Assembly (NCBI GenBank): GCA_019188255.1
Contig: JAETXT010000007.1
Location: 4,960,001-5,024,000 of the forward strand
Length of the DNA: 64,000 nucleotides
Direction: 5' to 3'
Origin: Verticillium longisporum
Taxonomy: Eukaryota; Ascomycota; Sordariomycetes; Glomerellales; Plectosphaerellaceae
Of this stretch, positions 1 through 64,000 are shown in pieces. The notes under the pieces are model-generated. The model saw only the letters and a list, made by a program, of their open reading frames with translations. It made no database searches and had not been told where the DNA came from. Position 1 is the stretch's first letter. Every line of letters starts with the position of its first letter. Both the position numbers and the translations under genes were made by a program.

Positions 1-646
1 GGAGGTCGCGATGGCTTCGGATCCACTTGGAGTAGTAGGGGTACATGACGGCTTCGGAGGTCGGACGGACGGCCACGGGAACCTCGAGGTCCTTGTCGCC
101 ACTGTATAAAGAAACGTCAGCAGAGTGTGGGGATTGCGCCGATGGGAAGATTTCTTACGCCTTGGTGACCCAGGCCAGCTCAGGGGCGAATCCCTCGACG
201 TGGTCCTTCTCCTTCTCCAGCGACTTGGACGACAGGAAGATGGGGAAGCTCGTCTCCTCGACACCCATTAGCTCGATCTTGTCGGAGAACCACTTGCGAA
301 TGGCGCTCCAGATGTACATGGAGGCGGGGCGCAAGATGAAAAAGCCGGCAATCTCGTTGTAGTACTCGACCATCTCGGCCTTGAGGACGACCTCCTGGTA
401 CCAGGCAGAGAAGTCCTCGTTCTTGGAGACGGTTATGCCGATGATGTCGTCCGTCTTCTTGCCACCAACGACGGGGAGGGAGGCCTGCTTGGCAGCCTTT
501 GCAGCCTTATCGGCAGCCATTTTGGCTTGCTTCTCAGCCTTCTTAAGGGCGCTCTTGGAGGGACCGGCAGGGGCGGCGGGCTGGCCCCCCTGGGCGGCCT
601 GAGCCTGAGCCTGCTGCTCCTGGGGCTTCTGCTCGGAATCGGCCAT
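1..646 (-). CDS. Cytoplasmic prolyl-tRNA synthetase, 5' part (runs off the left edge)
   Basis: Class II aminoacyl-tRNA synthetase that charges tRNA-Pro in the cytosol. Exons seen: 646..159 and 101..1 (the latter continues beyond the window); the 57-nt intron 158..102 starts GTAAG and ends CAG and restores the frame. The protein starts with a Lys/Ala/Gln-rich low-complexity linker (about residues 1-55), then enters the eukaryote/archaeal-type ProRS core: DDIIGI, the AEMVEYY region, the GFFILRP segment, the VEETSFPIF region and, after the intron, the [18 protein letters not shown] segment, which is class II motif 2 with its conserved Arg and the Thr-Ser-Glu prolyl-adenylate pocket. An in-frame ATG upstream at 757 lies in leader-like sequence; the start at 646 (MADSEQ) is preferred because the Lys/Gln-rich N-terminus follows it directly. 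The catalytic remainder, including motif 3, is outside the window. Divergent from CCT1. Confidence 0.93.
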
Positions 647-1321
647 TGCAATCAATGATGGATACGATGGTCGAGTGCTGTCGTTGGAAGAGATAAGAAT
701 GGAGAGAGGCGGCAAGAGAAGGGACGCCCAAGGGAGGACTGAGTCACCGGTATACACACGCGATGGGGGAGAAGGGGAAGGATTTGGGCAGCGGGAGGTT
801 TACTACGATGTGCCTGGCCCCTCCTCCACCGTCCGAGAAGGTCCCTCAATAAAAGTTGCCCCGCACCAGAAACAGAAACACGGCAGGAGCCACCGCACGA
901 AAAAGGGCCTGGCCCAAATGATCAGGGCCCCTGGACGCGCCTGCCCGCCAGCTGCCCGCTCAAGGCTGTGCGTCGCATTGAGGGGTACTGTGGCTTGAAC
1001 CTTTTTCGCCCAATCAGCTGTGCCCAATGGGAAGGCGGTGAGAACCAAGCATCAGCCACAGCCCGCCGGCATCAGGAAGAACTGCCCAACCGAAAAAGTT
1101 GCTGCTGCCAGGCGGCACACAGTCAGTAGCGGCACCAGGAGCTTCCATCGCCGTCCAGGCACAGAGAGAGAATCGACCTTGAACCAGGAGATCCCACCAC
1201 CTCCCCCCCCCTTTCAGCATAGCACCGGGCATCACGAAAATCCGAGCTTGCTTCCCCACGACAACCGACGTCGGCAGCCCCTTTCATCACCCATTATCGG
1301 ATTTCCTGCACACCTTGAACG
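647..1321. promoter_or_regulatory. Divergent intergenic region between prolyl-tRNA synthetase and CCT1
   Basis: About 675 bp separate the two start codons, so it must hold both promoters. I see no convincing TATA box. The part next to CCT1 is C/T-rich (runs of C around 1198-1211), as is common in fungal leaders. No further gene is supported here. Confidence 0.6.
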
Positions 1322-3168
1322 ATGGCGTCCATGTTCGAGCAGTCCGGGAGCGGTACCCTGTTCCTCGGCGGCCAGAAGATCTCTGGCAGTGATATCAGAG
1401 ACCAGAACGGTAGGCTCGCAACTTGCATCTGCATGGTGCCTCTCTCTTTTTCTTTTTGCTGACGATTCTCCTTTCAGTCCTCGCGACCCAGGCCATTGCG
1501 AATGTCGTCAAGAGCTCCTTCGGCCCCAGCGGCCTCGACAAGATGATGGTCGACGACATTGGTGTATGCCTTCCCCTGGCTCGCTGCTGACCAACCCCCC
1601 TCCCCTGGACCTTGAGCTGAGCTGACCCGTTCTTCCAGGACGTCACCGTCACCAACGACGGCGCGACTATTCTCAGCCTCCTCGACGTCGAGCACCCTGC
1701 TGGCAAGATCCTCGTCGACCTGGCGCAACAACAAGACAAGGAGGTCGGCGATGGAACCACGTCGGTCGTGCTCATCGCGTCTGAGCTGCTGCGGAGGGGC
1801 AACGAGCTCATGAACAACAAGATTCACCCGACCACCATTATTACTGGATACAGGCTCGCCCTGCGTGAGGCTGTCAAGTACATGAACGAGAACATTAGCA
1901 CCAAGGTGGAGAACATCGGCCGCGACTCCCTCATCAACATCGCCAAGACGTCCATGTCCAGCAAGATCATCGGCGCCGATTCCGACTTCTTCGCCAACAT
2001 GGTCGTTGACGCCATGCAGTCCGTCAAGACGACCAACAACCGCAACGAGAGCAAGTACCCCGTCAAGGCTGTCAACATCCTCAAGGCCCACGGCAAGGGT
2101 GTTCTCGAGTCGGTCCTCATCAAGGGCTACGCCCTCAACTGCACAGTCGCCTCCCAGGCCATGCCCACCAGAATACAAGATGCTAAGATTGCCGTTCTCG
2201 ACATGAACCTCCAGAAGGAGCGCATGAAGCTCGGCGTCCAGATCACCGTCGACGACCCCCAGCAGCTCGAGCAGATCCGCGCGCGTGAGGCTGGCATGGT
2301 TATCGACAGGGTGGAGATGATTCTGAAGGCCGGCGCCAATGTCATTCTGACTACCAAGGGTATCGACGACCTCGTGCTGAAGATGTTTGTCGAACGTGGC
2401 GCCATGGGTGTGAGGCGGTGTAAGAAGGAGGACCTGCGACGTATCGCCAAGGCGACCAATGCCACCCTTCTCAGCACTCTCTCCGATCTCAACGGCGACG
2501 AGAAGTTCGACCCCGCATACCTCGGCCACGCCGAGGAGGTTGTTCAGGAGCGCATTTCCGACGATGAGTGCATCCTCGTCAAGGGTACCAAGTCGCTGTC
2601 CTCGGCATCCATCATTCTGCGCGGTCCCAACGATTTCTCGCTCGACGAGATGGAGCGCTCTGTGCACGACTCTCTGTGCGCCGTCAAGAGGACACTGGAG
2701 AGCGGCACGATTGTGCCCGGCGGTGGTGCTGTGGAGACGGCGCTTCACATTTACCTCGAGGAGTTTGCCGGCACAGTAGGTTCGCGTGAGCAGCTGGCGA
2801 TCGGCGAGTTTGCACAGTCGCTGCTTGTGATTCCCAAGACGCTGGCGGTCAACGCCGCCAAGGATGCGTCGGAGCTCGTGGCACAACTGCGTTCGAGGCA
2901 CGCGCTCTCACAGCGCATCCAGGAGGGCGAGGGCAACGAGGACGAGAAGTCGGTGGCGCGGAAGAAGGCCTACAAGAACTACGGCCTCGACCTGACCCGC
3001 GGTAAGGTCATTGACGAGATCAAGGCCGGCGTGCTGGAGCCGACGATCAGCAAGACGAGGCAGCTCAAGAGTGCCGTTGAGGCGTGCATCAGCATTATGC
3101 GCATCGACACGCTCATCAAGCTGGATCCCGAGCAGCGCGGCGAGGAGGACGACGGCCACGGCCACTAA
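1322..3168 (+). CDS. CCT1: T-complex protein 1 subunit alpha (CCT1, TRiC chaperonin)
   Basis: Alpha subunit of the cytosolic TRiC/CCT chaperonin that folds actin, tubulin and WD-repeat proteins using ATP. Exons 1322..1409, 1478..1563 and 1639..3168 give 567 residues, the usual length. The first exon ends in SGSDIRDQN, the second carries the KSSFGPSGLDKM nucleotide-pocket strand and the third starts at DVTVTNDGATIL (about 59-70), followed by the GDGTTS phosphate-binding motif at 95-100. GGGAVE lies in the later equatorial half, and the tail ends in an acidic/His stretch (EEDDGHGH). The alpha identity rests on the LDVEHPAGKILV and NKIHPTTIITG segments, which match CCT1 rather than other subunits. 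Both introns have standard GT/AG borders (68 and 75 nt). Start chosen because MASMFEQSGSGTLFLGG is the typical CCT1 N-terminus. Confidence 0.97.
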
Positions 3169-3520
3169 AGGAGGAGAGCGCGCCGCTGCGGTCCGAGGGC
3201 TCACAAAGACGAGATGACGAACCGAGACGAGAACGCTACGAGGATGGAAATGGGGTGCACGTGTAGGAACACCTAGAGCTGATTCATAGACGGACCAACT
3301 TCGCAATGATACCTTGGTATGCCTGCTCATTGCTTCTTTCTCTCCTCTCTCTCTCTTATTTCCCAACCTGTTGCCGTTGCGAAAACTCCCCCGCTCATCT
3401 GTATGTGTGCACGCGACACTCATGCATGCTTCAGCTGTTTCCTACTGATTTCTAGATGTCGCGATGTTGCCATCTACTGCAAGCTATCCTCCTTTACGCC
3501 CCAAACCAACGGCAAACGCA
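3169..3520. other. Convergent 3' intergenic region between CCT1 and the LYC1-like gene
   Basis: About 350 bp between two converging stop codons. It is T/C-rich in its second half and presumably contains the 3' UTRs and polyadenylation signals of both genes. I see no gene or repeat in it. Confidence 0.6.
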
Positions 3521-4725
3521 CTAACACCAACCAAACTTCTCGTTGGCAACCCAATCAACCTCGCCATGACCATACCACATGAGACACGCGATGCTCGTGT
3601 CCTGCCTGTCGACAAACTCATGTGGCAACCCCGCCCTGTCAATGGCAGCCCGCAGCTTCGCCGTCGGGTTCCACAGCTCGACATTGTTCACCTTCCACGC
3701 AGCGGCCTCTTCCCGCGCGAGCCCGATGATGGCGCTCATGGCCTCGGCGAGGTACGCCTCATCGGCCGCGTCCTCGTCCTCGATGGAGACGCGCAGAATG
3801 TGGAACGTGTTGCCCTCGGGCTTCTTGAGGCCGCCGTAGTAGCCGCGCGTCCAGACGGCCCAGACGCGGTTCCCCGGCGCGCCGAAGACGGCGCCGCGGA
3901 TGGTCGGCGTCTTGCCGAAGATGTGCGTCGTCATAAAGTCCTCGCGCATCAGGTGCCAGAGCGTGGCGTCGAGGTCCGGGACCAGGGCGACGCGCGTGCG
4001 GCTGTCGGAGGTGGGACGCGCCAGCTGCGCGCGCAGCAGCTGCTCGTCGAGGGAGCAGAGCACGGCGAGCTCGTGGTAGCCAATGTGGGTCAGGTTGGCG
4101 GACGGCGACGGCTTCGTCTCGGTGTCTGGAGAAGCCGACGCGGCTGGCGGGAAGGACAGGTGGGCCGACTCGTAGGCGGGCCAGCCGCTCTTGGCGTAAA
4201 AGGTCTTGCCAATGTCGGAGAAGAGGATGGAGAAGGCGACCTCGCGGTCGCTGTCGGCGGCGCCACCGGGCTGCCGCGGCCGGAGGCGGCCGAGGGTGAC
4301 GGGGGCGCGGTGGCGAGGGCGCGGCCCTGCCAGGTGGCGAGGTGGGGGCCCAGCAGCTTCATCATCTTGGAGGCGTAGCCGTGGCCGCGGTAGCGGGGCT
4401 CGGTGAAGACGGAGGCGATGCCGTGGGTGACGCCCTCGCGGACGGTGCCGTCGGGGCTCGCGACGAGGCAGCGCTTGCGGATGGACTCGCAGGATGAGAG
4501 CACGGGGCGGGCGCCGGGGGCGGCCGAGGGGTCTGTGAGGATCCAGTGCGTGATGCCGCCGTTGCGCGACTGCGGCACCGTCGTCAGGAAGTGCTCGCGG
4601 CGGTGGTAGACGTCTAGGTCGAGGGCGGCGCCCCAGTGGGGGTGCGTGGCCGTCCACGTCGCCGTGCGCTCGTCCGGCGTGGGAATGGCGAGGGCCAGCT
4701 CGGGGGCCTCTGCGTGAGAACCCAT
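3521..4725 (-). CDS. LYC1: LYC1-like GNAT acetyltransferase (lysine N-acetyltransferase family)
   Basis: Resembles the fungal LYC1 family, GNAT-fold enzymes that acetylate lysine in lysine catabolism. The coding potential lies in two frames. The N-terminal part (start 4725, MGSHAEAPELAL) holds GNAT motif A at residues 111-122 (RYRGHGYASKMM), the acetyl-CoA pyrophosphate loop. The C-terminal part resumes with VAFSILFSDIGKTFYAKSGW and continues to the stop at 3521 with the family's WGAV-like middle (IRGAVFGAPGNRVWAVW) and a C-terminus ending FGWC. The frames join if 4300..4251 (50 nt, GTCACC...GACAG) is an intron, giving exons 4725..4301 and 4250..3521 and 384 residues. That intron is very GC-rich with no clear branch site, so a real or sequencing frameshift near 4250-4300 is an alternative. 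Family assignment is fairly sure, exon structure is not. Confidence 0.75.
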
Positions 4726-6387
4726 GTTGTATCAATACTGCTTTTTCTTGTAAGACTATGGGCGGTTGGGGGGTTGAAGTGGTCACTTTGGGTGATGATG
4801 AGGCTGAGTGCTGAGGCTCTCGGCTTTCTGGTGATGGAACCCTTTTAGGCGAATGAGACGGAGGTGGGCGGGCGAGCGAGCGAGCCAAGCGAAGTCTGGG
4901 GTAAATGGGGCTTATTATAAGCGCCAGACGAGTCAATGAACGAAACCCCCCAGGTTCCATTTCCTTTCTTCCTTTCGTCGTCTTCTCCTGTTCCCCATTT
5001 TCCACGCCCTACGCCACGCCCTCCAGCTCAAGACTGGCGAGAATGGCGAGAGACGACCCCACCACCCCCCTCAACACTGACCTGCCTTATCCTCGTGCCA
5101 GTTATGCGTTGTGTCAGTGCTTGTTTCTCTGGCGGGTGGTCCCTTGCACCCCAGGTTTCGACAGAGCCCGTCTCGCTTCCGCTTCCTCTGCGACCACGCC
5201 CCCTCCCTCTCCCTGGGCTTTTTTGTGTTTTTTGACGTCTCACCAGGGCAGGTCAGCAGGCCGCTCTGGAGCCGCGCCGTGCCATGTACTTTTACGTCAT
5301 TGGATCGAGGGGCCATGTCGTGTCTCTGGCGCGCGACAGGCCAAGAGTCGGCACCAAGACGCCAGGCCGGTCGCCGCTTGTTAGGTAATTAGTTGGATGA
5401 CCCGGATGAAAGAATCAGCCAACATGCTGCAGAGAGTGGTAAGGGCACAGGGAGCAGCTAGCAGGGCCGCCTGTCACGGGTGCGCCGGCGGCGTTTCCCC
5501 CTCATGCTCGTGCGGGCGCGGGGTCGTATCGGCGCCGGCTGAGCCGACGGTAGGCGGGGGTTCGGCCGGCGCCATCCGTTTGTGTGAGGGATGCGGCGTG
5601 TCTGACACTTGGCCTTGCAGAACCTCGAGCAGGTCAGTGAGAGGTCGTGCGTGGATGTCATGTCATTCGTCGATAGCTTGGAGGATGTGCTACCAGTGTT
5701 GGAAGCCCAGAGGCTGGACGAGCAGTGTGACGTTGTTGTGTCTCCCGATATGCTTTCTCTTATCTGCAGACGCTGTGAGACCTGATGGCCATGAGCCATG
5801 CATCACGATGATTGCGTTTGATTCGTCTGATACCATGCACACGTCAGATAGGGTAGTTGTGTACGTTTGAGCATGCATTTCTGTTAGATCTGCCAGTAGT
5901 TTTGCCAAGAAATCTTCAGAGATTTGATCCTCTGAGACCCGGGCTCAGCCTCATTCTCTGCCCATGATCGATCTGCCCATGATATCACCCGCGTCCACCT
6001 GCCGCCGTCATTCCTCATCATGCTTCAACCCCAGATGGATGCCGTCCTCGACAGCTACTCGCGAGAGGGACTCGGCAGAAACACCTTGTCCGTGCTCCCC
6101 TGCTCGTCAGCATCCCGATACCCCGATGGCGGCTCCATCCCGCCGGCCTCCGCATCGACGCCGTGTCAGGATGGAACGACAACGCGCACCGGCGGTTCGT
6201 TCGTGTCGGCATCGTGGAAGTACCGAATCGCGTCCCCGCTGGCCGTCGTCATTCTGAGCCGGTACACCTCGTTCGCGGCTCGTCCCGCGAGGACGATGCG
6301 CGCCACGCTGGAAAGGTCAGCTTTCCGTACGTCCAAATCTTTCCGTACGTCCCAAAAAAAAAAAAAAAAAAAAAAAACAGAAAAACC
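4726..6387. other. Non-coding interval with a coding-like relic and a 24-nt poly(A) tract
   Basis: The 1.66 kb between the LYC1-like gene and the next gene holds no convincing gene. The first part is the C/T-rich leader side of the LYC1-like promoter. From about 5980 to 6330 the plus strand becomes GC-rich and coding-like, but no single frame stays open and no family is recognisable. It is followed by a near-duplicate of TTTCCGTACGTCC (about 6322-6352) and by an uninterrupted A tract at 6354-6377. This could be a decayed or retroposed gene piece. Confidence 0.4.
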
Positions 6388-6984
6388 TCAAAATAGTACA
6401 GTTGCATCATGCATTTTCGACCGGCTGCTACCGCAACAGGGAACGAGGAAGCACACGTACATGGCAATCCCCATGCACAAAACAGGCCACCCCCAGCCCC
6501 CGCGGCCGAACCAGTTGGGCGCCCAGTACCCGCCGAGCATGATGTACAGGTACAGCGCCAGCAGGACGGCGTGCAGCACGACGAGGGAGGCCTCGGCGCC
6601 GGCCGTGACGGCGGGCCGCATGCCGCGCCGCGCGCGGAAGTGGCGCTGCACCACGGCCCACTCGGCCAGGTCGTACGCCAGCGCCGCGACGTGCGCCGGC
6701 AGCCCGAAGCGCAGGGGCGCGCGCGTGCCTTCGCCGTGCGTCGCGGCGGCGATGGGGATGCCGGCGGCGGCGGTCATGGTTGCGGCGCAGCGGAGCGTGA
6801 GCTTGGTCCAGTGCCAGGCTGGGCTCCAGGGGGTGAGGCGGCGGCGGCGGAACTGGGGCGGTGCCGTTTCGGGGGCGGTGTCGTGGTCCGGGTCGTGGTC
6901 GGGGTCGACTGGCGTGGTGGAGGGCCATGGCGCCGCCGGTTGCTTGCTGGACGAGGCCTTGGTCGTGTCGCCGAAGGATTGCAT
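6388..6984 (-). CDS. Predicted multi-pass membrane protein, unknown function
   Basis: Single-exon frame of 198 residues starting MQSFGDTTKASSS (6984) and ending TGA at 6388. I do not recognise a family. Residues 1-50 are hydrophilic and rich in Pro, Asp and Ser, which suits a cytosolic N-terminus. After an Arg cluster (FRRRRLTPW) come about four hydrophobic segments: around TLRCAATMTAAAGIPIAAA, ALAYDLAEWAVV, ASLVVLHAVLLALYLYIML and WGWPVLCMGIAMYVCFLVP. The aromatic/Gly loop GGYWAPNWFGRGGWGW lies between the last two. The layout is like the small MARVEL-type four-helix proteins of fungi, but I cannot show that relationship. Third-position GC matches the neighbours, which supports coding. An upstream in-frame ATG at 7071 lies in leader-like sequence. 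A 24-nt T tract on this strand begins about 10 bp past the stop. Confidence 0.5.
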   Translation of the reverse strand: MQSFGDTTKASSSKQPAAPWPSTTPVDPDHDPDHDTAPETAPPQFRRRRLTPWSPAWHWTKLTLRCAATMTAAAGIPIAAATHGEGTRAPLRFGLPAHVAALAYDLAEWAVVQRHFRARRGMRPAVTAGAEASLVVLHAVLLALYLYIMLGGYWAPNWFGRGGWGWPVLCMGIAMYVCFLVPCCGSSRSKMHDATVLF

Positions 6985-9106
6985 TTTGGACGTTGGTGGA
7001 GAGAGAGAGGGAGAGAATACACAGAATCTGAAGTGGCGGCTTGACTTGCTGTGAGGATTGGTTTCTATCAAAGAGGATGGATGATTGCGATGAGAAGCGG
7101 ATTGGTAGTGGCAGCGTCATGTTGGACTTGTATGGCGGAGAATCTCCGAGAGTCCGGAAGGATTTGTTCCCAATGAAGCATGTTGGCGATGAAGACAAGA
7201 ACGCTCTCTCTCAGGAACGTATGTTGAAAGTCGGCAAACCCTGTTTCGACCGCAAGCCCGCAAGCCCGAGACGCCAGCGAGGAACATGTCAAGCGTATTT
7301 GGTGCTCATTGGATCCTATCTCGCTGCCTATGCCTCTGTGTCCCGGGGTGAGCCTCACGGCCAATCCTCACGGCGCAAATGCTGATGCCTGGTCGCGATT
7401 GATCTCCGTGCGGCTGCAGCTTCAGGGGTCGGGGTGGGCGGAATCCTTCTCGCCAAGACGAGCTGTGGAGGATGGGCCTGGACCCTGCCCTCGTGAAGCG
7501 GCAACTACGGGAGAGCCAAGCTTAATTCATGGCTGAAGGGTTGGTCGGCAGGTTGCTGTGTAGGATGGAGCCATGTCGGAGTTTCGGAGTCACAAATGGC
7601 TTGTACTGGCGACAGAACAACCTGTCAGACATGGTCTGATGATGAGAAGTACGAGTGTTTGGCAAGGCAACTGGTCAACGTCTGTCAAACCAAAGTCGAC
7701 GACATGATCTGGTTCTCCTCTGCTTGTTTTGTGGGCTAGAAATTGCAGGAAAGGAAGTCCATTTTCCGGAGCATTGTACGTCTACAAATGATCCAGACCA
7801 TGGTTTGTTCGATGTGGATGCAGACGAGACTGCGCTTGTCGGAAAGCATTTCGATACTTTCCCTAAAATTTCGCCATCAGTTGCGAGTTCCAGTGCCAAT
7901 CAGTATAGCAGGTAAAGAATCTGGAAGATCCATCGCTACCCCCAAAGGCATATGCAGATTGACGAACCTGGCGGAAGACTCCCAGGGTACGCGATGCTCT
8001 CCAAGGAATCAGAACTTCACAGATCCGGTAATATAACCTGACTTTGAAGGAGAAAAATTAGAGCTCAAGGGGGAGTCTCTTCAATGTCAGGCACCCCGTG
8101 AAGTAGATCAGCCAAGTATTGCCAGGCCTGCAGTGCACATGTCCCCGGGTTGCCATCTAGGAGAACTGCCCTTTCAGTTGGCCGGCCGAACTCGGTTTCT
8201 GAAACTCTTTGCGTAGTATGGTGGGTACAGCATGAGCTTTCGCAGTCGCAGTCGATACATTGATTGTCCATGGTGACTTGACAATTCAATTGTTGTTGTC
8301 TTCCAGAGATGTTGTCTTTAGGATGTGTCAAGCAAATGGTTGAGAACTCTCAAGCGAGAACAGCCAACTGCCATCCCTAGAGCAGCGGGTTTGATGATGA
8401 GGATAGCAGGAGCCCAGGCAGCCGGGCCATCAGGCTTTCAAGAATCATCCAATGCAATGAAATACTTGACTGAGGTTAGACATGGCATAGTGACTTGGGT
8501 CTTGTGCTCAGTATGCTCCAAGTACCGGCACTGAGGCGCGCGGCGACCTTTGCCATTTGGAGGAGGCTCTGGGCTCAGCCCATGCCAGTATTGGCTATCT
8601 GGTCATGCTACGAAAATCTCAGTCGGAGTATCAAGGGCGGTCTAATACATGATGTTATTTACAAGACAGCGTGCTATGTCCGTTCTGCAGCAGATGGCAT
8701 ATCTCATATACTTATGAGCAAAGAACGATGTACAACTGGTAGACGAGATTCCTTGCCGTGAATTGTATCAAGATATAGGCGATGATTATAGGAGCATGAT
8801 TGATTTTCACTCCCACAAAAATCTCATCAAGAGGCACATAGCTGAAATTCAATTGCATGTATGAGGAGAGAATTCGAATACGCCTCATTTGCATCACATA
8901 CTCGTGTCTGACAAGAGCACCAAGACAGCTTTCAGAGGCATCCCGCAAATGGCATTGCCCAGTTCGCAAGCGAATAACCAAAATCATGTAGGACGCGACA
9001 TCAGGAACCATGTTGATTGAGCATATATACGTGCAATACAGCAGAGCGAGCCTCGATGGACGAACCGAACGGCAGCCACGCTATCGTACACCCAACCTGC
9101 AGCAGC
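6985..9106. other. 2.1-kb intergenic region, nothing recognisable
   Basis: Only short open frames (below about 115 codons) occur on either strand, none with recognisable similarity or with codon use like the flanking genes. The first few hundred bases are the promoter side of the small membrane protein. I see no tRNA, long repeat or transposon ends. Confidence 0.5.
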
Positions 9107-10650
9107 TTACGCGACGGACAGGACGTACTGCAGACCAGCCCACTGCTCCTCGACGTTGGGACGGATCTGCTCGAGCGGCAGGACAAAGCCGCCGGCGCCG
9201 GCGGAGGCGGGCCTCAGCTCAATGGTCCAGGCAAACTCGGCCTCGACGGCGCCGGCGTGGAAGTCGGGGGCGCTGCCGGTGGTGGCGTAGAGCTCGCGGC
9301 AGCTGGGGCCGTAGACGTACTTGGAGCCGTTGACGGCGAAGACGGCGTCGGCGTAGCACTTGGCGACGTGGACCTGGCGGTCAAAGTTGGGGGGCACGAC
9401 GGAGCAGTCGTAGCCGTAGGGCTGCAGGGCGTACTGGCCGTAGGAGTGGAAGTCGATGAAGAGCTTGACGCCGTGCTTGGCCTTGACCGTCTCGGTCCAG
9501 GCGACGAGCGAGGCAATCTCGGGCGTGTCAGCGGCGGCGAGGCCGCGGTAGGTCTCGCCGCAGGGGTTGTCCGAGGCGCCGCCTGGGTAGTGCCAGCCAA
9601 AGGGCCAGTTGCGGTTGCCGTCGGTGCCGACGCACGTCGTGTTGGCACGGGGCTGGCGGTTCTTGCGCCAGAGGCGAGTTGACGTCTGGGTGAAGACGAA
9701 ACCTGGAGGTTGGGTCAGTGGGGTTGGAACGTTGCAGAGCGAGCATGCTCAGAGACGCACCGTCGGGGTTCACAAAGGGAATGACGTAGTAGTCAAACTT
9801 GTCGACGAGGGCCTGGGTGCCCTTGTCGCCCTCGAGGTAGCCCGAGATGAGCTTGTAAGCGAGGTACTCGGTCGTCTGCGGCCGTTATTAGCCTTGGGGT
9901 CCGATGGACGCCGCCGTCGACTCGTCGTTTTCGCTCGAAACAGGGTTCTGCCACGTACCAAAGCAGACACCCACTCGCGTGCGTGGACGGTCGAGTGCCA
10001 CGACACGGCAGGGTTCGCATCCTTGCCGTCCTTGCCCCAGAAGTGGATGCCGTAAATGTCACGGCCCTCGTACGACTTGCCGGCGACGAAAAGCTCCGAG
10101 TTGTTGGGGAACGAAGCGTGCAGGTCGTCGAAGAAGTCGCCGTGCTCGGCGTAGGGGTGGTACGAGTCCCACCAGGACAGGTCGGGCAGCGTAGAATCAT
10201 GGTTTTGCCCTGTGTGAAGAAAAGAGAGAGAGAGAGTTAGCAACAGCGGCAGCGCCAGCAATTCAAAGTTTCAACGGTGCGGACGAATGACGTGGGGGGG
10301 AGCCTTTGTCTCGGCCGGCCAACAGCTGAAAGAGGAGACGTACTCCGCTGGTAGACGTTGCCCTGGCTCTCAGCGGCAATGTCGGCGCCGAGATCCTCCT
10401 GGAGCAGCTCGCTCGCGAGACCGAGGGCCTTGAAGGCGTCGAGGTTCTCGGGGGCGATGGCGACGTCGAGGTGGCCGGGCGCGTGGTGGTCATCCTCGAC
10501 AATGGCATCGAGAGCCTCGAGCTGGGCCTGGACGGTGGCCGAGTCGCTGCCGGTAGCGACGCGGAAGACCTGATAGCCGTCGTAGGTGACAAACTCGGTG
10601 GCGGCGACGGCGGTGGCGAGGACCGCGAGGGTGGCAGTTCGGAACTTCAT
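9107..10650 (-). CDS. Secreted zinc carboxypeptidase, peptidase family M14A
   Basis: Secreted carboxypeptidase A-like exopeptidase. Exons 10650..10344, 10209..9959, 9875..9761 and 9702..9107 give 422 residues; all introns have GT/AG borders. Residues 1-17 form a signal peptide (MKFRTATLAVLATAVAA), about 18-100 the activation propeptide, and the catalytic domain starts near RQNHDSTLPDLSWW (about 103). Zinc ligands are His178 and Glu181 in HAREWV and His310 in IDFHSYG. Substrate residues Asn254-Arg255 lie in DGNRNW, and the general base is Glu386 in ELRP. The position equivalent to the substrate-capping tyrosine of carboxypeptidase A (three residues after Asp371) is alanine, within SAPDFHAGAV. 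Likely role: extracellular protein degradation in nutrition or host-tissue use. Start chosen because only this ATG gives a signal peptide. Confidence 0.95.
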
Positions 10651-11002
10651 GACGACGCAGTCGAGAAAGAGGCTCCAGGGAATACCAATTGAAGAGGAGG
10701 ACGAGGCTGCAAGAAGACGGGTAGGCCGACCGCCAGTGTAGAAGGTCGTATTGCAAGAGTATTTATGCAGCACATGAGAGCATCGTCCATGACCAACGGT
10801 TTCCGGTTTCCGAGTTAGGAAGCTACCTATGCCATCTCCACGTGCGGCAAAGTGGTGTGCTGGCCCGGGGCCTTGGCGGAGGGACGATGGGTGCAACGCT
10901 CTGAAGCGGTCGAGTGTGAATGCAACATTGAGGTACGGCGAAGAGAGGGAGAGGCGCGCAAGGATTGGCTAGAGTTGCCCTGATGCCACGGCGGACTGAC
11001 GG

Positions 11003-11074
11003 GCTGACGAGCTGAGGAGCTGACGAGCTGAGGAGCTGAGGAGCTGAGGAGCTGACGAGCTGACGAGCTGACGA
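11003..11074. repeat. 8-bp minisatellite, nine copies
   Basis: Nine head-to-tail copies of GCTGASGA, with the variable S being C or G in the order C,G,C,G,G,G,C,C,C. Degenerate copies continue about 10 bp on the left. Non-coding, in the carboxypeptidase upstream region. Confidence 0.9.
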
Positions 11075-11335
11075 ACCGTGTATGGCCAAGTCGGCGCCCC
11101 AGAAGGACTGCAGCCGCGGCGCATGTCGCAATCCGCCCAGGCCGTCGGTCGATCGTTGCCAGAAGCCGTGGTTGGCGGGACCATGGCTCGACAGAAAACA
11201 GCATCGTGGACTGGCATCCCCAACAGGGCAGGTCGTAAGGAGGAACGGCGGATCGTCAGTCCACGGGGCGAGCACGCAAGAGCCGGCCCCGCCGTGCCGA
11301 AGCGACCCGCTTTTCTGCCGGTGCCTCCTGCCTCA

Positions 11336-11392
11336 TGGTCCGGTAATGCCTGCCTGGTCCGGTAATGCCTGCCTGGTCCGGTAATGCCTGCC
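11336..11392. repeat. 19-bp direct repeat, three perfect copies
   Basis: Three identical head-to-tail copies of TGGTCCGGTAATGCCTGCC, followed by the first bases of a fourth that then diverges. Non-coding. Confidence 0.92.
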
Positions 11393-11872
11393 TGGTCTGC
11401 GGTCGATGGATTGAATGCAAGTTGGGTTCAATGGGTGCGAGGATGATGCCAATTCCCTTCATGACTTGGAAGTTTTGCCGTGAATCGACAGAAGAGACAA
11501 ATGCCTGACCCAACCAAGCCAACCAACGTTTTCATGTCGTCATGAGCCCCATGCTCTGTCGAGAATGGCGCGATGGGCCGTGTCTGTCAACCTTCCCAAA
11601 ATGACAAGGCGGGATGCATGGTAGGGCGGAGCCGCATGGTGATGGAGGGTGTCTGCATGCGCGGTGCCTGCGTGCAGAGATCCGATGCTACCAATATTTG
11701 ACTTGACGAGGAAGCTGCCACTGGGTGTGATTGGGAGACGGGAGAATAATTCCAGCATTACATGCTGCGCGAATCATCGGGGACCTCCATCGATCAGGTC
11801 GAGTCTTTGGAACCACGAGTACATCTTCTGGCAAGTTTGACATGACTGCATTCACATTGTATGGTTCTTCAT

Positions 11873-11908
11873 CTCGTGAAGCACGAAGCACTCGTGAAGC
11901 ACGAAGCA
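11873..11908. repeat. 18-bp direct repeat, two perfect copies
   Basis: Two identical adjacent copies of CTCGTGAAGCACGAAGCA, non-coding, upstream of the R3H-associated gene. Confidence 0.9.
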
Positions 11909-12234
11909 CAGGGCATCGTGGCCATGCAAAGGAAGGCACGGATCAATGACTCATCACGCCGATTGATGCCTCGCACCTGCCACCAGCTGGGACCTTGCCT
12001 CTGCGCCATCCACGTGCTGGACGCCGTGGCCATGTTGACTCGAGGCCGCCGCTCATCACCATCAACCTTGCCCCTTACTCTCCTTGCTGATAAGCATCGT
12101 CCTCTGTCAGATCACCAGAGGCATCTTTACCCTTTGCATCATTCATCTCCTTGACCCTCGAACGAGCCATTGGTCACTCAGGACTCCCCATCACACCCAT
12201 CCCCCGTTGCCAATTGCTACCCCGCATCGCCACC

Positions 12235-13525
12235 ATGCCTGGCCTCTACAGCGCCGTACCCCCTCCATCTGAGGCCCCGCGTCCCGTTGCATCACCAGCT
12301 GCTAAGGCAGCCTCGCCGTCGCCAAGGACTCCCTCACGCCAGATCAACCATGCGACACCTCCCGGCGTCATCGACATTGAAGCCTGGACCATCTCCGCCC
12401 TCCAGTCCCTGAGCGTCAGTCCTATCGCGCGAGGCACCGGTTCGCCACTCACCATCCCGCTGGACGAAGCTCCCAAGCAGAAGGAGGACAAGACCCAGGC
12501 TGAAGGGACGAGACGAACGGTTACCATTGCTGTCGATCCGCGTGCAGACCCCATTCGAAGGCCCCTGAGCCGTCGTGACAGCTTGAAGTCGAGAGATGCG
12601 GCGCTGAAGGGCAGCGAAGGCAGCCGACAGCGCCGCCGTTGGGAGAATGGTGAGCTCCCCCTTGGCTACAGGCCTGGCTTGTCCGTAGCGAGACACGCCT
12701 CACCCCCCTCCTACGTTACCACGTGCTGACAACGCCTCCCCCCAGACCGCCTCATCGGCGTGCCCAACGCGCAGCCGCCCATCCCCTCCGACTTTGAGCC
12801 TCGCCCGACACACCCCATCCACCACGTTCCCTACCACCTCGCCGCCTTCTGGGATCGCGACTCGCCCACGTCAGCCTCTGTCCGTCAGCGTCTCGACACA
12901 AAGTCTCTCGCCCAACAGGCCCGCCGCAAGACGCAGCAGCTCGTCAATGGATCCGCCACCGGCCGCGGCGCCGGTATGGTGCCGCGCGACCTGCGCGACT
13001 ACACCAAGCGGTCCCCCGCCATCAAGAACTGGGTCCGTTTCCTCGAGGAGCCCGTTCGCAACTTTGTGCGCCAGCAGCGCGGCGACGCCCCCGTAGACGA
13101 GGACACGGATGCCGAGGGCCTGGACAGCGAGGACGAGGAGATTGTCTTTGTTGGCCGCAAGAGCCAGCCCACGCCTGCTGCCGCCGCTGCCAAGGCGCAG
13201 GGCTGGAAGAAGGCGACGCGCGACGACGGCAGCGGCAACCTCGAGACAGGCGTTGTATTTGATGAGCTCGGCGATGACGAGAGCGCGTCTTTCAAGTTTG
13301 TTTTCCCTAGACACGGCCAACGACGATTCGCTTACTGACTGTTCTTCTCACAGGCGCTGGCTCACACACTCCATCTCCGACTACTACGGCCTCGAGTCGC
13401 GCTCCGTCACGACGGGGACACCCGCCCGACGTGTAGTCTATATTGGCTCGAAACAACTCGAGACCAAACACAGGGGGCCCAACGCCATTGATGACCTTCC
13501 GCGGCCCCTGTGGGAGATTTGCTGA
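12235..13525 (+). CDS. R3H-associated N-terminal domain protein
   Basis: Exons 12235..12649, 12746..13295 and 13354..13525 give 378 residues. Residues 1-138 are a low-complexity, Pro/Ser/Arg-rich tail starting MPGLYSAVPPPSEAP. From the second exon (about 139) comes the conserved fungal R3H-associated region: DRLIGVPNAQPPIPSDFEP, the HHVPYHLAAFWD segment, then a basic stretch with GMVPRDLR, KNWVRFLEEP and an acidic linker (DEDTDAEGLDSEDEE). It ends with RWLTHSISDYYGLESRSVT, LPRPLWEIC at the C-terminus. The family sits in nucleic-acid-related fungal proteins; the RRWLTHSISDYYGL portion resembles the R3H-like nucleic-acid-binding part. Its cellular role is unknown to me. Splice sites: GTGAGC...CAG and GTTTGT...CACAG with a TTACTGAC branch-like site just before the acceptor. 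Start chosen for good context (CACCATGCC). Confidence 0.85.
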
Positions 13526-14109
13526 GGCGAGCGCGCTCTTTTCCGTGGGCTCTTTTTCGCGCGATCACCCTGCGAGGGGCTTCCAATGAGCCCCAGTGTG
13601 ACATGTCTGTAAATCTCGCCCATTTGTCTGCCTCTGCATATCGTCGCCGTTGGCGTAGAGCTCTTTTTCCTTCTGCGAATACGACGCAATACACGGCCGA
13701 CTCATGGCCACCTTTGAGATCGGACTCGCACGTGGCCCGCTGCTTGCTCTTGTGTGGTGCTTCTTGCATGAAAATGACGTCTCAAAACGGATGGATATGC
13801 CATGAACCTGTTGACTGACAGTAATGCCCAAGAGAGACTGTTTTGCTGTATCAGAGAGTAACTAACCACAGCGTGGCGTCATACTACTGTAGGCCTCGCT
13901 TCCCTCCAGCTCTCACCTCACTCGTGTACACATGGAGTTCCAAGATGCGTCTCGTCTAGGCCTCGAAAGGGGGTAATTAATTCAGGAGACGCCTCATAAG
14001 TTGTTGGATCGTGGCCGAGGAAAGCCTCTGCAGAATGAACGTCAAGAGATGGATCAGACGCAGGCCAGAGGCATCCTCTGACTTCGAACAGCATCCATTC
14101 ACGTCTGAC
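13526..14109. other. Convergent intergenic region, nothing recognisable
   Basis: About 580 bp between the stop codons of the R3H-associated gene and the P450. It presumably contains both 3' UTRs. I see no gene or repeat. Confidence 0.55.
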
Positions 14110-15948
14110 CTACTCCTGAGATGAAGCCGGTTCCCGGAGCTTCACTCTCATCCTCATGCTAGACCTAGGCCGCGCCTCCATGCCAATCACCTGGAACGCC
14201 AGATCGCCCACCAGCTTGTCGAGATCCATGTACATCACCCTCTCACTCGTGCCTTCGACCACGGTCTCAAAGTCAAACCACCGCGCCGTCAGCAGCAGCA
14301 TGACCCGCAGCTCATCCATGGCCAGATCCTGCGCAATACACGCGCGCGGCCCCCTCTCGAACGCCCGCCACGCATACCGGTGCGTCGCCGCCCCCTCCTC
14401 GCCAAGGAAGCGCTCCGGGCGGAAGACCTTGGGATCGCCCCAGAGCGAGGCGTCCATGTGCGACGTGTGCGCGCACGGCACGACCATGACGCCCTCGACG
14501 GGGTACGCGCGCCCCTGCCACGAGAGCGACGTCGTGCCCGGCGGCGCCGCGCGGATGGTGAAGCCGATGGGAAAGAAGCGCAGCGTCTCCTTGATGACGG
14601 CGTTGGTGTACTCGAGCCTGTTGGTCCGCTTGGGGTCCTTTTCGATCAGCGCGACCGTCGCGTCGAGGCCCGGCGCGAACACCTCGTCGTGCTCCCTGCG
14701 CAGACGCGCCATGGCTTCGGGGTGCACGCTCAGGATCATCGCTGCAAAGGTGAACGTGTCGGTCGTTGTGCCGTGGCCGCCGAGCAGCAGTGCTTTCAGG
14801 CTGTATTGGTTAGCTCGTTCAACGTTCATTACCGCTGTCTCTCCTCCGCTCTTAAGGGGCAAAACAACGGGCAACAAAATAAGGGGCAACGAAAACGGGC
14901 ACCAAAACAAGGGACAACAATTGCTCACTTGGTAACGGCGTCCTCGAAGAACCTCTCGTCAAGAGGCACACCCGGCAACGCCTGGATGCGGTCCAAAACA
15001 ATGCGATCCATGATGCTCCTCGCCTGGCGCCTCGAAGGCAGCGCCTTTTCGTCCAAGAACGTCTGGTGCCTCACCGTCATGGACGCGGCGAGCGTATCGT
15101 GCACCCGCCTCCTCAGCGCCTCGAGCTCGGCCCGCGCGCGCCGCCTCGCGAGCGGGTTCCAGCTGCCGAGCACCGTCGTCGCCGGGCTGATGGACCCTCG
15201 CAGGTCGTGCAGCAACGGCGACCCCTCCCGCTGCGCCTCAAGCGAGTACCCAAAGACAATTTTGCCGACAACGTCAAAGACCATCTTGGCGCTCTCCTCC
15301 TCCATCGAAAAGGCGGCGTCGTCACGGGCCAGGGCGCGCAGCCGCGCGTGGAAGACGAGCACCTGCTCGGCAATCATGCCGAGCATGGGCTTGACGTACG
15401 TCGGCGTGAAGCCCGAGCCGACCATGCGGTGGTTCGCCTTCCAGCGCTCGCCGTTGGACGCCGCGATGCTGTCCTTGCCGGTGAAGGGGCGCAGAAAGTT
15501 CTCAATGGTCGGGTGCTTGGGGTACGAGCTCACCGAGAGCACCTGCATCGCGGCGTCCGGGTCCGTGATGACCATCTGCGGCTCCATAAAGGGCCACGTG
15601 TCTATGTAGAAGATGCCCGGCAGCGCAAACTTGTGCGACATGTACGTGTAAAAGTGCTGCGGGTGCGTGTTGGCCGGGAACCGCGCCATGACGTCCTGAA
15701 AGACGCCAATGTGGCCGAACAGGAGCGAGTGGCCTGGCGGTTGAGGCTGTTATTCCCCCCCTCGCAGTCAGTTCATTGTTAAGCTAGGTTTGGCGCGGGA
15801 TGGGCCTGTGTCATGAGATTGAGGCTCGATGGGAGAGACTCACGAGATGTCTGAAAAACAGGCGCGCGCGCACGAGCTTGAAGACGCCAAACACCAGGGC
15901 CGCCACAGCGGCACTAAAGGCCAGCAGCGAGTTGGAGACGCCAAACAT
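14110..15948 (-). CDS. Cytochrome P450 monooxygenase
   Basis: Membrane-bound, ER-facing haem-thiolate monooxygenase of the E-class type found in fungal secondary metabolism or xenobiotic oxidation. Exons 15948..15844, 15746..14929 and 14800..14110 give 537 residues. Residues 1-30 are an N-terminal membrane anchor, followed by the Pro-rich hinge LPQPPGHSLLFGH. The I-helix oxygen motif is GGHGTT at 315-320, with glycine where most P450s carry Asp/Glu. ExxR is Glu379-Arg382 (KETLR), PERF is at 436-439, and the haem loop FERGPRACIA at 455-464 has the axial Cys462. The second exon start was chosen at the first acceptor (AACAG), because it preserves the frame and gives the Pro-rich hinge; a downstream acceptor does not fit the frame. 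No polyketide or peptide synthase lies nearby, so a cluster role is not supported. Substrate unknown. Confidence 0.95.
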
Positions 15949-17317
15949 TGTTAACGCCTATGTCGCGGCACGCTGTCGGGAGAAACAGTCGACTCGATTG
16001 CCCGTCGCGACACGCACGAAAGCGAAAAGAGAAACCCTCACAGCGGACGACAAGGCCGCGGCCCAAAGCTCGATGAAATCCCTCGTCGACGCCGCAAGCC
16101 ACCATGCAGGCAGGCCCCTCCTCACCCTGGCTACTCCCCCATCAGCGCATTCTTTTTTTTGTGTGTGTGTGTGGTGCGGCACAAGCTGAAGCTCAAGTAG
16201 GCTAGAGAGGTGATCTGATAAGATCATCTGATTAGATCAGTCCCCTAGTGGTCTCGAGATTGCAATAGCGTCAGTTCAGCTTTCGGCTAGCCCCCAATTC
16301 GTGTTCGAGACCGCTGACAGAGGTGGGAAGCCGGCATTTCTTAGCCGAAAAAGCAGTGCAGAGATAACCATAGGAGAAAGCTGGGCATTAGGCAAGGTGT
16401 TGTACTGTACCTAGGGAAGGCTACCCCGCTCTGAGGGATCCAACAGTTGGTACGGTTCTAATGACTCCGCGTGGCGACAGGATCCTTATGTCTATACGAA
16501 GAGATTAGTCGGGCATCGCCACTCTCTCGTGTGTCCACCAAAATCAAGGCGTCGTGCGTCGTTCTGTTCAACCACGTGCTAGTATCTTGTAGCCGTGATA
16601 TATCACTCTGTCATGGCTTGAGGAGTAAGATGCACATTGTATCCAGCTGATCGTCAAAGGAGTCTCGCGACGAGCCTGTCTCTTAGGGGTCTCGAATCAG
16701 GTGAGTAATCGACACCCTCTTCATACTTGGGACGGCAATCCTCCTTATACGTAACCCCTCGTAACGCTTGGCCCCCTTTCATCTGTAACTTCTGTCAAGC
16801 AACAGGTGCCCCGCAGCCAGCCTTGCATAGTAATGATGGTTTGACAACGATACACGAGCAGGAAGCCTCGAAAGACCATCTAGATTCACTCAAGGCGATC
16901 TTGTTATGAATCGCCGCTAAGGCGGAGATGGCTGAGCCGCCAAGCTAGCCACATGCTGCAATCTCAACAAGGCAGTCACCTACACTACAGTGGCCATTGG
17001 CTGGTCAGCTCTTTCAGTCACGTCCCTTAGGTTCAGAGAGGAATTGTCAACTTGAATCAGTTGAAAAGCCTGCGCTGAGCTTTCAAGGCTCGGCGACATG
17101 CGAATTAAATAGAGGCCTATAGGGCCTTTTCATAGAAGTGTCAGACCACCAGAGAAAGCCACGAAGTGTCCTGTTGACCCGTTTGCCGACTCCATTACAA
17201 CACCGAGGGATGGTCCCGGCCAATCCCCGTTCAGCTTTATACATGAGAAGAAGAAATACAAAAGAAAAGACAAAAGGAACCGGGAAGCCATCGTATCGTT
17301 GCCACGATGACCATCTC
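15949..17317. other. 1.4-kb intergenic region, nothing recognisable
   Basis: Contains the P450 promoter side and, at its right end, the 3' flank of the giant repeat gene. A T8 run followed by (GT)n lies near 16150-16172, and a self-complementary patch (two near copies of GATCTGAT around AGATC) lies near 16211-16238. All open frames are below 90 codons. No gene is supported. Confidence 0.5.
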
Positions 17318-20300
17318 CTAAGCACCAATGCCGAAGCCGATGCCGAAGGCGACGCAAGTCTTGCCCTCGCACCTGGTGAAGGGAGGACAGCCGAATCCGA
17401 GAATGCCGCCGCAACGCTGCCCAGCGCCGGCAGGCTGTTGTGTGTTGCCGCCGCTGCTGCTGCCACCAGCGGTGACGCCTCCGCCGGCATTGGCACCAGC
17501 GGTGACGCCTGGGCCGGCATTGGCACCAGCGGTGACGCCTCCGCCGGCATTGGCACCAGCGGTGACGCCTGGGCCGGCATTGGCACCAGCGGTGACGCCT
17601 CCGCCGGCATTGGCACCAGCGGTGACGCCTCCGCCGGCATTGGCACCAGCGGTGACGCCTCCGCCGGCATTGGCACCAGCGTTGACGCCTCCGCCGGCGT
17701 TGGCACCAGCGTTAACACCACCGCTGGCTCCTCCGTTGGCTCCGGCAGTGGCACCTCCGCCACCATTCGCTCCGGCGTTAACACCACCGCTGGCACCTCC
17801 ATTGGCACCAGCGTTAACACCACCGCTGGCTCCTCCGTTGGCTCCGGCATTGACTCCTCCACCACCATTCGCTCCGGCGTTAACACCACCGCTGGCACCT
17901 CCGTTGGCACCAGCGTTGGCACCTGATCCGCCGGCGTTGGCCCCGGCGTTGACACCGCCTGCCCCGACATTGGCGCCGGCATTGGCACCACCAGTACCAA
18001 CGTTAGCGCCGGCGTTGACACCGCCTCCAGCGTTGGCTCCTGCGTTCACACCGCCGGTAGCGCCTCCGTTGGCGCCTCCATTGGCTCCGGCATTGACACC
18101 ACCTCCAGCGTTGGCTCCGGCATTGACACCACCAGTGGCACCTCCGTTGGCACCGGCATTGACACCACCAGTGACACCTCCGTTGGCTCCGGCATTGACA
18201 CCGCCAGTGGCACCTCCGTTAGCTCCGGCATTAACACCACCGGTACCGCCGTTGGCTCCAGCATTGACACCGCCGCCGACGTTGGCACCGGCATTGACAC
18301 CACCAGTACCGCCGTTGGCTCCAGCATTGACACCACCGCCGACGTTGGCACCGGCATTGACACCGCCTGCCCCGACATTGGCGCCGGCATTGGCTCCGGC
18401 GTTGACACCACCGGTACCGCCGTTGGCTCCAGCATTGACACCGCCGCCGACGTTGGCACCGGCATTGGCTCCGGCGTTGACACCACCGGTGCCACCGTTG
18501 GCGCCAGCGTTCACACTACCTCCAGCTCCGACGGTGCCGCCGGGCACGGTCACAGAGCCCTCACCACCAGCGCTGACGCCGGTCGAGGGTCCTGTGTTGG
18601 TGCCGCTAAAGGGGTTGAAGGTACACCTGCTGCGCGTAGCATCCTCGCAGCGCTGGAAAGGTCCGCAGCGTATGTTGCCGCAGAGGATGCCGGTGCCGAG
18701 GGTAACGCCCGTCTCGCCTGGGAGGCCGCAGACCTTGCCGCCAAAGCTGAACGGACCGAGGTTGATGCAGATCTGTACGCCCGGGCAGACCTTGTCGCCA
18801 CACTGGGTGTTCTGCGCGGGCGTTGTCGTGCCAGCGTCGCCAGAGAGGCCGCACGAGCTGGTAGCGGCACTCAGACATGTTTGACCGGTGGGGCAGGTAG
18901 CACTGCCGCACTTGGTTCCTGAAGGTGTCTCGCCGCCCTCGCCCTCGCCGCCGCCGCCGCCGCCGGTTGGCGGTGTAGTTGTTCCACCATTGCCGCCCGT
19001 GTTGCCGCCGATAGTAGGCAGGTTGACGCAGATGTAGGAGCCGGGAAGCGCGACAGACTCAATGCAGACCTCGGCTGACGAGCACGCGCGACCCGTGTTG
19101 CCGCAGTTGGTGCCCGCGTTACCACCCTGGGGCCCGGGAGCGAGGGCTACACAGACAAGAGAATTGCCAATGGGGCTCTGGATGCAGATCTGGGCGTTCG
19201 TGCAACGGCCGGCTCCGCAGGTTTCGCCGGTGACAGGCGGGGTGACGCCGGCCACACAGGTGCCGCTTCCAGAGCACTGCAGGGGGCTCAAGCAGGGTCG
19301 GGTCGCGCTGCAGGGGTCGTTGACGTTGCCGGGCGTCTCGGCCGGTGTCTCGCACGTCTTTGCACTGCCGCAGACGAGGGGCGCGCGGCACAGACGGGTC
19401 TCGCTGCAGGTTTCGCCGGGACCACCCGGTGTGTTGACGACAGGCGCCTCGCAGACGTTGCTGTTGCAGAGAAGCGGGCTCAGGCAGGGCGCGGTAAGGC
19501 TGCAAGACTCACCGACAGCACCGGGGGTCACCGTCGGCGTCTCGCACGTGCTGGACTCACCACAGACGAGAGGAGCCAAGCAGGGTTTCTGTGCGCTGCA
19601 GGCAGCGCCAGCACCTCCGGGAACGTCGGTCGGGGCGTCCTCGCAGACGTTGGACGAGCCGCAGACGAGAGGCGAGGCGCAAAGTTGGCTAGGACCGCAG
19701 GGCTGACCACTGCCAGCCGGAGGGGGCGTCGCACAGATGTCACCCTCGCCGCAGACAAGAGGCGCGGCACAGGGTTGAAGGGTGCCGCAGGTGGCACCGA
19801 GATCACCAGGAGGCGGGGCCGCGCAGACGTTGCCAGTGCCGCAGACGAGAGGAGTCTCGCAAGGCTGGTTGTCGCCGCAGGTGGCGCCGAGCTTGCCAGG
19901 GACAACGGGAGGCAGGGCACATTTGCTCTCGGCGCAGACGAGGCCAGTTGCGCAGTCGCCGATAACGCTGCATGTGTCGCCGACAGCTCCAGGCACATTA
20001 GCAGCAGGGGCGGTCGTGCACTTGTTCTCGCTCCCACAGATGAGGGGCGAGATACAGGGCTTGTCAGTGCTGCACTCGTCGTTGAGACCACCTTGTCCCT
20101 GTCCGCCAGTGGCGGGGATGCATACTTCGCCCTCACAGAGGAAGGGACTCAGGCAGGGAAGTGTGAAGCTGCAAGCTTCTCCGACGTTGCCGCCGGCGGG
20201 AGGAGTAATAGTTGTATCAACACAGAAGAGACCCTCGCTGCAGAACAGGGGACTCTCGCACGGCTTCAGAGGACCACAGACATCTCCGGCGCCACCAGGG

Positions 20301-23300
20301 GTTCGCGGTGAGGGCAAGGTGCACTTGTCATCGGTACCGCAGATGAGCGTGGACAGGCAGGGCAAGGTCGAGCTGCAAGCATCGCCGACGTCACCGGGCT
20401 GGGGTGTGACAATGACGGGGTCCGTCTCCGGCTCGGCGCAGATGTCGCCGGCGCCACAGATGAGCCCCGTCACACAAGGCAGGGTAGCGCTGCAGGGCGC
20501 TCCGAGAGGGCCAGGTTCAGGTGGGTTGGGAATGGTCGTGATGGGGCCGCAAGTGTTGTCAGAGCCGCAGGTGAGGCCAGGGAGACAAGGCTTCGTCTCG
20601 CTGCAAGCTTCACCACTGGCGCCGAGATCGACACCTGGCGTGGCGCAGACATTGGCGGCACCGCAGACGAGAGCTGGGATGCAGGGAAGGGTAGCGCTGC
20701 AATCGTCGCCAAGCTGTCCAAGATCAGGGACATTCGGCGTCGTCGTCGTCGGGGCCGCGCAACGACCGTTCTCGCCGCAGGTCAAGGGCGAACGGCAGAT
20801 GAGCGTGCCGTCGCATCTCTCGTCAATGTTGCGCAGGCTGGTGCAAGTGCCCGCCTCGCAGGCCAGGGGCAGCGAGCAGATATTGGTAGCATCACAGCTC
20901 TCGCCGAGGTTGCGACCACCAGGAGTAGGGACAACGCAGATGTTGTTGCTGCACTGGAGAGGTGTTGCGCAGGGCGTCTGGTCGTTGCAGGCAGCGCCGG
21001 CGCCAGCACCGGTGTCACCACCAGGGATGCCACCATCACCACCACCACCACCGGGAATGGTAACGGGGGGAAGACAGACGCCAGACTGGCAAGTGAGGGG
21101 CGAGCGGCAGGGGGTGTCGCCATTGCACTGCCCATTCTCGGCGGCGGGCAGCAGACATGTGCCGGCAGGGCCGCACACAAGAGGAAGAAGACAAGGAGAT
21201 TCGGTGCTGCACTGGCTTCCGGGGCCGCCAGCATCACCACCGTTGTTGCCACCGTTGTTTCCGCCATTGCTGTTGGGGTCGATGCAAATGTTGATGAGGC
21301 ACTCGAAAGCAGAGAAGCAGATGGCGCCCTCACCACAGGCGCCGCCGAGTCCGACACCGCCATCTCCACCAGTGGATGTCGGAGGGAGACAGACGTTGGA
21401 CTGGCAGGTCAGGGGCGTACGGCACGGTTTGTCGTCATCGCAAGCGCCGTCCTGATCCACCGGCGAGATGCAAGTACCGGCAGGGCCGCAGATGAGCGGC
21501 AGGGCACATGGCGAGGTGAGGCTGCAGGTGTCGCCAGCATTGCCGCCTGCGGCGGGAGGGAGAGACCCGACTGCGCAGACGCCGGAAAGACAGACGAGTG
21601 GCGAGCGGCAGGGCGCCTGATCGGTGCAAACACCGTCGAGATCAACCGGAGAGATACATGTGTTGGCGGGACCACAGATCAGGGGAAGGTTGCAGACGTT
21701 CGCGGCAGACCTGCGGAGAATGTCGACGACGGTGGAACAGCTATCGCCAAGATCACCACCACTTTGTCCTTGCACGATGACACAGACGCCGGCACGGCAA
21801 TCGAGAGTTGCTTGGCAGTCACCGACTGCAGCGCAGGCGTCACCCGGACCGCCGGAGCCGCCGGAGCCGCCGTTGTTACCGCCTCCGTTGTTCGTACCAG
21901 GGTCGACAGCACAAACGCCAGACTCGCAGACCAGAGGTGTGCGGCATGGAGCATCGTTGGAACAGGTAGCATCCAGCTCTCCGGGGAGGATACACACAGA
22001 GGTCGGGCCACAGACGAGCGGCACGTTGCAAGGGTTCTCGGTGCTGCAGGCATCGCCTGAGTTGCCGCCGGCTCCGGGCCCGGCGCCAGGAATGACGCAA
22101 ACACCACCAGAACACTCGTTGGGCGTCTGACAGGGCTGCTCGGTGCTGCAGACATCGCCTGGTAGACCTCCAGCGGGTGTTTCGGCGACAGCACAGGCAC
22201 CGTTCTGGCACGTAAGAGGGGGCCGGCAGGGCGCCTCGTTCGAGCAAGTATCCGCCAGACCTCCAGGAAGAACGCAGACGTTGGAGGGACCGCAGAGGAG
22301 GGGAACATTGCACAGCGTCTCAGGTCCGCAGCTGTCACCGCTGTTGCCGCCGCCTCCGGGGCCCGCGGGGGCGACACAGATGTTGGCCTCGCACTCGTTG
22401 GGTGCGAGGCAGGCCTTCTCAGTGCTGCACTCATCGCCGGGAAGGCCACCAGTGTTGCCGCCGCCGCCGGGGAGCTCGTTTCCGAGACCGGGAACGGTGC
22501 AGGTACCGGCTTGGCAGAGCAGAGGCGTCCGGCAAGGGGTGTTTTCGTTGCACTGATCACCAGCACCGGCACCGCCGCCACCTTCTCCGCCGTCGGGTGG
22601 GAGCTCGTTACCGAGATCCGGGGCGGTACAAGTACCGGTTTGGCATAGAAGAGGCGTTCGGCACGGGGCGTTGTCATCACACTGGTCGCCAGCGCCGCCA
22701 AGGTTGGCACAGATGCCCGCCACACAGTCCAAGGGGCTGCGGCACGGGGTCGCGCCACTGCAGGTATCGCCAAGGTCGCCAAGCTCAGGCGCGCCAGGGA
22801 GGACACAGACGTCGTTGCGGCACTCGAGAGGCGTAGCGCAGGGGTTGGCTTCATTGCACTGATCGCCAGCTCCGCCGCCGCCGCCGTTGTTGAGGCCGGG
22901 GTCGACAGCGCAGGTTCCAGACTGGCAGGTCAAGGGGGTCCGGCAAGGCTTGTTGTCGGCGCACTCATCGCCAGCGGCGCCAAGGAGAACACACTTGCCA
23001 GCTTCGCAGCCGAGTGGACTGCGGCACGGGTTCTCAGCACTGCAATCATCGCCCAGGTTGCCTTCGTCAGGGTTCGTCGTCGGTGCCACGCAGACGTCGT
23101 TGCGGCATTCAAAGGGAGCAGCGCAGATGGTCTCAGCGTTGCAGGCATCGCCGGGGCCGGCCTGCTCAGTGGGTGGAAGACAGGTGCCCTCCTGGCAAGT
23201 AAGGGGAGTCCTGCATGGTGTGTCATTGTCGCACGCATCATTGTTGTTGCCAGGGTTGACGCAGCTGCCTTCCTGGCATTGGAGAGGAAGACGGCAGGGC

Positions 23301-26300
23301 GACTCAGGGTCACAAGCATCACCGGGGCCTCCTGCATCGCCGCCTCCTGCATTGGGCGCAATGCAGACATTTGACTGACACTCGAGAGGGCTGCGGCAAG
23401 GCGTGTCGTCGTTGCACTCGGCGCCCGGGCCGGCCAGCAAAGCACACTTGCCATTCTCGCAGGTGAGGGGAGCAAGACAGGGCTCCGCTGCGCTGCGCGA
23501 GAGAGCGTTGCAGTCGTCTCCCAGTCCTCCCGGGGCGTCTTCGCCACCGTCGGAGGGCGCGAGGCAGATATCGTTCTGGCACTGAAGAGGAGCCTTGCAA
23601 GGAGATTCTGCGCCGCAGGCATCGCCAGGGCCGCCTTCACCAGGGTTTCCAGGTCCGACACAAATGCCGGCTTCGCAAGAGAGGGGCCGGAGGCAAGGCT
23701 TGTCCGCGCTGCACTCATCACCAAGATTGCCGTCACCTGGATCCTCTCGCAGCAGGCAGACACCATCCTCGCAGGTGAGGGGGGAGATGCAGGGACCGAC
23801 GCCATCGCCACAGGGGGCTCCAGGACCGCCCGTCCCAGGACCACCGACAGGGAGACAAATACCAGCCTGGCAGGTCAAGGGAGACTGGCAGGGTGCCAGG
23901 TTGCTTCCGCAGTTGGCGCCCTCGGAGCCGTCAGTGGGGCCGCTGGGGATACCGATCTCGGGAGGCGAACAGACGTTGCCCTGGCAGGTGAGTGGTGCCT
24001 CGCAGGTGGGAAGGTTGAGGCCGCAAGCATCGCCTTGTTGACCTTCATCTCCAGGGCCGGCGATCTCGGGAAGACAGATGGCATTCTGACAGGTAAGCGG
24101 AGCCTGGCACTCGGGGAGTCCCTCGCCGCAGGCATCACCGTTTTCACCGCCATTGTCGCCGCCGGGGGTGATAGGAGGCAGACAAATCTCGTTCTGGCAT
24201 TCGAGGCCTGTGCTACAAGCAGGGAGATTCTCGCCGCAAGCATCGCCTTGCTCGCCACCGTTGTTGAGGATGGGATCGATGGCAGGAAGACAAATATTGT
24301 TCTGGCACTCGAGTGTTGTTTGGCACTCGGGAAGACCCTCGCCACAGGCATCGCCCTGAGCGCCGCCACCGTTGCCGCCGTTGACAGGCGCAAGGCAAAT
24401 ATTGTTGCGGCACTCGAGGTTGGACTCGCAGGGAGGAAGCTCGGAGCCACAGGCATCGCCGAGGCTGCCTTCACCGTCACCTCCAGAGCCAGGGTTAGGA
24501 GGCAGACAAATGGCGTTCTGGCACTCAAGGGTAGACTGGCAAGGGGGCAAGCCAGCGCCGCAAGCATCTCCAAGCTCGCCTTCACCTCCATCGCCAGGAC
24601 CACCGATGGGGGGCAGGCAAACAGCGTTCTGGCACAGAAGGGTAGCTTGACAAGGCGGCAGAGCAGGACCGCAAGCATCGCCGAGGTTACCGCCATCGTC
24701 GCCGCCAGGAGTTGTCAGGGGGCCGAAGCAGACGTTGTTCAGGCAGCGAAGTGGTGCCTTGCAGAGAGCAAGATCGGGGCCGCAAGCGTTGCCAGCTTCA
24801 CCTCCGCCAGTATCACCGGGTCCGCTAATGGGTGGCGCGCAAATGTTGTTCTGGCAGACGAGAGTGCTCTCGCAAGGAGGTAGGTTAGGACCACAGGCAT
24901 CGCCTGTCACGCCGCCATCATCACCACCAGGAGGAATAGTGGATGGCAAGCAGATGTTGTTCTGGCAGCTCAGAGAGCTCCGGCATGGAGGCAAACCAGG
25001 TCCACATGCGTCATTGACGTCACCCTCGCCGCCGGGCACTCCCAGAACGGCACATTCACCGCCACGACAGAGAAGAGGCTCGCCACAAAGGGGCAGGTTG
25101 AGGCCACAGGCACCACCCTCTTTGCCTGGACCAGTCACAGGGTCGCCGGGGCCAGTAACGGGGTCGTCAGGGCCAGTCAGAGGCGCGCAGACGCCACTCT
25201 GGCAAACAAGAGGGCTGGTGCACTGAACCAGGTCGGGGCCGCAGTTGTTGTCGTCGACAGAAGGGTCTACGCAAAGGTTGTTGCGACAGATCTGGTTGCC
25301 CACGCAAGTCTCGGTGCCACACTGCGCAGGAGGCAATTCGGTGCAGACGCCTGTCAGGCAGAGAGGGTTGTCTTCAGGACAGGCGTTGCCAGGAGTTGAG
25401 CAGTTATCGGGATCATTGCTCAGGTTGACGCATGTGTTTCCATCGACACAGATTTCGCCGAGTGCGCAAGCGGTAGTTCCGCACTGGCCAGGAGGATTGG
25501 GGCCGTCAGGACGCTGGCAAACTCCTGCTGCGCAGACTTCACCGGCGGAGCACTTGTTTCCAGGAGTACCGCAGTTGTTCAAGTCGGTAGAGGGGTTGAT
25601 GCAGATGTTGTTGATGCAAATCTCGATATCAGGCAGGCAGGGGTCAGCTCCACACTGGGGAGGAGCTGCGCCTCGACAGATGCCCGCAATGCAAAGAGGG
25701 GAGGCATCGGGACACTGTCTGTCAACGGTGCCGCAGTTCTGGGGGTCGGTGCCAAGGTTGATGCAAGTCTTGTTCTCGACACAAACCTCGCCGTCGTCGC
25801 AGGGGCCGTTGGCACCACACGCAAGGGGCTCGCCTGGCTCTCCAGAGCCATCTGGCGTGCCATTAGGTGGAGTGCGTACACAGGAGTCCAGAACGCAGCT
25901 GAAGGGAGCCACGCAGTCGGAGCCGCAAGCTCCAGGACCTTCAACGGGCACGCACTCGCCGTCGAGACAGGTCTCAAAAGACGTACATTGGCGAGATGAT
26001 GATGGGGTCTGTCGAGATTTGAGTCGGGCAGAGTCCCTGAAGCAGTCATCCGGATTTCCAAGAACGCGGCACTCATTGGCGATACAGAGAGAATGGTCGC
26101 CGCACGAGGGGTTGCACTCAGACTCGTCGGGACCAGGCTTTCCGCCAGGGATGCCAACGCCGCCCGAACCGCCTGGCTTGCCTGGCTTGCCAGGTTCGCC
26201 GGGGCCGCCGGGGCCGCCAGGGAAGCCAGGTCCGCCAGGGAAGCCAGGTCCGCCAGGTCCGCCAGGGAAGCCAGGGATGCCAGGTCCACCAGGGAAACCC

Positions 26301-27733
26301 GGGATGCCGGCAGAGATGCATTCGGAGTCCAAGCAAAGAGTGCCAGGAGGGCATGTCAGGGCTTTGGGTCCGCACGCATTGGGGTCCTCGCCAGTGTCGA
26401 CGGAGACACAGCTTCCGAGTATGCATACGTTGTTCGCGGGGCATGGCTCGCTGTTCTCGCAGCTCTGCGGATCGCCGGTAACGTCAAGACAGACTTTACC
26501 GCCAAGGCAGGCCTGGTGAGGAGCACACTGCTGCAAGCCGCACTGCAGGACGGGCTCAATCTCGGAAGGATAGCACTCCTTATCGTAGCAGAAGTAGCCG
26601 TCACCGCACTTTCCGTCACAGCCAGACGCGCCAGATCCAACGTCGAAGTCAATGCAGCGTCCCCGGCAGCAGAGTGAGCTGGAGGAGCATGGCTTGCCGG
26701 AGCAGTCTTTGGCGTCTCCAAAGACATCGACGCAGAGACGGCCGGCTTGAACCTTGCCAGGTGGGCAGATTGGCTCAGGCCTCCAGATGGTGTTTGAGGG
26801 TCGGTCACCGTGAACGGGCTTGCGGTTGCCGTCATGGTGAGGCTTGGAGTTGCCGCCGGCGGCGCTGCCAGATCCAGGCTTGTCGCCATGGCCGCAACTG
26901 GGGTCGTACAAATCGCTGATGCAGACGCCAGAGACACAGACCGAGCCAGGCTCGCAGTGCGCAACTGGCTCACCGCAGGTGGTGTTGTCTGTGCTGATGT
27001 GAATAGGAATGACTTCGCCATCGTAGCAGATGCTGCCAGGAGCGACGTTGTCACATGTCTCCCCGGCTCCTAAGTCCAGGGGCAAGCATTCGGAGGAGAC
27101 ACAGAGACTTCCAGAGTCGCACGCGGTTTCGTTGGAGCCGCAGTGGGTTGAGTCGGTACCAATGATGAGGTGCTCGTAGGTGCACTCAGCGTCCTTTGGG
27201 CCACAGCCATTAGATCCGAGAGTGATAGGTGTACATGAATTTGCGTAGCAAGCCCAGCCAGGATTGCAGGCAGTTTTGTGGGAGCCTTCAGCTCCGCAGC
27301 TCGTGCCGTTGAAACCAGTATCAATGGGTTGCACCACGCCGTTGACACAGACCTGGTTGCTGCCACAGTCTTCTTTGGCAGGGCCACACTGAAGAGGGCT
27401 CGCGAGGACCTGGATCGAGCGGCAGACATCTTCGTCACACCACTGACCAGGCCAGCACCTTTTGCCAGCACAGCTAAGCGGGTCTGAGCCGAAGATGAGG
27501 TCCTGACATGTATCGAGTACGGAAAGCTGTCCAGGTCCGCAGCCATAGCGGGCGGGGTCGATATTGATTATGACCGAAGAACATGTGTTATCATGTTCGC
27601 CACGGCCGAGGAGGAGGTTGTCGTTGTTGTTGGCCACCCCAGTGTCTTTGATAAGGACACGGGCATCAGCAAGGGGCAATCTCGCGATGGATGACAAGGC
27701 CGCCAGACCAAGCCAGCTGATGTGGTTGCTCAT
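17318..27733 (-). CDS. Giant secreted cysteine-rich repeat protein with Gly/Ala tail (3471 residues)
   Basis: One uninterrupted 10.4-kb frame from ATG 27733 (context ACAACATGAG) to TAG 17318. Not a family I can name. Residues 1-24 are a signal peptide ([10 protein letters not shown] to LADA). About 25-470 hold irregular cysteine clusters of the form CxxxxxxCxxGxxC. About 475-534 are a collagen-like Gly-X-Y stretch (repeats of [16 protein letters not shown]). About 535-900 hold more CGxxxCxxGxxCxxxxC blocks. About 904-2830 hold 57 hand-counted units of about 34 residues, pattern C-x(4-8)-C-xx-P-L-x-C-x(4-5)-C, joined by Gly/Pro/Asp linkers. About 2830-3045 are further cysteine clusters. About 3045-3435 are cysteine-free repeats of [17 protein letters not shown], followed by a last [20 protein letters not shown] motif. 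No clear GPI signal. A secreted wall-associated structural protein or adhesin is the best inference; the four-cysteine units recall EB-module or Dickkopf-like cysteine motifs only loosely. Confidence 0.85.
17471..17710. repeat. 30-bp coding minisatellite in the tail of the giant protein
   Basis: Eight head-to-tail 30-bp units in exact register (starting 17471, 17501, and so on), each encoding a decapeptide of the type [10 protein letters not shown] on the minus strand. Two units read TGG in place of TCC (proline in place of glycine in the protein), and the last unit begins to diverge. Further less regular Gly/Ala/Asn units continue to about 18590. Confidence 0.95.
19250..25021 (-). repeat. 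Tandem array of 57 four-cysteine units within the giant protein
   Basis: Protein-level tandem array. Units 1-12 (nearest the N-terminus) have long CG..LPPC spacing and QNxIC endings. Later units have shorter C(S/D/N)xxxPC spacing. The DNA copies are diverged, so the array is old compared with the Gly/Ala tail. Count made by eye; borders are approximate. Confidence 0.85.
26131..26310 (-). repeat. Collagen-like Gly-X-Y segment within the giant protein
   Basis: About 60 residues dominated by Gly-X-Y triplets such as [17 protein letters not shown] and GIPGGKPG, on the minus strand between two cysteine-rich blocks. Proline is frequent at X and Y. Two units of GIPGFPGGP are nearly identical at DNA level. 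Confidence 0.85.
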
Positions 27734-30700
27734 GTTGTCGATGAGCTGTGTCGATGCTCTGTTGTTGGTAGGAGTCGAGGAGAAACGCCGGGATCTAACG
27801 AGAGATACGCCATGCCTCTATATAGAACCAGGGACAAGCCAATGTCAAGTTGGTGATCGCAGCCGGCCATTTCCTCATGCGGCGTTTCTCATGAGGCGTT
27901 TTACATGACTACCTTTGCATACACCATAGGCCCGGGCCCAGAACCCGGGGACGTATATCCTCGTGGGAACACTGACCTGCACCCACAAGTTGGCGGAGGA
28001 ATGTTGGTGAGAAATCGAACCGTTCGAGCCCTCTGAGGCTGGCCATGACTGCATTCGGAGAGAAAACACGTTGAAGTTATCCCGAGGTACAGCTGTATTG
28101 GGCCCTGTCCATCGCAGGCAACGGGGCAGTGCTTCTGGGAATGGCAGCCATTGTGCCCTTCTCATCCGGTTGTTTGCGGCCCATGTTGAACACGTCTTTC
28201 TCGGTTCAGAAGAAGAGACCGATCAATGCTAGCCCTATACCAAAGACATGTTGGTGACTAGTCTCGGTAGATTGATAAGACCAGAGAGCTCCATTCTCTG
28301 CCGCAAGCCCGAAAGCGGTGGTGCTACAAAGGGTAGGAGCAGAGAGTTCAGACTGGATAGTATCGTTAACATACTGCAGCTACCGTTGAATACACATGCT
28401 CGCTTTGGGTACTGGACCATAATCTGCTTGGCAAGGCGCCGCTTGGCACTCGGGGACTCGGCTGTTCCAAGACACTGGTGTCACCTGGGGAAAATGCAAG
28501 ATCCAGTCCGACCTGTCCGCATTCTGTTTGTCGTAATCCGGTTGACTGGCCAGCAGTAGAGGTTCTGGACTTCAATATGGATCCAAGTTGTACAAGAGGG
28601 GCAGCAGGCTTGGGCAGGAGGATGCTGCATTTGGTAGAGCGGTGGTGTTAGGGACGTTGAAGGCTGTGATACGTTCATGGAGTCGCTAATGTGGAGCGGG
28701 GTATGGAGTTGGCCCTGACGATCTCAATGCGTCCATTGATCATCTGGATGCCAATCGATGGATGCCAGGAAGAGATAGTTGGAGTTCCAATCATGGTTGG
28801 TTGATCTCGGACGGTTCGTTCGCAGAGGTTCTGCTGTCCCTGATGACTTGTCGTTGGACAGGCGATGGAACTCAAGCCTTGGGCCCAGAACCCGGGTGAG
28901 CAGGCAGGTTGGGGGTCCAGGGGTTCCTTCCCCACCACAACTCATCGGGAAGGGGCGATTTGAAGAAATGAGGGGTCATACTGTGGGGCACCCACCAATG
29001 AGCGACAGACAGAACACAATGGACCCCTTAAAACTCGGAACAACCCGCATGCCAGATGAGCTGACTCATCAGGAACAACAGAGCTGCCTGGCGTGCCAGT
29101 GCCCAAATGGATGACAAATCCGTTCAGTTTCAGCATCGAGTTTGCTCAGTGAGACATGCATTTTTGCCAATTCTGCCACTAGGACTGCAAGCCGGCCGGG
29201 CGATTGTCTTGCGGCTGCTAGCATCCAGAAACAGGACAACAAGGGTTCTCCGAGTCTCGAGGGTTCAAACTCTTCTGTCTCGACACCATGCTCCACGGAC
29301 TGTGTCGATCACAATATCCCTAGCTGTCTTACGTCCCAAGCAGTACAGCCATACAACCCTCCATTGCACCTATGCTGGCTCAGCAGCACTATACTATCCG
29401 GTCTATCCGGTATACCTTGGGGCTGTTGCTTCTGTTCCTCGACCCGAGAACACGTTTGCGACATCCAGAGGTATTAGAAGCGAGGTGGCGTTGACAGAAG
29501 TTCGCCCCTGCGCCACCCAGCAATGTGTTTGCAGACGAACCAAGAAGGTTTGGATCAGAGCTGTCACTGAACCATCTCGGTCTCGGCGCTCCGCACGTCT
29601 CAAAGCTCCACCGCTTTGATCACCATGGCATCCAACACTGCTTCTGAACTACCCGATTCTGCAGCCATGCATCCAGGCGATGCTGTGTGAAGTGGTCAGG
29701 TACTGTGCCAGACTACTATCCCGCCCAAATGCTTTCATGGTTCTCAGCGCAAGGTGCTGGACGCGAGTCACGAGGGAATTTCCTGCTCAACTCAAAGATT
29801 GCGGGCTTCTCATCCCGACATCTGGCTGTAGAGTACTGCAAATCATTCGTCTGAACCTCGGAAACCCTACTGCGATCTTGCATGAACCCCGCCAGCTCAC
29901 CTTCACCAATGTATTGACGAAGGTGCTGAAAACACCCCCGCACCTAGCCGGCATCTATTCAGTCCGTCTCGTCCAGTGCTCATCGGGCCGAGCTCTTTCA
30001 CCATGCTACATTGCAGTGATGAGGGTCGATTGAAAACGTCTAGTGCTTCCCTCCGCCGTCGAAAGCTCGGCCTGGGCTAAGACGCACTGGAGGAGGAGCC
30101 GTCTCCAGTGCAAAGTGGGTGTCTGGGGTCGGGTGTCTGTGCTGTGAGACCCCCTGGTTCTGCACCAGGCAGTTTTGGCGCAGGAGATGTGATGACAGGT
30201 CACAATTTCCTTGTCTGTTCGGACTCTGCACCTCATGCCACCGGGTTATCGGAAACATCTCTGCAGAGTTGATCACGCTAGATCACTGTTGGCCCTCATA
30301 TCGTCAGATAACGGATCACCTCGTCACTCCCTAGAGACTTGGCAATCACTGTTGCTCTTAATAGTGACCACGTCTTCGCCGTCGGGCCTTGGTATTTCTG
30401 GCATCTACCGCAAGCTGTCCAAAACCAGCTTCACGACTGGCATTCCTCTGGGGTTCGGTGTTTAAATTTCGGATTTCGGGGGTTTGATGTGGGTCTTCTT
30501 CCCTTTTTGCCCCAAGAGTGGTGTTCACGATGAATGCATGTCGTGTACCCCTCCGATGATTTCAGGAAGAATATGGTTCCTCGCGTCGAGATTCAAAGCG
30601 TACTTGCCCTATGGCTTGCTTGGCTTATATCAACACATTTCCGGTGCTTGACGATAGAGATGTTGCATCTTGGGCGTTCGTGGCGTCGTGATTGACTTCA

Positions 30701-33700
30701 GCCACACATCTCCAGGGTCCAATGTGCCGAGACACCAAGATTCCAGTACAGGAAACCTCGTTAGCACCAACAATGCGGAGCTTCTCTAGAATGATTGCAG
30801 AAGAATAGGACCGGCTTCCGATAGCTGCTGGCTCATGATCGGGGCAGCAGCTGCAGACTTGGTCGGCTTACCTAAGGTTCCTTTGGCAGATCCCTCAGTC
30901 GAGAATTCGTGATTGCGCTTTTGATCAAGTCGTCTGTGTTGGGTTTTACCGTACCTCATGATGCGTGGCTGAATAACCGTGTCTACCCAACTAGTAGTTC
31001 TCCGCTCCATGGGGGGACCGGCCCGGCCACCCAGGTCCGCATGCGATCGACCCGTGCTTCGGGGCACCATGATCCTACAGGGCTGCAGGGCTGCAAGCTT
31101 GACCGAAGATTTTCAGGACTCCTCCGTCTAATATCTTCAAGAAGATGCTCCTCTACGGTCTAGTCTCGGGATTCGATTTCAGACACGAAGAGTGGCAACA
31201 AGAAAAGTCCTGAGAACGGTATCCACGACCACAGCGTGGTTCTTTGCCCTCTAGGAGGCCTCGATCTCGGGCCTGAAACTTGTGACCTGTCAAAAACTCA
31301 ATTGCGGTTCGCCGTTTACGGCATCACTATCAGTTGTCGCGGGCACGACCCGCTTCCCATACTTGTCGAGCATAAGCGTCCTTCGGATCAATCTAGCCGG
31401 TTGATAATGCCCGGGCCAGAACGGTCCTGCACCGTATCTTAAGACACATTCATAAGGGCATTGTCGTGCATGGCTTCCATCGAAATTTCTGAGCACTTGG
31501 TAGGCACACCTTCCGGATTCATTGAGCCGCCCGCGAGCCAGCACTTTTCTCAAGTGTTGATCGCTGTTTATCCATGCGAGGCAGGTCGGGCTGCTGGCGT
31601 TTTCTTGCAGACGCATCCAGTACGGCGAAGAAGAAATTCAGCACTTGGCGCATTTTTCCATGCGGGCTTTCAACAGAAGAAACCTCAGCTCTGAGGTTGA
31701 AGATTGCTCGCCGCCAAGCAGCTACAGCCTAGCTATCCCCAAGCTCCCACCCGTAAGATGCAAGCTTTCAATGTCTGTTATGCGTGCGGAATAGTCTCCA
31801 CACACGCGTAAGCTGAGGCTTCTTCTCGCAGATGTGCAGACTGCAGAGCAGTTGCGTTGTCACGGTGTTCCAAGGAGTGATAGCAGGCGCAAGCCGTGGA
31901 GGTTACGCTGCTGGCAAATTAGGGGTCTTCCCACGCACCAACACGTTCATGTGTTTCGGACTCAGAACTACACGCATCAACGCGATCTACATGTGTTGCA
32001 TTTTTACTGCCTAAGCTCGATGCTCGAAGGGTTGGGCAAACGAACCTTATCGCAAGCCGTGTGGTGCGGCTGGGAACGGGAGACCTACAGGGTCCGCCGA
32101 TCAACTGTGCCGTGTCTTAGGGAGAATCAGGGGATCAACCAACACGTGATCTGGGATGAAGCACGACGTCTTGATGCTGAAATTTCTTTTGATGGACTAT
32201 GAGTCGTTACGAAATCTGCGCAAACCATGGCAACTGCAATGAAGTACTGTTCAATATGGCCGATGTGCTTGGAGGCGTAAATCGTCATGTTCTCGACTTC
32301 GAGCGCCACAATGTAGCCAGCCTCATGTCGCTGTTCGTAGATTGACACGAAATTTTGGGAGTAAAAAGTTCGGTGCCTTAGATGACGATTCTGTGGTGAT
32401 GCTCAAGTAACAGCAGCTAGCCTGAACTTTCAAGCCCTCCGTATGAGCAGGTACGTGGCACTTTGTAAGCTGAAGTTATTGTGCATGCATAACTTATAAG
32501 TTTCCTGTCTTGTCCATCAAATCGGCCGACCACTTCAGCCTTAGTCGAATGGGAAAACAGTCTCCTGGATCAGGAAGGGATGGTTCTCAGACAATGTTTC
32601 ATGGTGTGCCTTGATGGATACTGGGAATGGTTGAGGGAAGCTCCAGAGAGATGGCTTCAGTGATTTATGGAACCGCTGGACGCTTTCCTGAATCAGACTC
32701 TGTAGCCTGGTCAAATCAACGTTGTGATGTTGCTGGCTTTGAAATCAAATGATCCTTGCCTGAGAGTTCGCAACTTCGATGCTTAGTGTTCTATGCAAAA
32801 TCTTGTTGATTGAGATGCTTTGATCATGTGGTGGTTCTTCTAGTCCTCGATCATCAGCAATCATCCGTCTATTATCACTCGATCGCTCAAGCTCCCAGTC
32901 AAAGCCACCGCGTCCTAGCTTGCCACCAAGTCAAACCCAGAACGCATTCCCTGCCATCGATCAACCTCTCTAATCAGAAGACACCTGTGAAGCCACGGGA
33001 CAGTGCGCTAGCTCAGGGGTTCGGGACTACGACTGTCAGAGCGTTGTTTAGAGCAGAGTGAAGAGGTCTTCCAACCGTAGTCCCCAGGCAATAGAATATA
33101 GGTAGGGGGTCGGAACACATCTGAATTCTGAACTCCCCAGAACGGACGGTCCTCCGCAGTCTGTCTATATACGTTTCTCGTAACATTTAGTCCCTGACCG
33201 ACCCCCCTGTCTGGCGGCTCCGCAGGGTCGCCTGACAACGAGAGGGCGTATACATGGGCTGCGGAGGGCCCAGCTAGTTGCGAAGTGCTAGATTTCGGAT
33301 ATACTCTAACCCCTACCAGAAAGGAGCTGCAGAAGACATATTCACTCTATTCAATCACATGCTCTGACATGTGTATTTCCACCGCTGCTGTACCCCACCC
33401 ACCATCTGGCGCAGTACTTGTAGCTGAACCTGAGATGGCATCTATGACGTTTATATTACGAGATCAGTCAACAGGCAAAAGTTCTTTTTATAGCATTCAT
33501 GCAAGGGATACCTACCCTCATCGTTACCAGAACAGGCGCGAGGAATTGTGATAGCAAGGTTGTAACTACTAGAGTAATATTGAGAAGCAATACTTCAAAC
33601 TGACGGGAGAAATATGCTTTGTTGGACATAACCCTCACGAATAAGACAGCCTCAGCACCAGTCAAGACCGTAAGAGCAACTTTGGCCGTGGCCACATCTT

Positions 33701-34467
33701 GCCTCTCACCGGAGACCGTCCTCTCGCAACCCGAGCCGCTGTCCTTGCGTCGATCTCATGAAGTCCAAGCTTAATGCATTAATGATATCGTCTAATCAAG
33801 GCTTCACAAGGTTAAGCAAGGCATAGAGTCTATGAAGCAACACACGTCGTCCATCAAGTTACGGCGGATGAGCCGAAAGCACAATAGATGGGGGAAGTCA
33901 TACTCTTGACTGACGCTAGAAACGCCACTTTCTAAATCTGAGGACTAGTTTAATGAATGATCAGAGGGACAACAATTCTAGAAGGACGTGAATCATACCC
34001 GCATATCAATCTCGAGAAGTAAGACTTCTGCTGTTGGGATGCGTTCAACTTTCTTCGAAATTGCGCTGGAATTCGGCTCCGAAAAAGAAGCCTAGGGACC
34101 AGACGCATGGAATACTCCATCGTCCAGCTTGGCAGCTGTATGACCTGTCCATATCTATCATATGCGTCTTTTGGTGAGAGACCCGTGGAGAACATAGGAC
34201 GTCTTGTCGACATTGACGCAACGACGACCACAATGCATAAAAACTGCAAACAAGACAGGGCAATAGCACTGGATCTTACACTGCCATACAACGTCCCGCT
34301 CGACGAAGGTGCGCATAAGCTAAGAGAATAGAAAATAGACCATGAGGTCAACAATTAAGTACAATTCTTAAGCAACTAGCTATACAGCAAGATAAATCTT
34401 ATCCATCGTTAAGTCATACAAACATGATACAGGAAGTCGTCCGATCCAACAAGGTACACGGCCGGCG
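27734..34467. other. 6.7-kb gene desert
   Basis: No open frame longer than about 125 codons exists on either strand here, whereas even the antisense strands of neighbouring genes hold frames of over 400 codons. Base composition is visibly more AT-rich and stop-dense. I found no recognisable transposase, reverse transcriptase or host gene. It contains a probable solo LTR (33034-33237) and two same-orientation copies of GGGCCCAGAACCCGGG (near 27933 and 28881). The stretch next to 27734 must be the promoter of the giant gene. Decayed, possibly RIP-mutated transposon DNA is the likeliest content. Confidence 0.5.
33034..33237 (-). mobile_element. Probable solo LTR of a retrotransposon
   Basis: A 204-bp segment with perfect 6-bp inverted ends (TGTCAG...CTGACA) starting TG and ending CA, as in LTRs. 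It is flanked by near-matching 5-bp sequences ACGAC on the left and ACGAG on the right, a possible aged target-site duplication. Read on the minus strand it contains a TATA-like CGTATATAGA about 75 bp from the left end, where an LTR promoter would sit. No internal retrotransposon domain or second LTR is visible, so it would be a solo LTR left by recombination. Confidence 0.5.
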
Positions 34468-36438
34468 TCAGGAGGGCGTCAACATGACGACGATCCAGTC
34501 GACCACGCCTGCCCCATCTTTCAGGGGGGTCCAGTAACTCATCACGCCATCTGCCTTGGGCGTCTCAACTCCCACAAAGCTCGCGAAGCCAGATCGGCTT
34601 CCCGGCCGGCTGTGCTTCTTCTCCCTGGGCGCCTCCCTGGTCTCATCCTTGGGGCGGCCAGTGAGCCCACCGACGAGGCTCTGTTTGCGCCGATGATTGG
34701 GGCGATGCTTCCCAATGTCAAGGACAGCTTGCCTGCCGTCCCTCAGCACGCGCTCGCGAACAGTGTTGCGGAAACTCTTCGTAACGGATGGCGACTGTGC
34801 GTGCTCTGCTAGCACGGTAAAAATGTCCTGCCGGGTGACGGCTTGTACAGTTTGGTCGATGCCTAAAATTGCCAGGGCATCCTGTGAGGCAAACGCAATG
34901 TCAAGTCGCCATGACTTCTCTTTATCAGAACCGGGCGACGGGGCTCGGGAAGACCGCGCATGCTGCAAAACGATGTAGCGCGAATAGAGATCCTCTGAAG
35001 TCGGCAACACAGTCAGATTTAACGTGCTCGCTGACGAAAGCGTAGGTGAGTCCGGGGCTTGCTTGTATACATGAGATGTGGGGGCCTTCTTGAATTGTTT
35101 GAAGAAGCCCTTCGTCGCATTGCTTCCGCTGCGTTGACGCACGCTCGATCGCCTGTCTGCTTTGCAGTCCCGGGTACTGAGTCGACGTCCGAGGGAAGGA
35201 TCCTGCATGAGCCTGCTGTCCTCCACTTGATCCAGATCCGCAGGGTCGTGGCTTAAAACGCGAACAATGTCGTCTTGGCTGCCGATTGTCTCAGACACGT
35301 TGATGTGCCCGCCGAGGTAATGCCGCACCGTCCCGTCCGTGGTAGTCAGGGGAAGCAGATACAGAAGGTTCCAAAAAGGCCAGCTGTCTCGTCTGTAGTT
35401 GAGCATGAGCTCGCAAAATGCTTGTCCCCGAGAAACAGCCTCACGCATCCGTCTCAGGGCAGTCTTATCAGTATGCGAACCATGGAGTAAGTCGTAGCGC
35501 CGCCCGACTGCCTCTTGTCTTCCGTAGCCCGTGACCGCGAGGAAGCCGTCGGAGGCTGAGATGATAGAGCTGTCCGCAGCCTGTGCACTCATGAGACAGA
35601 ACGCGTCGCCGAGGCCGGGGTATCCATTTGGGCGTGGTCCTTCCTCGCAGGTGAAAGCCGAGCCTGCGCAGGAGACCAGCTGGTGCCTGACAAAAGATGG
35701 GTATAGGTCTTTCCAGACCCTGCGCTCCACACAGAACTTGGACTCGGCGAAGATGCTCTCGAGCCCAGGCAAAACAGCCGTGTTGAGATGCTTCATGTCG
35801 CTGTTGAGAGACTTGGCAACAGGAAATGGCAAGTTGGTTGGTGAGGGCACAGTCGCCACCTCTGCGATGAAGTGTTCAAGGGAGCTTGCGTAAGATTGCA
35901 GACGCATGAGAAACTCGACATCCGTCTCACATCCACGACTTTGAGCGAATCGCAAAAGTCGCCGGCAAATGCGGGGATTGGCGAGAGCTGATTGAAAAGT
36001 GTCATTGCTCCAAAAGTCGGGAATCGGGAGAGGTTGCTCAGATGTTCCGGCGGTGGTGAGGAGCGTGGGAGTGCCGGCGGCGGGCTTGCTCGGTTCGTTT
36101 TTGATCGCCACGCCGTCGATGCTACCCCAGACTACACGACCGAACGTGGGCGACCTGGGTGAGCCATCCGAGTTGTAGTCTGTGTAACGCCGGAGAGCGT
36201 CCTCGTTGGTGTGTAGTGAAAGGCCCGAGTTGCTTCTCAGCCGCATGGCGAGCTCATTCGGGCGCCCACTTCCACTTCGCGGGGTCGGCGGGGGGGAGAC
36301 GACCATAGGTCGCGGGCGTGCGTGGCTGGCTTTCATGGTGTCAATGAAAAGCCCGGGCGGTGCCCGAGAACCGCCAGGGCCGAGTTGAGGGGATGATCTC
36401 TCCCGTGGAGGTGTGGGAGGGTCATAATGAGAGCCCAT
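34468..36438 (-). CDS. RGS-LOV (PAS) protein with a cysteine-less LOV domain
   Basis: Single-exon protein of 656 residues. Residues 1-140 are disordered and Pro/Ser-rich. About 145-258 resemble an RGS domain (WSNDTFQSAL... to WKDLYPSFV), the fold that speeds GTP hydrolysis on G-alpha subunits. About 275-382 are a PAS domain of LOV type: the FLAVTGYGRQEAVGRR stretch and NYRRDSWPFWNLLYLLPL match LOV strands and flavin-contacting asparagines (347, 357). The photoreactive loop, normally GxNCRFLQG, reads GRRYDLLHG (312-320), so cysteine is replaced by Tyr315, and the late Gln is His378. Known as a fungal RGS-LOV architecture. The tail (about 415-656) is basic and Ser-rich. Start at 36438 (AAACATGGG context) is preferred over an ATG at 36507, whose extra residues look like translated AT-rich leader. 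Confidence 0.85.
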   Translation of the reverse strand: MGSHYDPPTPPRERSSPQLGPGGSRAPPGLFIDTMKASHARPRPMVVSPPPTPRSGSGRPNELAMRLRSNSGLSLHTNEDALRRYTDYNSDGSPRSPTFGRVVWGSIDGVAIKNEPSKPAAGTPTLLTTAGTSEQPLPIPDFWSNDTFQSALANPRICRRLLRFAQSRGCETDVEFLMRLQSYASSLEHFIAEVATVPSPTNLPFPVAKSLNSDMKHLNTAVLPGLESIFAESKFCVERRVWKDLYPSFVRHQLVSCAGSAFTCEEGPRPNGYPGLGDAFCLMSAQAADSSIISASDGFLAVTGYGRQEAVGRRYDLLHGSHTDKTALRRMREAVSRGQAFCELMLNYRRDSWPFWNLLYLLPLTTTDGTVRHYLGGHINVSETIGSQDDIVRVLSHDPADLDQVEDSRLMQDPSLGRRLSTRDCKADRRSSVRQRSGSNATKGFFKQFKKAPTSHVYKQAPDSPTLSSASTLNLTVLPTSEDLYSRYIVLQHARSSRAPSPGSDKEKSWRLDIAFASQDALAILGIDQTVQAVTRQDIFTVLAEHAQSPSVTKSFRNTVRERVLRDGRQAVLDIGKHRPNHRRKQSLVGGLTGRPKDETREAPREKKHSRPGSRSGFASFVGVETPKADGVMSYWTPLKDGAGVVDWIVVMLTPS

Positions 36439-39400
36439 GTTTGGGTCTCGAGGGAAAATAAAAAGAATAAATGCGAAGTAGATGAAAAGAGCGTGGTGAC
36501 GAAACAAAAAAAAGGCGAAGGAGCGGTATGATCAGCAAAGTCGTGCTGACATTGAGGTTTGCTGAAGTCCTACGGGGTTCGAGTGTATTCGGACGTTACC
36601 GAGAAGCGTCCATACTGTTTCCGTGTCGCCGGATCGATCGAGACAAATGAAAAAGCAGGTCGGTGGGAAGGGTGCACGGCATTGAGAGTGAGCACTTCGA
36701 TGAGGATGAGGGGCGGGCTCGTCCATGTTATGTAACGTAGCTGGCCAACGCGAAGAGGAGGGGTCACGACTCGTGCCATGCTCGATTGGAGAGTGTAGCC
36801 CGTGTCGAGCATGGGCGAGGACTGACCTGTCGAGAACATGTCAACGGGCCGCGACGAACGTGGAGCTACTAGCACGGCGCTATCGGGTCGTCAGGTGGTG
36901 GAGTGGATCGTTCTGAGGGTCGGTGCGACAGTTGCCTGCGTCGTTAGTCCAGGGGTAACCCAAACACGGGGGCTGTCATTACAGGCTGGGTGTTTGGGAG
37001 GAGCGGAGCGGTGTACGACCAGGCGGCTTACGAACGTAGGTTGTCACAGGACGCTCAGCCGGCTGAAGGAGAAAAAGGACTCGAGCCGCTCGTAGGCTCG
37101 AGCCACTCTGCGTAGGCTCGGCCTTTGTCGTGCTGCAGTGGCCACTGGCGCGACGCCGGGCTTTCAGCGATGCCTTCACACTTGTCGTGTTATTGGTGCC
37201 AGCAGCACAGATGCTGTCGTGTGCGTTGCTCCGTTGACCGCTGAATCGAACGCAAGCCACGGACTGTTGGTCGATCGTCCAGGTGGCGGTTGTCCCTTCT
37301 GGATCCATGATTCGCACTTGCTTATGGACGTCGGTCTCGCGCGTTGGTCGTCGAACGACTCCATGTCTCAGCCCCTGCCATCCCTAAGACCCAGGCTTGC
37401 CAGGCAAGACTCCGCTAGGCCATGCCAGAATCGCGAGACTTCATTGTCTGGGGGTGGTGAGTGATGAGCGGTGGGAATGGCGCAGAGAGAACCGAGCACC
37501 GATCGATGGACAAATGGGCAAAGACCGATTGAGACGCATCAGGCAGGGGTTGCCTTGGTAGACCTTGGGGCTGATCGACAGCAGAGGACTCTGGCGATCT
37601 CCCGCCACGGTATGCTAGTTGAGATAGCGCTGCGCACAGGTCGTTCGGGTACAGGCTTGGCGTGAAGCCGACGCTAAACACAAGAGAGAGAGAATAGAGA
37701 TATGACTAGATCGAGAGCAGTGACTGGCTCGCAACGGAACGCTGGCGTCTGACTTCCTCAACGTAGGTACACGTGGTCTGGTCTGGGGGAGGCAGACTGG
37801 CGCGCATTGCAATGCAGCGATTTGCCTGCCAACACAGGGAGACCATCATGACATGGCACGCCGCTAGAAAGTCAAGTTGTCGAGAGATTGCATTCGATGG
37901 AACACGGCCGGGGGTTCGGGTGGTTCGGATACTGATGCATTGGATGAACTGGTCGTATCTGAGACGGTGATGTCGCAATGAATTCATGCCGCAGAAAGAA
38001 GGGGAGGACCACAATGATCCCCTCCTTCCACGGAGCACGGGACTTCTCGTGCCAGTGGGGAGGCCAGTGGGGAGGCCAGAAGCCTCTCTTGCCTCTCAAC
38101 CTCTGAAGACCTCAGCGGCGAAACCTCGGTTGACTTGCCTCATCATCGGTCAAAGCCGGACCCCACTCTGCCAAACGATCCTTCCTCGAGCCTTGTGTGT
38201 GTGTCTTACCTAGGTAAGCTTTCTTCTGCCTGTTCCAGATTCTTGACACACATGCGCACACGCGTGCAAACCAAACGAAGTTGCTCGTCTCTGCTCAGCC
38301 TTGTCATACGGCCACAACGATGATGTGAAGCCCTCATCTCGACGCGCACCATTGAAGCCAAACATTGGATGCCCGTATTCCCCCATCGAACGAAGGCGCC
38401 GCTTCATATCATGACCGATCGTCCTCTTTTCGATATGGCCCAATCAATCAGCTGTCCAATAGTCTTTGAGAGGTCCTGTATCGCTTCGTGAGGGACGGCC
38501 CAGCTCAGGGGGTACGGAGGGTCTCAAGGAAAGAAGGTAACAGATTGCCAGTTTGAGGCAGCGTCCTAATCCAGTAGGACGGTGCACATGTCGTTGACTG
38601 TTTTGTGGTCAATAGTCATTCCTGGCTTGAGGCTGCAAGCCCGAGAACCAGCCTGTTGGTACGCGTCCCATGCTGTTGGTTGCTCACGCCAGGGTTAGTT
38701 GCTCTTCAGCTGAATGCCGGCTTAGTAGCCTGGGTCTTTGTTGCGCACCACCTGACCTGTCAGCATGTCCAAAGCAGAGCCAGAGCAGGGCGACGGATCG
38801 TCGATGGAACGTGTCATTCTGTTTGGACGTTGTACGATTGCGTAGCGGCGGCAAGGCAGCATGGTTCAAAGGTGGCTACATTGTTGAAAGGCTGGGAGAC
38901 CACGGGCCCTTGCGCTCTGTGGCTGGTACTGACAGCCCGGACAAGTCTTGCCGACCGCCTTGTGACTTGATCGTGGCCATCACGAGACGACATGAAGCCA
39001 GGGGGTCGGATCACATGAGCATCTTGACCGCTCTCGAAAGCCGGATGGAAAAAGAACATGGAAGGTCCGAAAGTCGCTCAGGGTGACATCACGGAATTTC
39101 TTGGGTGTCACCGACGGTGTGCCAACCGTAGGGAGGCCCGGAGGAGGCTCTCGTTTTGGGCTTTCGTGATCCACTCGACAGGACCGAGCCGACAGTTGCG
39201 CGGTTGTAGATCCTCTAGGAGGCGCCAAGCAGCAGGGCATCCGCTGGAGTTGCTGTCGGGACCCTTCTTCTTGTCCTTTCGCGAAGACTGGACCTGACCG
39301 ATAGGGCGAAACGAAGCGATTCGTATTCCAGGCAAATGGGGTACCGGTTGTGCAGGAACCTAGGTAGCATGGGGACAACCCCTCGTACCCGAATCCAGGT

Positions 39401-40714
39401 CTGCTTGCCTGCCCTCGCCACAGGGTATTCGCGACCAGGCAGGTCTCAGTCGATCGTACCGGGTCATCGGCCCACCAGAGGGGAAGAAGCCCTGCAGCGC
39501 CAGGTGGCAGGCAAATGCAGGGGCACATGCTTGACGCAGGGCGACTGACGCTGTAGATGGCGAAGTCGAAAATGCAAAGTGCGCATTAGGAGGATGATGA
39601 TGGGCGATCGCAGAATGCTGATGCTTGCTTTGGGTCGGAGACGACCGAAAGTCTACAGGTGCCAAAAAAAGAACGAGCCGGGCTGGGGCGCCACACCCGT
39701 GGCAAAGATTGGCGTGAGGCGCAGCAGGGAAACGCCAATGCGGACCCCTGTCGCCATGCACCTTGGGGTGGCTTGCGTGGCATTCGAATGCTGGCATTCG
39801 GGTGCCAGAGCGCCTCTCTGTCCTCAAAGGACTGCTGTTGTCGGATGCCTCCCAAATCTCTTCATCGTGCTGTCATCATCTGCATCGCTGCCAACTTTTG
39901 CGGAGACTGATCGTCCCGGCAGTTTGGATGGCCGCCTCCACGGTTCCACGGTGCGTCCGGATGGTCATGATCCCTGGATAGCTGAGTGAGGGTGTCGTTT
40001 TATGCCGTCGGTACACGTGTCTAGCTGTTGATGGCTTTCTGGGTTGCCGGCATGGTTGTCTTTAGTCTGCCTATACGAATCCAGGGCCAAGGACGTTTCT
40101 GCCTTGAGCCATATCACATGATACGGAAACTTGAGTTCAATGCGGTTGCGATATTCCATGTCTGATGTTTTACTACCTTGTTTGAGCTTACCTCTCTCAG
40201 GCACACGACCTTTGATCACTAAGCTACCAGGCACCTAGCTGGGTACTGTAGCGGAATGCAGGTTCATGTGTTGACTGATCTTGACGTTGAGACTGCGAGC
40301 TTCTCGCGACACCCGAAAGCGAGAAGCTGCCCGTAAATCGTATAGACAGACCATAGCATTCACTGTCACAGATTAAACCATCTCGCATCTGATGCGACTG
40401 CGACGCTTGCTCGGTTTCGCACTTTCGCACACAATGTCAACTGTGCATCGTGCTCGCATCGGGAAAAACCCACACGTGATTGAACCTGAAGGCTGCCAGC
40501 TGTCTGCCACTCGTTCCCAGGTCTCCCGAGGCTTCCCCCTAAGCGCCAGCCTGGCGACGTCATCCGACAACATGCTCTTTCACGAGCTTCCCCTCGAGCT
40601 TCCGACCTTCCCCATCCCAGGCCATTGATGTAGGAACACGCATCGATACCATCAAAGCCCGACCTCACAACGCCCCCGAGGCTTCCTGGTACACACCGTG
40701 GTGCTGCCGTCATC
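36439..40714. other. 4.3-kb intergenic region, no gene recognised
   Basis: Divergent interval between the RGS-LOV and SIP3-like genes; promoters at both ends. Many short frames (up to about 180 codons, overlapping on both strands) but none with family features or consistent codon use. It contains a 9-bp inverted repeat (36959-36967 with 36990-36998), a perfect 14-bp palindrome CTTACCTAGGTAAG (38205-38218) and other CCTAGG-type motifs. Confidence 0.5.
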
Positions 40715-40786
40715 ATGTCCGAGCCAGCACCAGCACCAGCAGCTGCTGCGGTGCCGTCGAAACCACCAACGACGACAACGAGCTCC

Positions 40787-40824
<38 letters not shown>

Positions 40825-43800
40825 CAGTCCAGCAATCCCCGTCGGCCTCAACGAAGCTGGACTCGACTCCCCCACATTTCGCGCCACGGCCGCCCACTTC
40901 TCCGACCAGGTGGAGGCCATTGAACGATGGCTCGACGACTACACAAAAGCGACCTCCAAGGTGACACGCGAGATCCTCGCCCTCGAAGACAACATCAACC
41001 TCTGCCTCGCCAAGAGCTTCCCGCCCGCCGCCGCCGTCGACGGCGTCATCGACAATGACTACACCCTGCTCGCCCTGCGACGATCGAGCGATGGCATCCG
41101 CGCTTGGTGGTCCCAGGTCATCTCGACCATGCGCAGGATGGACGGCATCAACGTCGACCCCATCCGCGCCTTCCTGACAGGCGAGCTGCGGTCCTTCAAG
41201 GAGACGCGCAGGGCCCTCGACAGCGCCCAGCGCCAGTTTGACCAGATGCTCGCCCGCTACGTCGCCCAGCCCAAGACCAAGGAGCCCTCGTCGCTGCGCG
41301 AGGACGCCTTTGCCGTGTACGAGGCCCGCAAGATCTACCTCGCCGCCTCGATGGACTTTTGCCAGATGGCGCCCCACCTGCGCTTCTCCCTCGACAAGCT
41401 GCTCGTGCGCGTGAGCTCCGACATGTGGAAGGAGCTGAAGCGCGCCCACGAGTCGGTCATTGACATGATGAAGTGGGGCACCGAGATGGACCGCATCCGC
41501 GGCTGGTCCAAGGAGATGGACGCCACCGAGTCCGTCTTCCGCCGCGAGCTCATGAGGGTCCGCAGGGAGATCAGCCACGGCGCCAAGGAGGCCACCAAGC
41601 CGTCGCGGGAGCTCGAGGATTACAGCGCCTCGACCGTGCCCTACCTCGGCAGCCGCGGGCCCGTCAACGTGCAGACCCAGGACCAGGCCGCCGTCATCTC
41701 CGAGAAGCAGGGCTGGCTCTTCCTGCGCAGCGTCTACGGAAAACCTGCGCGAACCAACTGGGTGCGCCGGTGGTACTACTGCCGCGATGGCATTTTTGGC
41801 TGGCTCATCCAGGGCCCCCAAGGTGTTCTCCAGGGCGACGAGATTGGCGTCCTCCTGTGCAGCGCCAAGCCGGCCGTGGCTGAGGACCGCCGCTTCTGCT
41901 TCGAGATCAAGACGAAGAGCCAGACCATGGTCCTGCAGGCCGAGACGCAGGGCGAGCTCACCGAGTGGCTCGAGGTGTTCGAGGTCGCCAAGAGGAAGGC
42001 CTTTGACGCCAGCATGGGCCGGGACAGCACGCCTCTTCCCTCTGGCATTGACCCGGCCTTTCACATCACGCCGCCTCCCGTTCCCGAATTTTCGGCCAAG
42101 TCCCTCGATGCCCAGCTCGCCGGCGACGAACTGCCCGCTGCCCTCGACAGGGCAGGCACTCTACCCGTGCCTGGGCCGGACGGAAACCTGACGAGCCGCG
42201 CCAGCTTTGACGTCAACGCCGCTGGTGGGTCTCGCCGCTCCATCACGGCGCTGGGGCGCGATCTGGGTCGCGAGATGATGATCCGTGAAGAGGGCGAGTC
42301 GAGCCGGGAACATGCGGCAAGGCTTATCCAGAAGCTTGATCTCCACCGCAGAGGCACCTTTGGCGGCGAGCTCGACACGCGTGGGCACGGAGCTGGCGCG
42401 CAGGGCGGCGGCGGCGGCATCGCGAGCCTCATTTCTGCCAGCCACGGCTTGCTGCCGGGGCATCCCGCGTCCATCATGGCACCTGTTTCCGGAAAACCTG
42501 CACAGAGCCCTGCGTTCGCCCCTCGGGAGGTCCTTCAGGGCCACCTGGCGCCCGCTACGCTGGCCAAAGCGCCGGTGCTGACGGCTCTCAGTCGCACAGC
42601 CGTTGTCGTCACGGGCGACAAGGGCCTGGCGCTGGATGCAGCCAGTCATCTGCCGGCGGCCGTCATGGCGAACTACTGGGGCAGCAATCCATGGGGTACG
42701 GTCTACGGCACTGGCCACGGCAGCCCCAGGACGCCTGGGCAGATCGACGAGAACCCATTCGGCCTGGTTGTCACCGAAGTCGGCAAGGCTGGTGAGGAAA
42801 AGCCAGCGCCGCCGGTCAGCGCACATCGGAAGACTGTCAGCGTCGACACGACGAGGGACGCGCAGAAGACAGCCCAGCCTAGACAGCAGGTCGAGACGTT
42901 CCCACCAGGGTACCCGCAGGATCTGCGTGCACAGCATCCCCAGTTTCGACTCCTCTTCCCCGCCGTGCCGCTCGACGAAAAGCTCGTCCTCGTCTTCAGC
43001 GCTGCGTGGACCAGCTCGACGGGCAAGGAAGACACGGCGCCGCAGGGCGAGGGCATCGCAGGCAACGGACGCATCTTCGTCACATCGGACAACTTGTACT
43101 TTTACGGCGAGCAGCTCGGTCTCGTCATTGCGTACACCATGAGCCTCGACATCATCACAGAAGTGACGGCGGCGCCAGGAAAGGAGTGCGACTACATTTA
43201 CCTTCATCTCGGAGAGGAGTCAAACGACACTGGCTATTCACGAATCACGATCAAGATTTTCTTGGAGAACGTCGTCTTGCTCCACGCACGTCTTAACCTC
43301 CTGGTGGACGACCTCCAAGCCGAAGAGCCCATGGCGCTCCAAGAGCTTGTCACGGCGCTCATCGGACTCGAGCACGAGAACACCCAACGGCGTCCCAGCG
43401 TCGACAGCTGGGAGGAGATCTCGTCCAGCACACCGTACGACGACGGCACGACGACGGGGCGCCCCGCGCGGCGCGGCGGCCACGCCCCGGTGCCACGGCT
43501 CCACCTCAGCCACTCGCACCTGCGGCCGGCTCCCAAGTTCCAGATCCCGATGCACCCGGTCGTGTTCGAGCCGGACGACATGCAGCACAAGGTGGCGGAG
43601 CGGCACTTTGAGCTCAGCGCCAAGGCGTGCTTCCACGTGCTCTTTGGCGACAAGAGCTTCGTGTTCCCCAAGCTCTACTTTGAGCGGCGGGCGCAGCGGA
43701 TCGCGCAGGGCCCGTGGACGCTGGGCGACCAGGGGCGGCTGCGGCGCGAGTTCAAGTTCAAGGTCGACTACGCCGACATGCTGGGACGGTCGAGGTCGGC

Positions 43801-45157
43801 CGACGTGGTCGACCATCAGGTCATTGACGTGTTCCAGGACCATGTCACGTACGTCGTCACGCACGTCAAGACGGCGTGGCACCTGCCGCACTCGCAGCAC
43901 CCCAAGCTCGTCGTCAAGATTGTCATCACGCACGTGGCCAAGTCCAAGTGCAAGCTCGCGATTTACACGCGCGTCGACTGGTCCAAGACGCCGGCGTTCT
44001 CGAAGCGGCTCGTCGAGCGGCAGGCGCTCGACGACGCGGGCGGCGACGCCGAGGACCTCGCCGAGGTGGCGACGGACCAGGTGCGCAAGCTGGGGTCGCA
44101 CAGCCGCACGAAGCGGGCGATCCAGGTGTACGGCAACATTGGGCAGCAGACGCAGGTCGTCGTCTTCTCGCCGGCCGAGAAGGACGCGGCGGCGGGCGGC
44201 GGCGGGCGCAGGCAGGTCATCAAGCAGCGCACGCTGACGGCCATGCTGCTCGAGACGGTGCGGTCGTTTGGCGAGAGCGCCGTGACGTCGGTCATCATGT
44301 GGGCCATTGCCGGCGTGCGCACGGTCTTCAGCGTCGTCACGGCGCACCGGCTGCTGCTGCTGCTGCTGGGCCTCAGCGCGCTGACCAACGTCTTCTGGGC
44401 GTCCAAGGAGAACTCGGGCTGGTGGTCGGAGCGCCGGGCGGTGCGGTTCATGAAGAATGTGGGCGTTGGGCCCAATGTCGTCATGAGCAAGGCCATTTAC
44501 ATGGCCGACCTCGGCGAGGCGTCGGGGGCTGCACGGAACAGCAGCTGGCCGGAGGACAGTGCTTGGTATGTTTCGCCTTTTTTTTCTTTTTTCTTTTTTC
44601 GAGGAGGAGGAGGAGGAGGAGGCTTTCCATCTTTTCATGCTCTTCCAGTACTTTTGGCTGTAACCTTGGCTCTCCTGCTAACGAACGGCAGCTTCTCGGC
44701 GTTCCAGCGCGTGACCAACTCGACGGACCTCGACGCGCCGTTCGAGGGCGCCGGGTCGACGCTGACGTCAGCATCGAGCCGGGCGACGGCGCGGCGCATC
44801 CGGCGCACGCGGCAGCGGCTGGGGTCGTACCGGCACGACCTGCTCGTGGCGATGCGCGTCGTCACCAGCATCGAGCGCGAGATGGTGCAGTCCGAGTGGG
44901 AGAACTGGCTGGCGGACGAGACGACGCGGTGCGACCAGCTGCGGACGGTGCTCGCCGAGGAGGCCAAGACGAAGCGTGCAGGCGAGACGAAGCGTGCGGG
45001 CGAGACGAAGCGTGCGGGCGAGCAAAAGGTGCTGCCGCCGGCGGACGGCGAGGCGCGCAAGGCCACGCTGCGCGCGTGGCACGATGCGTACTGCGGCAGC
45101 TGCCGGCTCGAGCAGAGGGCGCTCACGGAGCGGCGTGATCCTGTGACGGGGCTGTAG
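40715..45157 (+). CDS. SIP3: SIP3/LAM-type sterol-transfer protein (BAR-PH-GRAM-VASt-TM)
   Basis: Ortholog of the yeast Lam1/Lam3 (Ysp1/Sip3) proteins, ER-anchored at plasma-membrane contacts and moving sterol through the StART-like VASt domain. Exons 40715..44565 and 44692..45157 give 1438 residues. Order: Ala/Pro N-terminus with an 11-Gln tract from CAG repeats (about 25-36), BAR-like helical domain (about 48-308), PH domain (about 328-427, EKQGWLFLRS... WVRRWYYC), a disordered linker, GRAM/PH-like domain (about 741-868), VASt domain (about 960-1105, starting FELSAKACFHVLFG) and a hydrophobic anchor (about 1210-1229). The C-terminal tail carries tandem KRAGET repeats. The intron 44566..44691 is 126 nt, a multiple of three and free of stops, but has GTATGT, CTAAC and CAG signals, so the unspliced frame also reads through. 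Older annotations call Sip3 a transcription factor. Confidence 0.92.
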
Positions 45158-45610
45158 CGGGCGTGCCTGGTGGTTATGGTAACTGGTGTTGCATGTCGTA
45201 GGGTACCCTAGGTAGTGATTGGGTGGCCGTGGTATGACGATCCCCAGAGCATAAGCAGCAAGCGTATAGTCCACTAAGCACTGGTTTTCCTGCTGTTCCT
45301 TTTCCTTTTCCGACTCGTCCCCTGTGCAAAGCGACATCATAGGCGTGATGATGGTGGCCGAGACAATCAGGCAGCCAGGGGGGGTGGTTTCACTGCAATT
45401 CGTGGCGATCTCGCCGGGGGTAGATGGGCTTGGCTTGGCGGACGGTGGGGGGCTTGTTCTTGTGGATGAAAACCGGTATTCGTCGCGTGTTTGCTGTCAG
45501 ATTTCCTGTCGAGGATGATTCTTGGGATTGAAGTGTGGGGGAAAGAGTTGAGAAACAGCATCGCGTGCTCGCGAGACCTGGCTTCAGGGCCGCGTGCCTG
45601 GAGACTCTGT

Positions 45611-45691
45611 CTACAGCGTCTTCTACACGTCTTCTACAGCGTCTTCTACACGTCTTCTACAGCGTCTTCTACACGTCTTCTACAGCGTCTT
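45611..45691. repeat. 23-bp minisatellite, 3.5 copies
   Basis: Perfect head-to-tail copies of a 23-bp unit (CTACAGCGTCTTCTACACGTCTT) at 45611, 45634 and 45657 with a half copy at 45680. The unit itself is an imperfect duplication of CTACA(G)CGTCTT. Confidence 0.93.
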
Positions 45692-46287
45692 CCTACCGAC
45701 CTAGGTAAGGTAGGTAGGTACCGTAGGGCCAGAGACCCCGCAGTCTGGCCAGCGGTGACGTCGAACCTTCCAGGGTCTCACGCCCCGCCCAGAGTGTCAC
45801 GCTGTCGGCAGTGGCATGGGCCGTCGCTTGCTTCGTGACGTCAAAGGTGCGCTGCTGGCGTCTCTGGGTTTCGGGCTCTGGGAGTGAAAGCTCCGCCGTC
45901 TCCGGCATGTACATCTTTGTACCTGCTACCTACTTACATGTAGTGCCTGGGTAGGTAGGCAGGGAAGGCAGCTCTGGTGACAGCGGCAGCCGTGGAGAAG
46001 GAAAGGGCACGACGACCTGCCTTCGTAAGGCTCCTTCCTGCTCTCTCCCCCCGCCATACTACGTCAAGTCGCCCTACGCCTCCATCCGTCCTTCCCGATT
46101 GTCACGAACGCCATCACCAGTATTTCTATCCCTCTTGCCATTGCTCCGCCGTTCCGCCTGTCCCGGGCATCATCGTCCTCATCATCCTTTCATCGTCCTC
46201 TCGTCCTCTCGTCCTCTCGTCCTGCTTTTGCGTTTTGCGATCCCCAATCTCGACCACGACACCCGCAGACGAGCCATACGACGAACC

Positions 46288-46335
46288 CGAAAGATACGAC
46301 GAAAAATACGACGAAAGACACGACGAAAGATACGA
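46288..46335. repeat. 12-bp minisatellite, four copies
   Basis: Four head-to-tail copies of CGAAAGATACGA with single-base variants in copies two and three, in the presumed leader of the DUF3074 gene. Confidence 0.88.
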
Positions 46336-46585
46336 CGCAGAAGCACCCGACAACATCGTGTTCGGCTGCCCTCCCATTCCTCCCATCACCCCACCACGCC
46401 GACAGCACATTGGCATTCATGCGCTCGGACAATCCGGCGCCCACTCACGACAACGGCAGCCACGAGGCGTCCCGACCCTGCGAGACCCGAGCCAACGTCG
46501 TTGACAACGCCTAACCACTTTTCCACGACACCACATCCACGACACCACAACCACAGCACAGCGTCCGTGGCAGAACACCCGCATC

Positions 46586-48911
46586 ATGCCGTCCCACCAT
46601 GAGCCCTTTGCCGCTCTGGGCCCCGTCGACTGGTCCACCGTGCCCGCCGACGACCTGTCCTCCTTCCTCGCCGACACCTTCGCCTCGGCCCAGACCATCA
46701 TCGACTCGATCCCCGTCCCCGCCCCCGTCCAGGCCGCCACGGCCGCCCGCCGCTCGCGCGCCCAGACCGACCCGCCGCAGCCCTCCGTCGCCCTCAACGC
46801 CGCCATGGCCGCCCGCCAGTCGGGCGCCTCCATCAAGACGGCCCAGGACCTCATGAAGGAGTGGAAGGAGGTCAAGGTCAACGCCAAGGACAACCCCCTC
46901 GCCATCAACGTCTACAAGCTCGCCGCCAAGGACGGCCGCGGCAGCTGGTTTACCCGCAGGAGCATCCACGACGGCCTGACTTTTGACAAGTGGAAGCTCG
47001 GCCTCGAGCGGGAGTTTGCCGAGAGCATGAAGGTCCAGACGGGGCCCGGCGGCGGCAGCATCCGCGGCATTGGTGCTGACAAGAAGGTCGAGGATCATTT
47101 TGTCAGGGAGGCCGGCAAGGCCGAAGGTGAGTGCACGCCCAGCCCAACAAGACCAACACGTCTAATTTGTCCCACACTTCATGTATCCCACACGTATCCC
47201 ACTTGATGTATCCCACTTGATGTATCCACTGACCTGTGCAGTCTTCCAGCTGTCGGCCCAGTTCCCCGGCCCAACAACGCCGCGCGACTTTGTCACCCTC
47301 CTGCTCTCGTCCGACGCCGCCGAGACGAAACCCGTGCCCAACGGCGCCCCGCGCCCGCTGCGCACCTTTATGATCCTGTCAAAGCCGTGCGACCATCCCC
47401 AGTGCCCGCCGCGCCAGGGCTACATCCGCGGCCAGTACGAGTCGGTCGAGATCATCCCCGAGGTGCCCAGCGACAAGCCCGGCGCCATCAAGAGGGCGCG
47501 CTCCTCCATCGACGTTGGCGCCGAGGGCTCGCAGCAGAGGCGGGCTGTCGCCGAGGACATGAGCAGGGACGCCGTCCTGCGTGCCGCCGGCAAGGTCGCC
47601 GGCAGCGACGAGAGCCGGAACCGGGGCCTCTCCGTGGACAGCGCGCCGGCACGAGACGACGCCGGACACCACGTCGACGCCATGGACGACGATGGCGACG
47701 ACGACGATGCGCCGACGACGGTCGAGTGGCTCATGGTCACGCGCAGCGACCCCGGCGGCAACGTCCCCCGCTTCATGATCGAGAGGGGCACCCCTGGCGG
47801 CATAGTGAGCGATGCCAGCAAGTTCCTCAACTGGCTGACGGCCAAGGCGGCCCGCGACTTTGCCGACGATCCCGCGCCTGCCAAGGATGAGGCCGCAGCC
47901 GTCGACGGTGCCAAAACGGAGGCTGTTGAAGCCGAGGAGAGCAAAGCGACGTCAAAACCGCTGGCGTCGACGGCGCCCACCGCCAATCTCGTCCCCGACA
48001 GCGCGGCGCCGCAAGAACCGAGTGGAGCAGGGGGCCACAGCAATGGCATGGCCAGCAGCAACGGTCTCTACGGCATGATTTCGGGCGCGTTTGGGTACGC
48101 GACGGAAGCCATGGCCGGTCGCCTTCCCGTCGGCCTGCCCGGCTTCTTCCAGAGCCAGCCCAACAGCAGCGACGAGACGCTGTCGTACAGAAACGCCCGC
48201 GACGAGGACGACTCGGACTCGCTCAGCACCATCAGCGACACGTCCTCGGTGCGCTCCTTCACATCGGCCATGGAGCGCACGGAGAGCGCGCAGAACGCCT
48301 TGTCGGCCGACGCGCTGCGCGACGACGCCGTGTCGACGCAGTCGTCCGAGTCGCGCAGCCTGCACGCGCCGCTGTCGCACTCGGCAACGCACCACGACAA
48401 GGAGCTCCGCAAGCTCCAGGAGCGGCGCCGCAAGATGCAGGACAAGCTCAACAAGCTGCAGAGCCGCATGACGGCCAAGCGCGCCGACGGCACGCAGTCG
48501 ACGCAGCGCGACGAGGCGGCGGCGGCGCGGCTCCGCGAGAAGCACGAGCGCGAGGTGGCCAAGCACGAGGAAAAGTACCAGCGCGAGCTGCGGCGGCTCG
48601 AGGAGAAGCGCGCGCACGACGAGCGCAAGGCCGAGGCGCGCCGCCGCAAGGCCGAGGAGCGCGAGCTCAAGGCCAACGCCGCCATGGAGCTCGACAAGGT
48701 CCGCCAGCAGCGCGACCTCGCGCTCCACGAGGTCGAGCTGCTCAAGGCCCAGGTCGGCGAGCTGCAGGCCCAGAACACGCGCCTCGTCGCCGACATGGGC
48801 AAGCTCGGCAAGGGCATCACGGGGCTCCGCCGCCAGGACTCGGGCTGGAGCACAAAGTCGGCGGGTGTCCGGGCGCCCGAGAAGGTACCGCAGGCCGCTG
48901 CCTCGTCGTAG
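46586..48911 (+). CDS. DUF3074 (START-like) domain protein with C-terminal coiled coil
   Basis: Exons 46586..47126 and 47242..48911 give 736 residues. The N-terminal third matches the fungal DUF3074 family, predicted to have a START-like lipid-binding fold: AQDLMKEWKEVKVN, the GSWFTRRSIHDGLTFDKWKLGLEREF segment, then after the intron QFPGPTTPRDFVTLLLSSD, the SKPCDHPQCPPRQGYIRGQYESVE segment and VEWLMVTRSDPGGNVPRFM up to ASKFLNWL. A charged, low-complexity middle follows, with a Gly/Asn/Met-rich patch near SGAFGYATEAMAG. About 563-703 form a long Lys/Glu/Arg coiled coil rich in KLxERRRKMQDKLNKL-type heptads. No signal peptide or membrane segment is seen. Inferred role: cytosolic lipid binding or membrane-contact scaffolding; not demonstrated. 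Intron borders are GTGAGT and GTGCAG. Confidence 0.85.
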
Positions 48912-49951
48912 CCTCGTTGTAGGTCGCTACTTTAGTATGAGGGGGGAAGGGGACTAGTAGTGATGGTGATTTTGGGAACAACACGGCGTCGGAAAGGCAT
49001 GGCGTTTTGGGACTCTGCAGCGATGACTGACATTTCTTGTCATGATAGTCGTCTTTTGATATCGTAGCTTGACGGCCACAATTGAACACTTGGCTACAAT
49101 CATTGATCACCAGCCTGACTGGACAGGAAGGTACCAGTCTGTCACGACGGATATGCTTGGTACACCCCGCCGGGCTTTGAATCTCGTGATTTTCCTTGTA
49201 GAGACCAATCGCGCGATCAAGAGGAGAGATCAGGGGCGTGGACCCGGCGTTGCCGAATGGCCTTTAGAACCTGAGCATGAGCAGACTAGACTTCTGTTGA
49301 TCCATGCTTCTCTGCGCCGGAGCTGCGCTTTGATTGAGTTCGTTCCTCGGGCCATCGGTACCAAGAAGCTTCCGGGTTCCCCGGATCGAGGCTGGCGGAT
49401 GGGACGACCAGCTTTTCAAAAATGACTTTTTGGCGCAGCAGATGTGTTGATATTTCACGGTACATCAACAAATCTGACTCTACGCCGACTACATGCCCGG
49501 CGAACCTGAACTACTCTGCTTTCCGACGTTGACCACGTCCCAGGCGGGGATCCTGTCATTCCATAATAAGCAGTAGCACCAAAATTCGACCGCTCGATCA
49601 AAGGTGTAGAGACGTCGTTGTGCGCACCAAGGGAAATGCGGATGCGCACCTACACTAGGAGCATATCGAACGCACCCGACAAGGTAAAGCGGGCGAGCGA
49701 TTCGCGGATCCCCTCGGAGCATGCAGCCCTACACGCTTTCTCTCTTTTTTTCTCTCTATTGTTTTTGCATCACCCCAATCGTGCCTACCATCTGTCGCAA
49801 CAGGCTTTGCGCAGGTATCGATCCCAGCTGGCATCCCATGCCGGAGCACGAAGGCGTGACTCGAACCCGCAGGAGCAGCCGTTGCCTGATCGGCTCCACT
49901 TTCTTGGTCGGTGGGGTTATTAGCCTACACGCCGACCGATTTCGGTTACGA
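48912..49951. other. 1-kb intergenic region before the tRNA gene
   Basis: Holds the 3' flank of the DUF3074 gene and the 5' flank of tRNA-Leu. Short frames only. Around 49800-49870 the minus strand shows two T-arm-like sequences without a complete cloverleaf. No other gene is seen. Confidence 0.5.
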
Positions 49952-50050
49952 GACGAGGTGGCCGAGTGGTTGAAGGCGCAACTTTTAAGCCGATCCCTGA
50001 TTGCACAGTTGTATCGTGAGATATCTTGGGTTCGAATCCCAATCTCGTCA
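49952..50050 (+). tRNA. tRNA-Leu(UAA) with a 16-nt intron
   Basis: Cloverleaf by eye: acceptor GACGAGG pairs with TCTCGTC (50043-50049) with discriminator A50050. D arm is GCC...GGC. Anticodon stem CAACT (49979-49983) pairs perfectly with AGTTG (50007-50011). Loop is T32 T33 TAA G37, so anticodon UAA. The 16-nt intron 49990..50005 sits at the canonical position after base 37. A long variable arm (TATC GTGA GATA) and the T arm TTGGG-TTCGAAT-CCCAA follow. The long variable arm and discriminator A favour leucine over serine. A T run (TTCTTTTGCTTTTT) about 15 bp downstream can serve as the RNA polymerase III terminator. Confidence 0.9.
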
Positions 50051-50253
50051 TGACTCTTCTTTTGCTTTTTGCCCGTCAGCCTCAGTTAGCATGACGAGGC
50101 CTGCTCATCGTTTGGTTCAATGCTGACCTGACATTCAACATGCAAATTGCTTTTTGGCCGACAAGTGCGCCGAAGAGAACACAGCACCGCCCAACACCAG
50201 CCCAGACTGGACGTCTAAAGTTTGTCTAGCAAGCACCCATGTACCGCAATTGT

Positions 50254-53200
50254 CTACCCCAGCAACTCCAGAATCATGCCGTGCACCGCCTTGTCCGATC
50301 CCACACCCTTGAGCTCCGCCATCAGCGCCTTGAGCTTCTCAGCCTCCCCGCCCTGCCTGGCGACGACGGCCCTCGCGGCCAGCAGAACCCGGATGCAGAC
50401 AGCGTAGGCATCCGGCATACCCGTCCACCCGAGCGGCCCATCCCGTTCCTTCTCGACGTGCTCCTTCAGCGCCGTCAATCCGTCAGCGGCCCATCCTTCC
50501 AGCGCAGCGTCGTCGACGCCGACCGGGAGGCTCTCGTAGGCCCCCGCCCACCGCTGCGCCTCGCGCACCTCGTCGATGTACTGGTTCTGCTCCTCGACGG
50601 CGAACAGCGCATCGTCAAAGTGTAGCGCCGTCGCGAGCTGCTGTGCCGCCGAGGACGTGCTCGTCAAGCGCTGTGCCACGGCAGCATGGTAGGCGGGCAA
50701 CTGGCTGTAGGATGACTGCAGTAGATGCAGGAGGGAGTCGGCTGCGCGAAGCGGGAGCAGAGTCTGGTTGGCGAGGAGAGGACGCGACGCGAGAGCGGCG
50801 AGGGCGCGAACTTCCTCGTCGTCGTCATTGAGGGCATCGTAGAGGGTGAGGAGCACGGGCATGCAGGCGGGCTCGGAAGAGGGGCACGCAGAAAGATAAG
50901 ACTTGAGGGATTGAGTCGCTGCGAAGCGCGTATCGAACGGCTGCATTATTAGCTGTGGTGCACGGTATGAAAACATCGGAAACACATACCTGGTCTTCAT
51001 GGCCTGCGGCAGAAATCATGGCTGTCCAGTTCTGGAGAGTATCGAAAGCATGACCTTGGGAGTTTGCGGCCTGACGAAGTGTGGACGTTGCCATGATGGA
51101 ACCACTGAGACGGATGACAGCGTTGGAGAGGCCAGGGTTCAACGACTTCGCGAGAGTCTCGTTCCAGAGGGCCGTCAGGCTAGCATCTGACGGAATCAGG
51201 TCCAGAAATTTCTGCTCCAGGAGGTCATCAATCGTATCGGCGAGGTTTTCCAGGGCTACAATGCGCGGCTCGGGAGCCTCCGCGTTGGCGCCCACGCCCA
51301 GATACACATTGCACAGCTCGCCACCCAACTCGGGACTCATGATGGCCTGAAACACGACCGGGATGGCCTCCAACATGTTGACCGCGGCCTCTGGCTTGCT
51401 CGATGCTGTGTCGATGGCCTTTAGCGCAAGGAAAGCCACGTCACGGCTCGACGCTGCTTGGTAGACTTCCTGCACCGCAATCTGACCGCTTAACAAGGCA
51501 CTGTGAGCATAGCTTGCAGAAGCATCTTCTCCTGCAATCTCGGCTGGCGTGGTGGCGGTCCCAGATGCAAAGGCAGAGATGACGTTCAGGATCTCAGCAT
51601 ACGTTGCGTGTGCCTCGGGGCATCGGAGGAAGATCTCGGGAGCCTGTTTGTAGAGGTCGATGACCAAGTCCAACAACGGAGAAGTGTCCCCTGATGCGTG
51701 TCAGACCACCTAGATGAGAAAGAGAAAACCAGGATATGGACTTACTCTGCGCCAGCTCTGGCAAAACATTTGCCAGCTTCTCGAAGACGTATTTTATGGT
51801 GAGTAACACACCATGCAACCTGTTGGCCTGCGTCAACACCCGTTGCCTTTCAGATCCATTCACAAGCTCCTGGATGGATTGCAGCCAGCCGTCATGCAGA
51901 AGGAAAGAGCACAGAGCACGAGCTGTCATCTCCCGAACATGCCACACTGGGCTGCCCAAGTACTCAGTGACAAGGCCATACAGCTCTGCACGCAAGTCCT
52001 CAGGAGGTCCAGCTCGGCGGATAATGTCCAGCGCAGGGAACACAGACTCGGCAGCAATGGTGCCGGTGCTAGGCTTCATGACTTCCTGTCCTGAACGCAG
52101 AAGGTTGAGTAGCACGACTGGGATGATGGGGTACTTGTGGTAATGAACTCGCGAAGCCTTTCCGTCCCAGCCGGCCTCAATAAGGGTCTTGCTTTCATTT
52201 GTGCCAAAGAGGTTGTCAATCAGACTCCTGAGGAGGAGAAGACCGCTGTTCCGTATCGCCCATCTACTCGCTCGCTTTAGTGTTGGTCACTTTGCTTGGG
52301 CCTGGGTACTTACACTTCGGCTTTGAGGCAGCCAGCTGCGAGCTCGAGACACTGGGGGATGTGCCGTTCCACCTTGCCCATTTGTGCAAGGTGAGCGCTC
52401 TTGAAAATGTCCTTTAAGCAGTTAAGAGCATGGACCTGGGGTAGGTTGGAGCCGTCAGTCTTGGTGACGCGCGCCTCGCGTTGCGCAACTTCCGTCAAGT
52501 CTGCAATCACGCGATCGAAAGACGGGGATTCGGCATCGGCGGACAGGATGCCAGTAATCATGGAAGGGATACCGGCCGACCGGCGAGTTGTCGACGCATG
52601 GGTGAGGATACACTCCTGGCTTCCCTATAGCATTGTCAGCAATTGACCTAGCATATCAGATCAGCAAACTGACCCTATACCAGACGTCCAGTAGCGTCTC
52701 GCCTTCGGGCACCCAGTCAGGCTTTCCTCCAGAGTATTGCACAAGTTGGCAGCACGTGGCAAAAGTCAGAGACACCGTTGAGAAGGCACCTCTGTGTCGC
52801 AAGTTCGTCAATTGATCAAAGGTCAACTGTCCAAAGGCAGAAAATGTGGCGACAGATGGACGTAAATCGCCCTCTCTCGCTTTGCTTTTCAGTGACACGA
52901 TCATCGCACGCATGAGATTGCTACGACATGTCAGCCAGTCACGTTCTGAGAAGGCATATTAGGGACAAACCTAGATTCGTGAATGGCACGGAAACTGTAG
53001 CTCAGGAGGTCTTTGGTATCGAGGCCCTCAATGTCCTCCAGCTCCTGCGGTAGATGACCCTCCGGCGAGTCATCGCAGAGGACGTATGCCACAGTCGCCC
53101 AGATGCGCTGGCAGGCTTTTACCAGACGAAATTGTAGGTGGTCCAGAGCCTTCATCTCAGGCTCGGTGTAGGTGGCTTCGCAAAGGCTCTGCCAAACGAA

Positions 53201-55260
53201 GCTGATATCGTTAGCTATTTGCAATCGCAAGGTTGAATGGAGTCGTACCGGAGAGAAGCAAAATAGCCATAGATCGGGGCCTCAAGAACGGCTTTGCCAA
53301 GATCAATCTCTGCGAGAGAGAGCTTGCCCTCCAATAGGTCCACGAGCGAAGCTACCACGAGGAGTCGCTCCTGCTGTTGGCCGTGGATTCGACTGAGGAG
53401 CTCGTACGAGCGAGCAAGGCCGTCAGAGTGGTCAGCCCTTGCGGTGCGACGTGTGATATCTTCAGCTCGTCTGAGGAATTCAGTGACGGTCCTGATATGA
53501 CCCAGGGGGCTGATGGCGTCCTTGAAACGAGGCTCGGTAAAGAAGACCATCAGAATCTCGTTACTGATAGCCCTCACATCTTCAAAGGCGTCCATGACCA
53601 GGTCAAAAAGTATACGTGTCCACGTGGTGTCAAAGGTGCTGAAGAATGGAACCTCCTCCTCATTGGAATCCCAGACTTTCGAGTCATCCAGCTCTATGCG
53701 GATTATGAAGAGCGTGGCGCGGAGGATAGAGAAGTGACGCTGATAAGAAGCTGTCGGGATGAGCTCTGACTTGAGGAATCGCAAGAACCACGCGACGAAC
53801 TCCTTGTGCTGAGCCAAGACGTTCTCGATCCTTTCCTTTGGCCACGCCATTGCCTCCTCAGCAGACGTGCCAACCTTGATCTTGTTGGCCTTTGGCGTTG
53901 TCTTTGGTGGCGCTGCGTCGACCCGATGAAGCGCCTTTTGAAGGAGAGGAATGGCGCCTCGAGCACGCCGGTACATGGACTTGACCTTGCTCAGAAGCTC
54001 CATGCGGAATCTAGCGCTGGGATCTGAGAAGTGGTGAGGGAGGTGCGTCTGCAAGAGACGGAGGGAGGGTTCAAAGAACGGCCTAGTTGTTGAGTTTGAA
54101 GATATGATGAGTGATAACGCCAGAGATCGAACTTCGGACGACGGATGGGACAACACGCTGTCGAGCATAGCTTCCTCGAGGACGACTGCAGACTTGGTTT
54201 CCGAGGGGACACCGCCTGTCGATGTAAGCATGAGGACTGAAAGATAGAGTGAAGGAAGCAGTACCAGGTTCATCCACGATTCCGACCTTCTTTCCAATTT
54301 CCAAGGCATTAAACCTCAACAAAGCCTGGACATTGACCTCCTCCTCATCGTCTTCACTCTTCACCGATACCGGGTCCAGCTCTTTCATGATCTCCAGGAA
54401 CCGCAGAGACCCGGCGCGGTCCTGCTTAAATACAGGGAGAAAGACATAGTTTTTGACGCTATCCAGCAGCATGGGTGCCCTCGTTAAAGCTTCCTGAAGC
54501 CATTCGAGCCATACTTGGACGGTGAACTGTTGGCCGATCTCGCCCTTTGACTTTTGCAAGGCTTGGTAGAGAGTCACAACCAGCTTGCCCGCGTTGGCAC
54601 GCATAGTGATCATGCGATGGAAAAGTTGTGCAAATATCGCCCGCCACAGATCCAGATCTGATGGCCAGACAGTTTGTGCGTGTACTCTGCGGTAGCTCTG
54701 TCCAATGTCCTCGACGGAGAAGAGCCTCTTGGAAGTAAACTGATCCAAGGCCTTCATGGACGACTTGACCAGAGGTCTTGAGGACCTGGGTCCGACGATA
54801 GATACCAGGGTATCCAAGATGTTCAACTTGACTGCAGATCCTATCGTTGAGTCGGGGTTCTGGTTGATGAGACTTGGGAGGAGGTCCAACACAAGCCTCA
54901 GGTGCCTATGCGCCTCCACCTCGTTCCATTCGATAAAGAAATTGAAGAGCTTCAAGCTCATCTCCTCCGTGTAGGCCCATTCCTGGATCTCAGGAAGCTT
55001 AGACTTTGTGCACTGAGCCACAAAACCACAGAGCTTGACGCACGAGTTGCCGGATGTCGCTTTCAGCTGGGATGACTTGGCCAAGAGGTCATCAAATATG
55101 CCCTGAGCGGTGCTGTGTTGAGATTAGTGTAAGCATTAATTGAGTCAATCAAGATTTCTTACGGTATGCGAGAATCATCGGGCTGTCCCTCAACCCATTT
55201 TACTAGGTCTTGAGTGTTGATGAAATTCTCATGAATTGGGCGCTCCAGCGTGGCGTCCAT
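50254..55260 (-). CDS. TRM732: TRM732/THADA family tRNA 2'-O-methylation cofactor
   Basis: Large HEAT/ARM-repeat protein of the Trm732/THADA family, the partner that directs methyltransferase Trm7 (FTSJ1) to ribose 32 of the tRNA anticodon loop. Nine exons: 55260..55163, 55112..54265, 54215..53249, 53201..52971, 52920..52674, 52624..52314, 52263..51746, 51690..50990 and 50940..50254, giving 1535 residues. Eight introns of 49-55 nt all have GT/AG borders and keep the frame. Diagnostic is the DUF2428 core: CDDSPEGHLPQELEDIEG, then SYSFRAIHESRSNLM-type sequence across the fourth intron, RHRGAFSTVSLTF, and TRRSAGIPSMITGIL. WAIRNSGLLLLRSLIDNLFG begins the C-terminal half. Start chosen because MDATLERPIHENF immediately precedes a consistent splice. 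Divergent from RPL1 (454 bp apart) and convergent with the tRNA-Leu gene. Confidence 0.93.
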
Positions 55261-55714
55261 GATTGGCGAAAATCTTGCCGCTTACACGTAGATTTGGCGT
55301 GCAAGTTCGCAGATGGGGAGGGATTCAGCTCAGACAGACAGGCATGAGTGACAGATCTATTGCGAGATCCGGCCCTCTCTGTATAGAGATATTTCCGAGT
55401 TCTTCAGGCCAGCAATCGAGTGCTCAAAGGGTGCTTCAAAAATCCATAGGCCTTACCATCTTGGCCTGGGTCGCGATTTCACCTGCTGGGGCGCCAGGCG
55501 CTGGCACTGGTTATGGAGGGGCAGAGGAGGGGCAGCAACGCACGGACCATTTCGGCTGGATGACTCAGCCAAACGCACCACAGGCAGGACAGAGGGTCGA
55601 AAATTGCGGTGCCGTGTCAAAACCCACTGGAATCTTTTGGCCCCTCTTGAACTTCCTCTCCTCCTCAACCCAACGACACATCCGTGCTACCAGTTACTGG
55701 GAGATATCGCCAAG
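55261..55714. promoter_or_regulatory. Divergent promoter region between TRM732 and RPL1
   Basis: The 454 bp between the two start codons must carry both promoters. The RPL1-proximal part contains a C/T-rich stretch (near 55640-55672), a frequent feature upstream of fungal ribosomal-protein genes. No other gene is seen. Confidence 0.6.
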
Positions 55715-56492
55715 ATGTCGAGTGAGTGCTCTCGCAGTTCTTTGCATCAATGAAAATGACTGACAACCCGACGCAGAGATCACGGTTGCCAACGTCCGTA
55801 CGCAGATCGGCGAGCTCCTCGAGTACTCGACCGAGACCAAGAAGCGCAACTTCCTCGAGTCCGTCGAGCTCCAGATCGGTCTCAAGAACTATGACCCTCA
55901 GCGTGACAAGCGTTTCTCCGGCACCCTCCGCCTGCTCGTGGTCCACCGTCCCGTCATGACCCTGTGCAGTCTCGGTGACCAGCTCGACTTCGATCGTGCC
56001 AAGCACGGTGGCAATGACGCCATGACTTCCGACGATCTGAAGAAACTGAACAAGATCAAGAAGCGCATCAAGAAGCTCGCGCGCAAGTACGATGCTTTCG
56101 TCGCTTCCGACTCTCTGATCAAGCAGATCCCCCGTCTTCTCGGCCCCGGTCTGTCCAAGGGTACGTTTCCCTCATGGGCTCTGCGCTCACTGCTTTTGCC
56201 TTGATCCCCCAGACTGACCATTTGCGCAGCCGGCAAGTTCCCCACCCCCGTCTCGCACGCCGACAACCTGTCCGACAAGATCACCGAGGTCAAGTCCACC
56301 ATCAAGTTCCAGCTGAAGAAGGTTCTCTGCATGGGTGTCGCCGTCGGCAACGTCGGCATGACCGAGGAGCAGCTCGTCGCCAACATCATGCTGGCCATCA
56401 ACTACCTCGTCTCCCTGCTGAAGAAGGGCTGGCAGAACGTTGGAAGCCTTACCATCAAGGCTTCCATGTCTCCTCCCAAGCGCCTGTACTAA
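55715..56492 (+). CDS. RPL1: 60S ribosomal protein L1/L10a (uL1)
   Basis: Large-subunit ribosomal protein that forms the L1 stalk at the tRNA exit site. Exons 55715..55721 (only 7 coding nt, ATG TCG A), 55777..56160 and 56230..56492 give 217 residues, the standard eukaryotic length. The protein begins [20 protein letters not shown] and contains [21 protein letters not shown] and [15 protein letters not shown]. The core [31 protein letters not shown] is the uL1 signature, interrupted by the second intron just after LSK. It ends SMSPPKRLY. Both introns have GT/AG borders. The intron right after the start codon is typical of fungal ribosomal-protein genes. Confidence 0.97.
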
Positions 56493-59400
56493 GCGCATTC
56501 TCGACTGGACGGTCCCGGAGTTAGTACTAGGTTAAAACTTGGGAAGGCCGAGAAGGACGGTCCGGAGACGGGATGCACTGAGGGTCAGAAGCTCTGCATG
56601 TGGGAAGGGTGCTCATCAATACCAAATCATTCCCACAACTCTCATTCGATGCCTGCCGCGTGATGTCTCGCCCGACGTTCAGATTGTGCTGCAACTGCTG
56701 TAATGTTGATGGAAAACGCAATTTCTCTAGTCAATCGATATGGGCCAACAAACACGTCGGTATCGGTTTGCCGTGGGCACAAGGGGCAACGGGGACGTTT
56801 TGCCGTAATCATATGCTGGCTGATCATGGCCCAATCGGTCAAACGTCTGAATCAAAGATGTTCATATAACATGATCAGAGAGCCGACATTGGATCTGCAG
56901 CGGCACTGACACAACGTGCCTCGCAACACGACCGACGCCGCAACGTCGTAGTCAGACATTCTGACCAATGCTGCCATCTCGATGGAGGGGCCGATTTGGT
57001 GCGTGCCTCGCATCGATAGGCGTCTTTGTAAAAAGAACCTACATTCAGCTCGGTGATTTTCTTCTCGAGCGCATCGGTCCGCGGGTGGCCCACGACGACT
57101 CAAGCTGAGTCTGTCTAGGTCTGTTGGTGGTGATGTTCGACCTCGACCAGACTGCCGGGTAGACTGTGTCTCCCCCTTGTCCAACTCTACAGACCAACAG
57201 CAGAACATCTGCTTTTTGTCCAGAGTAGGATCCGACACCAACCCAGGACCTCTTGTGTAGATCGCTGGCCTGTCTGGCCCAACTGCCGCCCGGCACCATT
57301 TACGCGGACCATTGGCTAACTGCAAATGGCTGCTTGCACCTGTCGGCCGTTTATGAGGCGCGGGCAACAAGTAGGGATAGACGAACTTGGAAGTGTTCGC
57401 GAGCTTGGAGCTTATCATGATGACTGTGCGCCTAGCCAAAACCCCAGCCAGGGGCCTGTAGGTAGAAATGGAGAGACGGGCCGAGAAGCAACTTTGATTG
57501 CCTTGCGTTTCCCCATGTTGACTTTGCTTCTCAAGAAAGGCCCATGCAGCTCCGGAAGAAGCACACACATACATGCGCGGGCGCGGGCGCACACTCCCCC
57601 CCTTCCAAGGACCGAGATCCGCGAATCTACGAGGCGCAACAACCCCCAATGACAATGCTTCCATCGGTTCCGATTCGGTAACGGCCGATGCGACTGGCGT
57701 TGAATTACCTTTGCCATCGTCAGCCTGCTCAGCCTGTCTGATCATCGGCGCCAGCAATGCCGTCTCATGATGTTTGACTTTGTTGGTGACTGCCGGGGTG
57801 CTTTGACGTCTGGTTGAATGAGCATCACAGACACGGAGACGCGGGGGGAATGCTCATCATCAGAAGGATCTCCTCCCTACAGAGCTGCTCTAGGAGGGGA
57901 GGCGCTAGGCTTGGACGCTTCGAGAAGAGACCCCGAGACATCGGGCGACCTCCCCCTCCCCTTTTCCTCTCGCGAGAATTGCGTGTCAGTGTTGGTCTCA
58001 GTGTCGGTGACAATGTCAACACATGAGCGAGGTCCGTAGTCCCTCCCCCTACTAACCATGCACCAATGGCGAGGAGATGGACGTGCATCAACTTCAAAGG
58101 GTAAACCCCATGGCCAGAAGTTGCCTCAATGGGCGGGTGAGGAGCTGAGAGGGGAAGGGTCTCCATCTGCTTTGGCACTGGCCGGTGGCATTCGGCCCAT
58201 CTACGGCGCCTCTCCCGTCCATTTTTTTTAACCCCTTCGCCCTGCCCTCGTTTCCCCTTCCTTTCCTCTACTTTTGCACAAGCATGTGCTCTGTCTGTCT
58301 ATCCGTCTGTCGATTTGTCTGTCGGCCAATTTCTGATCGTGGAATCGAAGTCCGCCAATTAACCGCCGGTTTCCCATGGCTCCAAACACTGCCACGCCTC
58401 CCCAGTCGGCCGGCCTCTCTCTCTGCCTAAACCCTTGGTTGCCGGCCACCCCACCCCTATCTGCTTGTTCAGTAGGCTTGTAGGCTTGGTAGGTCACAGC
58501 CGCTGCTGCTGATCTTCGCATCCCCTACCACCCCCCGCGACCCATTCACAGACGCCCCAACCACTGACGGGTAACTTGGATCGGCTCGATGGAAGGTTCC
58601 CTGAACCTGGTCTGGCGATGATGAAGAGCCGCCTTGGGCCCCAAGAAACGTAACTCGTTGGGGTATCTCCGAACCCGAGGCGATGGGCGATGGACCATGG
58701 GAGGCGCTCGTTCCCAGGCGCCTCTTCTCTTTCTTTTTTTTTTCCCGCCAGGACCATGTCAAGGTGCTACCGTACCTTAGGCAAAAGCCATCTCGAGTCG
58801 GCTCCGTCTCGTTCGGCAGATCCACATCCACCCCTCCCCATGACCAGCGAGTGACCGTCAAGTGTATCCCCCCCCCCGTCCCGTTCCGCCCGCCACGAAA
58901 GGCCCGGCTGGGATCGATTTGTCCGAGATTCTCCTACCTTCAAGCTCCATCAAGTGGAACTCGATACTTCATGACCATGCCCATGTGGATGATGTGACGC
59001 CTAGTCTGTTCGTCTTCGTTCGCTCTGCGCTGGAACTAGCAGCCACTGCCGTGTTTCTGTTTTCTGTTTTCTGTTTCTGGTTGACGCTCCTGCTCTCTTC
59101 TCCTTCCTACTCCTGGCCCCTCCAAACGTGCCCTGTCTATCCTTCCTCTTCCTCCTGCTGCTGCTGCTATTATCCTCTTCTACATCCACTCCCCCCTCCT
59201 TTCTCCCCTCCTTTCTCTTCACAGCATACAAACGATCCCTCCAACCGCAGAGGAATGTTGATCCCAGAACACGCGACAGGGACCACTCGCACTCATAATA
59301 CGGGGCCTCCACCCACCAACTAGCTGCCGTCTTTACTCTGCTTCGCTTCGATCTCTCCTCCAGCCCACCTAGAGTCTTACATTTGCGTCCCGTCCCAGAC

Positions 59401-59827
59401 GAAGCACTTCTCTGAGAGGCCATCGCACCTTCTTGGCATCCCCCTCGTCACTTCCCAACTTCGTCACCACACGCTTCTTTCTCCAGGTACAGACGACACC
59501 ACGAGCTGGACAGAGACAACCTCGCACGCGCCGTGGCCCCGTCCCGCATTCCACCCAGACGAAACGCAGCGTACCGTAGGGTACATACCACCCCCCAACG
59601 AGTCCAACAGGTAGCCAGTTACCCCAGGCGGTGGAAGGAAACAGAGGTCTCCAGCAAAAGCGAATGGCCTGCGCCTGTTCTACTCGACTCTTCAAGGCAA
59701 ACTTCTAGAAAGAAGAAAAAGTTGCCGAGGGTCTTCTTATAGGCTTCTTCCAGCCCGCTCTCGATTAGGTGGTGAGGAGCTCCTGGCTATCATCACCTTT
59801 GTGCAGCCTTTCCTCTTGCACTGTGTC
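56493..59827. other. 3.3-kb intergenic region with a long pyrimidine-rich leader
   Basis: No gene recognised. A minus-strand frame of 301 codons (56852-57757) has no recognisable domain and unconvincing composition. From about 58860 the plus strand is increasingly C/T-rich (strongest 59085-59223), ending in an acceptor-like TTCTCTTCACAG at 59211-59222. This may be a long, possibly spliced, 5' leader of the small membrane protein that starts at 59828. Confidence 0.5.
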
Positions 59828-60055
59828 ATGTACGCCTCATCGACATCCGAGGAACCCGCGCCCACGGCAGAAAAGAAAAAGATGCCCTACGACTCAGCGA
59901 CGAGGCTAGAGAGCGCCGACGGCTCGATCTGCGGCATCAGGCGGAAGCTCTTCTGGGCATGGATTGCTGGAGGGATATTGATTATCCTGCTGGCCGTGGG
60001 TGTTGGCGTGGGTGCTGGCTTCGCACTGAACCGGCCCCATCACGACAACCCATGA
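59828..60055 (+). CDS. Small single-pass membrane protein (75 residues), possible truncated anchor
   Basis: Frame of 75 residues starting MYASSTSEEPAPTAEKKK. About 1-40 are hydrophilic and charged. ICGIRRKLFWAWIAGG leads into one strong hydrophobic segment (about 44-64, IAGGILIILLAVGVGVGAGFAL), and the protein stops soon after at RPHHDNP. The motif CGxRRKxFW followed by a Gly/Val-rich helix is familiar as the N-terminal anchor of larger type II membrane proteins of filamentous fungi, which carry an extracellular domain after it. Here nothing recognisable follows before the stop. It may be a true small protein, a truncated gene, or a first exon whose downstream exons I could not join. Long pyrimidine-rich DNA upstream suits a transcribed leader. 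Confidence 0.45.
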   Translation: MYASSTSEEPAPTAEKKKMPYDSATRLESADGSICGIRRKLFWAWIAGGILIILLAVGVGVGAGFALNRPHHDNP

Positions 60056-61605
60056 TGGCTCGCTAGTCTTTCTCGGAAACATTGATCACCTCGGCACAGG
60101 CTAGGGGAAGAGGTTCTCGTCATCTGCCTCGCTCTCCGGCATCCTGGCCATTTAGTCTGTTCAGCAGAGCAGAACCAAAGACGAGATTCCTTCTGGTCTT
60201 GACATGGTCCATCTACGTATTCGACAGCACCGCCACACTACCGAGACTTCATCGATATCGACGACATTGTGTATTTCCCATGACAGCGCAAACAACCCAT
60301 TTTCTTACCGATGGATGGGCCGATACACGAGAGCCCCCACACACTGGACGGATACCATGCCGAAACAGCTCCCGCGGGAACTTTCAAACGGCACCATCAA
60401 CAACTCAGCACCAAGGACACGGCGCAAAGGCGTACTTTACTCAAGCGAGGGCATATCCGGCGTTTGGACTTTTCAGGCCCCCCCAAAGGGATGGACCCCC
60501 TTACGGGACATTTGCTCATCATTCTGAACGAGGGAGCTTCGTCTTCCGTAACTGGAAAACAGGCAGGCGGGCGGGAAAGGAAGCATGGACATCTTGGCAC
60601 CTTACGGGCGATGGGGCTACGGCTTCTCACTCTGGCCAACACCATGGAGCGCGCGCACGGGAGACTGGATTCATCATTACAGGCAAAGGGGGGACAAGAT
60701 TTCTCCTCCCGTGTAACGTTAGAATGGACCTTGAGGCTGCGGATCAGCCCTGGAGGAGCAGAGTATCTTCACGAGGAACTCCGCAGGACAACGACGACGA
60801 CTTGAATGAAATTGAAATCAAACCTTCCCCCCCTTTCCCCCCACTATCCATTCTGTTTCGCGATGCTGAAGTGAGTGAGCGCCAGGCGGAGTGCCTGAAT
60901 TGGAAGTCTCCGACCGTCACACGACTTTCCAGATGAAGTCATCTTGACTTTTGCTGACAATAAGAGCTGACGGGCGACGGCGACTGTCCAATCTTTTGAT
61001 AGCCCGAGCTCGCGTCGGAGGGTTCCAAACGGGCCCCCAACTGCCGACGACTCTCGCACCATTTGTCAAAGCTGCATGGCTGGGCGATCCGTGACAACCC
61101 CGTCGTCGCCTCGGAGGCTTCCCGAGGCTACAGGCGACATGAGATGTGACGACGCGCGAGCGGAAAAGCCTCCATGGCCATGGCGTCCCTCTCGCCTTGC
61201 AGCAAAGCCAAATGAGGTAGCTCCGCCCAGGCTCCGAAGCTTCGACTTGACCTCGTGCCTCGAATTCCATCCCATCGGTCATCGTGACGACCCTTTTTTG
61301 GCTTCGGACCTTTCTGCTTTGCTTGGGATGGATGGCCCAGGGACGTGGACGGTGCGCCACGCCACAACCGCCCGCGCAGCTTCGCTTCCGCATCAGGCAA
61401 AGTCCAACCCAGCCCGCATGTCGGTCCGACAAGGGGGGCCATCGATAGAAACGGGCGAACGATACTGTGAACCAAAAGGTCGGACCGTTTCGTGTTCAAT
61501 CCACGGCAAGGTAAGTAGTGTACTTTTGATGAAAGCATTATCATTAGGTATCATATTTGTTACTTATTTTCACTTCAGCCTCCCCTCTTTTTCTCTCCCA
61601 ACTCG
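60056..61605. other. 1.5-kb region with overlapping unassigned frames
   Basis: Downstream of the small membrane protein, several overlapping plus-strand frames remain open (longest 60280-60936 from ATG, 218 codons) but none resembles a known family, and two other frames are open over the same bases. This may be the 3' UTR or eroded continuation of the membrane-protein gene. The right part is the 3' flank of SMP3. No repeat seen. Confidence 0.4.
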
Positions 61606-63265
61606 CTACCTCTCGCCCGTGCCGCCACCGCCACAGCTTTTCGTGACGCGCCACGCGACGAGGCCTCTCCTGCCAATGACCCTCTTGAGTGTGTTCCAGA
61701 CACCATCCTCACCCCAGTCCAAATCGTCAAGATTCAGGTGCCTATCGTATCGCCACACCTCGCGGAACCGCAGGCCCTCGAGGCCCTTGTTCGGCAGATA
61801 TGGGTCGAGCCACGTCGCCGACGCAGGCGCGACGAGGTAGGTCCCTTCCTTCTCCTTGAGGTACTCCCGATTCCTGCGGTCCGCGGGCGTGTCGCACGTT
61901 GCCAGGTCCGCGAGCTGCTTGAGGAGGCTCTCGCCGTCAAGGCCCATAACGTCGTGCGTCGTGAGGACCTCGTTCTTGCCGTTCAGCAGCCATATCGGCG
62001 GGGAGTACGTCTTCCACCATATGGCGTTTGTGGCGTCGGGCTGCTTGCTCATGAAGACTTGGCCGGGAACGATACCGCCCTGGTGGTAGATGCCCATGAG
62101 GACACCGAAGAAGACGTTGAACACCACCCAGACGGCGGCCCACAGTTGGAGCGCGCGGCGGTTCCTGGGCAGCTGGACAGATGAGAGGATGAGGGGGACG
62201 GTCGGCAGGAGGAAGCGGGCCTCCTGATGCTGGAAGATGGAGAGAACAAAGATGCCAGAGATGGCCGAGTAAAGACGCAACGACAGGTGGGGTTGCGTGA
62301 AGAGCAGCACGGCGGCCGGGCCTAGCAGCTGCGGGATATTGGCGAGAAGATGTTGGTACCACGGATGGAGGCCATGCTGGGCGAGGTTCTCCGGTGCCAT
62401 GTTATAAAGGAGGTTGTTGATCGGCGTGATGACGGGTCGGGAGACCAGGTCCGTCCAGGTAATGGGGTCGGTGAGGTAAAAGGCCGTGTCTATGCCGATG
62501 GCCAGGCTCGCGGTGGCCAGGCCGGCGAAAGCCATGACGAGGAACGAGGAAGGCCGGTTGTAAAAATGGGGTACCAGACGGATGCCGGGTATCAGCAAGA
62601 AAGCAGGAAAGGTGATTCTGTTGAAGATACCAAACACAGCCATGACACCAAGGACCGTCGAGGCCAGCAGCGACGCCTGTTGGGGACTCTCGACGATGCG
62701 CTGGATCAGGACCATGCACCAAGCCACAACGAGCGTCTCGACGGCGTTGGAAAAGGTATGCGTCTGGAAGGTCCAGGTGACGTAGGACGAGGCGACAAGT
62801 AGGACGGCGACGCGACGATGGCGGGGCGACTGAATCAGCTCATGGATAGCCCAGTCCTCGAGCACGAAGCTCGTCAGGAACATGAGCACGCGCAAAGTCC
62901 AGAAGACTGCGATGGGTGGTATTTCTCCATCCTGGCCATTTCCTATCCACAGCCATCGCAAGAGGAGCATCGGTAGGCCATAGACGGGCCATAGAGGGGC
63001 GACACTTCGAATCGGGTTCTCGCTCGTAAACTCCCAGGTGTGTCGAACAGGGTAGCTAAAGATCTGGCCTGCAAAAGAGCGCGTCAGTACGGGAAAGATC
63101 ATCTCAGGTAGAAGGCGGCGGCGGGGAGGGGGGGATTCTCCAAGACGAGCGCATACCTGCAATGACCTCAGGGCCCTGGAAGTTCTCATCAGGATGGAGG
63201 TAGCTCGGCGACAAGGCGAACCAGAGGCGGATCAAGACCAGGAAGAGGTATGTTCGGCGCCACAT
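61606..63265 (-). CDS. SMP3: GPI mannosyltransferase 4 (SMP3/PIG-Z, GT22)
   Basis: ER membrane enzyme that uses dolichol-phosphate-mannose to add the fourth, side-branching mannose to the GPI-anchor precursor. Exons 63265..63157 and 63068..61606 give 523 residues; the 88-nt intron runs GTATGC to TTGCAG. The first exon ends in the GT22 signature [16 protein letters not shown] (about 21-36), whose Asp-Glu pair is the conserved acidic lumenal motif. After the intron come [22 protein letters not shown], typical of the Dol-P-Man GT-C family, and about eight to ten hydrophobic segments. HQEARFLLP is the later conserved family motif. The C-terminus [25 protein letters not shown] favours SMP3 over GPI10, ALG9 or ALG12. 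The first exon is short, so a start further upstream is not needed. Confidence 0.93.
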
Positions 63266-64000
63266 GGTGGCAAGAGGTTGGATGTGGGTTGCGCGCGCGC
63301 ACGTCGGGCGTTGCGGTGGATGTTGCGGCTCCGAGCCGATTAGTAGCGAGTATCCAAGATTTGCGACAGGCTTCGAGTCGTCTGGGTATCGCAGCGCTGC
63401 ATGGTCCAGCGGCAAGGGGTGCAGACGAGGGAAGACAGGGGACCGGACGGTGAGCCGGCTGGTCTCGAAGAATAGAGGGAGACTGCAAGGTGGATGGGTA
63501 GCGATGGCAGATGCAGGAACAACGTGGGCATCAGAAGGAGGCAGCAAGATGCGACAGCGCGTGGGATGGGTTGCTGTTGATTTTTCTGGGTTGGTAATCT
63601 CCAGCTCTGAGACCTGGCCCCAGGCACATGGGTCGAGTCTTGTGTCTCCTGGAGCTTATGTTGCGGATGCAGTCGTGGTGCTCGCTCGCCGGGATTGCTT
63701 GCCCCTGGTTCCGGGGTGGTAGCAAAATGCTTAGTGCTCTCTCTTTAGGCTTGGCCTTGGGGGGCCCAGCAGGGGTCTCAACGGGCGGGCCAGCGCGACC
63801 CGACGCGCCTGAGGGACCTAAGGTGACAGGACAGCCTGGCCAAGACTTCTGAACGCGGCCAGGGCAAGTGCCGTGCGAGTGATGCCACAGACCAGTACCT
63901 CACCTACCAGGTACCTTAGGTAGTACCAGTACCAGTACCGGTAGCGAGACCGAGCCTGGGTTGGGCGTCGATACTCTTGGCTGATGGTGTGAGCGACAGG
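63266..64000. promoter_or_regulatory. SMP3 upstream region
   Basis: Upstream of SMP3 to the window edge. Near the right end is a patch of short interleaved motifs (ACCTACCAGGTACC, TTAGGTAGTACC and three copies of AGTACC) between about 63900 and 63945, one of several CCTA/TAGG-rich patches in this window. No gene is seen before the edge. Confidence 0.45.

What the first reader, a model, noticed from the sequence alone, without database searches (positions are those of the whole stretch)
17318..27733. Intronless 3471-residue secreted protein built from 57 four-cysteine units, a collagen-like block and a Gly/Ala tail
Seen directly: one 10.4-kb frame, signal peptide, five distinct repeat or cysteine zones in a fixed order, hundreds of cysteines and no introns, although most other genes here have them. 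The combination of a cysteine-knot-like array, Gly-X-Y triplets and a cysteine-free elastic-looking tail is that of an extracellular structural polymer or adhesin. I cannot match it to a described family.
Basis: partly seen in the sequence, partly recalled or inferred. Interest (0 to 1): 0.82.

Follow-up and report, generated by a model that had tools for sequence, protein, structure and literature searches.

The report
Giant beaded secreted fungal protein
A plant-associated fungus, very probably Verticillium longisporum, has an unbroken gene for a huge protein that looks like dozens of tiny disulfide-locked beads on a flexible string; it is one of an apparently unstudied family of giant proteins that probably coat or leave the fungal cell.

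Summary
On the minus strand, 27733 to 17318, one frame encodes 3471 residues with 350 Cys: signal-like start, Cys-rich head, 19 Gly-X-Y triplets, STIG1-like paired units, a 58-unit four-Cys array, a variable Cys zone, a ~400-residue Gly/Ala/Asn tail and a four-Cys cap. The homeologous copy on contig C3 keeps the frame, 345 of 346 aligned Cys positions agree, and dN/dS is 0.16. The genome (72.0 Mb, 16 contigs) fits V. longisporum PD589.

The head is shared with two further gene types: a pair of 2302 and 2406 residues (C2/C16) and a 5501-residue member (C10). The modules resemble STIG1, DUF7107 and MXAN_6577-like repeats, mostly below curated cut-offs. With four Cys they cannot be cystine knots.

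Best reading: a long, acidic, disulfide-beaded extracellular matrix or wall protein; adhesin and effector roles remain open, and no expression data were available. The C2/C16 branch has regularly spaced Kex2-type sites and looks like a precursor of 8-Cys peptides. My ten paper searches listed no protein with this architecture. New variant of a known kind.

The parts
17318..27733 (-). Single open frame, 3471 residues, with stop codon
   Evidence: conserved in frame on C3
27819..27824 (-). TATATA box, 91 bases before the ATG, in a stretch also present upstream of the C3 copy
   Evidence: function inferred
27659..27733 (-). Residues 1-25, likely signal peptide ending Ala-Asp-Ala-Arg; exact cut inferred
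   Evidence: read; hydropathy; no signal predictor was run
26309..27658 (-). Residues 26-475, Cys-rich head shared with the C3, C2, C16 and (in part) C10 frames
26138..26308 (-). Residues 476-532, 19 Gly-X-Y triplets
25109..26137 (-). Residues 533-875, STIG1-like paired four-Cys units
19256..25108 (-). Residues 876-2826, main array of 58 four-Cys units
18623..19255 (-). Residues 2827-3037, Cys zone with longer loops
17414..18622 (-). Residues 3038-3440, Cys-free Gly/Ala/Asn tail with AGAN motifs
17318..17413 (-). Residues 3441-3471 and stop: C-terminal four-Cys cap and short hydrophobic end

Best explanation
A secreted extracellular matrix or cell-wall protein that works as a long, flexible, disulfide-beaded strand. 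Shown: one frame conserved under purifying selection; fixed order of zones; conserved Cys framework; array units conserved one by one between the two subgenomes; acidic composition with few aromatic residues. Inferred: after removal of the signal peptide each four-Cys unit folds into a small bead with disulfides 1-3 and 2-4; linkers of 9 to 28 residues keep the chain extended; the short Gly-X-Y block is a stiff spacer; the Gly/Ala/Asn tail gives extensibility or packs with other tails; with no evident GPI signal the chain is released into, or held in, the wall or surrounding matrix. The head, the part common to all three gene types, probably carries targeting or binding.
For: Frame and zones. 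C3 homeologue: 93.2% identity over 3392 aligned residues, dS 0.216, dN 0.034, ratio 0.156, 23 alignment gaps none of which breaks the frame, 345 Cys kept and 1 changed. Position 3 holds the largest count in 14 of 14 windows of 250 codons. Best C3 match of the 58 array units rises in 56 of 57 steps; orthologous unit cores are 95% identical on average (57 of 58 comparable) against 67% for the best paralogous unit. Same head on two further giant frames. Calculated pI 4.05. Unit pair modelled at mean pLDDT 74.8 with strands around the third and fourth Cys of both units.
Confidence: 0.5

Rival explanations
1. A large apoplastic effector or sugar-binding coat: the head or the units bind chitin, plant wall or host proteins and shield hyphae from host defence.
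For: The genome fits a plant pathogen; wheat germ agglutinin is the top Foldseek row and appears in VIA-align rows for the unit pair, not significantly; many fungal repeat proteins are effectors (recalled).
Against: Low dN/dS of 0.156; array units almost aromatic-free, unlike hevein-type binding sites (recalled; composition); fold scores not significant.
Confidence: 0.2
2. A surface adhesin: the head is the sticky tip and the array and tail are a stalk.
For: Distinct head before long repeats and a flexible tail.
Against: No GPI signal recognised by eye, so no evident covalent wall anchor (no predictor run); no adhesin domain in Pfam.
Confidence: 0.15
3. A precursor cut by Kex2 into many small Cys-rich peptides.
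For: The C2/C16 paralogues have ten [KR]RQ sites each with regular spacing.
Against: The window protein and its C3 copy have no [KR]RQ; only 2 and 1 KR/RR dipeptides. KK was not counted.
Confidence: 0.07
4. Not a functional protein: a relic, or several genes joined by chance.
For: No transcript data; no full-length database entry among the candidates scored.
Against: Conserved frame, dN/dS and Cys in the homeologue; close V. alfalfae orthologue of the head.
Confidence: 0.03

Closest known systems
STIG1 family (PF04885)
   Same: Paired four-Cys modules; 213.7 bits in the first 2448 residues of the C10 paralogue
   Different: Plant STIG1 proteins are small (recalled); the window protein scores 22.2 bits against a cut-off of 24.1, although one of its stretches reached 27.2 in the six-frame scan
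MXAN_6577-like Cys-rich proteins (NF041328) and a 369-residue Phycisphaerae MAG protein (L052)
   Same: STIG1-like repeats; the L052 protein has a signal-like start
   Different: 55.3 bits against a cut-off of 100; bacterial; the L052 protein is about a tenth of the length
DUF7107 (PF23416), EB and Dickkopf_N modules
   Same: Similar eight-Cys pattern; at E up to 0.1 they match 33, 14 and 7 of 37 unit pairs
   Different: First unit pair 19.6 bits against DUF7107's 24.6; no match for the whole window protein
Leech peptide HSTX-I (PDB 6wqr)
   Same: Cys spacing 5-5-4; disulfides 1-3 and 2-4 (passages of PMC5845541)
   Different: Short sodium-channel peptide; profile E 0.091, so a geometric guide and not a shown relative
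Metarhizium collagen-like protein MCL1
   Same: Fungal protein with a collagen domain (PMC7776561, passages)
   Different: Immune evasion, expressed by blastospores, said there to be so far unique to Metarhizium; I recall no four-Cys array like this in it
Kex2-processed repeat proteins (KEPs; PMC6339444, passages)
   Same: Secreted fungal repeat proteins; suits the C2/C16 paralogues
   Different: The window protein lacks the repeated sites

Membership tests
STIG1 (PF04885) | Score over the curated cut-off of 24.1 bits | tested here: inconclusive
   Whole window protein 22.2 bits, 7 stretches; one window stretch 27.2 bits in the six-frame scan; C10 part 213.7 bits; P0002 bears PF04885 as precomputed
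DUF7107 (PF23416) | Score over the curated cut-off of 24.6 bits | tested here: not met
   No match of the whole window protein at E up to 1; unit pair at residue 2070 19.6 bits, bits of the other rows not shown; C10 part 22.5 bits
MXAN_6577-like (NF041328) | Score over the curated cut-off of 100 bits | tested here: not met
   55.3 bits, E 6.5e-15, best stretch 699-850
Inhibitor cystine knot | Six Cys and three disulfides per unit | tested here: not met
   Units have four Cys
EGF-like domain (UniRef label of P0001) | EGF module recognised by Pfam | tested here: not met
   No EGF family for the window protein at E up to 1, nor at E up to 0.05 for C2, C16 and the first 2440 to 2448 residues of C3 and C10
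Collagen | Uninterrupted Gly-X-Y run recognised as Collagen | tested here: inconclusive
   19 triplets; Pfam Collagen not reported
Collagen | Triple helix | not testable with these tools
   Needs protein
Kex2-processed repeat protein | Repeated KR or RR sites between repeats | tested here: not met
   Window protein: 2 KR/RR dipeptides, 0 [KR]RQ; C2 and C16: 10 [KR]RQ each; KK not counted
GPI-anchored adhesin | C-terminal GPI signal | tested here: inconclusive
   C-terminus read by eye only: cap, then a short hydrophobic end

The most novel reading that the evidence does not exclude
Verticillium carries an undescribed family of giant single-frame extracellular proteins that share one Cys-rich head but have three different bodies: a 58-bead disulfide strand with an elastic tail (this one), a 5501-residue member with a ~2500-residue Cys-poor, glycosylatable stretch, and a Kex2-laddered polyprotein that sheds ~60-residue 8-Cys peptides. 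One head would serve both structural strands and peptide precursors.
Probability: 0.35. Interest if true: 0.68.

Novelty: new variant of a known kind. Interest (0 to 1): 0.5.

Why it matters
The two database entries that I found are partial: P0001 lacks 25, 31 and 260 residues of the corresponding open frame and P0002 stops in the Gly-X-Y block. So very large fungal surface or secreted proteins of this sort may be missed by secretome surveys. If they are wall or matrix polymers they bear on how Verticillium hyphae or resting structures hold together and to surfaces, and the bead array is a natural disulfide-stabilised polymer of interest for materials work.

Tried and rejected
Cystine knot: rejected, four Cys per unit. 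EGF: rejected, no Pfam match. Pseudogene or joined genes: made unlikely by the homeologue. Kex2 precursor for this protein: made unlikely by lack of sites.

Protein database: the whole-protein search gave 0 of 2449 scored candidates; residues 1-470 gave 1 of 5532 (P0001); the 5-row profile of the first 1000 residues (345 for C10) gave 1 of 7988 (P0002). Candidates are limited by length and shared words, so a wider spread in fungi is not excluded; no fungal genome collection was on hand. Genome contigs: 27 stretches, 1 relative. Viral contigs: 4 stretches, 0 relatives. Rfam: one tRNA. The PDB hit on a spindle fibril (E 6.9e-11, residues 476-530) covers the Gly-X-Y block and is taken as low complexity. 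Foldseek and VIA-align gave small cystine-rich peptides and wheat germ agglutinin, not significant; a family missing there is not excluded. The head model was too poor to search. The head alone had one PDB row at E 0.72, taken as chance. Of 45 unit pairs found I gave 37: 13 of 13 from the window, 7 of 14 from C3, 16 of 16 from C10, 1 of 1 from C2, 0 of 1 from C16; the 8 left out are near-copies. Paper searches: (listings and abstract starts only); none listed a protein of this architecture. Papers opened: passages of PMC8406199, PMC5845541, PMC6339444, PMC7776561; PMC7329392 was not seen beyond the listing (one search failed).

Full report
Check of the frame. The 10.4-kb frame lies on the minus strand, 27733 to 17318, 3471 residues, one stop; the other five frames of this stretch hold 19 to 130 stops. 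Gly is 18.9%, Pro 10.1%, Cys 10.1% (350); there is one Met and Trp+Tyr+Phe number 43. For residues 26-3471 the calculated pI is 4.05 and the mass 329 kDa.

Anatomy. Signal-like start (1-25); Cys-rich head (26-475); 19 Gly-X-Y triplets (476-532); STIG1-like paired units (533-875); main array (876-2826); Cys zone with longer loops (2827-3037); Cys-free Gly/Ala/Asn tail (3038-3440); four-Cys cap (3441-3460). The array has 58 units, 56 of them in the strict pattern and 2 with a longer first loop; across the whole protein the commonest spacings are 5-5-4 (27 units), 6-5-4 (18) and 5-5-5 (18) of 71 strict units. Linkers in the array are 9 to 28 residues long. Pairs of units only 8-10 residues apart number 13 in the window protein, 14 in the C3 copy, 16 in C10 and 1 each in C2 and C16.

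Host. The window is C14:4960001-5024000 of a 72,013,526-base genome in 16 contigs. The window protein has a near-identical partner on C3, and so has the chaperonin gene of the window. V. longisporum PD589 is described with 72.0 Mb and 16 pseudochromosomes (PMC8406199, passages). A V. longisporum database protein (P0001) is identical at 2085 of 2090 aligned residues to the C16 frame. The species is inferred from this with good confidence, the strain with less.

A real gene. The C3 copy encodes 3485 residues. Over 3392 aligned residues identity is 93.2%; dS 0.216, dN 0.034, ratio 0.156; differences at codon positions 1, 2, 3 are 115, 127, 491; Cys agree at 345 places and differ at 1. The tail has dS 0.675, probably inflated by repeat misalignment, so its ratio of 0.096 needs care. 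In 14 of 14 windows of 250 codons position 3 holds the largest count, over half in 13 and exactly half in one; this argues against large introns or non-coding stretches, though not against a short in-frame intron. The 2.7 kb upstream are 88% identical between the copies, and a TATATA box sits 91 bases before the ATG. An out-of-frame ATG at -80 lies close behind that box and may be outside the transcript.

Array history. The best C3 match of the 58 units rises in 56 of 57 steps; 57 comparable orthologous cores are 95% identical on average, the best paralogous core 67%. So the array is older than the split of the two parents and its units are kept one by one; the largest length changes are gaps of 58 and 34 residues, about two units and one.

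Family. The head recurs in C2 (2302 residues) and C16 (2406), and in part in C10 (5501), all single frames. Heads are 28 to 34% identical between types and 91 to 93% within the two pairs. Searches of G000 with the C10 and C16 heads found these five frames and no other, and no C10 homeologue (best candidates only). The STIG1 scan gave 44 matches at E up to 10; 42 lie in these five frames and 2 weak ones elsewhere (C8; C16:771213); in 14 control genomes it rang in none. A 514-residue V. alfalfae entry (P0002) is 93% identical to the window protein and 95% to the C3 copy over residues 1-475 and changes frame inside the Gly-X-Y block; whether that is a real truncation or an error of sequence or gene model cannot be told. 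P0001 lacks 25, 31 and 260 residues of the C16 frame, as wrong intron calls would do; that is inference.

Module. In Pfam at E up to 1 the window protein matches only STIG1, 22.2 bits against 24.1; the six-frame scan scored one of its stretches 27.2. Of 37 unit pairs, 33 match DUF7107, 24 STIG1, 14 EB and 7 Dickkopf_N at E up to 0.1; several toxin and metallothionein families match 1 or 2 pairs. NCBIfam gives MXAN_6577-like, E 6.5e-15 but 55.3 bits against 100. A 369-residue protein of a Phycisphaerae MAG is built of similar repeats. The PDB profile search lists a leech peptide of the same spacing at E 0.091, fibrillin at 0.18 and Dickkopf-4 at 0.7; the leech peptide's disulfides are first-third and second-fourth (PMC5845541, passages). 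The unit pair was modelled at pLDDT 74.8, pTM 0.43; fold matches are not significant.

Mechanism. I take it as a secreted beaded strand of the wall or matrix (0.5). Shown: frame, selection, Cys framework, unit order. Inferred: secretion, disulfide pairing, extended shape, elastic tail, place and role. Rivals: apoplastic effector or lectin (0.2), adhesin (0.15), peptide precursor (0.07), relic (0.03).

Novelty. The modules are of a known kind; the size, the order of zones and the shared head with three different bodies were not found described in the ten paper searches (open-licence papers only). I file it as a new variant of a known kind.

Noticed in passing
G000 C2:3408175-3415116 and C16:455033-462286 (L050, L051): Paralogue pair with ten [KR]RQ sites each; nine form an array with spacings 62, 62, 63, 61, 57, 64, 62, 61 in both copies, each repeat with 8 Cys (15 of 16; one has 7). 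1000 shuffles of each gave at most 2 sites. Looks like a Kex2-cut precursor of Cys-rich peptides.
   Followed up: partly
G000 C10:2012842-2029374 (L019 to L022): 5501-residue single-frame relative with PPGQ repeats, a ~2500-residue stretch holding only 3 Cys, a Thr-rich C-terminus with NCGR four-Cys units, and 94 N-x-S/T sites; no homeologue found.
   Followed up: partly
L052 2908-4017: 369-residue protein of a Phycisphaerae MAG made of STIG1-like repeats with a signal-like start.
   Followed up: no
window 27818-34470: About 6.7 kb upstream of the gene in which no stop-to-stop frame exceeds 184 codons; its first 2.7 kb are 88% identical to the homeologous region.
   Followed up: no
window 40634-45154: Another long single frame, a BAR-PH-VASt protein of 1480 residues from its ATG.
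   Followed up: no
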